DNA of 64,000 nucleotides. Source: Crossiella cryophila. Its GTDB lineage: Bacteria > Actinomycetota > Actinomycetes > Mycobacteriales > Pseudonocardiaceae. Below the pieces are notes generated by a model. The model was not told the origin of the DNA. It did no database searches and worked only from the letters and a program-made list of their open reading frames with translations. The translations under genes and the position numbers were made by a program. Below are positions 1-64,000 of the stretch, piece after piece (the stretch's first letter is position 1; every line of letters begins with the position of its first letter). Location of the stretch: contig NZ_JACHMH010000001.1 of NCBI RefSeq assembly GCF_014204915.1, positions 3,431,001 to 3,495,000 of the forward strand, written 5' to 3'.

Positions 1-1
1 C

Positions 2-2194
2 ATCGGCAAGCTGACCTACCTGCGCCAGGTGCTCAACGAGAGCCTGCGCCTGTGGCCGACCGCCCCCGCCTTCGCGGTGGAACCCTTGGCGGACACGGTG
101 ATCGGCGGTCGCTACCAGGTGCGCGCCGGGGAGACGCTGATGGTGCTGACGCCCGCACTGCACCGGGATCCGGCCTGGGGGGACAACGTCGAGCTGTTCG
201 ACCCGGAGCGGTTCGCGCCCGAGCGGGAACCGCATCGCCCGGTGCACCTGTTCAAACCGTTCGGCACCGGCGAGCGGGCCTGCATCGGCAGGCAGTTCGC
301 GCTGCACGAGGCGACCCTGGTGCTGGGCCTGATCGTGCACCGCTACCGGCTGATCGACCACGCCGACTACCAGCTCAAGATCAAGTCCACCCTGACCATC
401 AAGCCGGACGGGTTCACCCTGCGCCTGGCCCGCCGGGACCGCGCCGAACGCCGCCTGCCCGTCGCCACCGAGACCGGCACTCCGGCGGCGCGGGTCACCC
501 GCCGGGCGGCCGGGACCGCGCTGACCGTGCTGCACGGCTCCAACCTGGGCACCTGCGCCGGGATCGCCCGTGACCTGGCCGCCGAGGGCGACGGACACGG
601 GTTCGCGCCCTCGGTCGCCGCCCTCGACGACGCCGTGGGCACGCTGCGGCCCGGTGCGGATCCGGTGGTCATCGTGGCCGCCTCCTACAACGGCCGCCCC
701 ACCGACGACGCGGCGAAGTTCCTGTCCTGGCTGGAAAATCTCGAACCGGGCGCGCTGGACGGCCTGCGGTACGCGGTGCTCGGCGTCGGCGACCGCAACT
801 GGGCCGCCACCTACCAGCGCATCCCCACGCTGATCGACGAACGACTGGCGGCCGCGGGCGCCGTGCCGGTGCTGCCGCGCGGGATCGCGGACGCCGCCGG
901 TGATTTCGCGGGCACGGTGGACCGCTGGACCGCCGAACTGTGGGCGGCGCTGCTCGGCGCTGAGCCGGCGGTGCCCGCGGAAGACGGTGCGGAGCAAGGG
1001 ATGTACCGGCTGGAGGACGCGCCCGAGTCGGTCACCGGCGTGCTCACCGCCCGGCACGGCGTGCTGCCGATGCGGGTCCTGGAAACCCGGGATCTGGTCG
1101 ACCTGACCCACCCGCTCGGCCGCGCCAAGCGCTACCTCCGGCTGCGGCTGCCCGAGGGCGTCGGCTACCGCACCGGTGATCACCTCGCGGTGCTCCCACG
1201 CAACCCGGAACCCTTGGTACAGCGGGTCGCCGACCGGTTCGACCTCGACCTGGACCGCACGGTGCGACTGCGGTCCCGCGGTCGGCAGGCCCTGCCGGTC
1301 GACCGGCCGCTGACCTTGCGGCTGCTGCTGACCGAGTTCGTGGAAATCCAGGCCGCCGCGACCCCGGCGCAGGTCGCCGTGCTGGCCGCGCACACCGGCT
1401 GCCCGCCCGAACGCGCCGCGCTGGTGGGCTTCGAGGACTACCCGGCCGGGCACAGCGTGCTGGATCTGTTGGAGCGCAACGAATCCTGCGCGCTGACCTT
1501 CGAGCGGTTCCTGGAGTTGCTGCCGGTGCTGCGACCCCGGCACTACTCGATCTCCTCCGCTGCCAGGGCTTTGCCCGGCGAGGTGGAGCTGTTGGTGTCC
1601 CGGCTCGCTGGTCCGCATCGTGCTGGCCAGGGTGAGTTCCAGGGGATCGCGTCGAACCAGCTACAGGCCGTGGAGGCTGGCGACATCCTGCACTGCCGGG
1701 TGCTGCCCTGCGCCGAGGCTTTCCGTTTGCCGCCAGGGGATTCCGAGCCGGTGATCGTGGTCAGCGCGGGCACCGGACTGGCCCCGTTCCGCGGTGCCGT
1801 GCTGGACCGCGTGCACACCGGGTCGACCGGGAAGCTGTTGTGCTACTTCGGTTGTGACCACCCGGAGGTGGACTACCTGCACCGGGCCGAACTCGAAGCC
1901 GCGGAGCGGGCTGGCGCGGTCAGCCTGCGCCCGACCTTCATGCACGCGCCCGAACACGGGAACCGGTTCGTCCAGGACCGGATCAGGCGGGAGAGCGCGG
2001 AGGTCTGGGCGGTGCTCCAGGCGGGCGGGCGGGTCTACGTCTGCGGCGACGGCCAACGCCTGGCCCCCGCGGTGCGGGCGGCGTTCCAGGCCGTGCACCG
2101 CGAACACACCGGGGCGGACGAGCAGGCCGCGGCGGACTGGCTGGCCGGGCTGGTCGCGGCTGGCCGGTACGTCGAGGACGTCTACGCGGGCTGA
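2..2194 (+). CDS. Self-sufficient cytochrome P450 / NADPH-P450 reductase fusion (CYP102-like), 5'-truncated by the window edge
   Basis: The reading frame is open from base 2, so the start and most of the P450 domain lie outside the window. The visible part begins in the K helix (NESLRLWP, the ExxR motif). The heme-binding loop FGTGERACIG follows, with its Cys at visible residue 94. A flavodoxin/FMN domain (LTVLHGSNLGT, about visible residues 170-320) comes next, then an FAD-binding reductase domain with RHYSISSAA, and an NADPH-binding segment (SAGTGLAPFRG). P450-FMN-FAD/NADPH order on one chain is the CYP102 (P450 BM3) architecture: soluble fatty-acid or related monooxygenases needing no partner. 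Its stop overlaps the end of the convergent TetR gene by 13 bp. TetR-type repressors control CYP102 genes in Bacillus (Bm3R1), but whether this neighbour does so is unknown. The substrate cannot be read from this part. Confidence 0.93.
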   Translation: MGKLTYLRQVLNESLRLWPTAPAFAVEPLADTVIGGRYQVRAGETLMVLTPALHRDPAWGDNVELFDPERFAPEREPHRPVHLFKPFGTGERACIGRQFALHEATLVLGLIVHRYRLIDHADYQLKIKSTLTIKPDGFTLRLARRDRAERRLPVATETGTPAARVTRRAAGTALTVLHGSNLGTCAGIARDLAAEGDGHGFAPSVAALDDAVGTLRPGADPVVIVAASYNGRPTDDAAKFLSWLENLEPGALDGLRYAVLGVGDRNWAATYQRIPTLIDERLAAAGAVPVLPRGIADAAGDFAGTVDRWTAELWAALLGAEPAVPAEDGAEQGMYRLEDAPESVTGVLTARHGVLPMRVLETRDLVDLTHPLGRAKRYLRLRLPEGVGYRTGDHLAVLPRNPEPLVQRVADRFDLDLDRTVRLRSRGRQALPVDRPLTLRLLLTEFVEIQAAATPAQVAVLAAHTGCPPERAALVGFEDYPAGHSVLDLLERNESCALTFERFLELLPVLRPRHYSISSAARALPGEVELLVSRLAGPHRAGQGEFQGIASNQLQAVEAGDILHCRVLPCAEAFRLPPGDSEPVIVVSAGTGLAPFRGAVLDRVHTGSTGKLLCYFGCDHPEVDYLHRAELEAAERAGAVSLRPTFMHAPEHGNRFVQDRIRRESAEVWAVLQAGGRVYVCGDGQRLAPAVRAAFQAVHREHTGADEQAAADWLAGLVAAGRYVEDVYAG

Positions 2195-2799
2195 GCCGGG
2201 TCCAGGCGCCCGTCGGCCAGGGCGAGCAGGGCGGCGACCAGGTTCCGCAGCCCGGCCTGCTCGCTCGCCTCGTCCGGCAGTGCCACGTGTTGCGCCACCA
2301 GGCCCTCGAACCCGGCCAGGTAGAACCGGGCCAGCAGGGCGGGGGACTGGGCGAGGGTGCGGCCGGTCCGCTGCGCGGCTTCGCCGATGAGGTCCGCGGT
2401 CACCTCGACGATCTCGCCGTAGTGGCTGCGCGGGGCGTCGCTGAGCGCCGGGGTCCGCACCGCGTACAGCAGCAGTTCGGTGAGCAGCTGGTAGTGGTTG
2501 GGCTGCTCGCGCACGGTCCGCCACTGGGCGGCGGCCAGCGCGCCGAGCGTCTGCTCGAACGTGCCGTCCGCCGGCACCGCCTGCCGGACCCGCTCGATCA
2601 GGTCCAGGGTGACCTGTTCCAGCACCGCCCGGTACAGGCCTTCCTTGGTGCCGAAGGTGTAGTGCACGGTCGCCTGGGCCACGCCGAGTTCGGTGGCGAT
2701 GGCCCTGGTGCTGCCCGCCGCGATGCCCTCCCGGCCCATCAGGTCGATGGCCGCCCTGACCAGCTGCGGACGGCGTTCGGAAGCCGGGACGTGAGCCAC
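2182..2799 (-). CDS. TetR/AcrR family transcriptional regulator
   Basis: A 205-residue protein of typical TetR length. The N-terminal helix-turn-helix (residues about 10-55) reads RPQLVRAAIDLMGREG, then IATELGVAQATVHYTFGTKE, the classic TetR recognition-helix pattern ending in Y-x-F-x-x-K-E. The rest is an all-helical ligand and dimer domain without an assignable ligand. It is convergent with the P450-reductase, overlapping its last 13 bp, and lies 69 bp downstream of rocD on the same strand. That gap holds two 13-bp palindromes just upstream of the start, which look like the regulator's own operator. Autoregulation is likely; control of the P450 is possible but its promoter is outside the window. 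Confidence 0.9.
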   Translation of the reverse strand: MAHVPASERRPQLVRAAIDLMGREGIAAGSTRAIATELGVAQATVHYTFGTKEGLYRAVLEQVTLDLIERVRQAVPADGTFEQTLGALAAAQWRTVREQPNHYQLLTELLLYAVRTPALSDAPRSHYGEIVEVTADLIGEAAQRTGRTLAQSPALLARFYLAGFEGLVAQHVALPDEASEQAGLRNLVAALLALADGRLDPAQPA

Positions 2800-2812
2800 G
2801 CGCGGACTATAA

Positions 2813-2851
2813 CCGACTCAGTCGGGCGGTGAGGTTGCCCGACTGAGTCGG
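2813..2851. promoter_or_regulatory. Double palindrome, probable TetR operator pair (or rocD terminator)
   Basis: CCGACTCAGTCGGGC at 2813-2827 and GCCCGACTGAGTCGG at 2837-2851 are perfect reverse complements separated by 9 bp. Each arm is itself an odd palindrome, CCGACT-N-AGTCGG. Paired dyads of this size are typical of TetR operators and sit just upstream of the TetR start at 2799. The same 15-bp stem could also terminate rocD transcription, although no T-run follows on the minus strand. Confidence 0.65.
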
Positions 2852-2868
2852 CTGACCGTGTCCTGGCC

Positions 2869-4110
2869 TCAGCGGCCGACGACCTCGGCGAGGGCGTCGA
2901 TGCCCAGGTCCAGCTCGTCCTTGGTGATCACCAGCGGCGGGGCCATCCGCAGCGTGTTGTCGTGCGTTTCCTTGCACAGCACGCCACGCGCGGCCAGTGC
3001 GGTGGACGCCTCACGCCCGGTCGGGCCGCCCGGCGCGATCTCCACCCCGGCCCACAGGCCACGCCCGCTGACCTTGGCGATGCCGCGGCCGACGAGTTCG
3101 CCCAGGCGGGTGTGCAGGTGCGCGCCCAGTTCGGTCGAGCGCTGCTGGAACTCGCCGGTGGCCAGCAGGCCGACCACCGCGCGACCCACCGCGCAGGCCA
3201 GGGGATTGCCGCCGAAGGTGGAGCCGTGCTGGCCGGGCTGCAGCACGCCGAGCACGGCGCGGCGGCCGACCACCGCGGAGACCGGCATGATGCCGCCGCC
3301 GAGGGCCTTGCCGAGGGTGTACAGGTCCGCGCGCACGCCCTCGTGGTCCAGCGCGAGCAGGCGGCCGGTGCGGGCCAGCCCGGACTGGATCTCGTCGGCG
3401 ATCATCAGCACATCGCGCTCGTCGCAGAGCCGCCGGACCTCGGCCAGGTAGCCGGGGCCGGGCACGACCACGCCGGCCTCGCCCTGGATCGGCTCGACCA
3501 GCACCGCGGCGGTGTGCTCGGTGATCGCCGCCGCCAGTGCCGCGGCGTCGCCGTAGGGCACCACCACGAAGCCGGGGGTGTACGGGCCGAAGTCGGCGCG
3601 GGCGTCCTCGTCGGTGGAGAAGGAGATGATCGTGGTGGTGCGGCCGTGGAAGTTCGAGCCCGCGACCACGATCTGGGCCTGGCCCTGCGGCACGCCCTTG
3701 ACCCGGTAGGCCCACTTGCGGGCGACCTTGATCGCGGACTCCACCGCCTCCGCGCCGGAGTTCATGGTCAGCACCATCTCGGTGCCGGTCAGCTCGGCCA
3801 GCTCGCGGCAGAACAGGCCGAACTGGTCGTGGTGGAAGGCCCGGCTGGTCAGGGTGAGCCGGTTGAGCTGCTCGGTGGCCGCGGCGACCAGCGCCGGGTG
3901 CCGGTGGCCGAAGTTCAGGGCCGAGTAGCCGGCCAGGAAGTCCAGGTAGCGGCGGCCGGACACATCGGTCACCCAGGCGCCCTCGGCCTCGGCGATCACC
4001 ACCGGGAGCGGGTGGTAGTTGTGCGTGCTCCATGCCTCGTCCAGCGCGATGTACTCGGCGGAGGAGCGCGGCGCGCCGGTCGTGGTGGGGTGCTCGGCAA
4101 TGGCGGTCAT
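2869..4110 (-). CDS. rocD: Ornithine aminotransferase (ornithine-oxo-acid transaminase)
   Basis: A 413-residue class III PLP aminotransferase that converts ornithine plus 2-oxoglutarate to glutamate semialdehyde and glutamate in arginine/ornithine catabolism. Landmarks are the substrate-end motif STHNYHPLPVV near residues 30-40, the GYSALNFGHRHP segment, NSGAEAVESAIKVARKW for the PLP phosphate region, ADEIQSGLARTG, and the Schiff-base lysine in YTLGKALGGG (Lys268). Length and the NYHPLP motif separate it from acetylornithine and GABA transaminases. It stands alone with its own promoter region, which is rich in TTGCG half-sites; that pattern could reflect an Lrp/AsnC-type regulator, as is common for rocD genes. 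Confidence 0.93.
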   Translation of the reverse strand: MTAIAEHPTTTGAPRSSAEYIALDEAWSTHNYHPLPVVIAEAEGAWVTDVSGRRYLDFLAGYSALNFGHRHPALVAAATEQLNRLTLTSRAFHHDQFGLFCRELAELTGTEMVLTMNSGAEAVESAIKVARKWAYRVKGVPQGQAQIVVAGSNFHGRTTTIISFSTDEDARADFGPYTPGFVVVPYGDAAALAAAITEHTAAVLVEPIQGEAGVVVPGPGYLAEVRRLCDERDVLMIADEIQSGLARTGRLLALDHEGVRADLYTLGKALGGGIMPVSAVVGRRAVLGVLQPGQHGSTFGGNPLACAVGRAVVGLLATGEFQQRSTELGAHLHTRLGELVGRGIAKVSGRGLWAGVEIAPGGPTGREASTALAARGVLCKETHDNTLRMAPPLVITKDELDLGIDALAEVVGR

Positions 4111-4342
4111 GACCGTAAGGCTAAGCCTCCGATTGCGGAGATTTCATCCGCCAGGCATTGCGTACGCCAGTGATCTGTTGCGCAATCGTCAGATTGGGTG
4201 GCGATTTGTTTCATCGGGGTAAAAACCTCGAACCGACCGGGTGAGTTGCGCCAGGCGCAATCTTCGTTGCGCCCTCTTCCCAAACCGCAGTGGTCCAGTC
4301 CACTGTGAGCGCGGTGAGCACGACGACGACAGGAGCGGTGAC
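4111..4342. promoter_or_regulatory. Divergent rocD / lactonase promoter region with TTGCG dyads
   Basis: This 232-bp region between divergent genes is less GC-rich than its surroundings. It holds the palindrome TTGCGCAA (4178-4185), the odd palindrome TTGCGCCAGGCGCAA (4246-4260), a further TTGCGCC (4267-4273), and single TTGCG half-sites at 4133-4137 and 4158-4162. Spaced repeats of one half-site fit a multimeric regulator such as Lrp/AsnC. The regulator is not encoded nearby. Confidence 0.5.
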
Positions 4343-5473
4343 ATGGCAGATGTTGGGCGTCGCACTTTCCTCGGCGCACTCGGTGCGGCCGTCGTCGGCG
4401 GTGGTCTGATGAGCGCCGCGGGCACCTCCTCGGCCGCGCCGACCGGCGGCAGCGGCTACGCCCCGGCCGGGCGGGTCTACCTCGGCACCTACACCGACGC
4501 GGCCAGCGGCGGCAAGGGCATCGGCCTGGCCAAGGCGGGCGCCGGCGGCGCGCTGGCCGTCGAGTCCACTGTGGCCAATGAGAGTCCGTCCTACATCGCG
4601 GTGGCTCCCGGTGGCCGCACGGTGTACGCGGTCAACGAGCTGGAGAAGGGCACCGTCAGCGCGTTCGCGGTGGCGGACAACGGATCCCTGCGTTCCCTCG
4701 GCGCCCGTTCCAGCGGCGGCGCGCACCCCTGCCACCTGACCGTGCACCCCAGCGGCAAGTACGTGCTGACCGCCAACTACACCTCGGGCACCGTCGGGGT
4801 GTTACCGATCCGGGCAGGCGGCGCGCTGGGCAACCCGACCCACATCGTGCAGCACCCCGGCAAGCCGCACGCGCACCAGGTGGTGGTCAGCCCGGACGGA
4901 AAGTACGTGCTGGCAACGGATCTGGGCACCTCCTCGGTCTACACCTACACCCTGGACCTCAACTCCGGCCGCCTCACCCTGCGCTCCACACTGGCCCTGG
5001 CCAAGGGCGCCGGTTCACGCAACCTGGTCTTCCACCCCGGCGGCCGCAGCGTCTACATCCTCAACGAGCTGGACTCCACACTCGTTGTGGCGGCTTATGA
5101 TCCGGCCACCGGCAAGCTCACCGCGGGCCAGCGGATCTCCACCCTGCCGCCGGGCACCACCACGCCGAACTTCCCCGGTGGCATCACCATCTCCCCGGAC
5201 GGCCGGTTCGTCTACGGGGCCAACCGAGGGCACAACAGCGTGGCGGTCTTCGCCACCAGCGAGGGCGGCCGCAAGGTCACCCTGGCCGGCACGCCGGGCA
5301 GTGGCGGGAACTGGCCGCGGCACCTGGAGATCACCCCGGACGGCCGCACGCTCTACAGCTCCAACCAACGCGGCAACGTGATCGGAATCTTCGGTGTCGA
5401 CCCGGTGAACGGGCTGCTGAAGCCCAGCGGTGAGCTGCGCACTCCTACTCCGGTGTGCGTGGTTGTAGCTTAA
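4343..5473 (+). CDS. Tat-exported lactonase-family seven-bladed beta-propeller protein (6-phosphogluconolactonase-like)
   Basis: A 376-residue protein. The ATG at 4343 is chosen because AGGAG lies 8 bp upstream and translation from it gives a clean Tat signal (GRRTFLGALGAAV, twin arginine at residues 6-7, Ala-rich cleavage near residue 33). The open frame extends further upstream without a signal. The mature part is built of propeller blades with recurring motifs (YIAVAPGGRTVYAVNE, HLTVHPSGKYVLTANY, GGITISPDGRFVYGAN), typical of the lactonase family. Members hydrolyse 6-phosphogluconolactone or related lactones. Tat export makes a role in central metabolism unlikely here, so the substrate is open. 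It is divergent from rocD and followed by a secreted esterase. Confidence 0.85.
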   Translation: MADVGRRTFLGALGAAVVGGGLMSAAGTSSAAPTGGSGYAPAGRVYLGTYTDAASGGKGIGLAKAGAGGALAVESTVANESPSYIAVAPGGRTVYAVNELEKGTVSAFAVADNGSLRSLGARSSGGAHPCHLTVHPSGKYVLTANYTSGTVGVLPIRAGGALGNPTHIVQHPGKPHAHQVVVSPDGKYVLATDLGTSSVYTYTLDLNSGRLTLRSTLALAKGAGSRNLVFHPGGRSVYILNELDSTLVVAAYDPATGKLTAGQRISTLPPGTTTPNFPGGITISPDGRFVYGANRGHNSVAVFATSEGGRKVTLAGTPGSGGNWPRHLEITPDGRTLYSSNQRGNVIGIFGVDPVNGLLKPSGELRTPTPVCVVVA

Positions 5474-5571
5474 AACGCCTGGCCAGAACACCCGCTCACG
5501 GCGGTACCGCGCATGTTACTGGCCGGTTAATTTGTGGTCCACCTCACTTACCCTGCTCGGAGGTATGGACC

Positions 5572-6381
5572 ATGAACCAGAACCGGTTACTGGCCTCTTT
5601 AGCGGCTCTGCTCATCGCCGGTGCGGTCACCGCCGCACCGGCGATGGCCGCTCCGGCGAAGGCCGCGGCGCCCGTGGACTATGTGGCACTCGGCGACTCC
5701 TATCACTCGGGTGTCGGCACCCGGCAGTACGACTCCGCCAGCGGCGACTGCCGGCGCAGCCCGCTGGCCTACCCGGCGCTCTGGGCGAAGTCGCACCAGG
5801 TCAGCTCGTTCAACTTCGCCGCCTGTTCGGGTGCGCGCACCGCGGATGTGACCGGCAAGCAGCTGGGCGCGCTCAACGCCGGCACCGACCTGGTCACGGT
5901 CGGGATCGGCGGCAACGACGCGGGCTTCGCCGACATCCTCACCCGCTGTCAGCTGGGCAGTGACAACGACTGCCGCAGCGCGGTGGACGGCGCGATCGCC
6001 TTCGCCCAGCGGGACCTGCCGGCCCGCCTGGACACGGTGTACCGGGCGATCAAGGCCAAGGCGCCCAACGCCAAACTCGTGGTGCTGGGCTACCCGCGCC
6101 TGTTCGACGGCGGCCCGTCCTGTTCCTTCGGCGGCATGGGCCAGACCAAGCGGGTCAAGCTGAACTCGGCCGCGGACATCCTCTCCGACGTGGTCTCCGG
6201 CCGGGCCTCGGCCAACGGGGCCACCTATGTGGACGTGCGCTCGGCCTTCGCCACCCACGGGATCTGCTCGTCCAATGAGTGGGTCAACGGGCTGAGCTGG
6301 CCGATCGTGGAGTCCTACCACCCCAACAGCAAGGGCAACGCCGACGGCTTCCTGCCCGCGCTCAACCGCGTCACCGGCTGA
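5572..6381 (+). CDS. Secreted SGNH/GDSL-family esterase or lipase
   Basis: A 269-residue protein with a Sec signal peptide (MNQNRLLASLAALLIAGAV, Ala-rich cleavage near residue 25). The start at 5572 follows CGGAGG; an upstream in-frame extension has no signal. SGNH landmarks are GDSYHSG with nucleophile Ser43, GGNDAGF (block III Asn) and ESYHPNSKGN with His250. Several Cys residues suggest disulfides, as in Streptomyces SGNH lipases. Members hydrolyse ester bonds of lipids or acetylated sugars; the substrate is not predictable. The stop codon overlaps the end of the convergent SARP gene by 11 bp. Confidence 0.9.
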   Translation: MNQNRLLASLAALLIAGAVTAAPAMAAPAKAAAPVDYVALGDSYHSGVGTRQYDSASGDCRRSPLAYPALWAKSHQVSSFNFAACSGARTADVTGKQLGALNAGTDLVTVGIGGNDAGFADILTRCQLGSDNDCRSAVDGAIAFAQRDLPARLDTVYRAIKAKAPNAKLVVLGYPRLFDGGPSCSFGGMGQTKRVKLNSAADILSDVVSGRASANGATYVDVRSAFATHGICSSNEWVNGLSWPIVESYHPNSKGNADGFLPALNRVTG

Positions 6382-9163
6382 CCGGCAACCTCAGGTCGCG
6401 CCACAGCCGCACGGCTCGGCGCAGGTGCTCCTCGGCCAGTGCCTCCCGGCGCTCGCCGCGGAGCACCTCGCCGAGCAACTGGGTGGCCCCGGCTTCGCCG
6501 TGCCGGTCGCCGAGTCGCTGGTAGAGCAGCACCGCGCGTTCCAGTGAGCTGCGCCCGCAGGCCCGGCGGCCGTCCGCGGAGTGCAGTTCCCCCATGGCGC
6601 GCAACACATACGCCTCGCCGTGGGCGTCCCTGATCCGCTCGAAAACGGACAGTGCTTCGTCCAAACAGGACAGTCCGCGGTCCGGGCGGCCCTGGCGCTG
6701 GTGCAGTACGCCGAGCTGGTGCAGCACGTGCGCGGCCCGGTGCTCGTCCCCGGCCAGCCGGGCCAGCCGGAGCGCGTCGGTGAAGGCCAGCAGGGCCTCG
6801 TCGTGCCGGTGCTGGGCCAGCCGGGCGGAGCCGATGGCGCAGCGGGCATAGGCTTCCGCGCATCCGTCGCGGACGGCGCGGAAGGCGGTCAGCGCGGCCT
6901 GGTGGTGTTCGAGTGCCTCGGCCGGACTGCCCAGCACCCTGGCCAGCGCGCCGAGTCCGCAGCGGGCCAGTGCCCGGCCGTAGTCGTCGGTGAACAACTC
7001 GTGCGCGGCGGTGAAGCGTTCCCTGGCGCGGGCGTACTCGTCGCGGTAGAGGTGCAGCTGGCCGAGCCCGCGCAACAGCGCCGCGCGCTGATCTCCTTGT
7101 GCCACGGCCAATGCGGTCTCGTGCGTGCGTTCCCAGTCCTCGTGGTGGCTGCACAGGTCGAAGTAGGGGACCAGGGCCAGCGCGAGGTCGGCGGCGAGGG
7201 TCGCCTCGCCGTGCCGGGCGGCCAGGTCCACCGCCTCGACCAGGGCGGGGCGTTCGCCGTCCAGCCAGGCAAGTGCGCGCGGCAGTGAGTCGGTGGGCGC
7301 GGTGTCCCGCTGGCCGGGGGCGAAGATGTTGACCGGCAGCGCCGCGGCGGCGGCGCGGGCGCGGCGCAGCCAGCGGTCCAGTACCTGGCGCACCCAGGCC
7401 GGATCCGTTGGGGCGGCGGCGATCGCGGCGCAGCGGGGGAGTTCGGGCAGCCGGTAGCGTGGCCCGCCGGTGGCCGCGGCCCCGGCCACCTCGGCCAGTC
7501 CGGCGTCCACCAGGTCCTCCACCGCGGCCGGATCGCCCAGGGTGTCCGCGTCCACCGGGGCCGGTCCGAGCAGGCCCCAGCGGGCGAAAGTCGTTGCGGC
7601 GTCAGGACTCAGCCGTGCCTGACTCGCGGCGATGCCCGCGCCCGCGTCCAGGTCGCCGCAGCGCAGTTCGGCCAGTCGGCTCGCCGGGTCGGCCAGCCGG
7701 GCGGCCAGGGTGCCCAGCCGCCAGCCGGGCCGGGCGGCCAGCCGGGCGCCCGCGATCCGCACCGCCAGGGGCAGTCCGCCGCAGGCGCGCAGGATGGTCG
7801 CGGCGGCCTCGGGTTCGGCCGCGATCCGGGCCGAGCCGACGATCCGGGCAAGGAGCCGGTCGCCCTCGGCCGGGGTGAGCGCCGCGACCGGGATCTCATG
7901 CGCGCCAGGCAGTTCGGTGAGCAGGCGGCGGCTGGTGACCAGCACCGCGCAGCCACTGGTGGCCGGCAGCAGCGAGCGCACCTGGGCGGCACTGGCGGCA
8001 TCGTCCAGCCACACCAGCACCCGCCGGTCGGCCAGCGCCGAGCGATATCGGGCCGCGCGTTCGGCGAGTCCACCGGGAATATCGGTGATCCCCAAGGAGC
8101 GCAACAGTTCCGCGAGCAGGCGGCCGGTCGGCGCCGGCCGGTGCGAGCCGCCGAGGTCGAGGTAGAGCTGCCCGTCCGGGAACCTGGTGCGCACCGCGTG
8201 CGCGGCCTGGGCGGCCAGCGCGGACTTGCCGCAGCCAGCCGGTCCGGTCAGCACCGCGATCCGGGCCGCGCCCAGTTGCGGGGACACCGGTTGCAGCAAC
8301 GCGGTGAGCTGGTCCAGTGCGGGCTGCCGACCGGTGAAATCGCCCTCGGCGGGTGGCAACTGGCTGACCGCGGACCGGATGACCGGCGCGGTGGCGGCCT
8401 CGGCGGCTGGCAGTTCGCCGGAGAGCAGCGCGGCGTGGATCCGCCGGGACTCCTGCCCCGGCTCCACGCCGAGTTCCTCCAGCAGCCCTCGGCGCAGGTC
8501 GGCGAACGTTTGCAATGCCTCGGCGTCCCGGCCGGTCCCGGCCAGCGCGAGCATGAGCTGCTGGCACAGGCCCTCCCGGAACGGGTGCCGGGCCAGCAGT
8601 TCGCGCAACTCGGCGATGGCGGGCTCAGCGCGGCCCAGCGCCACCAGCACGGCCAGCCGCTCCTCGGTGGCCTGCAGCACCCGTTCCTCCAGCCTGCGCA
8701 GCAACGCGGCCCAGCCAGGGGTCGGCGGCAGGTCCTCCAGAGGTGAACCGCGGACCAGGCCGTCGGCCCGGCACAGCAGCTCCAGGGTCAGTTCCAGCCG
8801 CCCGTCCGCCCGGCACTGCCTGGCCCTGGCCGTCAGTTCCTCGAAGACCAGCAGGTCCAGCTCGTCCGGCCGGACCACGATCGCGTAGCCGCGCGGCTGG
8901 GCCAGGATCCGCTCCTCGCCACCGGCCCGCAGGCTGCTGCGCAGGGTGCTGACGTAGGTGCGCAGGTTGGGCACTGCCGAGCGCGGCGGCGACTGCGGCC
9001 ACAGCGCGTCCACCAGCGTTTCCGCCGGTACCAGGCGGTTCGGGTTGAGCAGCAGGGTGGCCAGCAGCTGGCGTGGTTTGAGGCCGCCGATGGGCAGCGC
9101 GAGGTGTTGTGCCCGGACCTCAAGCGGGCCGAGCACCCGGAAGTCCAGTTCGTCCTGGGCCAT
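6371..9163 (-). CDS. AfsR/SARP-family regulator: winged helix, BTAD, NB-ARC ATPase and TPR
   Basis: A 930-residue regulator. The start at 9163 (MAQDELDFRVLGPLEV) puts the OmpR-type winged helix at residues 5-95 as in other SARPs; the frame is open upstream but runs into the divergent M23 promoter. A BTAD domain follows (about 100-245), then an NB-ARC STAND ATPase module with P-loop GPAGCGKS (Lys313) and the VLVWLDDA Walker B. The C-terminal third has helical repeats of TPR type. AfsR-like proteins activate secondary metabolism and development when phosphorylated or nucleotide-loaded. No biosynthetic genes are immediately adjacent, so a global rather than pathway-specific role is the better guess. 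Confidence 0.9.
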   Translation of the reverse strand: MAQDELDFRVLGPLEVRAQHLALPIGGLKPRQLLATLLLNPNRLVPAETLVDALWPQSPPRSAVPNLRTYVSTLRSSLRAGGEERILAQPRGYAIVVRPDELDLLVFEELTARARQCRADGRLELTLELLCRADGLVRGSPLEDLPPTPGWAALLRRLEERVLQATEERLAVLVALGRAEPAIAELRELLARHPFREGLCQQLMLALAGTGRDAEALQTFADLRRGLLEELGVEPGQESRRIHAALLSGELPAAEAATAPVIRSAVSQLPPAEGDFTGRQPALDQLTALLQPVSPQLGAARIAVLTGPAGCGKSALAAQAAHAVRTRFPDGQLYLDLGGSHRPAPTGRLLAELLRSLGITDIPGGLAERAARYRSALADRRVLVWLDDAASAAQVRSLLPATSGCAVLVTSRRLLTELPGAHEIPVAALTPAEGDRLLARIVGSARIAAEPEAAATILRACGGLPLAVRIAGARLAARPGWRLGTLAARLADPASRLAELRCGDLDAGAGIAASQARLSPDAATTFARWGLLGPAPVDADTLGDPAAVEDLVDAGLAEVAGAAATGGPRYRLPELPRCAAIAAAPTDPAWVRQVLDRWLRRARAAAAALPVNIFAPGQRDTAPTDSLPRALAWLDGERPALVEAVDLAARHGEATLAADLALALVPYFDLCSHHEDWERTHETALAVAQGDQRAALLRGLGQLHLYRDEYARARERFTAAHELFTDDYGRALARCGLGALARVLGSPAEALEHHQAALTAFRAVRDGCAEAYARCAIGSARLAQHRHDEALLAFTDALRLARLAGDEHRAAHVLHQLGVLHQRQGRPDRGLSCLDEALSVFERIRDAHGEAYVLRAMGELHSADGRRACGRSSLERAVLLYQRLGDRHGEAGATQLLGEVLRGERREALAEEHLRRAVRLWRDLRLPVSR

Positions 9164-9257
9164 GACCACCCCCGCCGGGCTCGCGGTTGTATGCGGTTTG
9201 AAGCCGTTCTGTATGCGCCGCTCGCAGGCTGGCGGCGCCGACAGGAGGGACGGAAGC

Positions 9258-10154
9258 ATGAAAATCAGACGTGTGGTAGCGGCGGGAGTAGGGCTGTTGC
9301 TCGCCACGGCCACCGCGGTGGTGCTCGCCCCCGCCGCCCAGGCCGCAGGCCCACGCCCCAGTTTCCAACTGCCTTTCCCCTGCGGACAGGCCTGGAACGG
9401 CGACAACGACAACAGCAGCGCGCACCGCGCCTACGAGATCGACTTCAACCGGGGCAGCAGCGCGGGCGCGGACAAGGGCGACACCGTCTCCGCCGCGGCC
9501 GCCGGCAAGATCATCACCTCCGCGCACCAGGGCTCGGCCAACGGCTACGGCAACCTGGTGGTGATCGACCACGGCGGCGGCTGGCGCACCTACTACGCGC
9601 ACCTGGACGTCCGCTCGGTCGGGGTCGGCGCGCAGGTCAGCCGGGGTCAGAAGATCGGCACCGTCGGCAACACCAGCAAGCCGGGCAACAACATCAGCCC
9701 GCACCTGCACTACGAGGTGCGCACCACCGACACCAGCTACCCGGCCAACATCCAGCCCGCCTACTTCAACGGCGCCCGCTTCGGCTACCCGAACCAGACC
9801 CTGACCTCCCGCAACTGCGGTGGGTCCAGCAACCCCTACGACGCGGTCGAGGTCTGTGGCGCGGGCTACGGCGTGGTCGACACCGCCGCGCTGGGCACGG
9901 CTGGCACCGTGCAGCTGCTGTTCAACGCGGCCAACGGCAACAACTGCGTGGTCACCCTCAAGAACACCTCGGTCGGCACCGCCTCGGCCGTCTCGGCCTA
10001 CCTGGAGGTGCAGGGCGCGGCCCGGACCACCGATTCCGGGAGTTTCGAGTACTACGCGGGGCCGGTGCGGAAACCGGCGGACAACAAATGCGTGAAATGG
10101 GGTGGCTCGGTCGGCTCGGCGGCCTACAACAGTCCGTTCGAGCACTGCGGCTGA
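9258..10154 (+). CDS. Secreted M23-family (LytM-like) zinc metallopeptidase
   Basis: A 298-residue protein with a clear Sec signal (MKIRRVVAAGVGLLLATATA, cleavage after AAQAA near residue 33). The start at 9258 follows AGGAGGG; the frame extends upstream into the SARP gene and is not coding there. The M23 fold shows AHRAYEIDF (His56 and Asp62 zinc ligands), NGYGNLVVIDHG, and SPHLHYEV (His149 and His151, catalytic base and ligand). The C-terminal 100 residues are an extra Cys-containing domain of unknown role. M23 enzymes cut peptidoglycan cross-bridges or glycyl peptides. It shares a 94-bp divergent promoter region with the SARP regulator. Confidence 0.92.
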   Translation: MKIRRVVAAGVGLLLATATAVVLAPAAQAAGPRPSFQLPFPCGQAWNGDNDNSSAHRAYEIDFNRGSSAGADKGDTVSAAAAGKIITSAHQGSANGYGNLVVIDHGGGWRTYYAHLDVRSVGVGAQVSRGQKIGTVGNTSKPGNNISPHLHYEVRTTDTSYPANIQPAYFNGARFGYPNQTLTSRNCGGSSNPYDAVEVCGAGYGVVDTAALGTAGTVQLLFNAANGNNCVVTLKNTSVGTASAVSAYLEVQGAARTTDSGSFEYYAGPVRKPADNKCVKWGGSVGSAAYNSPFEHCG

Positions 10155-10170
10155 GTCGGCGCAGGGCGGC

Positions 10171-10205
10171 GGCGGGCCTGTTACCGGTCTGATAACAGGC
10201 CCGCC
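10171..10205 (+). terminator. Stem-loop after the M23 peptidase gene
   Basis: GGCGGGCCTGTTA (10171-10183) and TAACAGGCCCGCC (10193-10205) form a perfect 13-bp stem with a 9-nt loop, 16 bp after the stop codon. No long T-run follows, which is usual in high-GC actinomycete terminators. Confidence 0.75.
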
Positions 10206-10316
10206 ACCTGCGGCGACACCCTCGGTCTAGATAACTCCGCCCCGATGGCCGCTTGTTGGTGAGTTTTGCACCGAGATACGTTCTTGGTGTTCTGCTCGCT
10301 ATTCGAGGGGGCTTCG

Positions 10317-12761
10317 GTGACTCCACGGACCATCCCGGCTGTTCAGAGCTGGGCAGCCAGTGACGGCAGGTACCGGTTCGGTCCAGGGAGCACGATCCTG
10401 GTGGACCCGGCAGCCGCGGCCGAGCTGACCGCGGACGCGAACACCTTCGCCGCCGACCTCGGCCTGCTGCTGGAGACCGCGCCGCCCAAGGTGCGCACCG
10501 CGGCCGCCGCCGAGGCCAGGGACGGGGACCTGGTGCTCGGGCTCGGCGCGACCGACCCGCAGCTGGGCGAGGAGGGCTACCAGCTGGAGATCGGGCCGGT
10601 GCTGCGGCTGCACGCCCGGCGCAGGCTCGGCGTCTTCTGGGGCAGCCGGACGGTGCTGCAGCTGCTGCACGGCACCGCGGGGGAGTCGATCGCGGGCGGG
10701 CGGATCCGGGACTGGCCGCGCTACACCGTGCGCGGCGCGCTGCTGTGCAACGCCACCAAGCACTACGACCTGACCTGGTGGACCAACCAGATCCGGGACC
10801 TGGCCTACCTCAAGTACAACGAGCTGGTCATCTACGTCGACGGGGTGGGGCTGACCCGGCCGGAGCTGGAACACATCGCCCGGCTCAGCGAGCAGTACCA
10901 CGTCACCGTGCTGCCACAGCTGAACATGCCGGGCCACATGGACCAGGTGCTGCCGCCGCACCGCCAGTACCAGCTGCGCCACCCCAACGGCGAGTACCGG
11001 CACAACGCGCTGGACATCAGCAACGACGCCGCCCGCGAGTGGGCCTTCGGGCTGATCGAGCAGTACCTGCCGCTGTTCCCCGGACCGGTGTGGCACTTCG
11101 GCGCGGACGAGTACCCGGCCTGGGCCGGTGGCATCGACGACTTCCCGCAGCTGGCCGCCTACGCCCGCCGCCGCTACGGCGCGCAGGCCAACGGCTGGGA
11201 CGCCTTCAACGGCTTCATCAACGACGGCGCGGAGCGGATCCGCAGGCACGGCAAGCAGATCCGCATCTGGAGCGATATGCAGCGCACGCACGCGCGGGTG
11301 GTGCGGGTGGAGCCGAGCACGGTGATCGAACACTGGACCTCGGACCGGGAAGGGCTGCTGCCGGTCCAGGAACTCATCAACCGCGGGCACAAACTGGTCA
11401 ACGGCAACGACCAGTTCCTCTACTACAACGGCGGCCGCAACCCCGATGGCAGCCAGCGCAAGAAGACCGACGCGCGGCGGATCTACGAGCAGTTCCGGCC
11501 AGGGGACATGCACGGCGGCCAGGACCTGCCGGAGGATCATCCGGCGCTGCTGGGCATCCGGTTCTGCCAGTGGAACGACCTGCCGGTGGAACAGCTGGAA
11601 AGCAGTCAGGCCACCGAACTCGCCATGTTCGACACCCTGCGCGCGATCGCCCAGCACGCCTGGGGCTCGCCCAAGCCGAGTGCGAACTGGTCCGGGTTCA
11701 AGCCGGTGGTGGACAACGTCGGCCGGGCGCCCGGCTATGTGCCGCCGCTGACCGTGCCGCACGGGCACGGACCGGGTGCGGCCAGGGACGGCTACGAGGT
11801 GGTCACCTTCTTCGCGCCGAGGGCCGACGGCAAGGTCGAACACGGCTGGCAGCACCACCCCGGGCACGGTCCGTGGGCGCGCACCGCGTTCGGCGGCCGG
11901 TTCGGCGGCGGCATCGCGGGCAACACCCCGGTGATCCTGGACGTCTACGGCAGGCTCACCTACCTCGCCCGCACCAACTCAGGTTCGCTGGAATGCGGCA
12001 GGCAGCCCGCACCCGGCTCGGGCCCGTGGACCGACTTCACCGAACTGCCGGTCAAGGTGCTCGGCGACCCGGCACTGGCCCTGGATGTCCAGGGGCGCCT
12101 GACCTTCGTGGCCCGCGCGGCCGAGGGCGGCCTGCTGCTGGGCCGGGAACGCACCCCCGGCTTCGGCGAATGGGAGTTCACCCGCCTGCAGATCGACGCC
12201 CAGGGCGACCCGGCCCTGGTGCTGGACAAGGACAAACACCCCTGCTTCGCCGTGCGCACCGGCGGCAACCGCCTGCTGCTGGGCCGCCGCGAACGCCCCA
12301 GTTCCAGCAACTGGCAGTACAGCACCTTCGCCGCCGACGTCGCGGGCGATCCGGCCCTGGTGCTGGACAAGGACCGCCGACTCGTCGCGTCGGCGCGCAC
12401 CACCAACGGGCGGCTGGTCATCGCGGTGCAGAACGGAAATGCCTGGGACACCAGGCAGATCAGCGGCGAGGTGGCAGGCGAGGTGGCACTCGCCCTGCAA
12501 CCCGACGGCAGGCTGACCTTCTTCGTGCGCGACGGCGAGGGCCACATCCAGCACGGCTGGCAGAACCAGCCCGGCTCGGCCGAGTGGACCGAGGCCGACC
12601 TGGGCGGCGCGATCACCAGCGAGGTCAGCGCGTTGCAGGACCACGTGGGCAGGCTGCTGGTGTTCGCGCGCAACACCGCGGGGCGGATGTGGCACGGCTG
12701 GCAGGACAGTCCGGGGCAGGGTCCGTGGGAGTTCGCGGAGCTGAGCAGCGGGCTGCGCTGA
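10317..12761 (+). CDS. GH20-like beta-N-acetylhexosaminidase fused to a C-terminal lectin-type beta-propeller
   Basis: An 814-residue protein. The GTG at 10317 is preferred because GAGGGGG lies just upstream; an ATG 51 bp earlier lacks a ribosome-binding site. Residues 1-125 resemble the GH20b domain. Residues about 130-460 form the barrel, with the catalytic Asp-Glu pair in WHFGADEYPAW (Asp264-Glu265), as in N-acetylhexosaminidases using substrate-assisted catalysis. The last ~300 residues carry six or more repeats of about 45 residues (GDPALVLDKDKHPCFAVRT type, with recurring HGWQ), like PLL/tectonin sugar-binding propellers. No signal peptide is visible, which is unusual for a lectin-tethered hydrolase. 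The linkage cleaved is not known. Confidence 0.82.
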   Translation: MTPRTIPAVQSWAASDGRYRFGPGSTILVDPAAAAELTADANTFAADLGLLLETAPPKVRTAAAAEARDGDLVLGLGATDPQLGEEGYQLEIGPVLRLHARRRLGVFWGSRTVLQLLHGTAGESIAGGRIRDWPRYTVRGALLCNATKHYDLTWWTNQIRDLAYLKYNELVIYVDGVGLTRPELEHIARLSEQYHVTVLPQLNMPGHMDQVLPPHRQYQLRHPNGEYRHNALDISNDAAREWAFGLIEQYLPLFPGPVWHFGADEYPAWAGGIDDFPQLAAYARRRYGAQANGWDAFNGFINDGAERIRRHGKQIRIWSDMQRTHARVVRVEPSTVIEHWTSDREGLLPVQELINRGHKLVNGNDQFLYYNGGRNPDGSQRKKTDARRIYEQFRPGDMHGGQDLPEDHPALLGIRFCQWNDLPVEQLESSQATELAMFDTLRAIAQHAWGSPKPSANWSGFKPVVDNVGRAPGYVPPLTVPHGHGPGAARDGYEVVTFFAPRADGKVEHGWQHHPGHGPWARTAFGGRFGGGIAGNTPVILDVYGRLTYLARTNSGSLECGRQPAPGSGPWTDFTELPVKVLGDPALALDVQGRLTFVARAAEGGLLLGRERTPGFGEWEFTRLQIDAQGDPALVLDKDKHPCFAVRTGGNRLLLGRRERPSSSNWQYSTFAADVAGDPALVLDKDRRLVASARTTNGRLVIAVQNGNAWDTRQISGEVAGEVALALQPDGRLTFFVRDGEGHIQHGWQNQPGSAEWTEADLGGAITSEVSALQDHVGRLLVFARNTAGRMWHGWQDSPGQGPWEFAELSSGLR

Positions 12762-13499
12762 GACAGGGCAAGGGAAGCAGGCTTCCCCGGACCACGCTGG
12801 GTCGGCACCGTCCGCACCGTGGGGGTCCGGGGGCTCGGGCCCCCGGGCAGATACAAGGACTCCGCGAAGAAGCCGAAGGCTTCGAGCGAGCGGAAGCTAG
12901 GGCGGGCCCACGCGCGGGAACCACAGGGGGGAGGGGCTCCGGGGCGTAGGCCCGCGTTAGAAACAGTACTGGCGTGTGTCGCTGTCTGCTGGCGTTTTCC
13001 CAAGATTTTTTGCGGATTCTTTCCGCAGGCCAACGCCGACTTCACACCGCCGGACAGCACGCCTCATTAGTGCGCGGGAAACGACAACTTCGCGCACAAG
13101 CGCGCAACCCCCGGTGGTTTTGCCGGTAATCGAGGCCGGAGGTTTTGTCCCGGCTGCGACACCTCGGTCTCATTCTGCTGGTTCCACGCCTTCGAAGATC
13201 GACACCGTGGGTCATTCACGAGCTGTTTACCTTCTCTGACAACGGTTCTCCGACTGAACCCTACGATCGTCGGGTGCGTTGCCCTCGGTGTAGAACAGAG
13301 CGAACCGGTCGGGTGTCTTCGGTCACGACGATGTGACCTGGGACGATCGGTTGTCCAGACTGTGAGGTGTGGCGTGGTGCCGCCCGTTGTGAGGTGTGAC
13401 ACATCCAAGTGTTGAAACACCCGGCTGGGCAGGTGCGAACTGACACGTGAAGCCGGGCTGAACTTCCCTCAGCTTTCCGGCCGTCGGAAGGAACATGCG
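12762..13499. other. 738-bp intergenic region: hairpins, then probable gluB-type promoter; no credible gene
   Basis: The first 200 bp hold a short stem after the GH20 gene (GGGAAGC, 12772-12778, with GCTTCCC, 12781-12787) and a second GC-rich inverted repeat (CCGGGGGC / GCCCCCGG around 12827-12846). A smaller hairpin GAAGCCGAAGGCTTC lies nearby. From about 12960 the composition is less GC-rich and contains no dyad that I can assign. Short open frames on both strands have no ribosome-binding site, actinomycete codon use or recognisable motif. Confidence 0.5.
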
Positions 13500-14345
13500 A
13501 TGCGATTCACCGGGATCCTGCGAATCGGTGCGGCGCTGGCCGCCGTCGCCTTGGTCGCCGCCTGTGGCACTGCCGGACAGGGATCCAACGGCAGCCGCTC
13601 CCTGGTCGCCCGCGCCGAGGGCGACAAGAAGCTGACCATCGGCATTCGATTCGACCAGCCAGGCCTGTCGCTCAAGGTGTCCGAGAGCAAGTTCGAGGGC
13701 TTCGACGTCGATGTGGCGAAGTACATCGCCGCGCAGTTCGGCGTGCAGCCCGCGGGTATCACCTGGAAGGAGGTGCGCGCCGCCGACCGCGAGAACTTCA
13801 TCAAGAACGGCACGGTGGACTTCGTGGTCGCCACCTACTCGATCAACGACACCCGGAAGCAGGCGGTGTCCTTCGCCGGACCGTACTTCGTTGCGGGGCA
13901 AGGCATCCTGGTCCGGTCCAACACCAACGACATCACCGGCCCGGAATCGCTCAACGGCCGGAAGCTCTGCTCGGTCAAGGACTCCACCTCGGCCCAGCAG
14001 GTGCGGCAGAAGTTCGCCAAGGACGCCCAGCTCGTCGAGTACTTCCGGTACTCCGAGTGCATCAACGCGCTGCTGCTCAACAACGTCGACGCGGTCACCA
14101 CCGACGACGTCATCCTGGCCGGCTTCGCCGCCCAGAACCCCGAACTGCTCAAGGTGATCGGCAAACCCTTCACCCAGGAGCGTTACGGCATCGGCCTGAA
14201 CAAGGACGACGCCGAGGGCCGGACCGCGGTCAACACCGCGATCGAGAAGATGATCAGCAGTGGCGAGTGGAAGAAGTCCATCGACCGCAACGTCGGCCCC
14301 TCCGGGTACCAGGTGCCGACCCCGCCGTCGATCACCGAGCGGTAG
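13500..14345 (+). CDS. Glutamate-type ABC transporter substrate-binding lipoprotein (GluB-like)
   Basis: A 281-residue lipoprotein: signal MRFTGILRIGAALAAVALVA with lipobox LVAAC. The mature part is a family 3 solute-binding protein, with KLTIGIRFDQPGLSL, FDVDVAKYIA and TVDFVVATYSIN matching the amino-acid binding lobes of GluB proteins. Ribosome-binding site GGAAGGA lies at a good distance. Permease and ATPase genes are absent on either side, so the partner transporter must be elsewhere or the protein acts as a sensor. A strong terminator follows immediately. Confidence 0.88.
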   Translation: MRFTGILRIGAALAAVALVAACGTAGQGSNGSRSLVARAEGDKKLTIGIRFDQPGLSLKVSESKFEGFDVDVAKYIAAQFGVQPAGITWKEVRAADRENFIKNGTVDFVVATYSINDTRKQAVSFAGPYFVAGQGILVRSNTNDITGPESLNGRKLCSVKDSTSAQQVRQKFAKDAQLVEYFRYSECINALLLNNVDAVTTDDVILAGFAAQNPELLKVIGKPFTQERYGIGLNKDDAEGRTAVNTAIEKMISSGEWKKSIDRNVGPSGYQVPTPPSITER

Positions 14346-14359
14346 CGCTCACCAGCGTC

Positions 14360-14405
14360 AACGGCGGGCATCCCCCAGATCGGGGGGTGCCCGCCGTTCT
14401 TTTTC
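14360..14405 (+). terminator. Rho-independent terminator after the gluB-like gene
   Basis: A 17-bp stem (14360-14376 with 14382-14398, one G-U pair, 5-nt loop) is followed by CTTTTT. It is the most canonical intrinsic terminator in the window. Confidence 0.92.
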
Positions 14406-14419
14406 CGCCAAGCGGGAAC

Positions 14420-14436
14420 ATACCCCCCGGGGGTAT
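14420..14436. promoter_or_regulatory. CsoR-type copper-responsive operator
   Basis: ATACCCCCCGGGGGTAT is an odd palindrome with 8-bp arms ATACCCCC / GGGGGTAT. This matches the GC-core, TA-flanked dyads bound by actinobacterial CsoR repressors, released by Cu(I). It lies 36 bp upstream of the copper ATPase start. No csoR gene is in the window. Confidence 0.78.
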
Positions 14437-14471
14437 CGTTGCACTGGTCGTCCACCGAGGAGGAGAGACCA

Positions 14472-16574
14472 GTGCACGAACACGAGCAACAGCCGCGGAC
14501 GACAGCGCCAGGCGAGGACCACGAGCACGCGGACGGCGGCCACTCCGCCCACGGCCACGACACCGCGGGCGGCCCCGGCGGCCACAGCGCCCATGCTGCC
14601 CACTCCGCCCACGGTGACCACTCCGCCCACTCCGGCCACGGCGATCACGCAGCCCAGTTCCGCGACCGCTTCTGGCTGAGCCTGGCGCTCAGCGTCCCCG
14701 CCGTCTTCGCCAGCCACATGGTCTCCGGCTGGCTCGGCTACCACGTCCCGCCCTGGCTGTCCTGGGTCGCGCCGCTGTTCGGCACCATCGTCTTCCTCTA
14801 CGGCGGCGTGCCCTTCCTGACCGGCGCCGTCAGCGAACTCCGCACCCGCAGGCCCGGCATGATGACCCTGGTCGCCATGGGCACCTCGGTCGCCTTCCTG
14901 GCCAGTGCCCTGTCCACGCTCGGCGTGCTCGGCCCCGAACTCGACTTCTGGTGGGAACTCGCCCTGCTGGTCGTGATCATGCTGCTCGGCCACTGGCTGG
15001 AAATGCGTGCGCTCGGCCAAGCCTCCGGCGCCCTGGAAGCCCTCGCCGAACTACTCCCCGACACCGCGGAACGCCTGACCCCCAACGGAAACCCCGAACC
15101 AGTCCGCCTCAGCGAGCTGACCGTCGACGACATCGTCCTGGTCCGCTCCGGCGCCCGCGTCCCCGCCGACGGCGTGGTCACCGACGGCGCGGCCGAGGTC
15201 GACGAGTCCATGGTCACCGGCGAATCCCGCACCGTCCGCCGCACCACCGGCGACCGCGTGGTCGCGGGCACGGTCGCCACCGACTCCGCCCTGCGCATCC
15301 GCATCACCGCGGTAGGCGAACAGACCGCCCTGGCCGGCATCCAACGCCTGGTCGCCCAGGCCCAGCAATCCCGCTCCCGGGTCCAGGCCCTGGCCGACCG
15401 GGCAGCCGCCGCCCTCTTCTACTTCGCCGCCGCGGCCGGAGTCCTGACCTTCCTGATCTGGACCCTGCTCGGCGACCTCACCGCGGCCGTCGAACGCACC
15501 GTCACCGTCCTGGTCATCGCCTGCCCGCACGCCCTCGGCCTGGCCATCCCCCTGGTGATCGCCCTGTCCACCTCCCTGTCGGCCCGAGCAGGCATCCTGG
15601 TCAAGGACAGACTGGCCCTGGAACGCATGCGCCAGGTAGACGCCGTCCTCTTCGACAAAACCGGCACCCTCACCAAGGGCCGCCCCGCCGTCATCGGCAT
15701 CGCAGGCGACGACTCCACCCTCGCCCTGGCCGCCGCAGCGGAAAGCGACTCCGAACACCCCCTCGCCCGCGCCATCGTCACCGCAGCAGGCGACAACATC
15801 CCCCACGCCACTGACTTCCACTCCCTCACCGGCCGAGGCGTACAGGCCACCGTCAACGGCACCCAGATCACCGTCGCAGGCCCAACCCTGTTGCGCGAGA
15901 AGGGCATCACCCCACCCCCCGACCTCACCACCCAAACCGCCGCCTGGACCGCCCGCGGCGCCGCAGTGCTACACGTCCTGCGCGGCAACGAGATCCTGGG
16001 CGCCATCGGCCTGGCCGACGAGATCCGCCCGGAATCCCGGGAAGCCGTGGCCGGACTGCACAAACTAGGCGTCCGAGTGGTGATGGTGACCGGCGACGCC
16101 CGCCACGTGGCCGAAGCGGTAGCCGCCGACCTGGGCGTGGACGAGGTCTTCGCCGAAGTCCTCCCCGAGGACAAGGACGCCACGGTCAAGGCCCTGCAAG
16201 CCCGAGGCCACCGAGTAGCCATGGTCGGCGACGGCGTCAACGACGCCCCCGCCCTGGCCCGCGCCGACGTAGGCATCGCCATCGGCGCGGGCACCGACGT
16301 GGCCATCGAATCCGCCGGAGTCGTCCTCGCCAGCGACGACCCCCGCGCCGTCCTCGCGGTCCGCAGACTCTCCACCGCCAGCTACCGCAAGATGCGCCAA
16401 AACCTGCTGTGGGCCACCGCCTACAACATCCTCTCCGTCCCCCTGGCCGCCGGAGCCCTGGCCGGCATCGGCTTCATCCTGCCCCCAGCAGTAGGCGCCA
16501 TCGCCATGAGCCTCTCCACCATCGTGGTAGCCCTCAACGCCCAACTACTCCGCCGCCTCCACCTAACCCCCTAA
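14472..16574 (+). CDS. copB: P1B-type copper-translocating ATPase, CopB-like CPH class
   Basis: A 700-residue P-type ATPase. The GTG at 14472 is chosen because AGGAGGAGAGA precedes it. Residues 1-65 are a His-rich tail of HSAH and GDH repeats that replaces the CxxC metal domain. The membrane ion-binding motif is CPH (Cys351-Pro-His353), and the phosphorylation site is DKTGTLT (Asp395), with GDGVNDAPALARAD in the hinge. CPH plus a His-rich N-terminus marks the P1B-3/CopB class, which exports copper (Cu+/Cu2+) or silver. A CsoR-like operator lies immediately upstream, so induction by copper excess is likely. Assignment to copper is by family and operator, not direct evidence. Confidence 0.9.
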   Translation: MHEHEQQPRTTAPGEDHEHADGGHSAHGHDTAGGPGGHSAHAAHSAHGDHSAHSGHGDHAAQFRDRFWLSLALSVPAVFASHMVSGWLGYHVPPWLSWVAPLFGTIVFLYGGVPFLTGAVSELRTRRPGMMTLVAMGTSVAFLASALSTLGVLGPELDFWWELALLVVIMLLGHWLEMRALGQASGALEALAELLPDTAERLTPNGNPEPVRLSELTVDDIVLVRSGARVPADGVVTDGAAEVDESMVTGESRTVRRTTGDRVVAGTVATDSALRIRITAVGEQTALAGIQRLVAQAQQSRSRVQALADRAAAALFYFAAAAGVLTFLIWTLLGDLTAAVERTVTVLVIACPHALGLAIPLVIALSTSLSARAGILVKDRLALERMRQVDAVLFDKTGTLTKGRPAVIGIAGDDSTLALAAAAESDSEHPLARAIVTAAGDNIPHATDFHSLTGRGVQATVNGTQITVAGPTLLREKGITPPPDLTTQTAAWTARGAAVLHVLRGNEILGAIGLADEIRPESREAVAGLHKLGVRVVMVTGDARHVAEAVAADLGVDEVFAEVLPEDKDATVKALQARGHRVAMVGDGVNDAPALARADVGIAIGAGTDVAIESAGVVLASDDPRAVLAVRRLSTASYRKMRQNLLWATAYNILSVPLAAGALAGIGFILPPAVGAIAMSLSTIVVALNAQLLRRLHLTP

Positions 16575-16593
16575 CCCCAACAGCCAACCCCCC

Positions 16594-16905
16594 CGTACAA
16601 CAACGGCCAACACGAGGTACAAGAACGGCCAACACACCGTCCCAGAACGGCCAACACGCCGGGGAGGGGTTCGGGTTTGAACCCCCTCCGCGCGTGTTGG
16701 CCGTTGTCGTACCCAGTGTTGGCCGTTCTTGTACGCCGTGTTGGCCGTTGTTGTACGCCTTGGGCGATTGCGACCGGGCGAAGGCCGAGGACAGGCGGCC
16801 GGGGCCGGCCCCAGTGTGGCTCCAAGGGCTCGCGCCCCGTCCCGCAACGGCCAACGTGCCGTACAAGAACGGCCAACACACCGTACGAGAACGGCCAACA
16901 CGCCG
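16594..16905. repeat. 22-bp repeat cluster A (3 forward, 3 inverted, 3 forward units)
   Basis: This fills the gap between the convergent copper ATPase and GH114 genes. Core ACGGCCAACAC recurs every 22 bp: forward GGCCAACAC at 16605, 16627 and 16649; reverse GTGTTGGCC at 16694, 16716 and 16738; forward again at 16849 (degenerate), 16871 and 16893. Full units read ACGGCCAACAC-NNN-GTACAAGA. The first six can fold as one long hairpin about a GGGGAGGGGTTC / GAACCCCCTCC turn. About 90 bp separates the inverted block from the last block and is shared in part with cluster C. Open frames across it are by-products of the repeat. Confidence 0.9.
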
Positions 16906-16921
16906 GGGAGGGGTTAGAGAG

Positions 16922-17902
16922 TCAGCAGGGCCAGCGGGGGGCGTCCAGTTTGAGGTTCTTGCGCATGGAGCTGAGGTTGAGGCGGCGGCTGGTTGGGCAG
17001 AACTTGGCGTTGTCCACCTCGTACTCCGCGTGCAACACAGCCTTCCCCGCCCTGATGAACGGCGACAGCTTGTCGCACTCGTCGAACTCCGCGCACTGCT
17101 CGTTCACCGCGAAGTCGAACTCTCCCACCAACTGCGGGATCAACCCCAGCGCGTTCTTCAACCCGATGGACAGCCCCTTCCCGTGCGCCAGCTTGGCCAG
17201 CGCCCGGTTGTAGGCAAGCTGATCCTCGGCCGAGATCGAATGTCCGGTGTCATGCGTGTACGCGTCCACCAGATCCGCCTCGATCCCGTCGAAGCCCTTG
17301 TCCCGGCACACCTGGAACCGCTCGGCCATCACCGGCAGCAGCACGTCCAGCTTCCGCACGTCCAGCCACCGCTCACCCGGCCACCCGTTCTCCTTGCCGG
17401 TGGCACTGCGCAACCGGCCCGCATCGGCCCGGTAGTCCTCGCTGGCACCCGCGTTGACGTAGCAGATCACCTTGCTGCCCTTGGCCTGCAACGCCTGCAC
17501 CACCTCGCGACTGTTCTCCATCGCGTCGATGTCGTACACATCCACCTTCACCGAGGTGTCCACCGGCACGGTGAGCTGCCACTGCCAGGTCACCCCGGGC
17601 GTCGGCCGCCAGCGCTCCTTGGCGGCCGGTTGCTTCGAGGGTGGCGGGGGCGGCGGGGCGGACCCCGGCTCCGACGGTGGAGGAGCCGGGGTCCCCGTGC
17701 TGCCGGGCGGGGGTTCGGTCGTGGTGGGCCCGGTCGCCGAGGTCGCCGAGGAGGTGGCGGCCTCGTCCTCGGCGGCGCTGCCGTGGGTACAGCCGCTGAC
17801 GGCCAGCAGACCGGTCAGCAGCAGGGCTAGGAGACCCGTCGTGGGCCGCAGCGGCCCACGGCAAGCGTTTGCCGGTTGAAATGCCCCGCCAGTCGTCGCC
17901 AC
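16922..17902 (-). CDS. GH114-family lipoprotein (endo-alpha-1,4-polygalactosaminidase-like, Ega3-like)
   Basis: A 326-residue lipoprotein. The GTG at 17902 is preferred: GGAG lies 7 bp upstream and it gives a hydrophobic stretch LLALLLTGLLAVSGC with lipobox Cys38. It lies inside the end of the preceding spherulin gene (76-bp overlap), so coupled translation is likely. A Thr/Pro-rich spacer (about 45-95) leads to the catalytic barrel: DVYDIDAMENS, VICYVNAGASEDYRAD, FDGIEADLVDAYTHD and NEQCAEFDEC. GH114 enzymes cleave alpha-1,4-galactosaminan; Aspergillus Ega3 acts on galactosaminogalactan. It is the last gene of the exopolysaccharide operon, probably trimming polymer at the outer face of the membrane. 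The start is less certain than the family. Confidence 0.82.
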   Translation of the reverse strand: MATTGGAFQPANACRGPLRPTTGLLALLLTGLLAVSGCTHGSAAEDEAATSSATSATGPTTTEPPPGSTGTPAPPPSEPGSAPPPPPPSKQPAAKERWRPTPGVTWQWQLTVPVDTSVKVDVYDIDAMENSREVVQALQAKGSKVICYVNAGASEDYRADAGRLRSATGKENGWPGERWLDVRKLDVLLPVMAERFQVCRDKGFDGIEADLVDAYTHDTGHSISAEDQLAYNRALAKLAHGKGLSIGLKNALGLIPQLVGEFDFAVNEQCAEFDECDKLSPFIRAGKAVLHAEYEVDNAKFCPTSRRLNLSSMRKNLKLDAPRWPC

Positions 17903-18549
17903 GGGTTCGCTCCGTCCAGGTCGGTCACGTACACCGCGCCCGCGTTGAACCGCGAGGCGCGCTGCAACGTCCGTTCGGTTTCCGCGCGCGGTGTGCCGTA
18001 GACCAGGTGGCAGAACCGCTGTGCGGGCAGGCCGTAGGCCCAGGCAGGCACCTTGAGGTTCTCGTGCTCGCGCAGCCTGCCCTCGAAGGTCACCAGCAGG
18101 TCGGCCAGTTTGGCGTACCCGTAGGCCGGGTAGACGCCGTGGTTGAACACCACCGTGCGCGCGCCCATACCGCGGGCGGCCGCGGCCAGGCCGCGGTACT
18201 GCGGCAGGTGCTCGGCATCGGCCGAGACCTGGTCGAAGAACACCCCGTCCACCCGGTACCAGGCGTGGTAGCGGGCGATCTGACGCTGCACCAGCTCCCG
18301 CGAGCAGCGCCCGTACCCGGTGTCCACGTAGCCCATCACCGGGATGCCTGCCAGCTTGAGCCGCTGCACCACGGCGCTGAACATGATCTCTTTCGCCAGC
18401 CCTGGGCCGCTGTCGATGTTGAGGATCACCATGCGCAGGTAGTCGGCGGCGTTCACCAGCGTCTGCCAGTCGGCCGGGGCGGCCGAGGGGTGGAAGTAGG
18501 CTGGAACCGCGAGTAGCCCGCGGTCCGGTTCCAGGGTCATGTGCGGCAT
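17827..18549 (-). CDS. Spherulin-4 family protein (Sph3/GH135-like glycosidase)
   Basis: A 240-residue protein. The start at 18549 has an excellent ribosome-binding site (AGGAGG, 5 bp spacing) and overlaps the upstream epimerase gene by 13 bp; an internal ATG at 18540 is weaker. Sequence landmarks of the spherulation-specific family 4 fold are LLAVPAYFHPS, MVILNIDSGPG, VMGYVDTGYG, VDGVFFDQVSAD and VFNHGVYPAYGY, a TIM barrel with acidic residues at strand ends. The fungal member Sph3 hydrolyses galactosaminogalactan and is needed to make it. No signal peptide or membrane segment is seen, so it would be cytoplasmic, or exported by an unrecognised route. Its place between the sugar-nucleotide genes and the GH114 lipoprotein supports a role in polymer processing. 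Confidence 0.85.
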   Translation of the reverse strand: MPHMTLEPDRGLLAVPAYFHPSAAPADWQTLVNAADYLRMVILNIDSGPGLAKEIMFSAVVQRLKLAGIPVMGYVDTGYGRCSRELVQRQIARYHAWYRVDGVFFDQVSADAEHLPQYRGLAAAARGMGARTVVFNHGVYPAYGYAKLADLLVTFEGRLREHENLKVPAWAYGLPAQRFCHLVYGTPRAETERTLQRASRFNAGAVYVTDLDGANPWRRLAGHFNRQTLAVGRCGPRRVS

Positions 18550-19454
18550 TGCGCCTCCTGCCAGAGGTCCGATAGCGAGGTGGCCAAGTCGATGGCGGGC
18601 CGCCAGTCGAGGGCCTTCCCGATCGCACTGATCTCGGCCTGCTGCCAGGGCACCTCCGCTGACCGCGCGGAACCTGAGTCAGCCTGCCCGATCGGGCCGG
18701 TGTAGCCGGCTATCCCGGTGAGCGCCTTGGCCAGCTCGCCCACTGTGATGCCCTCTCCACTGCCGACATTGAGCACGGGCTCATCGATGACGGGCGCGAA
18801 AGCCGCGGCATGCACTGCCTCGGCGACGTCCCTGACGTCGATGAAGTCCCGCACCGCGGAGAGCGGGCCGAGCCGGACCTCGTCGCCCTCCGCTTGGGCC
18901 CGAAGCAGCTCCTGGGCCAGCCGTCCGGCGACGTTGCCGGGCGGTGAACCGGGGCCGATCGGGTTGAACACCCGCAGTACCACGGCATCCAGGCCTGCCA
19001 CGCGGGCAAGGCAGACCAACCGGGTGGCGGCCAGTTTGGTGATCCCGTAGACGCCGACCGGTCTGGTCGGAGTCTGCTCGGTGACCGGCTCGCCCGTCAC
19101 CACTCTGCCGTATTCCGCAGCCGAACCGAGATGCACCAGACGCAATCGTTCGGGTCCGCACAGGGCGGCCCGGACCAGCGCGGCAGGCAGATCAATGTTG
19201 GCGGCGGCCAGATCGGCGGGATTCCCGCCGACCGCACCGGCACAGTTGACGACGACATCGGGGGCGGTCTGCGCGAGCAATCCGCCGATAGCAGCAGAAC
19301 CTTCGGCCGTCAGGTCGATCCTGACGTGCCAGGGCGAGGAGGGCAGCGCCCCGCGTGCGGCCGTCACGACCTCCAGGTCACCGCGCCTGAGCAGCCGGTG
19401 GAGGACGTGCCGGCCGATGAAGCCGGTCGCGCCGAGCAACAACACGCGGGGCAC
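18537..19454 (-). CDS. NAD-dependent sugar-nucleotide epimerase/dehydratase (extended SDR)
   Basis: A 305-residue extended SDR. The GTG at 19454 is chosen for its GAGGAGAA ribosome-binding site; it begins VPRVLLLGATGFIGRH, the Rossmann GxxGxxG at residues 8-14. The catalytic pattern is Ser in HLGSAAEYG and Tyr-x3-Lys in YGITK, with RDFIDVRDVA near the sugar-binding lobe. Substrate cannot be told from sequence: a 4-epimerase or a reductase acting on a keto sugar are both possible. It lies in the exopolysaccharide operon 110 bp after the nucleotidyltransferase, and probably completes the activated sugar precursor. Confidence 0.85.
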   Translation of the reverse strand: MPRVLLLGATGFIGRHVLHRLLRRGDLEVVTAARGALPSSPWHVRIDLTAEGSAAIGGLLAQTAPDVVVNCAGAVGGNPADLAAANIDLPAALVRAALCGPERLRLVHLGSAAEYGRVVTGEPVTEQTPTRPVGVYGITKLAATRLVCLARVAGLDAVVLRVFNPIGPGSPPGNVAGRLAQELLRAQAEGDEVRLGPLSAVRDFIDVRDVAEAVHAAAFAPVIDEPVLNVGSGEGITVGELAKALTGIAGYTGPIGQADSGSARSAEVPWQQAEISAIGKALDWRPAIDLATSLSDLWQEAQCRT

Positions 19455-19564
19455 TGCGTTCTCCTCACGATCATGGTTTGTTGTCTGTCTATTGTGGATG
19501 GACATTGTGGACGGTGTGGGTGACGGCGGACGGCGGGTCGGTCGTCACCGGGGAAACCGTTACC

Positions 19565-20311
19565 TCAGGCGGATGCCTTCAGCGGTGGGTGCTGCAGCGG
19601 GGTGTCCTTGAGCAGGCTGTGCCGCAGCACCGGGAACTCGGCGTTGGCCCGGTCGTAGTCGTCCGGACGGCCGATGTCGAGCCAGTAGCCGTTGAACTCA
19701 TACGAGCTGGGCGGGGTGTCGGTCTTGAGCAGGTCCAGCACCAGCTCGTCGAAACCGAGCGGCAGGCCAGGGGTGTACCCGCGCAGCGCCTCCCGGCTGA
19801 CCCCGTAGACGCCCATGCTGACCCGGTAGTCCAGGGTCGGCTTCTCGGTGAACTCGACGATCTTGCCTTCGTCCGCGGTCAGCACGCCGAAGTCGATCTT
19901 CACCTGACGCTCGTAGGTGGCCACGGTCAGCGGCGCGTTCTCGCTGCTGTGCCTGGCCAGCAGCGCGCCGTAGTCCAGGTCGGTGAGCACGTCCCCGTTC
20001 ATCACCAGGAAGTGCTCGGGCAGCGAGTCCAGCAGCTGCACCACCGGGCCGATGGTGCCCAGCGGGTTGTCCTCCTCTGCGTAGTCCACCGCCATGCCCC
20101 ACTTGCTGCCGTCGCCGACATAGGAGCGGATCAGGTCGCCCAGGTATCCGATGGCCAGGGTGGCGCTGCGGAAACCGCTGTGCGCCAGCTGGGTCATCAC
20201 GATGTCCAGGATGGAGAACTCGTCGCCGATGGGGACCAGCGGTTTGGGCAGGCAGGTCGTGTACGGACGCAGTCGGACGCCCTTGCCACCGGCCAGGATG
20301 ATCGCGTGCAT
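19565..20311 (-). CDS. Sugar-1-phosphate nucleotidyltransferase
   Basis: A 248-residue protein. The ATG at 20311 begins MHAIILAGGKGVRLRPYT, the nucleotide-binding signature LAGGxGxRLxPxT; upstream in-frame sequence belongs to the previous gene. Other landmarks are LPKPLVPIGD, VMNGDVLTDLDY (metal-binding Asp), VEFTEKPTL and GYWLDIGRPDDY. The family activates sugar-1-phosphates with GTP, CTP, UTP or dTTP. Its partner next door resembles LegB, and LegB acts on a GDP-activated sugar, which favours guanylyltransfer here, but this is inference. It sits 32 bp after the dehydratase gene. Confidence 0.87.
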   Translation of the reverse strand: MHAIILAGGKGVRLRPYTTCLPKPLVPIGDEFSILDIVMTQLAHSGFRSATLAIGYLGDLIRSYVGDGSKWGMAVDYAEEDNPLGTIGPVVQLLDSLPEHFLVMNGDVLTDLDYGALLARHSSENAPLTVATYERQVKIDFGVLTADEGKIVEFTEKPTLDYRVSMGVYGVSREALRGYTPGLPLGFDELVLDLLKTDTPPSSYEFNGYWLDIGRPDDYDRANAEFPVLRHSLLKDTPLQHPPLKASA

Positions 20312-20343
20312 CGTTGCCCCTTGTTGTCTGTCGCTGTGGTTGA

Positions 20344-21339
20344 TCACTGGGTGTAGATGCCGGGCTTGTAGTGCGCGAGGTTGGCCGGTTCCCGGAACCA
20401 CTCGATGGTCTCGGCCAGGCCCTCGTCCCTGCTGTACGCCGGTGCCCAGCCGGTGCGCTCGCGCAGCTTCGCCGCATCGCACACCAGTCGCTGCACCTCG
20501 GAGTTCTTCGGGCGGATCCGCTGGGCGTCCTCGGTGATGTCGGCCTGCACGCCCATCACCCGCGCGATGTCCGCGGCGAGCTGGCCGACCGAGACCTCCT
20601 CGCCGGTGCCCGCGTTGAACAGTTCGCCGACCACGGCCGAGGCGGGCGCGGTGCCCAGGGTGTGGAAGGCGGCCGCGGTGTCCTTGACGTAGAGGAAGTC
20701 GCGGGTCGGGTCGAGCGCGCCCAGCTTCAGCTCGGTGGCCCCGGCGGCGAGCTGGCTCACCACGGTCGGGATCACCGCGCGGGCGGACTGGCGCGGCCCG
20801 AAGGTGTTGAACGGCCGCAGGGTCACCGCGGGCACGTCGAAGCTGAGGTGGTAGGACTCCACCATCTTGTCCGCGCCGATCTTGGACGCGGCGTAGGGGG
20901 ACTGGCCCTGCAGCGGGTGCGCCTCGCTGATCGGCACGGTCAGCGCGGTGCCGTAGGTCTCGCTGGTGGAGGTGTGCACCAGGCGCGGGGTCTGCTCGGC
21001 GCGGACCGCGTCCAGGATGTTCAGCGTGCCGATCACGTTGGTGTCCACATAGGACCGCGGTGCCCGGTAGGAGTAGGGGATCGCGATCAGCGCGGCCAGG
21101 TGGTAGACGGCCTCGGCGCCCTCCACCAGTTCACGGGCGCTGGCCTGGTCGCGGACATCGCCCAGGACCACGTCGACCTGGTCCATCACCTCGGCGGGCA
21201 GCGAGTCCAGCCAGCCCCAGGAGCTGAAGGAGTTGTAGAGCACCATCGCGCGCACCCGGTGGCCGTGTGCGACCAGTCGCTCGACCAGGTGGGAGCCGAT
21301 GAAGCCCTCGGCGCCGGTGACGGCGACGACGTTGGACAC
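20344..21339 (-). CDS. NAD-dependent sugar-nucleotide 4,6-dehydratase, LegB-like extended SDR
   Basis: A 331-residue SDR beginning at a GTG behind AGAGGAAC. The Rossmann motif is TGAEGFIGSH; the active site is STSETYG with YAASK. The segment YNSFSSWGWLDSLP after the first strand is distinctive of the LegB group (GDP-GlcNAc 4,6-dehydratase of the legionaminic-acid route), which I recognise from memory rather than from alignment. The product would be a 4-keto-6-deoxy amino sugar. With the adjacent nucleotidyltransferase and second SDR it forms a three-gene sugar-activation unit inside the exopolysaccharide operon. A plain 4-epimerase role cannot be excluded. Confidence 0.82.
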   Translation of the reverse strand: MSNVVAVTGAEGFIGSHLVERLVAHGHRVRAMVLYNSFSSWGWLDSLPAEVMDQVDVVLGDVRDQASARELVEGAEAVYHLAALIAIPYSYRAPRSYVDTNVIGTLNILDAVRAEQTPRLVHTSTSETYGTALTVPISEAHPLQGQSPYAASKIGADKMVESYHLSFDVPAVTLRPFNTFGPRQSARAVIPTVVSQLAAGATELKLGALDPTRDFLYVKDTAAAFHTLGTAPASAVVGELFNAGTGEEVSVGQLAADIARVMGVQADITEDAQRIRPKNSEVQRLVCDAAKLRERTGWAPAYSRDEGLAETIEWFREPANLAHYKPGIYTQ

Positions 21340-21372
21340 GGTGTTCCTCTTTCTTCTGGGGGACTTCGGGTT

Positions 21373-22830
21373 TCAGCGGTGACGGACCGCGCTGCCGAGC
21401 GAGAGCGCCGCGTGGCAGTAGAGAACGAGAAGCAGAGCGAGCCCGACGGCGAGCTGCACCCACACCGTGCCCAGCGGCCAGCGCAGCGCCCCACCGGTGA
21501 GGGTGAAGGCGACCTCCACGGCCAGGGCCGCGCCGCAGGCGATCAGGGCGATGGTGTTGAGCCCCAGCGCCTGCACCAGCAGGGCCAGGAAGAGCGCGCC
21601 ACCGAGGGCGAGGTAGGCGGCGTAGGTGGGGACCGCGGCCGGGATGGCTCCTGGCACGGTGAACAGCACCACGGCGCACAGCGCGGCCGCGGCGATGAGG
21701 TAGCGGGTCAGCACCCCGGTGAGCACGAACCGCGAGCGCAGCGCGAAGCTGGCCAGCGTGGTGCTCTCCCGCAGCAGGCGGCCCATCCGCCTGCGGTAGC
21801 CGAACAGGCACCATTCGGCGAAGCCCATGCTCAGCGACACCGGCAGCGCGGCCAGCGCGGCGCCGGGGATGTCCGGGGCCGAGGGCAGCACCGCCCACAC
21901 CACGGGCAGCGCGAGCAGTCCGGCCGCGCACAGCCCGAACAGCGCGTGCGGCAACGCGTTGCGCAGTTCGGTCCAGTTCGGTCTGGCCTTGGCCCGCACC
22001 GGTTTCCCGGTCCGGGTGCGCCACACCGCGAAGCCCACGGTGAGCAGCACCGAGCCGATCAGGCCGAGCAGTTCGGCCCAGTGCGGCAGGAACCGGTGCC
22101 CGCCAAGCAGATGCAGGCCACCGGCCAGCACCGCGGGCGCCAGGGCCAGCAGCAGCAACAGTTCCGCGCCGCGCACCAGCAGCACGGTGGCGGCCAGCAG
22201 GTAGATGCCCTGCCCGACACCCAATGCCAGCACGGACCAGCCAGCGTCACTGAACCAGGCCAGCCCGGCCGAGGCAAGTGCCACCAGGGTGCCGCAGAAG
22301 AACAATCCGTTGCGCAGCACCGAATAGGCGGCGTCGGCGCGGCCGAGGCCGAGGCGGACGTAGCCGAGGTAGGACAGGCCCTGGCTCATCGTCCAGGACA
22401 GCACCAGCGAGCCGACCAGGACCGCCAGCGCGGCGGGCCGCACCAGCAGCGGGGTGGCCGCGGTGTAACCCAGGCCGGGCAGGGCGAAGAGCACCCCGCG
22501 CAGCAGGTGCAGTTTCGGGTTGGCCGCCCAGACCTCGGGCAGCGGGGCCGGTTCGGCCGGCGCCCTCGGCACCAGCCGGAACAGCTCCTCGGCCAGCGCG
22601 AAGACGTCCGGGCAACCGTAGCGGGCCTTGACCGCCTGGTCGGACAGCCCGTCGGCCTCCAACCCAGCCGCGACCTCCAGTGGGTCGACGGCGTTGGCGC
22701 ACAACGACTCGAACCGGTGCGCCAGTTCACGTAACCGCGGCGGGATGTCCAGGGTGCGGACGTCCGGCAGTGTCTCCGGCCCGCCGAGCACCCCGATCGG
22801 CTCCAGCTCGGGCACCGTGCCCGCGCTCAT
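21373..22830 (-). CDS. PelG-like polytopic membrane protein (exopolysaccharide transporter)
   Basis: A 485-residue protein. The ATG at 22830 overlaps the stop of the glycosyltransferase gene by 4 bp (ATGA), typical translational coupling; the frame is open far upstream but only as a shadow of that gene. The first ~135 residues are soluble and helical. They are followed by 11-12 hydrophobic segments (for example LRGVLFALPGLGYTAATPLL, AALAVLVGSLVLSW, TVLLVRGAELLLLLALAPAV, VWVQLAVGLALLLVLYCHAA). PelG is the MOP-like inner-membrane partner of PelF in Pel polysaccharide export. Similarity at the primary level is weak by eye, so the call rests on topology, size and being coupled to a PelF-like gene. 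Confidence 0.75.
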   Translation of the reverse strand: MSAGTVPELEPIGVLGGPETLPDVRTLDIPPRLRELAHRFESLCANAVDPLEVAAGLEADGLSDQAVKARYGCPDVFALAEELFRLVPRAPAEPAPLPEVWAANPKLHLLRGVLFALPGLGYTAATPLLVRPAALAVLVGSLVLSWTMSQGLSYLGYVRLGLGRADAAYSVLRNGLFFCGTLVALASAGLAWFSDAGWSVLALGVGQGIYLLAATVLLVRGAELLLLLALAPAVLAGGLHLLGGHRFLPHWAELLGLIGSVLLTVGFAVWRTRTGKPVRAKARPNWTELRNALPHALFGLCAAGLLALPVVWAVLPSAPDIPGAALAALPVSLSMGFAEWCLFGYRRRMGRLLRESTTLASFALRSRFVLTGVLTRYLIAAAALCAVVLFTVPGAIPAAVPTYAAYLALGGALFLALLVQALGLNTIALIACGAALAVEVAFTLTGGALRWPLGTVWVQLAVGLALLLVLYCHAALSLGSAVRHR

Positions 22831-24275
22831 GACGCGGCCGCCGGCAGTCGCCGGGACCGCTCGGTCACCACGCCGAGCCCGGTGTACAGCTCGTCGAAGG
22901 TGCCGACGGCCTTGTCCACGGTGAACAGTTCGAGCGCCCGGTGCCGGGCCGCGGCGGCCATCGCGTGCCGCAGGTCCCGATCGGCCAGCAGCTCGACGCA
23001 CGCCTTGGCCATGGCGGCCGGATCCCTTGGCGGCACCACGATCCCGGTGTCGCCAACGGCTTCCGGCACCCCGCCGACATCGGTGGCCACGCACGCGCGG
23101 CCGACCGTCATCGCCTCGATCAGGGTGTAGGGGAAGCCCTCGGAGATGCTGGAGAGCACCACCACGTGCCCGGCCACGTAGGCGTCCCTGATGTCGTCCA
23201 CCCGGCCCTCGAACACCACGCTGTCGCCGACCCCGAGGCTGGCCGCGAGTTCCTTGCAGCGGTTGGCATAGCCCTCGCCACCCTTGGGGGTGCCGCCGAA
23301 CAGGCGCAGCCGCACGTCCGGCACCTCCTTGCGCACCAGCGCGAACGCCTTGATCAACGTCTCCAGGTCCTTGATCGGGTCGACCCGGCCAGCCCAGCTC
23401 AGCGTGGGCGTCTCGGGTTCGGCCTCGACCGCGGGGAAGTCCGCCGGGTCGACGCCGTTGTAGACGGTGCGGATGAGAGCGGAGTCGGTGCCCAGCCGTT
23501 CCTCCCAGCGCTTGTTGTAGATGTTGCCGGGCGCCACCAGCGCCGCGGTGCGGTAGGCCAGTTCGCACACCTGCCGGAAGAAGGCCAGGTGCAGTGCCTT
23601 GACCGGGTGCCGGTAGGGCGAGTTGCGGTAGCCCAGGTAGCGCTCCCGCAGGTAGATCCCGTGCTCGGTGAGCAGCAGCGGGGTCTGGTGGCACCAGTTC
23701 GCGGTGAGCGCGGGCAGCGCGGCCAGTCCGTTGGCCACGCAGTGCGAGACATCGGCGAGGATGGGTGGCGCGGCGAGCGGCCGGAGCGAGTGCTCCAGCA
23801 GCTCGACCGCGGTCACCGCGTCGGCCACGGTCGGCGGTTTGCCCAGGTTCTCGGGCCAGTCCCGCCAGGCGTCCATCATCGCCCGCACCGCGTCCTCATC
23901 GCGCAGGCTGGCCGAGAGGTCAGCGAGCTGGGCGTACTCGAACAGGCGGCGCAGCACCGTGGTGAAGCGCGCCTCCTTGTCCGGCAGCCCGGCCACCGTG
24001 AGGGTGGCCAGCAGCTCGCGGAACAGCTCACCGAAGCCGCGCAGGGCCTTGCGGCCCGGCCTGCGGCCGTGGTGCTCCGCGCCCCACAACGGGATCAGCG
24101 TCAGCGAGGCCACGTTCTCCGGCAGTTCCCAAGCGGTGGGCTCCTGTCCGGTGGAGACCAGCGCCACGAGGTGGAAGTTGTGTTGCGGCAGCCCGCGTAC
24201 GAGCTGGTCGCACCACACGCTCACCCCGCCGAAACTGTGCGGGTAGGTGCCCTCGGTCATCAGCGCGACGTCCAT
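22827..24275 (-). CDS. PelF-like GT4 glycosyltransferase (DUF3492 plus GT4)
   Basis: A 482-residue cytoplasmic glycosyltransferase. It opens with MDVALMTEGTYPHSFGGVSVWCDQ, the PelF/DUF3492 N-terminal signature in which the activated-sugar synthase fold begins with TEGTYP and GGVS. The C-terminal GT4 half has VYNGVDPADFP, LSWAGRVDPIKDLETLIKAF and ISEGFPYTLIEAMTVG with the E-x7-E pattern. PelF polymerises UDP-N-acetylhexosamine into an alpha-1,4-linked chain in Pel; here it is the best candidate polymerase. The start is 5 bp after the deacetylase stop, and the end overlaps the PelG-like gene, so all three are co-transcribed. Confidence 0.9.
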   Translation of the reverse strand: MDVALMTEGTYPHSFGGVSVWCDQLVRGLPQHNFHLVALVSTGQEPTAWELPENVASLTLIPLWGAEHHGRRPGRKALRGFGELFRELLATLTVAGLPDKEARFTTVLRRLFEYAQLADLSASLRDEDAVRAMMDAWRDWPENLGKPPTVADAVTAVELLEHSLRPLAAPPILADVSHCVANGLAALPALTANWCHQTPLLLTEHGIYLRERYLGYRNSPYRHPVKALHLAFFRQVCELAYRTAALVAPGNIYNKRWEERLGTDSALIRTVYNGVDPADFPAVEAEPETPTLSWAGRVDPIKDLETLIKAFALVRKEVPDVRLRLFGGTPKGGEGYANRCKELAASLGVGDSVVFEGRVDDIRDAYVAGHVVVLSSISEGFPYTLIEAMTVGRACVATDVGGVPEAVGDTGIVVPPRDPAAMAKACVELLADRDLRHAMAAAARHRALELFTVDKAVGTFDELYTGLGVVTERSRRLPAAAS

Positions 24276-24280
24276 CGGAG

Positions 24281-26344
24281 TCAGGCCGGCAGCACGAGGG
24301 TGAAGGCGCCACCGGTGCTGCGCCGCCAGTCCGAACGCTCACCGGCGTAGACCTGGCCCCACAACGGACCCTGGATCAGGCCGCCGAGCAGACCCGGCGT
24401 GCGGGTGCCCTCCGGGACCGTGATCGGCACGTCGACCCCGCTGGGTGCGGAGGTGTGCACGCGGCCGTTGAGGATGTAGCCGGAGACCTTGCCCGCGGCG
24501 ACCTGGGCCCGCCAGTTGTTCTGCCGCTGCATCACGGTGCCCGCCTCGGACAGCCGCGGGTTCACGATCGGCGCGTTGGCGGCGAAGGCGTTGCGGTAGC
24601 CGGCGAGCATGCCCTCGACCATCGGGTAGAGCAGCCGGTCCTCGGCGATGTTGGACTGGTGGGCGTACTGCGGGCGGGCGTCGTTGCCGAGGATGAAGCG
24701 CATGCCGAGCCGGATCTGGGTGGGCACGATGTAGGAGTCGAACCCGTTGGCGCCCAAGGGCTGGATGCAGGTGGTGGTGTGCGGGTTGTCCTCGCAGATG
24801 CCGGAACCGCCGTTGGCGCGGGAGGTGTAGATCCAGTTGTACTCGTCGGTCATCTCCGCGCGGGTGCCCACGTTGTAGTACACCGAGATCGGGTAGCGCG
24901 GCACGCCCTGGGCGGTGCCCACCTGACGCAGCCCCGGTTCGCGGGAGGCGTCCAGGCCGATCCAGGTCACGCCGGTCTGGCGCAGCGCGGCGACGAAGTT
25001 CGGGTTGTCCTGGCCCTGCTGCGGCAGGATCTTGGTGCCCGAGTGCTCACCGGCGAGCATCTCGTTGCGCTGCAACGCGAGGCCCTTCTGGGTGCCCCAC
25101 TGGTAGTTCTTGTTGATCTCGGTGACGATGTCGGCCTGCGGCAGCCACTTCACCGTGCCGTCCGGGTTGGTCGCGCACTTCCACGGCACCACGGTGGTGT
25201 CCTGCACGCAGCCGAGGAACTTGTGCGAGTAGGTGTGGTTGGCCCAGCGGAACTGGCCCTTGTTCTGCAGCAGCGCGGTGGTCAGCGGGTCCGAGCCCTG
25301 GGCGGCGATGACCTCGTCGCTGCCGAAGGCGTTGAAGTACATGTCCAGCTTGAAGTTGTTCTGCTGCTGCCACTGCACGACCTTGGTGACATCGGCAGGC
25401 GTCATCCGGATCGCGGGCAGCTCGGGCACCTCGCCCTGGCAGTCGATGTCGCCGGGGGTGCAGTTGTGCACGGCGTCCCAGCGCGCGTCGCCGTCGAAGA
25501 CGTCGTCGATGTGCACGCTCAGGTACGAGCGGTGGTGCCCGAAGTGGATCCCCTTGGTGAGCCAGCTGATCAGCCCGTGCTGGAGGATCTTGAACTGGGT
25601 CTGCTCGGCGTTGTAGGCGAAGTTGAAGGTGAGCTGCTCGCGGGTGCCCTGCTTGAGCACCCCGGCCAGCACGCCCTGCTGCGCGCCGTCGGGGGAGACG
25701 CCGGTCAGGAAGGGCTGGAAGCTGGTGCCCGCGGCGGGGTCGTCCGGCAGCGGGTTGGTGAGGTAGCCGTATGCCTCCCACACCGCGGGGTCGCCGTTCT
25801 CCACCGGCACCGGCCCCCGCAGGTTGCGGAAGGCCCCGCCCAGCGCCGTCGCGGTGAGCTGGGTGGTGGTGCCGTCGAGCTGACCGGCGTAGTGCGGGGT
25901 GTTCATGCCCACCCGCGTGTTGGGGTAGGTGAAGGCGTTGACCTGGCGGACCCCGAACTTGGCCTCGTAGGCGGCCAGCGCGTCCAGTTCGGCCTGGGCG
26001 AGCCCGGCGGGCGCCTCGTTGGGCAGCACCACGGCCTGGAACTTCGCGCGAGGGGTGGAGTTGACGGTGTCGGAGAGGAAAGCGCTGGTGAGCACCGGGC
26101 GCTGGGCGTCGGCGAGCCGGACGACGGTGTTGGGCACACCCTCGTTGACCAGGGCCGAGCGGATCGCCTCGGCGGAGGAACCGCCGTCGGTGACGACGAG
26201 GACGTTGAGGTCGATCCGGGTGGGTGTGTCCGCGGCCGAGGCCACCGGGGTCATGCTGATCGTCAGCACGAACGCGGTGGCGGCCGCGGCCCGCAGCAAG
26301 ACAGGGCGAAGCACACGCAGAGATCTCACGAAAACCCCGTTCAT
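24281..26344 (-). CDS. Secreted CE18/Agd3-like polysaccharide deacetylase
   Basis: A 687-residue exported protein, first gene of the exopolysaccharide operon. The start is taken at ATG 26344 because it gives a signal peptide (VLRPVLLRAAAATAFVLTIS, cleavage near AASA around residue 38); GTG 26329 is an alternative. The N-terminal ~220 residues are a separate Rossmann-like domain (LNVLVVTDGGSS). The catalytic region has SVHIDDVFD (Asp280-Asp281) and ANHTYSH (His370, His374), an Asp-His-His metal site in the arrangement of carbohydrate esterase family 18. The founding member Agd3 deacetylates galactosaminogalactan in Aspergillus. A C-terminal beta-rich part (YILNGRVHTSAPSGV) may bind glycan. Family assignment is from motif recall. 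Confidence 0.8.
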   Translation of the reverse strand: MNGVFVRSLRVLRPVLLRAAAATAFVLTISMTPVASAADTPTRIDLNVLVVTDGGSSAEAIRSALVNEGVPNTVVRLADAQRPVLTSAFLSDTVNSTPRAKFQAVVLPNEAPAGLAQAELDALAAYEAKFGVRQVNAFTYPNTRVGMNTPHYAGQLDGTTTQLTATALGGAFRNLRGPVPVENGDPAVWEAYGYLTNPLPDDPAAGTSFQPFLTGVSPDGAQQGVLAGVLKQGTREQLTFNFAYNAEQTQFKILQHGLISWLTKGIHFGHHRSYLSVHIDDVFDGDARWDAVHNCTPGDIDCQGEVPELPAIRMTPADVTKVVQWQQQNNFKLDMYFNAFGSDEVIAAQGSDPLTTALLQNKGQFRWANHTYSHKFLGCVQDTTVVPWKCATNPDGTVKWLPQADIVTEINKNYQWGTQKGLALQRNEMLAGEHSGTKILPQQGQDNPNFVAALRQTGVTWIGLDASREPGLRQVGTAQGVPRYPISVYYNVGTRAEMTDEYNWIYTSRANGGSGICEDNPHTTTCIQPLGANGFDSYIVPTQIRLGMRFILGNDARPQYAHQSNIAEDRLLYPMVEGMLAGYRNAFAANAPIVNPRLSEAGTVMQRQNNWRAQVAAGKVSGYILNGRVHTSAPSGVDVPITVPEGTRTPGLLGGLIQGPLWGQVYAGERSDWRRSTGGAFTLVLPA

Positions 26345-26971
26345 GCACGTGTCCGTGACCACACGTGCTTGGTGAAAGGAAGTGCCGCCATTGCGACTCC
26401 GATAAAACTCATCGCTAGGCACAAGTTTCCGTTACGTGTCCAGCCTGTCCCCGCTGATAACAGATGCGTCATGCGTGAAAAACCGCATCCACGCCCGCCC
26501 TTTAGGCCCTTGACAAGGCAAGAACTGTGACCTGAGCAGCGGTTTTGTGACCAAAACTAGGCTGAATGCGCGCTTTGTTAGACCATTCGGCGGCAGTGTG
26601 TCTTTCGTCGCCTATTTGTCCGAATGGTGCGACCAAAGTTGCGCTGAGCTGGATAAAAGCGGTCTATGGGGCTACTGATTGGTATACGGGCATACTTGAT
26701 ATGACGGGTACTACCTGAAGATTTCTTCAGGTGGAAAATCCTAAACCGGACATCATGCAACACGCACTCGGCACGCAATCGATGACATGACAGAGACTGT
26801 CACAAGGTATATCCCCCAAAGTCGGTACACCGAAACCCCCTGGGGTGGCTGAGGCGTGAACTGATGGCCAATCAGCGGGGGAGCGTGGTGTGCGCGATGG
26901 GTGCCGACCGGCGCAGTTCTGTGGCTACTTTGTGACGGCGTCCCGCCATTCGGGAACCCCGGAAACGCCGA
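26345..26971. promoter_or_regulatory. AT-richer leader of the exopolysaccharide operon with several palindromes
   Basis: This stretch separates two minus-strand operons and is visibly poorer in GC than any other in the window. It holds GCACGTGT / ACACGTGC (26345-26352 and 26361-26368, touching the presumed start of the deacetylase), GTTTTG / CAAAAC (26542-26547 and 26552-26557), ACCATTCGG / CCGAATGGT (26582-26590 and 26620-26628), and ACCTGAAG / CTTCAGGT (26713-26720 and 26725-26732). Small open frames here look non-coding. The region probably contains the operon promoter with operators or a long 5' leader. Confidence 0.55.
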
Positions 26972-27000
26972 ACGGCCCGAGCCGCATTGGCTCGGGCCGT
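26972..27000 (-). terminator. Terminator of the YtfQ-type ABC operon
   Basis: ACGGCCCGAGCC (26972-26983) pairs perfectly with GGCTCGGGCCGT (26989-27000), a 12-bp stem with a 5-nt loop, 17 bp past the stop of the last permease on the minus strand. Confidence 0.85.
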
Positions 27001-27016
27001 CCGGGGACTTCTGTCG

Positions 27017-28018
27017 CTACCGCCGCTTCGCCCGCGAGAGCAGCGTCTGCAGCACCACCACCACGACCAGGAACCCGCCGCTGACCACCAGCTGCATGCT
27101 GGAGTCGAAGCCGCCGACCTGGTTGATCACGTCCCGGATCACGAACAGCAGCGCCACCCCGGCCAGCGTGCCGCCGACCGAGCCCGCACCGCCCACCAGC
27201 AGGGTGCCGCCGATGACCACCGCGGCGATGGCGTCCAGTTCCAGGCCGACGCCGATCACGGTGACGCCGGAGCCGAGCTGGGCGGCGGAGAGGATGCCTG
27301 CCAGGCCGGCCAGTACGGCGGAGATCACGTACACGCTGACCTTGGTGCGGGCCACCGGCAGGCCCATCAGCGAGGAGGCGTCCTCGCTGCCGCCGATGGC
27401 GAACAGGCGCATGCCGAACCGGGTTCGTTGCAGCACCAGGCCGCCCAGCAGGTAGAGCACCAGCACGATCAGCACCGGGATGCCCAGGCCGAGGATCCGG
27501 CCCTGACCGAGTTCCAGGAAGGCGGTCTCGGTCTGCGGGACCAGGTAGGTCTGACTGCCCTCGGCGGTGAGGAACTGGAGCAGGCCCCTGGCGAAGAGCA
27601 GGCCGCCCAGGGTGACGATGAAGGCGGCCATCTTGGCCTTGCCGACGAGCAGGCCGTGCGCCAGGCCGATGGCGGCGCTGACCGCCAGTGGCAGCGCGAA
27701 CGCGCCCAGCAGGCCCCATTCCCTGGCGCCGTAGGCGGCCAGCACGCCGGAGAGGGCGTAGACCGAACCGACCGACAGGTCGATGCCGCCGGTGATGATC
27801 ACCATCGTCATGCCCAGCGCGATCACCGCCAGGAAACTGGCCTGCACGGCCAGGTTGCCCAGGTTGTAGGCGGTCAGGAAGGTGTCGAAGGCCAGGCCGC
27901 CGACGGCGAGCAGCACCGCGAGCACGATCAGCGCGCCGTGCCGCTGGACGAGCTGGGCCACCTGCTGGCCGCGGCGGTTCGCCTCGGCGGGCGCGGCGGT
28001 GGCGGGAGCCGTGGTCAT
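27017..28018 (-). CDS. Sugar ABC transporter permease, YjfF-like
   Basis: A 333-residue inner-membrane permease of the BPD_transp_2 (ribose/galactofuranose) family, with eight or more hydrophobic segments. Typical motifs are ITGGIDLSVGSVYALSGVL and LDAIAAVVIGGTLLVGGAGSVGGTLAG, the conserved Gly-rich loop that meets the ATPase. The start overlaps the upstream permease stop by 4 bp. In the E. coli galactofuranose system the order is binding protein YtfQ, ATPase YtfR, permease YtfT, permease YjfF, and this operon has the same order, so this is the second permease. Confidence 0.88.
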   Translation of the reverse strand: MTTAPATAAPAEANRRGQQVAQLVQRHGALIVLAVLLAVGGLAFDTFLTAYNLGNLAVQASFLAVIALGMTMVIITGGIDLSVGSVYALSGVLAAYGAREWGLLGAFALPLAVSAAIGLAHGLLVGKAKMAAFIVTLGGLLFARGLLQFLTAEGSQTYLVPQTETAFLELGQGRILGLGIPVLIVLVLYLLGGLVLQRTRFGMRLFAIGGSEDASSLMGLPVARTKVSVYVISAVLAGLAGILSAAQLGSGVTVIGVGLELDAIAAVVIGGTLLVGGAGSVGGTLAGVALLFVIRDVINQVGGFDSSMQLVVSGGFLVVVVVLQTLLSRAKRR

Positions 28019-28970
28019 CGCGAACCGTTCCCTTCACGCTGCACCAGCACCGCGGCCGCGATGATCAGTGCCTGGGCCATCTGCGCCAGCGAGGCCGACA
28101 CATCGTTCTTGATCAGCGTGGCCGTGATGAGCTGCATCAGCGCCGCCCCGGCCACCGTGCCCAGGATGCGTACCCGGCCGCCGGTCAACGGGGTGCCGCC
28201 GACCACCACCGCGGTGATCGCGGCCAGTTCGATCAGCTCGCCCAGCCGGGACGGGTCGCTCGCGGCCAGCCGCGAGGTGGCCAGCACACCGGCGATCGCG
28301 GCCAGCACACCGCTGATCACGTACACCGTGAGCAGCACCCGCTTGACCGGCAGCCCGGCGAACGCGGCCGCCTTCGGGTTGCCGCCCACCGCCACCAGTT
28401 GCCGCCCGAAGGTGGTCCTGGCCACCAGCAGGCCGACCAGCACCGCCAGCAGCGCGGCGATCAGCACTGTGTACGGCACGCCAAGCACCGAACCCGAGCC
28501 CAGCTCACGCAGTTCCGGGTTGCGGATGTCCTTGAGCTGCCCGCCCGCGATCACCAGTGCCAGCCCGCGGCCGCCGACCAGCAACGCCAGCGTGGCCACG
28601 ATCGGCTGCACACCGACAAAAGCCACCAGGTAGCCGCTGACCAGCCCGGCCGCCGCGCCGGCCAGCAGGCACACGCCCACCGACAGCCCGGCGCCGTAAC
28701 CCAGGTAGAGCGGCAGCAGCGCGCTGGTGATGGCCATCACCGAGCCGACCGACAGGTCGACGCCCTTGGTGCCGATCACCAGCGCCATGCCGAGCGCGAT
28801 GATCAGCGTTGGCACCATCTGCACGGCCTGGGTGCGCAGGTTGTCCGCGGTGAGGAAGTTGTCCGTGAGGACCAGGTTCACCAGGAACAGCAGGCCCAGC
28901 GCGAAGTACACGCCGTAGTCCCGGACCAGCCCGATCGTGCTGGACCGGGCAGGAGCGGCGGTGGCCGTTG

Positions 28971-28974
<4 letters not shown>
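28015..28974 (-). CDS. Sugar ABC transporter permease, YtfT-like
   Basis: A 319-residue permease of the same family as the next gene. Motifs are IGTKGVDLSVGSVMAITSAL near the N-terminus and ITAVVVGGTPLTGGRVRILG in the ATPase-contact loop. Start and stop both overlap neighbours by 4 bp (ATGA), so it is translationally coupled to the ATPase before it and the second permease after it. Two different permeases plus one ATPase would form a heterodimeric channel, as in YtfT/YjfF. Confidence 0.88.
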
Positions 28975-30516
<1,542 letters not shown>

Positions 30517-30527
<11 letters not shown>

Positions 30528-31599
30528 CGTTGACCTCTGCCTTGGCGTTGGCCTCGTCGTAGGCCTTGTCCGAGATGATGATCTTCTCCGGGATCGCCTC
30601 ACCGGCCAGGTACTTCTGGATGGTGGCGAAGGCCAGCGGGCCGAACCGCGGGTTGGACTCGATCACGCCGTTGACGTTGCCGTCCACGATGGCCTGCACC
30701 GCGTTCCGGGTGCCGTCCACCGAGATGATCTTGATGTCCTTGCCGGGGGTCTTGCCTGCCGCGCGGACCGCGGTGATCGCGCCGAGCGCCATCTCGTCGT
30801 TCTCCGCGTAGATCGCGTTGATCTCCGGCTTGGACTGCAGCAGCTGCTCGGTGACGGTCTGGCCCTTCTCCCGGGAGAAGTCGCCGGTCTGCTCGGCCAC
30901 CACGGTGATCCCGGCGGTGCCCTTGACCGCGTCCTTGAAGCCGTTGGTGCGGTCGGTGGTGACGTTGTTGCCGGAGGAGCCCAGCAGGATGGCCACCTTG
31001 GCGCTGCCGCCGGTCACCTTGATCATCGACTCACCGGCGCGCTTGCCCTGGTCGACGAAGTCCGAGCCGATGAAGGCCAGGTAGTCCACGCACGGCTTGG
31101 CGGCGTTGAGCTTGCGGTCCACGGTGAGCACCGGGACCTTCTTCTCCCGCGCGGCACGCAGGGCAGGCTCCAGGCCATCGGAGTTCAGCGGCGCCACGAT
31201 CAGCAGCTGGGCGCCCTGGGCGAGCATGGACTGGATGTCCGAGATCTGCTTGCCGAGGTCGGAGTTGGAGTTGGTGGTCAGCAGCTGCTTGACCCCGACC
31301 TTCGCCGCCTCCGCCTTGATCGAGGCGGTTTCGGCGATACGGAACGGGTTCGCCTCCTTCTCCGACTGGGAGAAGCCGACGATCGCGTTCTTCAGGTCGA
31401 TCTTCGGCGTGCCGTAGGCGTCGATCTTGCAGGTGGTTCCGCCGTCCGGCTGCGCCGACTTGGTCACCTGCTCACCACCGCCACTGGTGGCGCCGGGGTT
31501 GCCGGAGTTCTCCGGGTTCGCGCAGCCGGCCAGCACAAGTGCGGCCGCCGCGGCGAGCACCGCGCCGGACTTGAGGGATCGAACCTGCAAAGCAGTCAT
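30517..31599 (-). CDS. Sugar-binding lipoprotein, YtfQ-like (galactofuranose-type)
   Basis: A 360-residue lipoprotein (signal ending LAAAAALVLAGC, lipobox Cys about residue 26). It is a Peripla_BP_4 protein with IVGFSQSEKEANPFRIAET at the ligand face, LIVAPLNSDGLEPALRAA, and DGTRNAVQAIVDGNVNGVIE with ESNPRFGPLAF near the C-terminus. These segments recall E. coli YtfQ, which binds galactofuranose; ribose-type RbsB proteins are shorter and lack the second motif. It leads the ABC operon 106 bp downstream of a DeoR regulator in the same orientation. True ligand unproven. Confidence 0.85.
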
Positions 31600-31705
31600 T
31601 GTCCACTCCTTCGTGGATCATGGACTGGGCGGAAATCGACCAGTTGCCCCTGGATCGGTGGTCACTATGAACGAATGTGATCGGTTTTCGTCAGCTTTTG
31701 CATAA
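31600..31705 (-). promoter_or_regulatory. Promoter/operator region between the DeoR gene and the ABC operon
   Basis: A locally AT-rich 106-bp stretch, with TTATGCAAAAGCTGACG and CGAAAACCGATCACATTCG on the minus strand. A-tract and CGAAAA half-sites recall DeoR-family operators. No terminator separates the two units, so read-through is possible. Exact promoter elements cannot be fixed by eye. Confidence 0.4.
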
Positions 31706-32518
31706 CTATGTGGTTTCTGTCCCGGCGATGTGCACCAGAACGCCGAGTGAGCGTAGGGCAGCCAGTTCGGCGGCGTCCGCGGCCCCGTCGGTGACGAGAT
31801 GGGTGATCGACTCCGGTGGCACGGTCTGCACCATGGTGTCCACGCCGATCTTGGTGTGGTCGGCCAGCACGACGATCTCGTCGGCGGCCGAGGCCATGGC
31901 CCGGTCGGTGCCCGCGACCGAGACATTGGGGGTGGACAGCCCGCGCGCGGCGGTGAGCCCGTTGCCGGAGAGGAAGGCGCGCTGCACCCGCAGTCCGGCC
32001 AGTCCGCGTTCGGCGGCGGTGCCGACCAGGGCGAAGATCGACCCGCGCAGGGTGCCGCCCGGCATGATCACCTCGATGCCGCGGGAGCGGGCCAGCGCCT
32101 GGGCGACCAGCAGCGAGTTGGTCAGCACGGTCAGCTCGGCCAGCCGGGACAGCCTGCGGGCCAGCGCCTGGGTGGTGGTGCCCGCGCCGAGCACGATGGC
32201 GTCGCCGGGGGAGACCAGTTCGGCGGCGAGGTCGGCGATGGCGGCCTTCTCGTCACTGGCCACGTGGGTTTTCTCGGTGTGCGTCGGCTCGTAGGCGGGC
32301 CGGTCGGTGGCCACCGCGCCGCCGTGGCGCCGGGTCAGCAGGCCCTCGCCCTCCAGCTGGCGCAGGTCCCGGCGGACGGTGACCTCGCTGGTCTTGACGA
32401 TCCGGGCGAGTTCGCGCAGCGAGACAGCGCCATTGGAGCGAACCAGCTCCAGGATCACCTGTCGGCGCTCGTCAGCGAACACGGGGTGATCGTAAACGGA
32501 CACATTCGGTCGCAGCAC
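31706..32518 (-). CDS. DeoR/GlpR-family sugar-metabolism regulator
   Basis: A 270-residue protein of standard DeoR length. The N-terminal winged helix has RRQVILELVRSNGAVSLREL and TSEVTVRRDLRQLEGEGLL followed by RRHGGA, the family hallmark. The effector domain resembles sugar-phosphate isomerases (GDAIVLGAGTTTQALA, VLTNSLLVAQAL, VVLADHTKIG). Such regulators usually respond to a phosphorylated sugar and control the adjacent transport operon, here the YtfQ-type importer. GTG 32518 and GTG 32503 are both possible starts; neither has a strong ribosome-binding site. Confidence 0.9.
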   Translation of the reverse strand: MLRPNVSVYDHPVFADERRQVILELVRSNGAVSLRELARIVKTSEVTVRRDLRQLEGEGLLTRRHGGAVATDRPAYEPTHTEKTHVASDEKAAIADLAAELVSPGDAIVLGAGTTTQALARRLSRLAELTVLTNSLLVAQALARSRGIEVIMPGGTLRGSIFALVGTAAERGLAGLRVQRAFLSGNGLTAARGLSTPNVSVAGTDRAMASAADEIVVLADHTKIGVDTMVQTVPPESITHLVTDGAADAAELAALRSLGVLVHIAGTETT

Positions 32519-32552
32519 CCACCGACACCCGGGTCTTGGCCGTTTCGGTATC

Positions 32553-33506
32553 TCAGCGTGGCCGGTTCAGGACCGCCCGAACCCGTTCGTACCGCCTGGT
32601 CCAGTGCTGCACCCGGTCCGGCGCGGCCGCGTAGGTCGCCAGCAGGTCCGGATCCGGCCGTGGCGCGACCCTCGGCACCGGCAGGAATCCGTCCACCGGC
32701 CGCAGCGATTCCCGCGTCACGTCACCGGTGAACAGGGACAGGGTGCCCAGCCCGCAGGCGAAGTCCAGTTCCGGCAACGCACCCGCCAGCGCGAGCTGCG
32801 CGGCCAGTCCGACGCTGCTCTCCAGCGCCGAGGACACCACGCACGGCAGTCCGGTCGCCTCGGCCACCCGCAACGCCTGCCGCACCCCGCCCAGCGGCGT
32901 GCACTTGATCACCGCGACGTCGGCGGCCGCCCGCACCTCCACCCGCAGCGGGTCGGCCGCCCGCCGGATCGACTCGTCCGCCGCGATCCGCACGTCCACC
33001 CGCCGCCGCACCAGCGCGAGTTCCTCGATGCTCCGGCAGGGCTGCTCCACGTACTCCAGCCCGCCCGCCGCGGTGGCCATCGCCCGGATCCAGCGCACCG
33101 CGGTGTCCACATCCCAGACCGCGTTGGCGTCCACCCGGATCTTCCCGTCCGGCCCCAGCGCGTCCCGCACCGCGGCCAGCCGCTCCAGGTCCTCGGGCAG
33201 CGAGTCCGGGTGATCAGCCACCTTGACCTTGGCCGTGCCACACCCCGACGCCGCCACCAGCTCATACGCCCGCTCGGCCGGGATCACCGGCACCGTGCAG
33301 TTGATCGGGATCCGCTCCCGCACCGGCTCGGGCCAGCCGACCTCGGCGGCCTCCACCGCGGTGGCCAGCCAGCGGGCGGACACCTCGTCGTCGTAGTCCT
33401 CGAACGGGCAGAACTCACCCCAGCCCGCAGGTCCCGCCAGCAGCAGGCCCTCGCGGACGGTGATGCCGCGGAAGCGGGTGCGCAACGGGATCGAGTAGAC
33501 GTGCAC
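32553..33506 (-). CDS. menC: o-Succinylbenzoate synthase, enolase superfamily (menaquinone biosynthesis)
   Basis: A 317-residue enolase-superfamily enzyme that dehydrates SHCHC to o-succinylbenzoate in menaquinone synthesis. The GTG at 33506 is chosen for its GGAGG with 4-bp spacing; the frame is open much further upstream through the divergent gene. Catalytic pattern: KVKVAD (Lys93-x-Lys95), VDANAVWD, YVEQPC, IAADESI and VIKCTPLGG, which give the acid/base lysines and three metal ligands. The length is usual for actinobacterial MenC. Other men genes are not adjacent. It shares a 48-bp divergent promoter gap with a small hypothetical gene. Confidence 0.87.
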   Translation of the reverse strand: MHVYSIPLRTRFRGITVREGLLLAGPAGWGEFCPFEDYDDEVSARWLATAVEAAEVGWPEPVRERIPINCTVPVIPAERAYELVAASGCGTAKVKVADHPDSLPEDLERLAAVRDALGPDGKIRVDANAVWDVDTAVRWIRAMATAAGGLEYVEQPCRSIEELALVRRRVDVRIAADESIRRAADPLRVEVRAAADVAVIKCTPLGGVRQALRVAEATGLPCVVSSALESSVGLAAQLALAGALPELDFACGLGTLSLFTGDVTRESLRPVDGFLPVPRVAPRPDPDLLATYAAAPDRVQHWTRRYERVRAVLNRPR

Positions 33507-33554
33507 AGCACCTCCGGGTCGCCAATGGACAGTCCTACCCGAATACTGTGCGGG

Positions 33555-33911
33555 ATGCGCACCCGGGACCTGCCAACGTATTACCGGACCTGGACCGCCC
33601 AGGACGACGACGGCGGCACCAGCACCGGCCAGCTCGAACGCACGCCCACCGGTGAACTCCTGCTCCGCCTGGGCTGCACCCGCCAGTACGAGTTCCCGCT
33701 GACCGCCGAGGACACCGCGACCCTGGCCACCGCCCTGCGTGCCGCCACCGCCGTGACCCTCGGCCCGCTGTCCGTGGCCCCCGCACCGCAGGGCGTGACC
33801 CTCACCGCCACCCTGCCCGCCGAAACCTGGCCGCTGCACCTGTCGCCGGAGCAGTGCACCGCCCTCGCCGGTCATCTCAACGCCATCACCAGCGCTGATA
33901 CCCAACTCTGA
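33555..33911 (+). CDS. Hypothetical protein, 118 residues
   Basis: A small soluble protein beginning MRTRDLPTYYRTW, with alternating polar and beta-prone segments (LLLRLGCTRQYEFPL, GVTLTATLPAETWPL) and no membrane segment or known motif. ATG 33555 is chosen; an ATG 30 bp upstream is an alternative, and neither has a clear ribosome-binding site. It is divergent from menC and upstream of snapalysin in the same direction. Codon use is that of a real actinomycete gene. I do not recognise the family. Confidence 0.6.
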   Translation: MRTRDLPTYYRTWTAQDDDGGTSTGQLERTPTGELLLRLGCTRQYEFPLTAEDTATLATALRAATAVTLGPLSVAPAPQGVTLTATLPAETWPLHLSPEQCTALAGHLNAITSADTQL

Positions 33912-34018
33912 TAACCCGCTCCCACCTGCGCGACTTAAATTGAATTCGATCGCGCAATCGACTGCATCCCTGCCCGACCTGCGCGACTTCTTGCGACCCC
34001 TGCTCGGCAAGGAGCCCC
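33912..34018 (+). promoter_or_regulatory. Snapalysin promoter region with a 13-bp direct repeat
   Basis: ACCTGCGCGACTT occurs exactly twice, at 33924-33936 and 33977-33989, on either side of an AT-rich TTAAATTGAATTC. Direct repeats upstream of protease genes often bind activators (LysR-type SnpR in Streptomyces), but no such gene is adjacent. Confidence 0.4.
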
Positions 34019-34567
34019 ATGTCAGCCAAACGTCTGCTCGGCATCCTGGCAGCCACCCTGCTGTCTTTGATCACCCTGATCGGCCTGACCCCGTCGGCGA
34101 TCGCCGCACCCCAGGCCCGCACCGTGTACTACAACGCCACCGGCGCCGGCGAGTACCGCGGCACCGCGGACCAGGCAGCCCAGATCTGGAACCAGCGCGT
34201 CCCCAACGTCCGCCTGGTCGCGGGCGGCAGCGCGACCATGACCATCCGGGTCACCGTCGGCGGCGGCAGCCGCGCCTACCCGCAAGGGCTGGGCCGGGGC
34301 CTGGTCTACATCGACCGCAACGACGTCAACGCGGGTCACTACGCCCTGCGCATCATGGCGCACGAGATCGGCCACATCCTCGGCCTGCCGGACAACTACA
34401 ACGGCGTGTGCTCGCAGCTGATGTCCGGCGGCAGCGCGGGCACCTCCTGCCGCAACCCCAACCCCAACGCGCAGGAAGCCGCGCGGGTGAACCAGCTGTT
34501 CGCGGGCGGCTTCAGCACGCCGGACATCAGGTCCACGGTGTATGACCGGGAGCTGGCCGCCGCGTAG
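34019..34567 (+). CDS. snpA: Snapalysin (M7 small extracellular zinc protease)
   Basis: A 182-residue secreted protease. The signal peptide is MSAKRLLGILAATLLSLITL with cleavage after AIAA near residue 30; AAGGAG precedes the ATG. The zinc motif is HEIGHILGLPD (His115, His119, Asp125), the M7 hallmark in which Asp replaces the third His. A short VYYNATGAGEY segment starts the mature chain, so there is little propeptide. Two Cys residues flank LMSGGSAGTS. Snapalysin cleaves milk-type proteins outside the cell. A terminator hairpin follows. Confidence 0.93.
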   Translation: MSAKRLLGILAATLLSLITLIGLTPSAIAAPQARTVYYNATGAGEYRGTADQAAQIWNQRVPNVRLVAGGSATMTIRVTVGGGSRAYPQGLGRGLVYIDRNDVNAGHYALRIMAHEIGHILGLPDNYNGVCSQLMSGGSAGTSCRNPNPNAQEAARVNQLFAGGFSTPDIRSTVYDRELAAA

Positions 34568-34579
34568 GCGCGCCGGCAC

Positions 34580-34615
34580 CGACGGCCCGGATCGCCCTCG
34601 CGGTCCGGGCCGTCG
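34580..34615 (+). terminator. Terminator after snapalysin
   Basis: CGACGGCCCGGA (34580-34591) and TCCGGGCCGTCG (34604-34615) form a perfect 12-bp stem with a 12-nt loop, 12 bp after the stop. Confidence 0.82.
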
Positions 34616-34741
34616 GCGTACCCGGAGCAGGACAAATCTTTTGCGCCCCGCCCACCCAGCGCCTAGCGTCGCACTCCCCGCGGGCGCGGAATCGCGCCCC
34701 ACCTGCGGCGATGAGCCAACAGATCGGAGGTGCGGAGCGGG

Positions 34742-35464
34742 ATGACCAGTAACCTCCAAGCGCTCTGCTTCGACGCGCACAACCCCCTGCGCCTGGCCCA
34801 GTTCTGGGCAGGCGTCCTGAAGTGGGAGCTGGTCGAGGATCCGCGAACCGGTCCCACCCTGCTCCCTGGCGACGACACCGGCTTCAATCTCCGCTTCCAG
34901 CCCACCGACGAGCCCAAGCGCGGCCCCAACCTGTACCACTTCGACCTGACCAGCCAGACCCCTGAAGAGCAGCGGGAAACAGTCGCCAGAGCCCTCGAAC
35001 TCGGCGGCAGCCACCTGGACATCGGCCAGCTCCCCGAGGAAACCCACGTCGTCCTGGCCGACCCCGAGGGCAACGAGTTCTGCGTCCTCGCCGAGGGCAA
35101 CAACTTCCTCGCCGACTGCGGTTTCCTGGGCGCCCTGGCAGGCGACGGAACCCAGCAGGTCGGCTACTTCTGGCACCAGGCCCTCAACTGGCCCCTGGTC
35201 TGGGACCAGGACGAGGAAACCGCCATCCGCTCCCCGCACGGCGGCCCCAAGGTCACCTGGGGCGGCCCACCCGTGGCCCCCAAACTCGGCAAGTCCCGAG
35301 TCCACTTCGACCTGGCCCCACCAGCCGACGGCAACCAGGAGGCGGAGGTCGAACGCCTGCTCGCCCTGGGCGCCAAGCGCGTGGACATCGGCCAGACCGA
35401 AACCGACTGGGTAGTCCTCGCAGACCCAGACGGCAACGAGTTCTGCCTCCACCCCCCACGCTAA
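34742..35464 (+). CDS. Two-module VOC (glyoxalase/bleomycin-resistance fold) protein
   Basis: A 240-residue protein made of two VOC modules. Each starts with an aromatic-rich strand (NPLRLAQFWAGVLKWEL; VGYFWHQALNWPLVWD) and ends with a matching DPxGNEFCxL strand (ADPEGNEFCVLAEGN; ADPDGNEFCLHPP). That internal symmetry shows a duplicated fold. VOC proteins of this sort bind small metabolites or act as lyases and resistance proteins; no metal-ligand set is convincing, so function is open. ATG 34742 is chosen over one 12 bp upstream. Repeat cluster B begins only a few bases after the stop. Confidence 0.85.
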   Translation: MTSNLQALCFDAHNPLRLAQFWAGVLKWELVEDPRTGPTLLPGDDTGFNLRFQPTDEPKRGPNLYHFDLTSQTPEEQRETVARALELGGSHLDIGQLPEETHVVLADPEGNEFCVLAEGNNFLADCGFLGALAGDGTQQVGYFWHQALNWPLVWDQDEETAIRSPHGGPKVTWGGPPVAPKLGKSRVHFDLAPPADGNQEAEVERLLALGAKRVDIGQTETDWVVLADPDGNEFCLHPPR

Positions 35465-35471
35465 CCCCGCC

Positions 35472-35656
35472 CCCCAACGGCCAACCTGCCGTACAACAAC
35501 GGCCAACACCCGGTACAACAACGGCCAACACACCGTCCCAGAACGGCCAACACGCCGGGAGCTTGAAACCCCGCCGGCGTGTTGGCCGTTCTGGTACCGG
35601 GTGTTGGCCGTTGTGGACGGTGTGTTGGCCGCTTTGGTACGGGGTGTTGGCCGTGT
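35472..35656. repeat. 22-bp repeat cluster B (4 forward plus 4 inverted units, one large hairpin)
   Basis: Forward GGCCAAC cores start at 35479 (degenerate), 35501, 35523 and 35545; inverted GTGTTGGCC cores at 35579, 35601, 35622 and 35644. Spacing is 22 bp except one 21-bp step. The centre CGCCGGGAGCTTG / CCCCGCCGGCG makes a turn, so the whole cluster can fold as a single hairpin of about 180 nt. It lies between the VOC gene stop and the LacI gene, both on the plus strand, and might act as a terminator. The remaining ~140 bp up to the LacI start hold no feature that I can assign beyond its promoter. Confidence 0.9.
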
Positions 35657-35799
35657 GGGGGCCGCTCTTCGCCGTCGAGTCCCCCGTGGGACCCAGGTGA
35701 GTCCTCCGGTCGTAGGGTTTCCGTCTGGGCAACTTGCGCTTCGACACCAATCCGTGATCTCGTTCCCCGGGTCATCAACACGAGTTGAAAGAGCGTCCC

Positions 35800-36876
35800 G
35801 TGGTCACTCGGCGCGACGTCGCCAGGCTCGCCGGCACCTCGGAGTCGGTGGTCAGCTACGTGCTCAACGCCGGTCCGCGCAACGTCGCCCCGGCCACCAG
35901 GGACCGGGTGCTGGCCGCGATCGACGAACTGGGTTACCGGCCCAACGCGGTCGCCCGCTCCCTGCGGACCAGCCGGACCCGCACCCTCGGCCTGCTCGTG
36001 CCCGACAACGCGAACCCCTTCTTCGCCGAACTGGCCGCCCAGATCGCCGAGGACACCTTCGCCGCGGGCCACTCCCTGCTGCTGGCCAACTCCCGGGAAG
36101 ACCCCGACCGCGAGGCCGAGCAGGTCCGGATCCTGTTGGACCGCAAGGTCGACGGCCTCATGCTCATCCCCGCCTGCGCCCCCACCCAGTGCGTGGACGA
36201 CCTGGTCAGCTCGGGCGTCCGCTGCGTGCTGGTGGACCGCGAACTGCCCCGGCTGGCCGCGGGCACCGTGGTCGCCGACCACATCGGCGGCGCGCGGGCG
36301 GCGGTCACCCACCTCCTGGAACACGGCCGCCGCCGGATCGCCTGCGTGGCCGGGCCGCACTGCGCCTCACCCACCGACGACCGGGTGCTCGGCTGGCGGT
36401 CGGCGTTGATCGCCGCGCAGGTCGATCCGGACGCGCTTCCCTTGCTGCACACGCCGTTCGGCCGGATGTCGGCCTACACCGCGGCCACCGAACTGCTCTC
36501 CGGACTCACCAGCGCGGAACGCCCGGACGCCTTCTTCGTCACCAGCGACGAGCAGGCCGTCGGCGTGCTCCGTGCCGCGCTGGAACTCGGTCTGCGCGTG
36601 CCGCAGGACCTGGCGATCGCCTCCTTCGACGGGATCGCGGGATCGGCCTACCCGGTGCCCGCGCTGACCACGGTCAGCCAGCCGATCGCCGAACTCAGCC
36701 GGACCGCGGTGCGCCTCCTGCTGGACGCGGAGGACCCGGTCGGCAAGCGGATCGTGCTGCCCGTCTCGCTGCTGCGCCGCGGTTCCTGCGGCTGCCCTGA
36801 TCCCGCCGGTGGCGGCTGCTCGGCCTCCGCGTCGCCGGCCGTCCCACCCTGCACCGCTCCGCCGAGCGCTGAGTAA
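35800..36876 (+). CDS. LacI-family transcriptional regulator
   Basis: A 358-residue LacI protein. GTG 35800 starts VVTRRDVARLAGTSESVVSY, the normal position of the HTH (residues 3-22); a TTG 15 bp upstream is an alternative. The hinge helix is NAVARSLRTSRT and the sugar-binding core has LGLLVPDNANPFFAEL and CVLVDRELPRL. It ends in a Cys/Gly-rich tail. It is the first gene of a run with a binding protein, ATPase and permease and surely controls that operon in response to the imported sugar. Confidence 0.92.
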   Translation: MVTRRDVARLAGTSESVVSYVLNAGPRNVAPATRDRVLAAIDELGYRPNAVARSLRTSRTRTLGLLVPDNANPFFAELAAQIAEDTFAAGHSLLLANSREDPDREAEQVRILLDRKVDGLMLIPACAPTQCVDDLVSSGVRCVLVDRELPRLAAGTVVADHIGGARAAVTHLLEHGRRRIACVAGPHCASPTDDRVLGWRSALIAAQVDPDALPLLHTPFGRMSAYTAATELLSGLTSAERPDAFFVTSDEQAVGVLRAALELGLRVPQDLAIASFDGIAGSAYPVPALTTVSQPIAELSRTAVRLLLDAEDPVGKRIVLPVSLLRRGSCGCPDPAGGGCSASASPAVPPCTAPPSAE

Positions 36877-36915
36877 CAACCGCCATCATCGCGAAGCCCC
36901 ACAAGGAGTTCGTCC

Positions 36916-37875
36916 GTGCCGAGGAAAGCCTCTGTCATCGCCGCCGCGGCCGCCGTCGCCTTCACCGCGGCCGCCTGCGGGCAGGAGAGCAACGGCCTGA
37001 CCGTGCCGCCGCCCAGCGGTGACCCCAAGGTCTGCCTGGTGATGAAGTCCCTGGCGAATGAGTTCTTCAAGACCATGCAGAAGGGCGCTCAGGAACACGT
37101 CGAGGCCCAGGGCGGGATCAAGCTGATCGCCAGCGGCATCCCGAACGAGACCGATGTGGACGGTCAGGTCGCCGAGGTCGAGAAGTGCGTGACGCAGCGG
37201 GTCGACGCGATCGTGCTCGCCCCCGCCGACTCCACCGCCCTGGTCGCCTCGGTCCGCAAGGCCGTTGACGCCGGCATCAAGGTGGTCAACATCGACGTCG
37301 AGCTGGAGCCGGGCGCACTGCGTCAGGCCGGGCTGGACGTGCCCTTCGTCGGCCCCGACAACCGGGAGGGCGCCCGCCAGGCCGGGATGGAGCTGGGCAA
37401 GGCCATCGGCGCCCGCAGCAAGGTGATCATCCTGGAGGGCATCCCCGGCGCGGCCAACGGCGAGCTGCGGGTCAAGGGCTTCAAGGACGCCGTGCAGCAG
37501 AGCGGCATGGTGCTCACCGCCTCGCGCACCGCGAACTGGGAGACCGACCAGGCGCACTCGGTGCTCGGCGCGCTGCTGACCGCCAACCCGGACGTCAAGG
37601 GCGTGCTCGCGGCCAACGACAGCATGGCGCTGGGCGCGGTCAAGGCGATCGAGGAGCAGAACCTGGCCAGCAAGATCAAGGTCGTCTCCTTCGACAACAT
37701 CCCCGCGATCAAGCCGTTGCTGCTCAACGGTTCCGTGGTGGCCACCGTGGAGCAGTTCGCCTCCGCCCAGGCCGCCCGCGGCATCGACCAGGCCGTGCGC
37801 ATGGTCAAGGGCGAGAAGGTCACCGGCTGGCAGAAGACCCCGGTCGAGGTCAAGACCAAGTCGAACGTCGGCTGA
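36916..37875 (+). CDS. Sugar-binding protein of a ribose-type ABC transporter (RbsB-like)
   Basis: A 319-residue protein starting at GTG 36916 behind AAGGAG. The signal ends AVAFTAAAC, a lipobox-like site, so it is probably a lipoprotein. Peripla_BP_4 landmarks are LVMKSLANEFFKTMQKGAQ, IVLAPADSTALVASVRKAV, FVGPDNREGARQAG and VLAANDSMALGAVKAIEE. This matches the ribose/allose/inositol-binding group; the exact sugar is not evident. It is distinct from the YtfQ-like protein elsewhere in the window. Confidence 0.9.
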   Translation: MPRKASVIAAAAAVAFTAAACGQESNGLTVPPPSGDPKVCLVMKSLANEFFKTMQKGAQEHVEAQGGIKLIASGIPNETDVDGQVAEVEKCVTQRVDAIVLAPADSTALVASVRKAVDAGIKVVNIDVELEPGALRQAGLDVPFVGPDNREGARQAGMELGKAIGARSKVIILEGIPGAANGELRVKGFKDAVQQSGMVLTASRTANWETDQAHSVLGALLTANPDVKGVLAANDSMALGAVKAIEEQNLASKIKVVSFDNIPAIKPLLLNGSVVATVEQFASAQAARGIDQAVRMVKGEKVTGWQKTPVEVKTKSNVG

Positions 37876-37887
37876 GGCGGGGCAGGG

Positions 37888-39423
37888 GTGCTTGAGGGGG
37901 AACCGCTGCTGCGACTGAGCGGACTCGGCAAACGCTACCCCGGCGTGATCGCGCTGGCCGGTGTCGACCTCGACGTCGCGCCCGGCGAGATCCACGCGCT
38001 GGTGGGGGAGAACGGGGCCGGCAAGTCCACTGTGGTCCGCTGCCTGTCCGGCATGGAGACACCGGACAGCGGCGAGATGACCTTCGACGGCGCGCCGCAC
38101 CGGCCGGCCAGTCCGGCCGCGGCGCTGCGGGCCGGGATCCGGGTGGTGCACCAGGAACTGGAGCTGCTGCCCGAGCTGTCGGTGGCGGAGAACCTGTACT
38201 TCGAGCACCTGCCCCGCCGATTCGGTCTGGTGGACAAGCGAAAGATCCGCCAGGACGCGGTGACGGCACTGGCGCGGGTCGGCCTCCGGGTCGACCCGCG
38301 CACCCCGGTCGGCAGGCTCGGCCTGGCCGCCCGGCAACTCGTGGAGATCGCCCGCGCGCTGGCCGCGGACAGCAGGCTGCTGGTGCTGGACGAGCCCACC
38401 GCCGCGCTCACCGGCGCCGAATCCGCCCGATTACAGGGCATCCTGCGCGAACTGGCCGCCGAGGGCACCGCAATCGTGTTCATCTCCCACCACCTGGCCG
38501 AGGTGCTGGCCATCGCGGACCGGATCACCGTGCTGCGCAACGGGAAATCCGTGGCCACCCGCGCCGCGGCCGGCGTCGGCGCGACCGAACTGGTGCGGCT
38601 CATGGTCGGCCGCGATCTCGCCGAGGAATACCCGCCCCGCCCGGCCACCGCCCGCGCCCCCGGCGCCGAACTGCTGCGCGCGGAAGCCTTGCGGGTGCAC
38701 GGCGGCGCGGGCGAACTGGACTTCGCGGTGCACGCCGGCGAGGTGGTCGGCCTGGCCGGGCTGGTCGGCTCCGGCCGCACCGAGGCGGTCCGCGCGCTCT
38801 ACGGCGCCGACCGCCGCGCCGGTGGCCGGGTCCTGGTGTGCGGCAAGCCCATCCCCAACGGCCGCCCCACCAAGTCAGTCCACAATGGACTCGGGATGCT
38901 GGCCGAGGACCGCAAGGACCAGGGCCTGCTGCTGGACATGACGGTGGCCGCCAACACCTCCCTGGCCGCGCTGCCGATGGTGGCGCACTGGGGACTGCGC
39001 AGCGGGAAACTCGAGGACCAGGTGGCGGGCACCCTGGTCGACCGGCTCGGTGTGCGCACCTCCGGCGTGCGGCAGGCCGTGCGCGCCCTCTCCGGCGGCA
39101 ACCAGCAGAAGGTCCTGTTGGGACGGTGGCTGCTGGCCGACCCCGGCGTGCTCATCGTGGACGAACCCACCCGGGGCGTGGACGTGGGCGCCCGCTACGA
39201 GATCCACCGCCTGCTGCTGGAACTGGCCGAGGGCGGCAAGGGCCTGCTGGTGGTCTCCTCCGACCTGCCCGAGCTGATCGGCCTGTGCGACCGCATCCTG
39301 GTGCTCTCCCGCGGCCGGATCGCCGGTGAGCTGACCAGGGCCGAGTTCGACCGGGAGAAGATCCTGGCCTTGGCCTACTCCGGCTACCTGACCAGCACCG
39401 ACGAAGAGGACGGGCCGAGTTGA
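37888..39423 (+). CDS. Sugar ABC transporter ATPase, tandem domains (RbsA-like)
   Basis: A 511-residue protein that starts at GTG 37888, 12 bp after the binding-protein stop. The first domain has GENGAGKST, and LVLDEPTAALT as Walker B; the second has GLVGSGRTE, ALSGGNQQKVLLGRWL and LIVDEPTRGVDVGA. Its stop overlaps the permease TTG start by 4 bp. It supplies energy for the LacI-controlled importer. Confidence 0.92.
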   Translation: MLEGEPLLRLSGLGKRYPGVIALAGVDLDVAPGEIHALVGENGAGKSTVVRCLSGMETPDSGEMTFDGAPHRPASPAAALRAGIRVVHQELELLPELSVAENLYFEHLPRRFGLVDKRKIRQDAVTALARVGLRVDPRTPVGRLGLAARQLVEIARALAADSRLLVLDEPTAALTGAESARLQGILRELAAEGTAIVFISHHLAEVLAIADRITVLRNGKSVATRAAAGVGATELVRLMVGRDLAEEYPPRPATARAPGAELLRAEALRVHGGAGELDFAVHAGEVVGLAGLVGSGRTEAVRALYGADRRAGGRVLVCGKPIPNGRPTKSVHNGLGMLAEDRKDQGLLLDMTVAANTSLAALPMVAHWGLRSGKLEDQVAGTLVDRLGVRTSGVRQAVRALSGGNQQKVLLGRWLLADPGVLIVDEPTRGVDVGARYEIHRLLLELAEGGKGLLVVSSDLPELIGLCDRILVLSRGRIAGELTRAEFDREKILALAYSGYLTSTDEEDGPS

Positions 39424-40448
39424 AGACCGACGTGCCGACCACCGGACCCACCGCGCCGGACCGTTCGCGCAGCAAGGTGCTGGGCCAGGTGCTCGGCGAG
39501 GCCGGGATCGGCGTCGCGCTGCTGGTGCTGGTGCTGGTGTTCCTGGCCTTCGCCCCGCAGTTCGGCACCGGCCAGAACATCCGCAACATCATGACCCAGA
39601 TCACCCTGAACACCATCCTGGCCGTCGGCATGACCTTCGTGGTGCTCGTCGGCGGCATCGACCTCTCGGTCGGCTCGGTGCTCGCGCTGTCCGCTGTGGT
39701 CGCGGGCAGCCTGATGACCTGGGACGCGCTCAGTCCCGGCACCGGCCTGCTGCTGGGCGTGCTGGCCGCGGTGCTGGTGGGCGCGCTGTGCGGACTGGTC
39801 AACGGCGCGGTCACCGAACGCTGGAAGGTGCCCTCCTTCATCATCACCCTGGGCATGCTCTACGTGGCCCGCGGCGCGGCGCAGGAGTACACGAACGCGC
39901 AGACCATCTACAACCTGCCGCGCGAGCTGACCCTGTTCGGCACCGCCACTTTCCTCGGCCTGCCCGCGGTGTTCGTGGTCGCGCTGGCCCTGGTCGCGCT
40001 GGGCTGGTTCGTGTTGAGCCGCACCGTGTTCGGGCGGCTGGTCTACGCGGTGGGCACCAACGAGGAGGCGGTCCGGCTGGCCGGGCACCGCACCGGCTGG
40101 GTCAAGGTCAGCGTGTTCGTGATCGCCGGGGTGTGCGTTGGCATCGCCGCGGTGGTCTACATGGCCCGGCTCAACATCGCCAGCCCGATCCTGGGCAACG
40201 GCTACGAGCTGAACGCGATCGCCGCGGTGGTCATCGGCGGCGCCAGCCTCACCGGCGGCCGCGGCTCGATGATCGGCACCCTGCTCGGCGCCTGCCTGCT
40301 CGGCGTGCTCAGCAACGGCCTGATCCTGCTCGGCGTCTCCGACTTCCAGCGCACCATGATCACCGGTGGCGTGATCATCGTCGCGGTGGTGCTGGACGCC
40401 TACCGGCGCCGGGTGGCCACCCGCCTCAACTCCGTCATCACCGTCTGA
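39420..40448 (+). CDS. Sugar ABC transporter permease (RbsC-like)
   Basis: A 342-residue membrane protein with about ten hydrophobic segments. It begins at a TTG overlapping the ATPase stop. Motifs FVVLVGGIDLSVGSVLALSAV and ELNAIAAVVIGGASLTGGRGS are the RbsC family signatures. Only one permease is encoded, so it would act as a homodimer. No sugar kinase follows, so the substrate remains unknown. Confidence 0.92.
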   Translation: MKTDVPTTGPTAPDRSRSKVLGQVLGEAGIGVALLVLVLVFLAFAPQFGTGQNIRNIMTQITLNTILAVGMTFVVLVGGIDLSVGSVLALSAVVAGSLMTWDALSPGTGLLLGVLAAVLVGALCGLVNGAVTERWKVPSFIITLGMLYVARGAAQEYTNAQTIYNLPRELTLFGTATFLGLPAVFVVALALVALGWFVLSRTVFGRLVYAVGTNEEAVRLAGHRTGWVKVSVFVIAGVCVGIAAVVYMARLNIASPILGNGYELNAIAAVVIGGASLTGGRGSMIGTLLGACLLGVLSNGLILLGVSDFQRTMITGGVIIVAVVLDAYRRRVATRLNSVITV

Positions 40449-40587
40449 CCCACCGCTGCCCGCAGGATCGCGGTGAGCACAGGTGAGCACTCTTCGGGCC
40501 GGGAACGGTCTGGGGAGTGAGCCGCTTCCCGACGCAGTATTCCCCCAAGCCCAGCCGCCCCGGCCGGGCCGGAATCGGGGAGTACCA

Positions 40588-41103
40588 ATGGGAATCGTCA
40601 GCAAGCGGGTGACCGCGGCCCTGCTCGGCGCCGCCGCAGTGGGTGGCGTGCTGCTGCCCGGCGCGACCGCCGTCGCCGCCCCGGCGCGGGCCGCCGCCAT
40701 CCAGTCGCCTGCCAGTATCGCCGCCGCGTCGGGCATCAAGATCGACGTGTTCACCAACACCGTCGACATCACCACCAAGATCTACGGCATCGTGGCCGAT
40801 GCGATCAAGACCCACCAGAACCGCGGCGGCTACGTGAAAAGCCTGATGGAGGGCGCTTTCTACGACGCCCGCGAGCGCTACAACGTGCTGGTCATCAAGG
40901 CCGACCACCCCTATGACGTCAACCTGCAGGGCAAGGTCTACGACGCGCGGGTGCACAGCGACGCCTACCCGGACTTCCACATCTACGTCTTCGACTCCGG
41001 CACGGTCGTGAACAAGGGCGACGGCGGCTGGATCAACTGGGCCTTCCGCGGCTGGTTCGACCGCCCCGGCAACGGCGGCACCGTCAACTTCCACAAGCCG
41101 TGA
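40588..41103 (+). CDS. Small secreted protein, paralogue 1 of a four-gene array
   Basis: A 171-residue protein. ATG 40588 follows GGGGA and gives a Sec signal (RVTAALLGAAAVGGVLLPGA, cleavage near residue 32). The mature part has no Cys and ends with NKGDGGWINWAFRGWFDR and VNFHKP, a signature shared with the next three genes. ERYNVLVIKADHPYDV is the other shared strand. The compact aromatic-rich repeat suggests a small beta-sandwich. I do not recognise a characterised family. It leads the array, 139 bp after the sugar permease gene. Confidence 0.82.
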   Translation: MGIVSKRVTAALLGAAAVGGVLLPGATAVAAPARAAAIQSPASIAAASGIKIDVFTNTVDITTKIYGIVADAIKTHQNRGGYVKSLMEGAFYDARERYNVLVIKADHPYDVNLQGKVYDARVHSDAYPDFHIYVFDSGTVVNKGDGGWINWAFRGWFDRPGNGGTVNFHKP

Positions 41104-41123
41104 GCGAGCAGGAGACCACTGTC

Positions 41124-41591
41124 ATGAAGATCAAGAAGCTGCTCGCCGCCCTGCCGCTGGCCGCACTGGCCCTGCTGGGCGTGGCCACCACCCCCGCGCT
41201 GGCCGACACCGCCGCGGTGGCCTCGGTCCAGACCTCCCCGTCGGTGACCATCCACACCGACAGCACCGGCACCGGGTTCAAGCTCGCGCACGAGCTGAGC
41301 AAGGTCAACGAGAAGGACCGGGACAAGTTCGTCCGCCGCGCCGTGGACGTCGCCTTCGAGCAGACCGGCGGCCGCTACAACGTGCTGCTGTTCAACCTGT
41401 CCAACAACTACCAGGAACAGCTCAACGGGAAAGCCTTGTACGCCAACGTCGACTACGACGGCGTCTTCTACGGGCTCTGGGTCTTCGACAGCGGCAAGTT
41501 CGTCAACCAGGGCGACGGCGGCTACCAGAACTGGGGCTTCCGCGGCTGGTTCGACCGCAACGGCGGCACCGTCAATTTCCGCAGGCCCTGA
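41124..41591 (+). CDS. Small secreted protein, paralogue 2 of a four-gene array
   Basis: A 155-residue protein starting at ATG 41124 behind AGGAG, 20 bp after paralogue 1. The signal is MKIKKLLAALPLAALALLG with cleavage after ALA near residue 27. The core GRYNVLLFNLSNNYQEQL and terminal NQGDGGYQNWGFRGWFDR align with paralogue 1, and it too lacks Cys, so 1 and 2 form one subtype. Function unknown. Confidence 0.85.
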   Translation: MKIKKLLAALPLAALALLGVATTPALADTAAVASVQTSPSVTIHTDSTGTGFKLAHELSKVNEKDRDKFVRRAVDVAFEQTGGRYNVLLFNLSNNYQEQLNGKALYANVDYDGVFYGLWVFDSGKFVNQGDGGYQNWGFRGWFDRNGGTVNFRRP

Positions 41592-41610
41592 GCCAGGAGG
41601 AGCGAGGAAC

Positions 41611-42015
41611 ATGAAGATCACTCACCGTCTTGCCGCCCTGGCCGCCGTCGTGGCCGCCGGGACCGCCACCCTCACCATGACCCTGCCCAGCGCGGCCGAG
41701 GCAGCCGCAGCCGGATTCCCGACCTGCGACCTCAGCGAGAAGGTCAAGGAACTCCAGCGCTGGGACACCAACAACCAGTACAACATCATCGTCTGGAAGG
41801 AATCCGCCCGCGCCAGCAGCGATCTGCGGGGTGTGGCCGCGCAGGACTTCGCCAACTCGCACGAGTGCAAGAACACGGTCAAGCACTCCAACTACTTCTG
41901 GGCCGCGTTCCGGGAAGGCACCTTCGTGCACCAGGGCGACGGCGGCTACCGCAACTGGGCCTTCGTCGGCAACTTCCAGCGCGACGGCGAGACCGTCCGC
42001 TTCTTCCCCCGCTGA
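41611..42015 (+). CDS. Small secreted protein, paralogue 3 of a four-gene array
   Basis: A 134-residue protein, 19 bp after paralogue 2, with AGGAGGAGCGAGGA before the ATG. The signal is RLAALAAVVAAGTATLTM, cleavage near residue 32. The mature chain is shorter and has a Cys pair (FPTCDLSEKV and SHECKN) that could form a disulfide. QYNIIVWKESAR and HQGDGGYRNWAFVGNFQRDG match the family core. It pairs with paralogue 4 as a second subtype. Confidence 0.85.
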   Translation: MKITHRLAALAAVVAAGTATLTMTLPSAAEAAAAGFPTCDLSEKVKELQRWDTNNQYNIIVWKESARASSDLRGVAAQDFANSHECKNTVKHSNYFWAAFREGTFVHQGDGGYRNWAFVGNFQRDGETVRFFPR

Positions 42016-42036
42016 CCCCTGATCGGAGTGAGAACC

Positions 42037-42438
42037 ATGAGCGTCAAGAGCATCAGCGTCAAGGTGCTGACCGCACTCGCCCTGGTGGGCACGGTGGCCG
42101 TGGCCGCACCCGCGACCGGGTTCGCCGATGAGTACCTGCACACCTGCGATCTCAGCAAGAAGATCGACGAGCTGCAGAACTGGGGTGCGGACAAGAGCAA
42201 CAACATCATCGTCTACAAGGACTCCGCGCGGGCTGACTCCTGGTTCGAGGGGGTTGTCTCGCAGGGGCAGAAGCAGGCGATGGCGTGCAACGAGCACTGG
42301 GCCCCCTCCACCTTCTACTGGGTGGTCTTCAAGGGGCGCGGGTACTTCCAGCACAAGGGTGACGGCGGTTACCGCAACTGGGCCTTCTACGGGGTCTTCG
42401 ACCGGGACGGTGAGAAGGTCAACTTCCACGCCCGCTGA
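42037..42438 (+). CDS. Small secreted protein, paralogue 4 of a four-gene array
   Basis: A 133-residue protein 21 bp after paralogue 3; ATG 42037 sits behind GGAG, while a GTG 9 bp earlier is less well placed. The signal is VKVLTALALVGTVAVAAPA. The Cys pair (HTCDLSKKI and AMACNEH), SNNIIVYKDSAR and HKGDGGYRNWAFYGVFDRDG show close kinship with paralogue 3. A terminator hairpin follows, so the four genes are one transcription unit. Confidence 0.85.
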   Translation: MSVKSISVKVLTALALVGTVAVAAPATGFADEYLHTCDLSKKIDELQNWGADKSNNIIVYKDSARADSWFEGVVSQGQKQAMACNEHWAPSTFYWVVFKGRGYFQHKGDGGYRNWAFYGVFDRDGEKVNFHAR

Positions 42439-42446
42439 TCGCCCGC

Positions 42447-42479
42447 GCGGGGTGTGGCCCAGTCCGGGCCGCACCCCGC
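42447..42479 (+). terminator. Terminator of the secreted-paralogue array
   Basis: GCGGGGTGTGGCCC (42447-42460) pairs with GGGCCGCACCCCGC (42466-42479), 14 bp with one G-U pair and a 5-nt loop, 8 bp after the stop. Confidence 0.85.
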
Positions 42480-42617
42480 AAGCGCTTTCCCGGACTGTCC
42501 ACAATGCACGATCGGGGGGTCCGCGAGGGCGCTTCCCGTTCACCTGAGGTACCGGATCGGCCCTGTGGGCGGCTTTTCCTCTCGCCCCGGGGCCTTCGTG
42601 CTGCTTACCTCAGCCCC

Positions 42618-44618
42618 ATGAACCGCCCCACCGTGCTGGCCGACCGGCTGCGCGACAAGCGCAGGCGTGAGTTCTTCGGCCGCGAAGCCGAACTCGCCGA
42701 GTTCACCGCCATGCTGGCAGGCCAGGCCGCCACCCCGGCCGTGCTGTTCGTGCACGGACCAGGCGGGATCGGCAAGTCCACGCTGTTGCGCAACTACGCC
42801 GAACTGGCCGCGGACCGGGGTCGCCCGGTGTTCGAGGTGCTCGGCGGCGACGTCGGCGGCACGCCGGCTGGCTTCCTCCGCCTGGCGGCCGCGGCGCTGA
42901 CCGAACCGGACGCGGTGCTGCTGGTGGACGCCTTCGAGGACTGCCAGCACCTCGCGCCCTGGCTGCAGGAGTCCTTCCTGCCGGACCTCCCGGTGACCGC
43001 GCTGGTGGTCATCGCCGGGCGGTGCGCGCCCGATCCGCGCTGGACCGCCGCCCCCGGCTGGCACCAGGTGCTGGGCGTGCGCGAACTCGGCGAGCTGCCC
43101 GCGCCCGCGGTCGAGGAGCTGCTGGCCGCCAGGGGAGTGCCGAACAGCCGGTGGGCCGCGGTGACCCGGTTCGCCGGCGGGCATCCGCTGGCACTGAGCC
43201 TGGCCGGCGGGATCGCGGTGCGGGACAAGGAGAACAGCGGTATCGCCGAACAGGCCGTGGTGGCCGCGCTGCTGCCGCACCTGCTCGCCGGGGACGTGCC
43301 CAGTCCGGCGCACCGCCGGGCGCTGGAGGTCTGCGCCAGGGCGTACGGCACCACCGAGGGCCTGCTGCGCGCGGTGCTGCCCGAACACGACGCGGCCCCG
43401 CTGTTCGAGTGGTTGCGGCGCCTGCCTTTCGTCTCCCCAGGGCGGTTCGGGCTGGTGCCGCACGACGTGGTGCGCGCGGTGCTCTCGGCCGACCTGCGCT
43501 GGCGCGATCCGGCCGGATTCGCCGAGCTGCACCGGAGTCTGCGCGGGCAGGCACTGGCCAGGGTGCGCGCCGCCGCACCGGCCGCGGTGCTGCGGGAGGC
43601 CGCCGCGCTGCGCTACCTCTACCGCGACAGCGGGGTGCCGACCTACCAGCACCAGTGGCGCCGGGACGGGGAAGTGCTCGAATCGCTGTGCCAGGAACGC
43701 GATCACGCCGAGGTGCTGGAGCTGGCCAGGTCCAGTGGCGAGGCGGAGCGGGTCGAGTGGTGGCTGGCCAGGCAACCCGGCGCGTTCCGGGTGCAGCGCT
43801 GCGCGGACACCGGCGAGCTGATCGGCGTGACCGCGTGGCTGCGCCTGCTGCGGCCGGAACCCGAGGAGCTGGCCGACCCGGTGGTGGCCGCGGCCTGGCG
43901 GCACGCCGAGTCCACCAGCCCGGTCCGGGAGGGCGAGCACCTCGGCCTGGCCCGGTTCTCCCTGCTCCGCGCCGGGCACCCCGGCGCGGCCCCGGCCAGG
44001 GATCTGATCCGGTGGCGGCTGCTGGCCGAGATGCTCCGCGGCGAGCGGCTGGCCTGGACCTACCTGGTGGCCGAGGCGGGGGAGCCGTGGCGGAGCTGGA
44101 TGACCGAGAGCGAGCAGCCCCCGGCGGGCGAGCCGCTGGAGATCGGCGGGCGGCTGTTCGCGCTCTACGCCCACGACTGGCGCAACCGCCCGGTGGAGCA
44201 GTGGCTGGAGGCCGCTGACCTGCGGTTGCTGGAGGGCACCGCGCCCGCCGAGGCCGGGGTGCTGTGCCGGGCCGAGTTCGACGAGGCCGTGCGCGAGGCG
44301 GTTCGTGCCCTGCACCGGCCGGAGGCGCTGGCCACCAGTGCGCTGGTGCGCACCCGGCTGCTGGCCGCGCACTGCGGCAGACGGGCCGAGGAGGCGCTGC
44401 GCGAGGTGCTCACCACGGCCATCGAGGGCCTGGCCGCCGACCCGCACTGCGGCAAGGCGCACCGCGCGCTGGTGGTCACCTTCGTCACCGGCACCGCCAC
44501 CAGGGAGGCCGCCGCCGCCCGGCTCGGCCTGCCGTTCAGCACCTACCGCAGGCACCTGGCCACCGGGCTGGACCGGCTGTGCGACTCGCTGTGGCACTGG
44601 GCGAATCAAGCGGCTTGA
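42618..44618 (+). CDS. STAND/AAA-type ATPase, probable signal-transduction regulator
   Basis: A 666-residue soluble protein. ATG 42618 is chosen as the first start consistent with homologous N-termini (LRDKRRREFFGREAEL, then the ATPase). The P-loop GPGGIGKST lies near residue 47 and LLVDAFEDC is Walker B. A long helical middle follows, with a final HTH-like segment (TREAAAARLGLPFSTYRRHL) that could bind DNA. The order ATPase, helical arm, C-terminal HTH resembles LuxR-type large regulators (MalT/LAL) but the last helix pair is not a clear LuxR domain. Signal and targets unknown. Confidence 0.72.
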   Translation: MNRPTVLADRLRDKRRREFFGREAELAEFTAMLAGQAATPAVLFVHGPGGIGKSTLLRNYAELAADRGRPVFEVLGGDVGGTPAGFLRLAAAALTEPDAVLLVDAFEDCQHLAPWLQESFLPDLPVTALVVIAGRCAPDPRWTAAPGWHQVLGVRELGELPAPAVEELLAARGVPNSRWAAVTRFAGGHPLALSLAGGIAVRDKENSGIAEQAVVAALLPHLLAGDVPSPAHRRALEVCARAYGTTEGLLRAVLPEHDAAPLFEWLRRLPFVSPGRFGLVPHDVVRAVLSADLRWRDPAGFAELHRSLRGQALARVRAAAPAAVLREAAALRYLYRDSGVPTYQHQWRRDGEVLESLCQERDHAEVLELARSSGEAERVEWWLARQPGAFRVQRCADTGELIGVTAWLRLLRPEPEELADPVVAAAWRHAESTSPVREGEHLGLARFSLLRAGHPGAAPARDLIRWRLLAEMLRGERLAWTYLVAEAGEPWRSWMTESEQPPAGEPLEIGGRLFALYAHDWRNRPVEQWLEAADLRLLEGTAPAEAGVLCRAEFDEAVREAVRALHRPEALATSALVRTRLLAAHCGRRAEEALREVLTTAIEGLAADPHCGKAHRALVVTFVTGTATREAAAARLGLPFSTYRRHLATGLDRLCDSLWHWANQAA

Positions 44619-44694
44619 CCACGCCGTCACCGCGTGGACCAGTAAGGTTTGCCGATCAGGGCAACCTAGAGGCCATGCTGGAGCGTCTTTCACG

Positions 44695-46443
44695 GTGGTG
44701 GACGAAAACCAACGGTCGAAGACCGCGCTGCTGACCGACCGCCCCCATGCCGGGGCGGTTTTCGGTGTCCGGCTGAAACACTGGCTGACCAGGGAACCCG
44801 TCCTGGCCGCCGGGTTCTCGCTGCTCGCCGCGATCGTGCTGACCTGGCCAACGCTGGCCGGGCTGACCGACACCATCCCGCAGGACACCGCCGATCCGCT
44901 GTTGCAGGCCTGGCAGGTCGCCTGGAACGGTCACGCGCTGCTGTCGGATCCTGGCAACCTGTGGCAGACCAACGCCTTCTTCCCGGCCAAGGACGCGCTC
45001 GCCTTCAGCGACAGCCTGCTCGGCTACGCCCCGGCCGGGCTGATCGGCAACGGTCCGGTGGCCGCGCTGGTCCGGTACAACCTGCTGTTCATCCTCGCCT
45101 ACGCACTGGCCTGCGCCGGCGGGTACGCGCTGGCCAGGCAGCTGGGCGCGAGCTGGCAGGGCGCCGCGGTGACCGGCTTCGCCTTCGCCTTCGCGCCCTG
45201 GCGGCTGGCCCACGGCGGGCACCTGAACATCCTGTCCACCGGCGGCATCGCGCTGGCCCTGGCCATGCTGGCCCGAGGGCACGGCTTCAGCCTGCGCGAG
45301 GGCTACCGGCCCGACCGGGTCCGCCCCGGCTGGGCACTGGCCGGCTGGCTGGTCGCGGCCTGGCAGATGACCCTGGGCTTCGGCATCGGGCTGCCCTTCG
45401 CCTACGTGCTCGGCGGCGTGGTGCTGGTCTCGGTGATCCGCTGGTTCACCACCGGCCGCCCGCCGCTGCGCAAGCGCCTGTTCAGCTTCGACGTCGCCGG
45501 TGGCGCGGCCTTCGCGCTGACCTCGATCCTGATGGGCCTGCCCTACCTGCGGGTGCTCGCGGCCAACCCGGACGCCCGCCGCAGCCTGTGGGACGTCGAC
45601 GTGCACAGCCCACCCTGGTACGGCTTCTTCCTGGCCCCCAACGAATCCGCGATCTGGGGCGACGTCAGCGAACGCGGCCGCGCCGACCTGGCCGCGCCGG
45701 CCGAGATGACCCTGCTGGTCGGTCTGATCCTGATCACCCTGGCCGTCTTCGGCCTGACCGTGTCCGCCTGGTCCCGCAAGACCCGGATCTGGCTGACCGT
45801 CGGCACCGCGGTGTCGGTGATCCTCGCCATGGGCACCAAGGTCCTCGGCGACGGCGAGTACACCTACCTGCTGCTCTACCACTACCTGCCGGCCTGGGAC
45901 GCCATCCGCACCCCCAGCCGCCTGGTCGTCTGGACCACCCTGCTGCTCGGCCTGCTCGCCGCAGGCGGCGTCACCTACCTGTGCGAACGCGCCCCCACCC
46001 GCAACCGCCCACTGGTCAGTGTCGCCCTGCTGCTGCCCGCGCTGCTGGTGCTGACCGAGGGCGCCAACCGCACGGCGCACCCCGAGGTCCCCACCTCGCC
46101 GGTGGCCATGCGCACCCTGCGTTCCCCGGTGCTGATCCTGCCCTCGGACCAGATCGAGGACCAGCAGACCATGTTCTTCTCCACCGACGGTTTCCCGGTG
46201 CTGGCCAACGGCGGCAGCGGTTTCCTGCCCAAGGTCACCGACGAGCTGCGGCAGAAGACGAAGAACTTCCCGGACGCGGCCAGCGCGGCGCACCTGCGGG
46301 AGCTGGGCGTGCGCACGGTGGTCGTGCACAACCGGCCCCGCAACAACCCGGCCTTCCAACGCGCCAGGTCAGCCCCGTTGGGCGAGCTGAACATCGTGGC
46401 CAAGCGAGTCGACGACGACGTGTTCGTCTTCTCCCTGGAGTGA
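44695..46443 (+). CDS. Polytopic membrane protein, GT-C glycosyltransferase-like
   Basis: A 582-residue membrane protein with about ten to twelve transmembrane segments and a C-terminal periplasmic part. GTG 44695 is chosen (GGAG 11 bp upstream); the longer frame overlaps the ATPase gene. The first loop has WPTLAGLTDTIPQDTADPLL and WQTNAFFPAKDALAFSDSLL, acidic residues in a loop typical of GT-C enzymes, and YLPAWDAIRTPSRLVVW is a second conserved-looking loop. GT-C enzymes transfer sugars from polyprenyl donors to proteins or glycans outside the membrane. No donor or acceptor can be named. Confidence 0.72.
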   Translation: MVDENQRSKTALLTDRPHAGAVFGVRLKHWLTREPVLAAGFSLLAAIVLTWPTLAGLTDTIPQDTADPLLQAWQVAWNGHALLSDPGNLWQTNAFFPAKDALAFSDSLLGYAPAGLIGNGPVAALVRYNLLFILAYALACAGGYALARQLGASWQGAAVTGFAFAFAPWRLAHGGHLNILSTGGIALALAMLARGHGFSLREGYRPDRVRPGWALAGWLVAAWQMTLGFGIGLPFAYVLGGVVLVSVIRWFTTGRPPLRKRLFSFDVAGGAAFALTSILMGLPYLRVLAANPDARRSLWDVDVHSPPWYGFFLAPNESAIWGDVSERGRADLAAPAEMTLLVGLILITLAVFGLTVSAWSRKTRIWLTVGTAVSVILAMGTKVLGDGEYTYLLLYHYLPAWDAIRTPSRLVVWTTLLLGLLAAGGVTYLCERAPTRNRPLVSVALLLPALLVLTEGANRTAHPEVPTSPVAMRTLRSPVLILPSDQIEDQQTMFFSTDGFPVLANGGSGFLPKVTDELRQKTKNFPDAASAAHLRELGVRTVVVHNRPRNNPAFQRARSAPLGELNIVAKRVDDDVFVFSLE

Positions 46444-46483
46444 CCCGTCTAAGCTGACCCCTGCCATGGGGAGGGGACGCACA

Positions 46484-47122
46484 GTGACCGAGCAGTCACC
46501 GAACACCATCAACGGCCCGGTGACCGGGAACTCGGTGCAGGCCGGGGCGATCCACGGCGGCGTGCACTTCCACCTGAACCACGCGGCGCCGCCGGAGCCG
46601 GAGCTTGAGGTCACCTTCGTCCCGCCGCCCCCGCTCCCGCCGAAGGTGCGGCAGGGACCGCGCAAGCGAGTCCTGGCGGCGAAGTTCCTCGGCCGCTGGT
46701 TCCTCGCGTTACTGCCGGTACTGCTGATCAGCTCGATCGTCGGCGGGGTCGGCAACCAGGTGACCGGATTCGGGCCGCTACCACTGCGATTGCTGGCGGA
46801 CCTGGGGCTGCTGCTGTTCGTGGTGCTGGCGCTGTGGGTGTGGTCGATGGCCGCCACCCGCCGCTTCCGCGACCTGGTCACCCTGGTCCTGGACAAGATC
46901 ACCTCGCACCGCATCATGAGCCTGACCAAGGTGCAGCTCACCGTGTTCACCTGGACCGCTGCCGCGATGTGTGTCGGCGGTCTGATCCGGGAGAGCCTGC
47001 CGCCCGACCCGACCCGGCCGCCCGTGGACGGTCACATGGCCGTGGTCTTCTGCGGGTTGCTGAGCCTGCTTCTCCTCCGCCAGCTCCGCCGACGCAATTC
47101 CGAATCACACCCGGTTGCCTGA
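46484..47122 (+). CDS. Membrane protein with N-terminal BASS/RHIM-like amyloid-signalling motif
   Basis: A 212-residue protein. GTG 46484 is chosen for GAGGGG 7 bp upstream; an ATG 18 bp before lacks one. The start is followed by NTINGPVTGNSVQAGAIHGG and VHFH (residues 7-30). The core V-Q-A-G recalls the RHIM and the bacterial BASS3 amyloid motifs found in actinobacterial NLR-like systems. A Pro-rich linker (46-60) leads to four transmembrane segments (about 75-95, 105-125, 150-170, 185-205). The motif usually pairs a STAND receptor and an effector; a membrane-disrupting or signalling effector is my inference. The STAND-like ATPase two genes upstream lacks the motif by eye. Confidence 0.7.
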   Translation: MTEQSPNTINGPVTGNSVQAGAIHGGVHFHLNHAAPPEPELEVTFVPPPPLPPKVRQGPRKRVLAAKFLGRWFLALLPVLLISSIVGGVGNQVTGFGPLPLRLLADLGLLLFVVLALWVWSMAATRRFRDLVTLVLDKITSHRIMSLTKVQLTVFTWTAAAMCVGGLIRESLPPDPTRPPVDGHMAVVFCGLLSLLLLRQLRRRNSESHPVA

Positions 47123-47416
47123 ACAACACTTCGCCGGTTAGAGTCAATCCCGTGACTGCCGGGTCGGCCTTGAGCCACTACCGAGTTGGGTCCCCGGCCT
47201 CCGAGTGAGGCCAGGGTGGGCCAGGAGCCCGCCACCCATTTCCGCAACATCCCACGACGGTGTCGTATCCCGTCGTCTTCGCGCACCCCCTTAGCGCCTT
47301 GACGTGCGCTGACGTACGCCTCCACCCATAACACCCGTCGCGCTGACGGCTGCCCGAATTCGCTTTCCGCTCGTTCCGACGAGCGGCTATCAGTCATGCC
47401 TAAAGAATGGAGACCA

Positions 47417-48247
47417 ATGGATTTCAACAAGCAGGTAATCGAGGAGTTCCGCGCCAACAACGGCCGCGTCGGCGGCTATTTCGAGGGTTCGCGCCTGCTC
47501 CTCATCACCACCACCGGAGCCCGCTCCGGCAAGGCGCACACCAACCCCGTCGGCTACTACCCCGACGGCGACGGCCGCTCCCTCATCATCGGCAGCGCGG
47601 GCGGCTCCCCCAAGCACCCCGACTGGTACCACAACCTGGTCGCCAACCCGGAGCTGACGGTCGAGGACGGCGTCTTCACCTACGAGGCCAAGGCCACCGT
47701 CCTCACCGGCGAGGCCCGCGACCAAGCCTTCGCCCGAGCAGTAGAGGCAGACGAAGGCTGGGCCGAATACCAGTCCAAAACCACCCGCGTGATCCCGGTG
47801 GTGATCCTGGAAGCGACCTCCGGCGGCCCCCCGAACGCGGGCTCCGCCTCCGAGGCCCTGAAGCTGGTGCACAACGCGTTCCGCCGCGAGCTGGCCATGA
47901 TCCGCAGCGAGTTCGCCAAGTCCGGCCGAACCCTGGGCGTCCAGCTACGCATCAACTGCCTGACCCTGTGCCAGGGCCTGCACAACCACCACACCGGCGA
48001 GGACATGGCGATTTTCCCCTACCTGGGCGACCGCTACCCGGAGTTCCAGCCAACCATCGACCGCCTACGCGAGGAACACGTCCGAATCGCCGACCTGACA
48101 GCCGAACTCCAACGAACCCTGGACAACGTGGACGCCGACCCAGCAGTCGTCCTGACCGAAGTCGAACGCCTCACCAACGAACTGGAACGCCACCTGGACT
48201 ACGAAGAAGCCCAACTAATCCCAGTCCTGGAAGTAGCCATGTCCTAA
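47417..48247 (+). CDS. Fusion of a Ddn-type F420-dependent oxidoreductase with a hemerythrin HHE domain
   Basis: A 276-residue protein starting at ATG 47417 behind GGAG. Residues 1-135 form a deazaflavin-dependent nitroreductase (Ddn) domain: RLLLITTTGARSGKAHTNPV, GSPKHPDWYHNLVANPE and VFTYEAKATVL. Residues 150-276 form a four-helix HHE cation-binding domain with the His/Glu set HNAFRRELAMI, HNHHTGEDMAIFP, EEHVRI and HLDYEEAQLIP, which would hold a di-iron site. Ddn proteins use F420H2 to reduce quinones or nitro compounds; hemerythrins sense or bind O2 or NO. The fusion suggests redox or oxygen-linked activity. Both halves are well supported. The 294 bp upstream hold no other gene. Confidence 0.87.
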   Translation: MDFNKQVIEEFRANNGRVGGYFEGSRLLLITTTGARSGKAHTNPVGYYPDGDGRSLIIGSAGGSPKHPDWYHNLVANPELTVEDGVFTYEAKATVLTGEARDQAFARAVEADEGWAEYQSKTTRVIPVVILEATSGGPPNAGSASEALKLVHNAFRRELAMIRSEFAKSGRTLGVQLRINCLTLCQGLHNHHTGEDMAIFPYLGDRYPEFQPTIDRLREEHVRIADLTAELQRTLDNVDADPAVVLTEVERLTNELERHLDYEEAQLIPVLEVAMS

Positions 48248-48258
48248 CCCCAACCCCT

Positions 48259-48307
48259 TCCCGGCGTGTTGGCCGTTGTTGTACCCAGTGTTGGCCGTTC
48301 TTGTACG
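48259..48307. repeat. 22-bp repeat cluster C, left part (2 inverted units)
   Basis: Inverted GTGTTGGCC cores start at 48266 and 48288, exactly 22 bp apart, beginning just after the Ddn-hemerythrin stop. They are followed by GGCGATTGCG and a GCGGCCGGGG block also found after the inverted units of cluster A. Confidence 0.88.
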
Positions 48308-48375
48308 CCATAGGCGATTGCGTGCGGGCGGAGCCCGGGGACGGGCGGCCGGGGTGGCTTTTCAACACTCCCCGA

Positions 48376-48528
48376 GCGGTTCCCCCATCCCCGTCAGCCT
48401 GGAGAGGACACACCACATCCCGGGTGCGCAGACCGCAACCTGCCGCCGCCCTAGCCTCTCAACCGCAACGGTCTGCGTGCCCGGGATGTGGTTTGGTATC
48501 GGAGGGCTGACGGGGATGGGGGAACCGC
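48376..48528. repeat. Long palindrome 1 (60-bp arms) with conserved loop
   Basis: Left arm 48376-48435 and right arm 48469-48528 are imperfect reverse complements. They match perfectly over the outer 24 bp (starting GCGGTTCCCCCATCC), mismatch over about 12, then match again around CCACATCCCGGG and GCAGACCG. The loop contains on its minus strand GGCTAGGGCGGCGGCAGG, identical to the loop of palindrome 2. No coding sequence. Confidence 0.88.
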
Positions 48529-48537
48529 ACGAGCACT

Positions 48538-48726
48538 GCTCTTCATCTTTGCTCTTGTTCTTGGATTTTCCCCCCCATCCTTTGATTCCTGCCCGTCCGG
48601 CGAGGACGATCTTGATCGTCGCTCGTGTACCTCAGCACCAGAGGCCAACAGCGCAAAGATCAAGAGCGGAAAAGATGGCCTCGCCGGCCGGGCAGACCAC
48701 CGGAGGGGGGAGGGCAGATCAAGAGC
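48538..48726. repeat. Long imperfect palindrome 3
   Basis: The segment from 48538 (GCTCTTCATCT) to about 48617 is an imperfect reverse complement of 48658-48726, which ends GATCAAGAGC. The best match is CTGCCCG-N-CCGGCGAGG-N-C on the left against the right arm read in reverse. Arms differ in length by about 11 nt, so identity is lower than in the other two. Confidence 0.55.
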
Positions 48727-48794
48727 CGGGCAAGCAGGTTGCGGGGCGGGGTTTGTGTTGCCGGGGCCGGTTCCAGCGTGGCTCCGAGGGCTCG

Positions 48795-48937
48795 TGTGTT
48801 CTCCGTACGGCCTTCCGCAAGCCAACCACACCCCGAGGAGCGGCCCCCGTCGCGTTTGGGAGGCTAGGGCGGCGGCAGGTTGCAGGGGCCGCTCCTCGGG
48901 GCGCGGTCAGCAAGCTCCAGGCCGTACGGAGAACACA
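48795..48937. repeat. Long palindrome 2 (53-bp arms) with conserved loop
   Basis: Arms 48795-48847 and 48885-48937 match perfectly over the outer 19 bp (TGTGTTCTCCGTACGGCCT) and the inner 17 bp (CCCCGAGGAGCGGCCCC), with a mismatched bulge of about 17. The loop holds GGCTAGGGCGGCGGCAGG in the opposite orientation to palindrome 1; 24 nt are identical (48860-48883 against 48435-48458). Confidence 0.88.
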
Positions 48938-48989
48938 CGACAACCCTCGTCGTGGGGGTCTACCCCCAACCCCAAACCCCGCCCCGTCC

Positions 48990-49074
48990 CACAACAGCCA
49001 ACGACCCGTACAACAACGGCCAACACTCCGTACGACAACGGCCAACACGGCGTACAAGAACGGCCAACACGGCG
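48990..49074. repeat. 22-bp repeat cluster C, right part (4 forward units)
   Basis: Forward cores start at 48996 (degenerate AGCCAACGA), then GGCCAACAC at 49018, 49040 and 49062, all 22 bp apart. The cluster ends about 16 bp from the prcB stop. Together with the left part it encloses about 690 bp of palindrome-rich non-coding DNA; the remaining bases of 48248-49090 have no gene. Confidence 0.9.
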
Positions 49075-49090
49075 GGTGGGGTGGAGGGGG

Positions 49091-49870
49091 TTACAGGGTT
49101 GTGGGGCCGCCGGGGTTGGTGGTTCGGGTGTTGACGACTGTGTGGCCGACTGTGGCGGCTTCGTCGTCGGGGTAGCGGCGGTAGCCGTCGGCGGTGACTG
49201 TCGCGATCACGGGGAAGATGTTGCGGGTCAGGTCGGGGCCGCCGGTCGCGGTGTCCTCGTCGGCTGCGTCGTAGAGGGCTTCCACGCAGGCTCGGACGGC
49301 CTGGGCCTCGGTGAAGCCGGGGCGGAAGAGCTTCTTCAGGGAGCTGGTGGCGAAGATCGAGCCGGAGCCGACCGCGGCGTAGTTCTTCTCCTCGGTGCGG
49401 CCGCCGATGATCTCGTAGCCGAAGATCCGGCCCACGCCGCGGGTCAGGTCGAAGCCCGCGTACAGCGGGACCACCGCGAGGCCCTGCTGGGCCAGGCCGA
49501 AGTTGCCGCGGACCATGGAGTTGAGCTGGTTGGCCTTGCCCTCCAGGGTCAGCGAGACGCCTTCGATCTTCTCGTAGTGCTCCAGCTCGACCTGGAACAG
49601 CCGGACCAGCTCGACCGCGATGCCGACGGTGCCGGCGAAGGCGACCACCGAGTACTCATCGGCCTGCCGGACCTTCTCCAGGTCACGCTGGGCGATGAGG
49701 TTCCCCGCCGTTGCCCGGCGGTCGCCTGCCATCACCACACCGCCGTCGAAGACCACCGCGAGCACCGTGGTGCCGTGCGGGGCGTTGACCTTGCTCCGCG
49801 GGACCTGATGCCAGGGCAGCAGGTGCGGGGCCTCGGTCGACAGGTGGCGGAGGAAGGAGGAGTCGGCCAT
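49091..49870 (-). CDS. prcB: 20S proteasome beta subunit
   Basis: A 259-residue beta subunit. A 33-residue propeptide ends APHG, giving mature Thr1 at Thr34 in [12 protein letters not shown]. The catalytic set Thr1, Asp17 (AGDRRAT) and Lys33 (RDLEK) is complete, so it is a functional protease, as in mycobacterial PrcB. Other landmarks are [18 protein letters not shown] and [17 protein letters not shown]. In actinobacteria prcB is normally followed by prcA and preceded by dop-pup; here the alpha subunit and pup are missing, and the gene runs into repeat cluster C. It lies 41 bp after the NlpC/P60 gene, possibly in one transcript. Confidence 0.93.
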
Positions 49871-49911
49871 GTCGATCAGCTAAGCGCACGGGGCCTACCT
49901 GGACAAGCGGC

Positions 49912-51045
49912 CTACGCGGTGGGCCGGAAGAACCCGAGGAAGGGCATGCCGACGTTGCTGGTGCGCAGCGCGGTCAGCCGCACCGGGTCACCGGCCTCGA
50001 TCATCCGGCCCTTGTCCACGTACATCGCCACGTGCCCCTGCCACACGATCAGGTCACCCGGCCGCAGGTCCTCCCGCGCAACAGGCGAACCAACCGCCTG
50101 GTCGGTGGAGTGCCGGGGCAGCGTCACACCCGCCTGCCGGTACGCCCAGCTGGTCAGCCCGGAGCAGTCGAAGCTCTCACCAGGCTTCACCGCGCCCCAC
50201 TCGTACGGCAGCCCGAGCTGGCTCAGCGCCGCGCGCACCGCGGCCGCCGCCCGCTCACTCGGCGCGGCCTTGCCGCTGAAGACCGCCGGGGTCAGTGGGC
50301 CGCCGTTGGCCACCAGCAGTTCCCGCCAGACGACCTTGTCCACCCGGCCGGTCACCGGCAGTGACCGCTTGGCCTGGAACTCACGCACCGCGGCCGTGGT
50401 GCTCGGGCCGTAGGACGGGTTCTTCGCGGTCAGCTTCGCGCCGGTGGCCTTGATCAGCAGCGTCTTGAGCTGACCAACCGACTCGGCGTCCCGGCTACCC
50501 GCCTTCAGCGCGGGCAGCGCCGCGGCCACCCGCTCCATCCGCTGCCGCAGCTGCGCCTCGGCCAGCCGCCCGGCGAGCTGGGGCAGGCTCGCGCACAGCT
50601 CGTCCCGGCGACGCAGGTGCTCGCGCTGCAACCGGTCCGCGGAGGCGGCCACCACCCCGGCCCAGCCCTGCGGCATCGCCTCGGTCGGCAGTGCGGGCAG
50701 CGGGTCGGCGCAGAGCTTCTCCACCCCGCCGATCGCCAGCCGCGCGGTCTTGAGGTCACCCGCGCGCAGCGTGGTGTCGAACCGGGTCAGTTCGGCCTCG
50801 ACCGCGGCCAGCCTGCGCTGCGTCTCGGCGACCCTGGCCAGCGCCTCGGCGGCCAGGGCGTCCGGCTGGTCGGTCGGGGTGAGCACGGGGGCCAGCACGG
50901 GCGGCGCGACCGGTGGCGCCACCGGCGGCACGGCTTCCGGGCCTTGGTCGGCCGGTGCGGCCAGCGCCGCGGTCGGCGCCGACACGAGCGTGGCCACTCC
51001 GATGGTCATGAGGGCGAAACGCGCCCCGACTCGGCCAGACGGCAT
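49912..51045 (-). CDS. Secreted NlpC/P60 peptidoglycan hydrolase with peptidoglycan-binding domain
   Basis: A 377-residue exported enzyme. Signal peptide is MPSGRVGARFALMTIGVATL with cleavage after ALAA near residue 31. A Pro-rich linker and a helical region (70-200) follow, then a PG_binding_1-like repeat (SYGPSTTAAVREFQAKRSLP). The C-terminal NlpC/P60 domain has FDCSGLTSWAYRQAG (nucleophile Cys) and LIVWQGHVAMYVD (catalytic His). It cuts the stem peptide of peptidoglycan, like RipA or RpfA-linked hydrolases. The upstream leader resembles a c-di-AMP riboswitch, which is a known control of this gene class in actinobacteria. Confidence 0.92.
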   Translation of the reverse strand: MPSGRVGARFALMTIGVATLVSAPTAALAAPADQGPEAVPPVAPPVAPPVLAPVLTPTDQPDALAAEALARVAETQRRLAAVEAELTRFDTTLRAGDLKTARLAIGGVEKLCADPLPALPTEAMPQGWAGVVAASADRLQREHLRRRDELCASLPQLAGRLAEAQLRQRMERVAAALPALKAGSRDAESVGQLKTLLIKATGAKLTAKNPSYGPSTTAAVREFQAKRSLPVTGRVDKVVWRELLVANGGPLTPAVFSGKAAPSERAAAAVRAALSQLGLPYEWGAVKPGESFDCSGLTSWAYRQAGVTLPRHSTDQAVGSPVAREDLRPGDLIVWQGHVAMYVDKGRMIEAGDPVRLTALRTSNVGMPFLGFFRPTA

Positions 51046-51064
51046 TCGGTGGTCTCCCCGCGGT

Positions 51065-51240
51065 GCTCGTCGATACTGCGGTCGCTGTGCGTGGCCAGGG
51101 TTAGCACAGCCCGGGGTCGAGTGCTGGCCGGACCCTGCTCGCGGCGGGCCGGATTCATCCGTTCGCGCCAGTCCGAGTCCACTGTGGACGACGCCAGGTC
51201 CTTGCGCGGGAAACTTGGTTACCCAGTGAATTCATTCATC
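51065..51240 (-). promoter_or_regulatory. Candidate c-di-AMP (ydaO/yuaA-type) riboswitch upstream of the NlpC/P60 gene
   Basis: Read on the minus strand, the leader has, in the order expected for the ydaO class: GGGTAACCAAG (51224-51214), GGATGAATCC (about 51160-51151), AGGG, CGACCCCG and GCTAACCC (about 51105-51097), then GGCC. These correspond to the GGGGAACC, GGGGTGAATC, TAGGG, CGAACCCG and GCTAACC blocks of known actinobacterial members, with some differences. This class commonly precedes NlpC/P60 and Rpf genes. The call is pattern recall only. Confidence 0.48.
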
Positions 51241-51390
51241 AGTCCGGGGTGGACGGTCCCCACTTCACGGTAACCAGACAAGGCGAAAGCGTTCCCCATT
51301 CGGGGTTCTCCGGGCGAGGACTGGTTTAGCAGCGCCGATGATCGTCCCGGCGCGCCGTCCGTGGCGTGGTGAGCGTACGGGAGGATCTCG

Positions 51391-54300
51391 GTGTCCAGTG
51401 GTGAAGGCCGGCGGCACAGACGCTGGCGGAGCAGGGTGGCCGCGGGGATCACTCCGGCACTGTTGGTCGGCGGCCTGACCGTCGCGGGCGGCGGCATCGC
51501 CCCACCGGAGGCGCAGGCACAACCGCCGGTCTGCCCGACCGGCACCACCGCGGTGCCGATCACCTGGGGCGCCAACGGCGCGGTCAAGTGGCCGCGCAAC
51601 TCATCCAGCACCGCGGCGACCAACATCGCAGGCTCCGGCCTGGACCTCAACATCAGCCTCAGCGACCCCACCAACCGCAACGGCGACGACTCGAACCCGT
51701 TGCAGGACATCGGTGAGGCCAACTCCGGCGGCAGCCTGTTCGGCTGGGATCCGCGCACCTACACCGAAACCGACGGCGCCTTCGGCCCCGGTTTCCTCAC
51801 CATCGAGATGAACAGCCTCAACGTCGGCGACACCATGACGTTCCGGTTCAAGTTCTCCCACCCGGTGCTGCTGCCGGACTTCTCCGTCGGCGACATCGAC
51901 TACGCCGGACTTGGCGCCTCCCCGGCCGAGGAACCCTGGAACTCCTTCCAGGACCAGATCCGGTTCACCGCCAACCGCCAGGGCCTGCCGGTCGGCGTCA
52001 CGCTGACCCCGGCAGGCGGCGCCCGCCCGGTGATCACCGGCGGCACCGCGGTCGGCGGCCCCTACCAGCTCAACACCAACGGCGACGTCACCCCGGACGC
52101 GGCCGCGGGCACCCTGCGCGGCAAGACCAACGAGCCGGTCACCGAGTTCGTGCTGGCCTACTCCAACGGCCCCGACGACGAGGCGGCCGAGGCCGGACCC
52201 AGCTACCCGCCGCCGATCCCGCCGCTGACCGCACCGGCCAACTCGGTCTCGGACAGCCACGCGGTGCGGCTCAACTTCTTCACCACCTGCATGGGCATCG
52301 GCAGCATCGGCGACACCCTCTACACCGATGTCGACGGCGACGGTGTGCAGGACCCCGGTGAACCCGGCATCGCCGGCGTCAAGGTGCAACTCCTTGACCC
52401 GCAAGGCAATGTGGTGCAGACCGCGACCACCGACGCCAACGGCAAGTACCTGTTCGACCAGCTGCCCGCGTTCAACTGGACCGTGCGGGTGGACCCGACC
52501 ACCCTGCCCGCCGGGTACACCCAGACCGGGGATCCGGACGCCACCAAGGACAACAAGACCACGGTGAACCTGCAGGCCGGGCAGAACGTGCTCACCGCGG
52601 ATTTCGGCTACCGGCCGCCGCTGGGCACCGTCTCCGGCACGGTGTTCAGCGACCGCAACGACAACGGGGTGCTCAACGCCCCCGATGACGCCGGAATCGC
52701 CGGTACCACAGTCACTTTGACCGGTCAGGACCTGGCAGGGAACCCGGTGAGCCTGACCACGACCACTGGCGCGGACGGGAAGTACTCCTTCCCGAACGTG
52801 CCCGCCGGCAGCTACCAGGTCAAGGAAACCCAGCCGCCGGGCTACACCGACGGCAAGGACACACCGGGCACGAACGCCTCCCCGAGCGGCAACGACACCT
52901 TCCTGGTCACGTTGCCACCAGGCGGATCCAGCCCCGGCAACAACTTCGCCGAACTGCCCACCGGCAGCCTGGCCGGCCAGGTCTACGTCGACCTCAACAA
53001 CAACGGCGTCCGCGACGGCGCGGAAGCCCCGATCCCCGGCGCGACCGTCAAGCTCACCGGCACCGACGACGCGGGCAACCCGGTCAGCCTGACCGCGACC
53101 ACCGACGCCAACGGCGCCTACTCCTTCAACCGGTTGCGCCCCGGCACCTACGCGGTCACCGAGACCCAGCCGACCGGGTACCTGGACGGCAAGGACAAGG
53201 CCGGTTCGGCCGGTGGCACGGTCGGCAGCGACACGGTCACCGCGATCAACCTCGCGCTCGGCCAGGCGGCCACCGGCTACGACTTCGGCGAACTGCCCCC
53301 GGCCGGGATCTCCGGCAAGGTGGTCGAGGACGACGGCACCCCGATCCCCGGCGTGACGATCACGTTGACCGGCACCGATTCCGACGGCAACCCGGTCAGC
53401 AAGACCACAACGTCCACTTCGGACGGTTCCTGGTCCTTCCCCGGCCTGCCGCCGGGCACCTACACGGTGACCGAGACCCAGCCGCCGGGATTCGGCGACG
53501 GCCCGGACACCGCGGGACCGGGCGGTGGCACACCCACCGAACCCGACAAGATCGTCGGCATCACCCTGGACCCGGGTGAGAACGCACCCGGCAACATCTT
53601 CACCGAGAAGCGTTCCTCCCTTGCCGGGCAGGTGTACGCCGATGCCAACAACAACGGCGTGCGCGATGCCGGTGAGGCGCCGATCGCGGGCGCCACGGTC
53701 ACGTTGACCGGCACGGACGCGAACGGCAAGCCGGTCTCGAAGACGGCGACCACGGACGCGGACGGCAAGTACCTGTTCGACCGGTTGCTCTCCGGCACCT
53801 ACGCGGTGACCGAGACCCAGCCCGCGGATTACCTGGACGGCAAGGACAAGGCGGGTTCGGCGGGCGGCACGGTCGGCAACGACACCGTCACCGCGATCAA
53901 CCTGCCCGGTGGGACCGCGGCGACCGGGTACGACTTCGGTGAGCTGGTTCCGGCCGGGATCTCCGGCAAGGTGATCGAGGACGACAACACGCCGATCCCC
54001 GGCGTGACGATCACGTTGACGGATCAGGACGGCAAGACCACCACCACGACCACGAAGCCGGATGGCACCTGGTCGTTCCCGAACCTGCCGCCGGGCACCT
54101 ACACGGTGACGGAGACCCAGCCGCCTGGGTTCGGTGACGGCCCGGACACCCCGGGATCCGCTGGTGGCACGGCACAACCGCCGGACACGATCAGCGGGAT
54201 CACGTTGACGCCGGGACAGAGCGGCACCGACTACGTGTTCAAGGAAACCCGGTCCACGCTGGGTGGGCACGTCTATGTGGACACCAACAACAACGGCGTC

Positions 54301-57015
54301 ATGGACAGTGGCGAGGCCGGAATCGGTGGCGCGACAGTCACTTTGACCGGCACGGACGCGAACGGGCAGCCGGTCACCAAGACGGCGACCACCGACGCCT
54401 CCGGCTACTACGAGTTCACGAAGCTGTTGTCCGGCAACTACACCGTGACCGAGACCCAGCCGGCCGGGTACCTGGACGGCAAGGACAAGGCCGGTAACGC
54501 CGGTGGCACGGTCAGCAACGACAAGGTGGCCGACATCAAGCTGCCCGCGGGCAGCGCGGGCATGGGCTACGACTTCGGCGAGCTTGCCCCGGCCGGGATC
54601 TCCGGCAAGGTGATCGAGGACGACGGCACGCCGATCCCGGGCGTGACGATCACGTTGACCGATCAGGATGGCAAGACGACCACCACCGTTACCAAGCCGG
54701 ATGGCACGTGGTCGTTCCCGAATCTGCCGCCGGGCACCTACACGGTGACCGAGACCCAGCCGCCTGGGTTCGGCGATGGCCCGGACAAGCCGGGTTCGGC
54801 CGGTGGTACGCCGCAGCAGCCGGACACGATCAGCGGGATCACGTTGACGTCCGGGCAGAGTGGCACCGACTACTTGTTCACCGAGAAGCGGTCTTCGCTG
54901 GCCGGGCAGGTGTACGCCGATGCCAACAACAACGGTGTGCGGGATGCCGGTGAGGGGCCGATCGCGGGTGTCACGGTCACGTTGACGGGCACGGATGCGA
55001 ATGGGCAGCCGGTCTCGAAGACGGCGACCACGGACGCGGACGGCAAGTACACCTTCGACCGGCTGCTTTCCGGAACCTATGCGGTGAAGGAGACTCAGCC
55101 TGCGGATTACCTGGACGGCAAGGACAAGGCGGGTTCGGCGGGTGGCACGGTCGGCAACGACACGGTCACCGCGATCAGCCTGTCCGGTGGGACGGCGGCG
55201 ACCGGTTACGACTTCGGTGAGCTGCCCCCGGCCGGGATCTCCGGCAAGGTGGTCGAGGACGATGGCACGCCGATCCCGAACGTGACGATCACGTTGACGG
55301 ACAAGGACGGCAAGACCACCACCACGACCACGAAGCCGGACGGCACCTGGTCCTTCCCGAACCTGCCGCCCGGCACCTACACCGTCACCGAGACCCAGCC
55401 GCCTGGGTTCGGCGACGGCCCGGACACCCCGGGTTCGGCGGGTGGCACGCCGCAGCAGCCGGACACGTTCACCGGGATCACGTTGACGCCCGGACAGAGC
55501 GGCAGCGGGTACGTGTTCACCGAGAAGCGGTCCTCGATCGCGGGCACGGTGTACGTGGACACCAACAACAACGGCGTCCAGGACCCGTCCGAACCCGGCA
55601 TCCCCGGCACGAAGGTGACGCTCACCGGACCGGACGGGGCGATCAAGACCGCCACCACCGACGCCAAGGGCGACTACCTGTTCGAGCGGTTGCTCGGCGG
55701 TGACTACACCATCACCGAGACCCAGCCCGCGGACTACACCGACGGCAAGGACGCCCTCGGTTCGGCTGGTGGCACGCTGGTGCCGCCGGACTCGATCAAG
55801 CTGACGCTGCCCAACGGCAATGCCGCCACGGGGTATGACTTCGGTGAGGTCGGGGCCGCGATCACCGGCACCGTGTGGGTGGACACCGACGGTGACGGGG
55901 TCATCGATCCCACTGAGTCGAAGCGGTTGCCCGGCACCGAGATCGTGTTGCTGGACAAGGACGGCAAGGAGGTCGGCCGGACCAAGACCGACGCCTCCGG
56001 CAACTACGCCTTCCCCGGCCTGCCGCCCGGTGACTACACCGTGCGGGAGACCCAGCCCGGCGGCTACGGCACCACCACGCCGAACGAGGTGAAGGTGACC
56101 GTGCCCGCGGGTGGCACCGGCAAGGCCGACTTCGGTGAGCAGCTCGGCGCGATCGGCGACTTCGTCTGGTCGGACACCAACGAGAACGGCGTCCAGGACC
56201 CGGGTGAGCCGGGTGTCGCCGGGGTGACGGTGACCCTGTTGGACGACAAGGGAACCGAGGTCGGCAAGACCACCACCGGGGCCGACGGCAAGTACTGGTT
56301 CACCGATGTGCCTGCCGGTAGCTACCAGGTCGCGTTCCAGCTGCCTGCCGGCCAGGCGTTCACGTTGGTGGGCAAGGGAACCGACGGCACCGGGTCGGAT
56401 GCCAACATCGCGACCGGCCGTACCCCGGCCATCGTGATCGCGGTGACCGACGGGAAGATCAGCCAGCGGTCCGATGTGGACGCCGGGCTGGTCAAGGCCA
56501 AGCCGGACCTCGCGGTGGACCTCACCGTGGACAAGCCGACGGCCAACCCCGGCGACAAGGTCACCTACACCGGCGTGGTCAGCAACACCGGCAACACCCC
56601 GGTGCAGGGCCAGGAATACCGGCAGACCGTGCCGCCGGGCCTGACCATCACCTCGGTGACCGGGGACGGCTGGACCTGCCAGGTCAACGGCCAGGAGGTC
56701 GTCTGCACCCGGCCGGACGTGCTGCTCCCTGGTGGCAAGACGCCGCCGGTGACGGTGGTGACCACGGCGAAGACCCCAGGGACCTCGCTGGTGAGCACCG
56801 CGACCACCAAACCCCTTGACGGGCAGGTGGAGACCAACCTGGTCAACAACACCGACACGGTCGACCTCACGGTGAACGCGGCCAAGCCGGGCAACGGCAA
56901 GCTCGCCGACACCGGTGACGAGACCGGCCCACTGGTCGCCTGGGGCCTGCTGCTCCTGTTGGGCGGCACCGGGTTGGTGGCCGGATCCTTCCGGAAACGG
57001 CGGCGGCGCAGCTGA
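51391..57015 (+). CDS. Giant LADTG-anchored surface protein with 13 SdrD-B/Cna-B-like modules
   Basis: A 1874-residue cell-wall protein. GTG 51391 follows GGGAGG. A signal peptide (residues 1-43, cleavage at AQA-QPP) and a unique N-terminal domain (about 44-300) come first. Thirteen modules of about 105 residues follow (about 303-1705). A-type modules open with GQVYADANNNGVRDAGE and B-type modules with AGISGKVVEDDGTPIPGV. They alternate A/B through modules 3-10, giving recently duplicated pairs. A DUF11-like domain comes next, then the sorting signal LADTG at 1838, a membrane segment and RKRRRR. LAxTG is the class E sortase substrate in actinobacteria. The likely role is a long stalk for adhesion or biofilm. 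No sortase gene is adjacent. Confidence 0.9.
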   Translation: MSSGEGRRHRRWRSRVAAGITPALLVGGLTVAGGGIAPPEAQAQPPVCPTGTTAVPITWGANGAVKWPRNSSSTAATNIAGSGLDLNISLSDPTNRNGDDSNPLQDIGEANSGGSLFGWDPRTYTETDGAFGPGFLTIEMNSLNVGDTMTFRFKFSHPVLLPDFSVGDIDYAGLGASPAEEPWNSFQDQIRFTANRQGLPVGVTLTPAGGARPVITGGTAVGGPYQLNTNGDVTPDAAAGTLRGKTNEPVTEFVLAYSNGPDDEAAEAGPSYPPPIPPLTAPANSVSDSHAVRLNFFTTCMGIGSIGDTLYTDVDGDGVQDPGEPGIAGVKVQLLDPQGNVVQTATTDANGKYLFDQLPAFNWTVRVDPTTLPAGYTQTGDPDATKDNKTTVNLQAGQNVLTADFGYRPPLGTVSGTVFSDRNDNGVLNAPDDAGIAGTTVTLTGQDLAGNPVSLTTTTGADGKYSFPNVPAGSYQVKETQPPGYTDGKDTPGTNASPSGNDTFLVTLPPGGSSPGNNFAELPTGSLAGQVYVDLNNNGVRDGAEAPIPGATVKLTGTDDAGNPVSLTATTDANGAYSFNRLRPGTYAVTETQPTGYLDGKDKAGSAGGTVGSDTVTAINLALGQAATGYDFGELPPAGISGKVVEDDGTPIPGVTITLTGTDSDGNPVSKTTTSTSDGSWSFPGLPPGTYTVTETQPPGFGDGPDTAGPGGGTPTEPDKIVGITLDPGENAPGNIFTEKRSSLAGQVYADANNNGVRDAGEAPIAGATVTLTGTDANGKPVSKTATTDADGKYLFDRLLSGTYAVTETQPADYLDGKDKAGSAGGTVGNDTVTAINLPGGTAATGYDFGELVPAGISGKVIEDDNTPIPGVTITLTDQDGKTTTTTTKPDGTWSFPNLPPGTYTVTETQPPGFGDGPDTPGSAGGTAQPPDTISGITLTPGQSGTDYVFKETRSTLGGHVYVDTNNNGVMDSGEAGIGGATVTLTGTDANGQPVTKTATTDASGYYEFTKLLSGNYTVTETQPAGYLDGKDKAGNAGGTVSNDKVADIKLPAGSAGMGYDFGELAPAGISGKVIEDDGTPIPGVTITLTDQDGKTTTTVTKPDGTWSFPNLPPGTYTVTETQPPGFGDGPDKPGSAGGTPQQPDTISGITLTSGQSGTDYLFTEKRSSLAGQVYADANNNGVRDAGEGPIAGVTVTLTGTDANGQPVSKTATTDADGKYTFDRLLSGTYAVKETQPADYLDGKDKAGSAGGTVGNDTVTAISLSGGTAATGYDFGELPPAGISGKVVEDDGTPIPNVTITLTDKDGKTTTTTTKPDGTWSFPNLPPGTYTVTETQPPGFGDGPDTPGSAGGTPQQPDTFTGITLTPGQSGSGYVFTEKRSSIAGTVYVDTNNNGVQDPSEPGIPGTKVTLTGPDGAIKTATTDAKGDYLFERLLGGDYTITETQPADYTDGKDALGSAGGTLVPPDSIKLTLPNGNAATGYDFGEVGAAITGTVWVDTDGDGVIDPTESKRLPGTEIVLLDKDGKEVGRTKTDASGNYAFPGLPPGDYTVRETQPGGYGTTTPNEVKVTVPAGGTGKADFGEQLGAIGDFVWSDTNENGVQDPGEPGVAGVTVTLLDDKGTEVGKTTTGADGKYWFTDVPAGSYQVAFQLPAGQAFTLVGKGTDGTGSDANIATGRTPAIVIAVTDGKISQRSDVDAGLVKAKPDLAVDLTVDKPTANPGDKVTYTGVVSNTGNTPVQGQEYRQTVPPGLTITSVTGDGWTCQVNGQEVVCTRPDVLLPGGKTPPVTVVTTAKTPGTSLVSTATTKPLDGQVETNLVNNTDTVDLTVNAAKPGNGKLADTGDETGPLVAWGLLLLLGGTGLVAGSFRKRRRRS

Positions 57016-57031
57016 TCCGCTGACCGAGTGA

Positions 57032-57072
57032 CGAACCGGGCCGGTGTCCACAGTGGACACCGGCCCGGTTCG
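57032..57072. terminator. Bidirectional terminator
   Basis: CGAACCGGGCCGGTGTCCAC (57032-57051) and GTGGACACCGGCCCGGTTCG (57053-57072) are exact reverse complements, so a stem of about 17 bp with a tight CACAGTG-type loop is expected. It lies between convergent gene ends (57015 and 57075). Confidence 0.9.
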
Positions 57073-57074
57073 TT

Positions 57075-57719
57075 TCAGTGCTTGATCGCGGTGAGCACGA
57101 TCCCGTCCTCGGCCAGCCAGCTGCCGGAGAACCCGGTCAGCTGCTGCCCGGCCACGATCGGGCCGGGTACCAGCAGGGTCGCGGTGAAGGTGCCGTCGGG
57201 GGCGATGGTCAGGCGGGCCTCGTCGAAGCCGAGCATCTTGCGGGCGTGCGGGTACCACGCCTTGTAGACCGATTCCTTGGCGCTGAACAACAACCGGTCC
57301 CAGTTCACCGAGCGGTCCACGCCGAGCCGCCGCAGCATCACCCGTTCCTCGGGCAGGGACACCGCCTCCAGCACGCCCTCGGGCAGCGGCTCGTTCGGCT
57401 CGGCGTCGATGCCCAGGCTGTGCGCGTCGGTAGACCTGGCCACCGCGGCGGCCCGGTACCCGGCGCAGTGCGTGATGCTGCCGACGAACCCGGTCGGCCA
57501 CTGCGGCGCCCCGCGCTCGTCCGGCAGGATCGGCGCCGGCGGCTCGCCGAGGGCGGCCAGGGCCTGGCGGGCGCACCAGCGGGCGGCGGTGAACTCCGCG
57601 CGCCGCTTGGGCACCGACTTGGCCAGCAACGCTTCCTCGGCCGGGAACAAGTCCACAGTGGACTGGTCGACCCTGGTCTGCACGGCGACGACCGGGGCCG
57701 GGAGCAGGCGGGTGATCAC
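57075..57719 (-). CDS. 4'-Phosphopantetheinyl transferase (EntD/Sfp-like)
   Basis: A 214-residue PPTase. GTG 57719 is chosen for its AGGAGAA site; it overlaps the metallophosphoesterase stop by 4 bp. The signature motifs are SITHCAGYRAAAVA, LGIDAEPNEPLPE (Mg-binding Asp/Glu) and FSAKESVYKAWYP (the KExxYK helix). The enzyme transfers phosphopantetheine from CoA to the serine of carrier proteins. The adjacent type I PKS needs this for its ACP (Ser907), so the two are functionally linked. Confidence 0.93.
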   Translation of the reverse strand: MITRLLPAPVVAVQTRVDQSTVDLFPAEEALLAKSVPKRRAEFTAARWCARQALAALGEPPAPILPDERGAPQWPTGFVGSITHCAGYRAAAVARSTDAHSLGIDAEPNEPLPEGVLEAVSLPEERVMLRRLGVDRSVNWDRLLFSAKESVYKAWYPHARKMLGFDEARLTIAPDGTFTATLLVPGPIVAGQQLTGFSGSWLAEDGIVLTAIKH

Positions 57720-58576
57720 GGGTTCTCCTCCACGGGCAGGATCTGGCGGAGCGGGCCGCGCGGCAGGCCGCCGTACATCTTCCGCTCCCGGGGATAGCCG
57801 ATGGAGACCTCCTCGAACCGCACCCCGTCGTAGGTGGTGGTGCGCGGGATGTGCAGGTGCCCGTACACCGCGGCGCTCACCCGGTAGCGGCGGTGCCAGT
57901 CCGCGGTGCCCTCGGTGCCGCACCACAGCGCGAACTCCGGGTAGCGCAGCACGAACGTGGGATCACGCACCAGCGGCCAGTGGTTGACCAGCACCAGCGG
58001 CAGGCTCGAATCGTGCGCGTCCAGCCTGCGCTGGGTGATGGTCAGCCGGGACCGGCACCAGGCGTCGCGGCTCGGATAAGGGTTGGGGTGCAACAGGAAC
58101 TCGTCCGTGCACACCACGCCCGCGGCGTGCGCCTTGGCCAGTGCGGCCGCTTTGTCGTCGGCCGGGTCGGTGCGGAAGGTGTAGTCGTAGAGCACGAACA
58201 GCGGGGCGATCGCCACCGGGCCGCCCGCGCCGCGCCACACCGGGAACGGGTCCTCCGGGGTGTAGACGCCCAGCTCGCGGCACATCTCGACCAGCCGCCG
58301 GTAGCGCTGGTCCCCGCGCAGCTGCACCGGGTCCTCCTTCGGCGTCCACAGCTCGTGGTTGCCGGGCACCCAGATCACCGTGTCGAACCGCTGCGCCAGC
58401 AGGGTCAGCGCCCACTCGATGTCGGCGTACAGCTCGCCCACGTCCCCGGCCACGATCAGCCAGTCGCCGGGATGGCCGGGGTGCAGCTGCTCCTCGACGA
58501 TCGTCCGGTTCTCCGGATAGGCGACGTGCAGGTCGCTGACGGCGAGCAGCCTCGGTTCGGGGGGAGCCACCTGCAC
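57716..58576 (-). CDS. Calcineurin-like metallophosphoesterase
   Basis: A 286-residue enzyme with the full metal-site set: SDLHVAYP, AGDVGELYAD, WVPGNHELWTP, LVNHWPL and YGHLHIP. It is soluble, without signal. Its gene is coupled to the PPTase by a 4-bp overlap. The same pair is common beside polyketide and non-ribosomal peptide genes in actinomycetes, but the substrate is not known; turnover of phosphopantetheine intermediates is only a guess. The 5' end faces the PKS across a 356-bp divergent region. Confidence 0.9.
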   Translation of the reverse strand: MQVAPPEPRLLAVSDLHVAYPENRTIVEEQLHPGHPGDWLIVAGDVGELYADIEWALTLLAQRFDTVIWVPGNHELWTPKEDPVQLRGDQRYRRLVEMCRELGVYTPEDPFPVWRGAGGPVAIAPLFVLYDYTFRTDPADDKAAALAKAHAAGVVCTDEFLLHPNPYPSRDAWCRSRLTITQRRLDAHDSSLPLVLVNHWPLVRDPTFVLRYPEFALWCGTEGTADWHRRYRVSAAVYGHLHIPRTTTYDGVRFEEVSIGYPRERKMYGGLPRGPLRQILPVEENP

Positions 58577-58932
58577 ACTATAAAGGCGAGCGGAACCAGA
58601 GAAATCCTATTTAGAAAAGTTCTCTGTGAGTTGTGTCTCCGGGCTTGGCAAGGCATTGTCGTCATGGTTGTCTTGCTGCGGTGAGTCAGCCGGAAACATC
58701 GCTGAAACACCGGAGAACTGGGGTGTCTCCGCCCGCCCCTATGTGGCCCTGAACTGCAAGGATGCCCATAGGTGTGGCTGGGTGGCGACAAATGAGGCAA
58801 GTACGTGAACCATACCCCGACCCCACCTGCGCACATTAGGGGTTGAAGGTAGGGGTGACCGCCGGGATAACGTCGCCGAAACTCGCGAGTTCTTGTGTTG
58901 GTAATGGCGATGATGGGCGGGCTGGGGCACCT
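58577..58932. promoter_or_regulatory. Divergent promoter region between metallophosphoesterase and PKS
   Basis: This 356-bp non-coding stretch is less GC-rich than the genes on either side, with runs such as CTATTTAGAAAAG near the metallophosphoesterase start. I see no clear SARP heptamer repeat or palindrome above 8 bp. It must contain both promoters. Confidence 0.5.
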
Positions 58933-61900
58933 ATGTCGGACAAGACCACTGTTGCGGGGCGGGAGATCGCGGTCATCGGACTGTCCTGCCGCCTGCCCGG
59001 GGCCACTGGTCCCGCCGAGTTCTGGCGGTTGCTCACCGAGGGTCGCGACGCGATCACCGAGGTGCCCGCGGACCGGTGGGACGCCAATGAATTCTTCGAC
59101 GTGGATCCGGCCGTCAAAGGCAGGATGAACACCCGTTGGGGCGGATTCCTGGACCAGGTCGACGCATTCGACCCCGGATTCTTCGGCATTTCCCCGCGCG
59201 AGGCCGCGGCCATGGACCCGCAGCAGCGACTGATGCTGGAACTGGGCTGGGAGGCCTTCGAGCACGCCGGCCTGCTGCCCGAGCGGCTCGCGGGCAGCCG
59301 CACCGGCGTCTTCGTCGGCGCCATCTGGGACGACTACGCCAGCCTGATCTACCGCGGCGGCCCGGACGCGATCACCCAGCACACCCTGACCGGCCTGCAC
59401 CGCAGCATCATCGCCAACCGGCTCTCCTACACCCTCGGCCTGCACGGCCCGAGCCTCGCGGTCGACTCCGCCCAGTCCTCCGCCCTGGTCGCGGTGCACC
59501 TGGCCTGCGAGAGCCTGCGCCGCGGCGAGTCCAGCCTGGCCCTGGCCGGCGGGGTGAACCTGAACCTGGTGCCGGAGACCACCATGGCCACCGCGAAGTT
59601 CGGCGGCCAGTCCCCTGACGGCCGCTGCCACACCTTCGACGCCCGCGCCAACGGCTACGTCCGCGGTGAGGGCGGCGGCTTCGTGCTGCTCAAGCCCCTG
59701 GCCGACGCGCTGGCCGACGGGGACGAGGTGCTCGCGGTGATCAAGGGCGGCGCGGTCAACAACGACGGCGAGTCCACCGCGCTCACCACCCCGAACGGCC
59801 TGGCCCAGCAGGAGGTGCTGCGGCTGGCCTACCGGGACGCCGAGGTCGACCCGGCGCGGGTGCAGTACGTCGAACTGCACGGCACCGGCACCAAGGTCGG
59901 CGACCCGATCGAGGCCGGCGCACTGGGCGCGGTGCTCGGCGCGGACCGGTCCGAACCACTGCTGGTCGGTTCGGCCAAGACCAACGTCGGCCACCTGGAA
60001 GGCGCGGCCGGCATCGTCGGCCTGATCAAGACCGTGCTGGCCATCCGGCACCGGCAGCTGCCGCCCAGCCTGAACTTCGAGACGCCCAACCCGGACATCG
60101 ACTTCGCCGGGCTGAACCTGCGGGTGCGCACCGAACTGGGCGACTGGCGGGACGCGCCGCTGCTCGCCGGCGTGTCCTCCTTCGGCATCGGCGGGACCAA
60201 CTGCCACCTGGTGCTCGCCGAACCGCCCGCCCAGCCGGTCGAGCCTGGGCAGGCCCTGGATACCGCGGTGCTGCCGTGGGTGCTATCCGGCCGGACCGCG
60301 GAAGCCGTGCGGGGACAGGCGGAACGGCTTCTGTCCTTTGTGGACGCTGACGCGGAAATCGATGTCCGCGCGGTGGCCGGGGCACTGGCCGGGACGCGGA
60401 CCGCGTTCGAGCACCGGGCCGTGCTGGTGGCCGGGGACCGGGCCGGGTTCCGGGACGCGCTGGCCGGGTTCGCCCGCGATGGCGTGGCCGCCGGAGTGGT
60501 CCGGGGTTCGGTTGCCGAGGGTGGGCTGGCGTTCCTGTTCTCCGGGCAGGGATCGCAGCGGATCGGGATGGGTCGCGAGCTGGCGGCGGTGTTCCCGGTG
60601 TTCGCGGACGCCTTCGCCGAGGTGTGCGGTGAGCTGGACAAGCACCTGGACCGGCCGCTGGGCGAGGTGCTGGACACGGAGGAGCTGCACCAGACTGGGT
60701 TCACCCAGCCCGCGTTGTTCGCCATCGAGGTGGCGTTGTACCGGCTGGTGGAGTCCTGGGGTGTGCGGCCGGATTTCCTTGCCGGGCACTCGATTGGCGA
60801 GCTGGCCGCCGCGCACGTCGCCGGAGTGTTGTCGCTGGCGGACGCGGCCAAGCTGGTCGCCGCGCGGGGACGACTGATGCAGGCGCTGCCGACCGGGGGC
60901 GCGATGCTCGCGGTGCAGGCGACCGAGGAGGAGGTCCGGCCGTTGCTGGCCGGGCTGGACGCGGACATCGCCGCGGTCAACGGGCCGGAAGCCGTTGTGG
61001 TGTCGGGAACCGAGGCCGCCATCGTCGAGGTCAAGGCGAAGCTGGCCGAGCGCAAGAGCAAGCGGCTGACCGTGAGCCACGCGTTCCACTCGCTGCTGAT
61101 GGACCCGATGCTGGCCGAGTTCCGGGCGGTGGCCGAGAGCATCAGCTTTGGCGCGGCGCGGATTCCGGTGGTGTCGAACCTGACCGGCGAACTGGCCGGG
61201 GACGAGCTGGGGACCGCGGAGTACTGGGTCCGGCACGTGCGGCAGGCGGTGCGGTTCGCCGATGGCATGCGCACGCTGGCCGAGGCCGGGGTGAGCACGT
61301 TCCTGGAACTGGGTCCGGACGGGGTGCTCAGTGCCCTGGGCGCCGGGATCCCGTTGCTGCGCAAGGACCGGGGCGAGGTGGAGGCGCTGATCTCCGGACT
61401 GGCCCAGGCATGGACGCGCGGGATCGCCGTTGACTTCACCGGGTTTGGCGACGGCACACGAGTTGAGCTGCCCACCTACGCCTTCCAGCGCGAGCGGTAC
61501 TGGCTGGACAGCCTGCCGGTGGCCGCTCCGGCGGCGGCGCGGACCCGGTCCTCGCTGGAACTGGTGCGGGCGCACGCGGCCGCCGTGCTGGGCTACCCCT
61601 CGGCCGAGGCCGTCGTGCCGGAACGCAGCTTCAAGGACCTGGGTTTCGCCTCGCTGACCGCGGTCGAACTGCGCGATCAGCTCAACCAGGCCACCGGGCG
61701 CACCCTGCCCGCCACCCTGCTCTTCGACTACCCGACCCCGCTCGCCCTGGCCGCCTACCTCGATGGCGTGGAACGGGAAACCGTTGCCGCGCCGGTGCGG
61801 ATCACCGAGGACGAGCCGATCGCGATCGTGGCCATGGGCTGCCGGTACCCGGGTGGCGTCGCCTCCCCGGCGGACCTGTGGCGGCTGGTCAGCGAGGGCG

Positions 61901-64000
61901 TGGACGCGATCTCGCCGTTCCCGGACGACCGCGGCTGGGACCTGGACCGGCTCTACCACCCGGATCCCGCGCAGGCCGGTTCCTCCTACGCCCGAGAGGG
62001 CGGCTTCCTCGACGGCGCGACCGAGTTCGACGCCAAGTTCTTCGGCATCTCCCCGCGGGAGGCCCTGGCCATGGACCCGCAGCAGCGACTGCTGCTGGAG
62101 ACCACCTGGGAGGTGTTCGAGCGGGCCGGGATCGACCCGGCCACCCTGCGCGGCAGCCAGTCCGGCGTGTTCGTCGGCGCGATGACCCAGGACTACGGGC
62201 CCCGGCTGCACGAGGCGGCCGAGGAGTTCGCCGGGCACCTGCTCACCGGCGGCACCGCGAGCGTGCTGTCCGGGCGGATCGCCTACACCTTCGGCCTGGA
62301 AGGCCCCGCGGTCACCGTGGACACCGCCTGCTCGGCCTCGCTGGTCTCGCTGCACCTGGCCGTGCAGTCGTTGCGGCGCGGGGAATGCGGGCTGGCCCTG
62401 GCCGGTGGCGTGGCGGTGCTGCCAACGCCGGGCATGTTCGTGGAGTTCTCCCGGCAGCGCGGGCTGGCCCCGGACGGGCGCTGCAAGGCATTCGGCGCCG
62501 AGGCCGACGGCACCGCCTGGGCCGAGGGCGTTGGCGTGCTGCTGCTGGAACGCCTCTCCGACGCTCGCCGCAACGGGCACCCGGTGCTGGCCATCGTCAA
62601 GGGCAGCGCGGTCAACCAGGACGGCGCCTCCAACGGACTCACCGCGCCCAACGGCCCGGCCCAGCAGCGGGTGATCCGCGGCGCACTGGCCGAAGCCGGA
62701 CTGTCCACTTCGGACATCGACGTGGTGGAGGCGCACGGTACCGGCACCGCACTGGGCGATCCCATTGAGGCGCAGGCGTTGCTGGCCACCTACGGGCAGG
62801 ACCGGGAGCGGCCGCTGCTGCTGGGCTCGCTGAAGTCCAACATCGGGCACGCCCAGGCCGCGGCCGGGGTCGGCGGCGTGATCAAGATGGTCGAGGCCAT
62901 CCGGCACGGGGTGCTGCCCCGGACGCTGCACGCGGACACGCCCTCGCCGCGGGTGGACTGGTCTTCGGGCGCGGTATCGCTGCTGACCGAGGCGCGGGAG
63001 TGGCCGGAGACCGGGGCGCCGCGGCGGGCCGGGGTGTCCTCCTTCGGGATCAGCGGGACCAACGCGCACGTGCTCCTGGAGCAGGCACCCGAGGTCGCTT
63101 CGACTGTTGCCGAGGCCGTGCAGGCCGGGCCGGTGGTGTTGTCCGGGCGGACGCCGGAAGCGTTGCGGGCCCAGGCGGAAGCGCTGCTCGCGGCCGAGGT
63201 CGAGCCCGTGGACCTGGCGCACACGCTGGCCCGCCGGGCCCTGCACGAGCACCGGGCCGTGGTGCTCGGTGACCTCCAGGCCGGGCTGACCGCGCTGGCG
63301 GCGGGGGAGTCCGGTGCGGTGCGGGACAGCGTGGTGGATGGGCAGGTCGCGTTCCTGTTCTCCGGGCAGGGGTCGCAGCGGCTGGGCATGGGGCGGGAGC
63401 TGGCCGGGGCGTTCCCGGTGTTCGCGGACGCTTTCGCCGCGGCGAGTGCCGAGCTGGACAAGCACCTGGACCGGCCGCTGGGCGAGGTCCTGGACACTGA
63501 GGAGCTGCACCAGACCGGGTTCACCCAGCCCGCGTTGTTCGCGATCGAGGTGGCGCTTTACCGGCTCGTGGAGTCCTGGGGTGTGCGGCCGGATTACCTG
63601 GTCGGGCACTCGATTGGTGAGCTGGCCGCGGCGCACGTCGCCGGGGTGCTGTCGCTGGCGGACGCGGCGAAGCTGGTTGCCGCGCGGGGCCGGTTGATGC
63701 AGGCCGTGCCGGGTGGCGGGGCGATGCTCGCGGTGCAGGCGACCGAGGACGAGGTCCGGCCGCTGCTCACCGGGCTGGACGCGGATGTCGCGGCGATCAA
63801 CGGGCCGACCGCGATCGTGGTGTCGGGGACCGAGGCCGCGGTGACCGAGGTCGCGGCGCGGCTGGTGGACCGCAAGACCAAGCGACTCACCGTGAGCCAC
63901 GCGTTCCACTCGCTGCTGATGGACCCGATGCTCGCGGAATTCCGGGCGGTCGCGGAGAGCGTGCGCTACTCGGCCGCGCGGATTCCGGTGGTGTCCAACG
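58933..64000 (+). CDS. Type I modular polyketide synthase: KSQ-AT-ACP loading module and start of module 1 (3'-truncated)
   Basis: 1689 residues are visible and the frame runs off the window end. Order: ketosynthase (about 9-430) whose active-site Cys is Gln (DSAQSS, Gln181), so a KSQ decarboxylase; acyltransferase (532-840) with GHSIG (Ser620) and HAFHS (716-720), the malonyl-CoA pattern; acyl carrier protein with GFASLT (Ser907). Module 1 follows: a normal ketosynthase (TACSAS, Cys1133) and a second malonyl-type acyltransferase (GHSIG, Ser1560) cut by the window end. The starter unit is therefore acetyl from decarboxylated malonyl. ATG 58933 is used. Reductive domains and later modules lie outside. 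Confidence 0.95.

Follow-up and report, generated by a model that had tools for sequence, protein, structure and literature searches.

A variant Agd3-type operon of Crossiella cryophila that may feed a 6-deoxy amino sugar into a cationic polymer

Eight intact minus-strand open reading frames of Crossiella cryophila, running from 26344 down to 16922 in the window (the whole stretch of 64,000 nucleotides analyzed here), very probably constitute a polymer-making operon (Table 1). The operon belongs to the published bacterial Agd3 class, and its own nucleotide-sugar module marks it as a variant. In the reading that we prefer, and to which we give an even chance, this variant would supply a GAG/Pel-like cationic polymer with a 6-deoxy-N-acetylhexosamine. 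The gaps between the genes are 5, -4, 33, 32, 110, -13 and -76 bp; the ORF coordinates bear out both the eight genes and the seven gap sizes given in a preliminary description of this DNA, and with them the operon structure it proposed. An ABC transporter-like gene set, read by eye, adjoins the operon at 27017-30602.

Table 1. Genes of the operon and their coordinates in the window
Feature	Coordinates	Strand	Remarks
CE18/CBM87 (Agd3-type) polysaccharide de-N-acetylase (P0001)	24281..26344	-	687 aa; CBM87 profile, motifs, structure match
PelF-type GT4 glycosyltransferase (polymerase)	22827..24275	-	482 aa; DUF3492 and NCBIfam PelF
12-helix MOP-fold membrane protein, presumed polymer exporter	21373..22830	-	MATE/Wzx/MurJ fold
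LegB-type NDP-N-acetylglucosamine 4,6-dehydratase (P0004)	20344..21339	-	331 aa; GTG start
Sugar-1-phosphate nucleotidyltransferase	19565..20311	-	248 aa; NTP_transferase 129.5 bits
Second SDR, candidate 4-keto reductase (P0006)	18537..19454	-	305 aa; GTG start; Epimerase 142.9 bits
GH135/spherulin-4 enzyme	17827..18549	-	240 aa; without signal peptide, predicted cytosolic
GH114 endo-alpha-1,4-polygalactosaminidase-like lipoprotein	16922..17902	-	326 aa; GTG start

Motifs, the CBM87 profile and the top structure match identify the product of the first gene as an Agd3-type deacetylase. The Pfam model CBM87_Agd3 scores 27.7 bits (cut-off 27.6), and Agd3_CE, at 15.6 bits, stays under its cut-off of 27.6, which is passed by the distant relatives at L091, L092 and L113 and by one of the two at L126. 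Agd3 (6nwz) is the sole PDB sequence match (E 2.6e-7) and the top Foldseek match (E 1.4e-20, TM 0.35), albeit with a low-confidence model (pLDDT 65.8). The CM1-CM4 residues D280/D281, H370/H374, R483 and H562 are invariant across 20 rows. CM1, CM3 and CM4 were placed on Agd3 D377/D378, R613 and H668 by counting in alignments (offset 122), the placement of CM3 and CM4 resting on stretches that score ∼0-1 bits, and CM2 was assigned by motif only; the position of Agd3 M666 is occupied by Tyr. The N-terminus is signal-like by eye, and the polymer is likely to be deacetylated by this enzyme.

The second gene encodes the PelF-type polymerase, with DUF3492 at 182.6 bits and the NCBIfam PelF equivalog at 175 bits, above its cut-off of 100. 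It overlaps by 4 bp the gene for the membrane protein, which has the 12-helix fold of the MOP superfamily and a ∼100-residue N-terminal part. We rejected PelG as the identity of this protein by sequence: it has neither a Pfam nor an NCBIfam match, the PelG profile PF16933 matched 0 of 16 members of its family, hhalign against seven PelG sequences gave a profile-profile probability of 0.2%, and no PelG was found in its own genome. Of the 'PelG-like transporter' initially described, the transporter-type fold therefore stands but the family claim does not.

The GH114 profile scores 259.3 bits on the lipoprotein (cut-off 27), which matches Ega3 (6oj1) at E 2.3e-50; D210 and E268 align, by counting, with the catalytic residues D189 and E247 given for Ega3 in PMC12054363, and a lipobox, LAVSGC, was read by eye. 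The Spherulin4 profile scores 122.1 bits on the GH135 enzyme (cut-off 30.2), and the match to 5c5g has E values of 1.4e-7 by sequence and 7.6e-22 by profile. Its catalytic D106 and E156 are invariant across 25 rows, and bacterial rows carry Q or R in place of the glutamate that adjoins the catalytic aspartate in the fungal enzymes; its hydrolysis of alpha-1,4-GalNAc chains is putative. An in-frame start upstream of this gene was looked for and none was found, and short upstream frames are also present in several relatives. The CE18, PelF, GH135 and GH114 assignments of the preliminary description are thus upheld, as is the likeness it saw to the fungal GAG cluster, CE18, GH114, GH135 and a glycosyltransferase being present together; all three of the former families gave matches, although the CE18 catalytic-domain profile remains below threshold. 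These three families are known for GalNAc/GalN polymers, and their action on a 6-deoxy chain is putative.

We gathered 58 related loci from Crossiella, Streptomyces, Lentzea and Microtetraspora, 50 of which extend for at least 5 kb behind Agd3 and were used to score gene order. Agd3 is followed by PelF and the membrane protein in all 50, by spherulin in 49 and by GH114 in 42, so that the core order is kept and is far from chance. A plasmid of Streptomyces californicus has the complete eight-gene order, as do four of the 50 (L007, L008, L011 and L022); one additional SDR match at L008 we take as a cross-match. No PelF is annotated near the one Burkholderia stagnalis CE18 gene inspected.

The genes for the LegB-type dehydratase, the nucleotidyltransferase and the second SDR recur as a module in Agd3 operons of Crossiella, Lentzea, Streptomyces and Deinococcus. 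The module sits between the membrane protein and spherulin in the first three genera; on three plasmids of Deinococcus, a member of another phylum, it comes after PelF and the membrane protein. Linkage was surveyed in 199 genomes of one genus (that of G474), which contain 47 close LegB genes (at least 67% identity). Forty of the 47 share their strand with an Agd3 gene and follow it at a distance of 3080-4390 bp, and the order LegB, nucleotidyltransferase, second SDR was seen in 18 of the 20 regions opened out of the 47 (16 linked, 4 unlinked). Outside such operons, LegB is followed by an aminotransferase in all three neighbourhoods inspected together with their flanking genes; in the operon its linked partner is instead a reductase-like SDR. 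Across the 199 genomes, a close LegB within 6 kb is lacking at 65 of the 105 Agd3 places, and the polymerase family therefore does not need the module; 17 genomes carry both a module operon and another Agd3 gene, as expected if the products differ. Module-type rows do not form a single clade in the PelF tree, which shows five changes.

Since only part of the operons carry the module, its 6-deoxy sugar could instead decorate or cap either the chain or an anchor of lipid or protein, with a main chain of GalNAc/GalN formed via the product of a chromosomal GalE. Such a role agrees with the identical core gene families in both operon types, and with the presence together of LegB, second-SDR and nucleotidyltransferase relatives at L085, a locus with no CE18 among its called genes. 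We nonetheless find it doubtful, because the operon has no second glycosyltransferase for adding a side sugar, and two polymers, rather than a single decorated one, are the better fit to the genomes in which both kinds of Agd3 locus occur.

The LegB model TIGR04180 scores 453.5 bits on the dehydratase (P0004; the cut-off of 475 is not reached), and identity to Campylobacter jejuni LegB is 50.3% over 98%. The protein has the dehydratase signature [ST]SE..YxxxK, and TSTSE is unchanged in all 11 rows; TSE is also found in LegB of C. jejuni, Azospirillum, Rhizobium and Mesorhizobium, and is given for GDP-mannose dehydratases in a table of PMC8987622. As judged from its sequence, P0004 is a LegB-type 4,6-dehydratase and no epimerase candidate. 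This bears directly on the view first taken of the locus, in which a plain GAG/Pel-like operon would make a GalNAc/GalN polymer and its two SDRs would be 4-epimerases in the role of Uge3. In favour of that view, the polymerase, the deacetylase and both hydrolases are of the families found in GAG and Pel, many operons lack a close LegB, and the galE model also scores 144.8 bits on P0004. However, the LegB score is three times as high, the PMC8987622 table lists the acid/base residues S126 and E127 under dehydratases but not under GalE, elsewhere in the Crossiella genome a GalE scores above its cut-off, and epimerising UDP-GlcNAc needs no nucleotidyltransferase. P0006 is under the galE cut-off (74.3 against 262.3), and no Uge3-type UDP-sugar 4-epimerase was found in the operon. 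Because P0004 has the dehydratase signature and belongs with LegB, the assignment of both SDRs to the Uge3 role is unsupported, and we regard a plain GAG/Pel-like operon as unlikely.

The nucleotidyltransferase has its best PDB match in mannose-1-phosphate guanyltransferase beta (E 1.4e-26). It is not exclusive to Agd3 operons: a survey of 298 genomes from the order found a close relative in 17, only three of which have a P0001 match at 1e-10, and among the other nucleotidyltransferase-bearing loci opened a distant CE18 gene is present in L090-L093, with none among the called genes of L085, L087 and L094. The second SDR best matches GDP-6-deoxy-D-lyxo-4-hexulose reductase (2pk3, E 1.4e-22) and contains the motifs GSAAEYG and YGITK. 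A reductase role is not universal at this place, since the Deinococcus grandis operon has LegB and the nucleotidyltransferase without it, L142 has a different SDR there, and the Lys of YxxxK is replaced by His in L085 and L091.

From the gene identities, motifs, fold type, conserved order and linkage we infer the substrates, the direction of action and the polymer of the 6-deoxy pathway that we prefer. The module probably produces a 6-deoxy-HexNAc donor, and the chances that this sugar enters the operon's polymer are evenly balanced. The nucleotidyltransferase would activate an amino sugar (to GDP- or UDP-GlcNAc, by analogy with legionaminate pathways), the LegB-type enzyme would produce a 4-keto-6-deoxy sugar, and the second SDR, replacing the LegC aminotransferase, would reduce C4 to yield an NDP-6-deoxy-N-acetylhexosamine (QuiNAc, which is 6-deoxy-GlcNAc, or FucNAc, which is 6-deoxy-GalNAc). 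The PelF-type GT4 would polymerise this sugar by itself or together with UDP-GalNAc supplied by the chromosomal GalE, and its coupled partner, the MOP-fold protein, would carry the chain across the single membrane. Outside the cell, the CE18 enzyme would strip part of the N-acetyl groups to leave a cationic chain, and the GH114 lipoprotein would trim deacetylated stretches, while the GH135 enzyme, lacking a signal peptide, would work on nascent or stalled chains in the cytosol. C. jejuni LegB uses GDP-GlcNAc (PMC7439481). Against the pathway, a GDP sugar would be a poor match for the polymerase, whose counterpart in Pel is modelled with UDP-GalNAc as its substrate (PMC7112168).

A scavenging locus, whose hydrolases and deacetylase degrade fungal GAG or bacterial Pel while the neighbouring ABC transporter imports the sugars, would account for two GH families and the adjoining transporter-like genes (read by eye), but is highly improbable given the overlapping polymerase and MOP-fold genes in mid-operon and a GH135 enzyme that has no signal peptide.

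Rather tentatively, LegB-module operons could represent a second, chemically distinct branch of GAG/Pel in Actinomycetota and Deinococcota, making a partly deacetylated cationic poly-FucNAc or poly-QuiNAc, and some Streptomyces with a module operon and a second Agd3 operon could make two cationic matrix polymers. If the 6-deoxy pathway is correct, antibiotic-producing soil bacteria commonly carry an operon for a cationic matrix polymer whose sugar is unlike that of Pel or GAG. This would also provide a testable link between nucleotide-sugar module and polymer chemistry, with natural genome sets with and without the module, and new CE18, GH114 and GH135 enzymes of possibly other specificity against biofilm polymers, and would bear on the published idea of a bacterial origin of the fungal GAG cluster.

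The novelty of the operon class had been overstated in the preliminary description, as Bamford et al. had already published, in 2020 (PMC7229062, section 13), bacterial operons that combine agd3 with genes for a glycosyltransferase, a membrane protein with multiple spans and GH114, and in some Actinobacteria spherulin-4; Deinococcus-Thermus homologs are also named there. The operon shares with these all of the above together with CE18; that section makes no mention of a dehydratase, nucleotidyltransferase or SDR module, which may be drawn in Fig. 8c. The fungal GAG cluster (uge3, gtb3, agd3, ega3 and sph3; PMC4817252) likewise combines CE18, GH114 and GH135 enzymes with a glycosyltransferase, although the Crossiella operon has no Uge3-type epimerase and has a separate membrane protein beside its glycosyltransferase, whereas Gtb3 is described as a putative transmembrane one. 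Fungal Sph3 is described as membrane-bound with cleavage on the outer side (PMC12054363), unlike the GH135 enzyme here. The Gram-positive Pel operon, pelDEADAFG (PMC7112168), also pairs a PelF-type GT4 with a multi-helix exporter candidate behind it and includes a deacetylase; here, however, the exporter is not PelG by sequence, the deacetylase is of the CE18 family, and PelD, PelE and PelADA had no match among the eight proteins (PelD and PelE by Pfam and NCBIfam). Where the legionaminic acid pathway has a LegC aminotransferase and a nonulosonate synthase, the eight genes include neither and have a second SDR instead; what the two have in common is a LegB-type dehydratase beside a nucleotidyltransferase (PMC7439481).

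The eight genes of the operon are intact and follow one another on the minus strand, with the layout and gap sizes of the preliminary description borne out by the open reading frame coordinates. In order, they are predicted to encode a CE18/CBM87 (Agd3-type) deacetylase (P0001), a PelF-type GT4 glycosyltransferase (P0002), a 12-helix MOP-fold membrane protein that is the presumed exporter, a LegB-type 4,6-dehydratase (P0004), a nucleotidyltransferase (NT, P0005), a second SDR (SDR2, P0006), a GH135/spherulin-4 protein (P0007) and a GH114 lipoprotein (P0008). The genes LegB-NT-SDR2 are referred to here as the module. The Crossiella cryophila genome is 10.06 Mb in one contig, and the nearest named relatives of the locus are Crossiella, the first protein matching at 94% and 87%. 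A promoter scan and an Rfam search gave nothing useful for the operon, with two terminator-like sites against 4.2 expected.

Positions of the operon, its neighbours and other features in the window and in comparison loci
Feature	Sequence	Positions	Strand	Remark
Eight-gene operon	Window	26344–16922	minus	Gaps 5, -4, 33, 32, 110, -13, -76 bp
Nearest same-strand gene upstream	Window	ends 27017	minus	672 bp off; ABC permease by eye
Downstream gene	Window	ends 16574	plus	P-type ATPase by eye
Spherulin-4 gene (P0007)	Window	17827–18549	minus	
Repeat block	Window	16594–16915		Between convergent genes
Repeat block	Window	35476–35655		
Repeat block	Window	48266–49070		
Rfam ASpks match	Window	62767–62835	minus	74.8 bits (gathering 52); within very long ORFs at 51–64 kb
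PelF, true PelG, CE18 gene	L113, actinobacterial genome	3993–13139		Consecutive, as in L114; spherulin-4 on opposite strand in both
Sister operon	L091, other genus of the same order	3235–13767		Same type in L090 and L084
Five-gene core operon	L124, Kocuria rosea plasmid	5735–14803		Plasmid mobilizable
Two tandem Agd3-type genes	L126, Deinococcus aquaticus plasmid	6719–11281		One operon; second gene just under Agd3_CE cut-off

The repeat blocks consist of 22-nt units around AACGGCCAACAC in alternating orientation. The block next to the operon can fold into long hairpins, with 79-nt arms that are 85% complementary and an RNA fold z of -13. In the window the two-unit pattern was counted 15 times, with 0 expected; genome-wide there are 627 copies, 308 of them forward and 319 reverse, against 0 for the reversed control. 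It is an abundant REP-like palindromic element.

The assignment of P0002 as a PelF-like GT4 holds, with 175 bits to NCBIfam PelF (cut-off 100) and 182.6 bits to DUF3492. The membrane protein had been described as a PelG-like transporter, and this we reject, as every test for PelG was negative. Pfam found no PelG among 16 members of the membrane protein family and four distant ones from sister operons, nor in the membrane proteins of a G582 locus, Deinococcus, Kocuria and S. californicus; the own-genome search and profile-profile comparison were likewise without a match. (The fold alignment of this protein leaves out L009, whose frame looks broken.) A true PelG does lie between PelF and a CE18 gene in L113 and L114, scoring 475.3 bits in L113 and 459 bits in the genome of L114, and the membrane protein thus stands in the PelG slot, a positional equivalence and not homology. 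These two loci combine a Pel-type exporter with an Agd3-type deacetylase, and in L113, where this was tested, a GAF-GGDEF protein is encoded upstream of the row.

By profile score P0001 is the least secure identity of the operon, reaching 27.7 bits to Pfam CBM87_Agd3 (cut-off 27.6) and only 15.6 bits to Agd3_CE, below its cut-off of 27.6. Four catalytic motifs are described for Agd3 (PMC7229062), and P0001 carries residues for all of them: D280/D281, H370/H374, R483 and H562 are invariant in 20 aligned rows, with D280/D281 lying within the significant alignment to 6nwz, R483 and H562 aligning only in stretches of ∼0–1 bit, and the HxxxH placed by motif. A Foldseek search with the P0001 model (pLDDT 65.8), read from its top matches only, returned Agd3 6nwz first (E 1.4e-20) and human heparan sulfate N-deacetylase-sulfotransferase next. 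The claim of a CE18-like deacetylase stands on the CBM87 profile, the motif residues and the structure match, and falls short at the Agd3_CE profile. The other two families anticipated were found directly, P0007 matching spherulin-4/GH135 (122.1 bits; 5c5g by profile, E 7.6e-22) and P0008 matching GH114 (259.3 bits; Ega3 6oj1, E 2.3e-50).

No in-frame start lies upstream of P0007 in the window, leaving no room for a signal peptide, and at several loci the spherulin reading frame opens less than 20 residues ahead of the barrel. The GH135 enzyme therefore probably works inside the cytosol, with nascent or stalled chain as its target, in contrast to fungal Sph3, which is reported to cleave on the outer side (PMC12054363). 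The spherulin of one locus, L092, has a signal-like N-terminal sequence, unlike P0007 and its relatives without a signal peptide. The residue adjoining the nucleophile, acidic in the fungal enzyme, is Q or R in the readable bacterial rows, so that in P0007 and its relatives Q/R replaces the Glu beside the catalytic Asp.

P0004 scores 453.5 bits to NCBIfam LegB (cut-off 475) and 144.8 to galE, and is 50.3% identical over 98% to LegB of C. jejuni, the substrate of which is given as GDP-GlcNAc (PMC7439481). It contains TSTSE and YxxxK; the former is unchanged in all 11 rows aligned and is also found in four annotated LegB proteins, C. jejuni included. A table in PMC8987622 gives [ST]SE..YxxxK as the signature of GDP-mannose 4,6-dehydratase and lists GalE without the extra acid/base. 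An aminotransferase follows LegB in the records opened from Azospirillum, Rhizobium and Mesorhizobium, whereas none does in this operon. P0005 is a predicted nucleotidyltransferase, with close relatives outside Agd3-type operons too. The best match of P0006 is the GDP-4-keto-6-deoxy sugar reductase 2pk3 (E 1.4e-22), a clue to, not proof of, a 4-keto sugar reductase. With every substrate inferred, the module probably supplies an NDP-6-deoxy-N-acetylhexosamine. The cytosolic GT4 polymerase may use this donor and would pass the chain to the MOP-fold exporter for transfer across a single membrane; deacetylation and trimming would take place outside the cell, and the GH135 enzyme would probably work within it.

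The operon is not general in the order or the phylum: among 298 order genomes 3 have a P0001 relative (1e-10, own included), and among 296 phylum genomes 9 do (1e-8). Where it occurs its order is conserved: we fetched 58 loci with P0001 octapeptides, and in the 50 actinobacterial loci long enough to count the core order Agd3-PelF-membrane protein-Sph-GH114 is kept (50, 50, 49 and 42 of 50). Chance is rejected as a cause of this order, which is kept across genera and two phyla. The eight-gene form was seen in four of the 50, a set biased by its query patterns, and module rarity was thereby overestimated at first, since a close LegB lies behind 40 of 105 Agd3 places in a genus survey. The latter comprises 199 genomes of a single genus, to which G474 belongs. 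We take this genus to be Streptomyces, as G421 shares its genus code and clusters with named Streptomyces in the PelF tree; a P0001 relative at E 1e-60 occurs in 87 of the genomes. The 199 genomes hold 47 LegB genes at ≥67% identity, clearly separated from the next class, which is at 55%. Of these genes, 40 share the strand of an Agd3 gene and sit 3080–4390 bp behind it. Against a rough expectation of 0.02, chance is rejected here also. Because some of the 65 Agd3 places lacking LegB within 6 kb are on short contigs, both this number and the 17 genomes carrying a module operon together with another Agd3 gene are upper bounds.

LegB-NT-SDR2 was found in order in 18 of 20 regions opened out of the 47. 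Among the linked regions, 16 of 40 were opened and 15 have the module, L142 having a different SDR. Of the seven unlinked LegB genes, three are no more than 0.8 kb from a contig start and the others are in L155–L158. In three of these four loci PelF, membrane protein, LegB, NT, SDR2 and spherulin are all present. Only in L158 could an Agd3 gene be recognised, and PelF and NT were not recognised in L157. A P0004 relative (1e-60) is present in 22 plasmid records, eight of them at ≥60% identity; four of the eight are from S. californicus and four from Deinococcus, and each also holds a P0001 relative. Deinococcus aquaticus, D. ficus and Deinococcus sp. QL22 have the module behind PelF and the membrane protein, D. 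grandis has it without SDR2, and it is absent from the annotation of a Thermus and a Kocuria plasmid. The core operon of the Kocuria rosea plasmid is flanked by the same annotated transposase in opposite orientations, and may thus move as a composite transposon. The sister operon type reads CE18-PelF-membrane protein-NT-SDR2, followed in L091 by a UDP-sugar dehydrogenase, another SDR and a GH114-like protein (short, below cut-off); SDR2 of L091 and L085 has His at the catalytic Lys position.

In a quick PelF tree (three of 76 loci, L024, L054 and L061, dropped) 52 rows in which no module was seen, some of them on short contigs, form one supported clade, with the module rows L118 and L125 as sister. 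This fits a single loss of the module in that clade, one of several possible readings. Long branches (L130, L115, L124 and others) are placed unsurely, and rows whose contigs are too short to show the module, such as L096, were counted as core.

In the open-licence literature text, without figures and supplements, we did not find the LegB module in Agd3 operons, its linkage, two Agd3 loci in one genome or a cytosolic GH135; these parts are apparently unreported within the literature searched, which misses most subscription papers and does not establish absence from print. The operon class itself has been known since 2020, when bacterial operons were reported that join agd3 to genes for a glycosyltransferase, a multi-span membrane protein and GH114, and in some Actinobacteria also for spherulin-4 (PMC7229062, section 13). 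The C. cryophila operon, with its LegB module, is therefore a variant of this published class.
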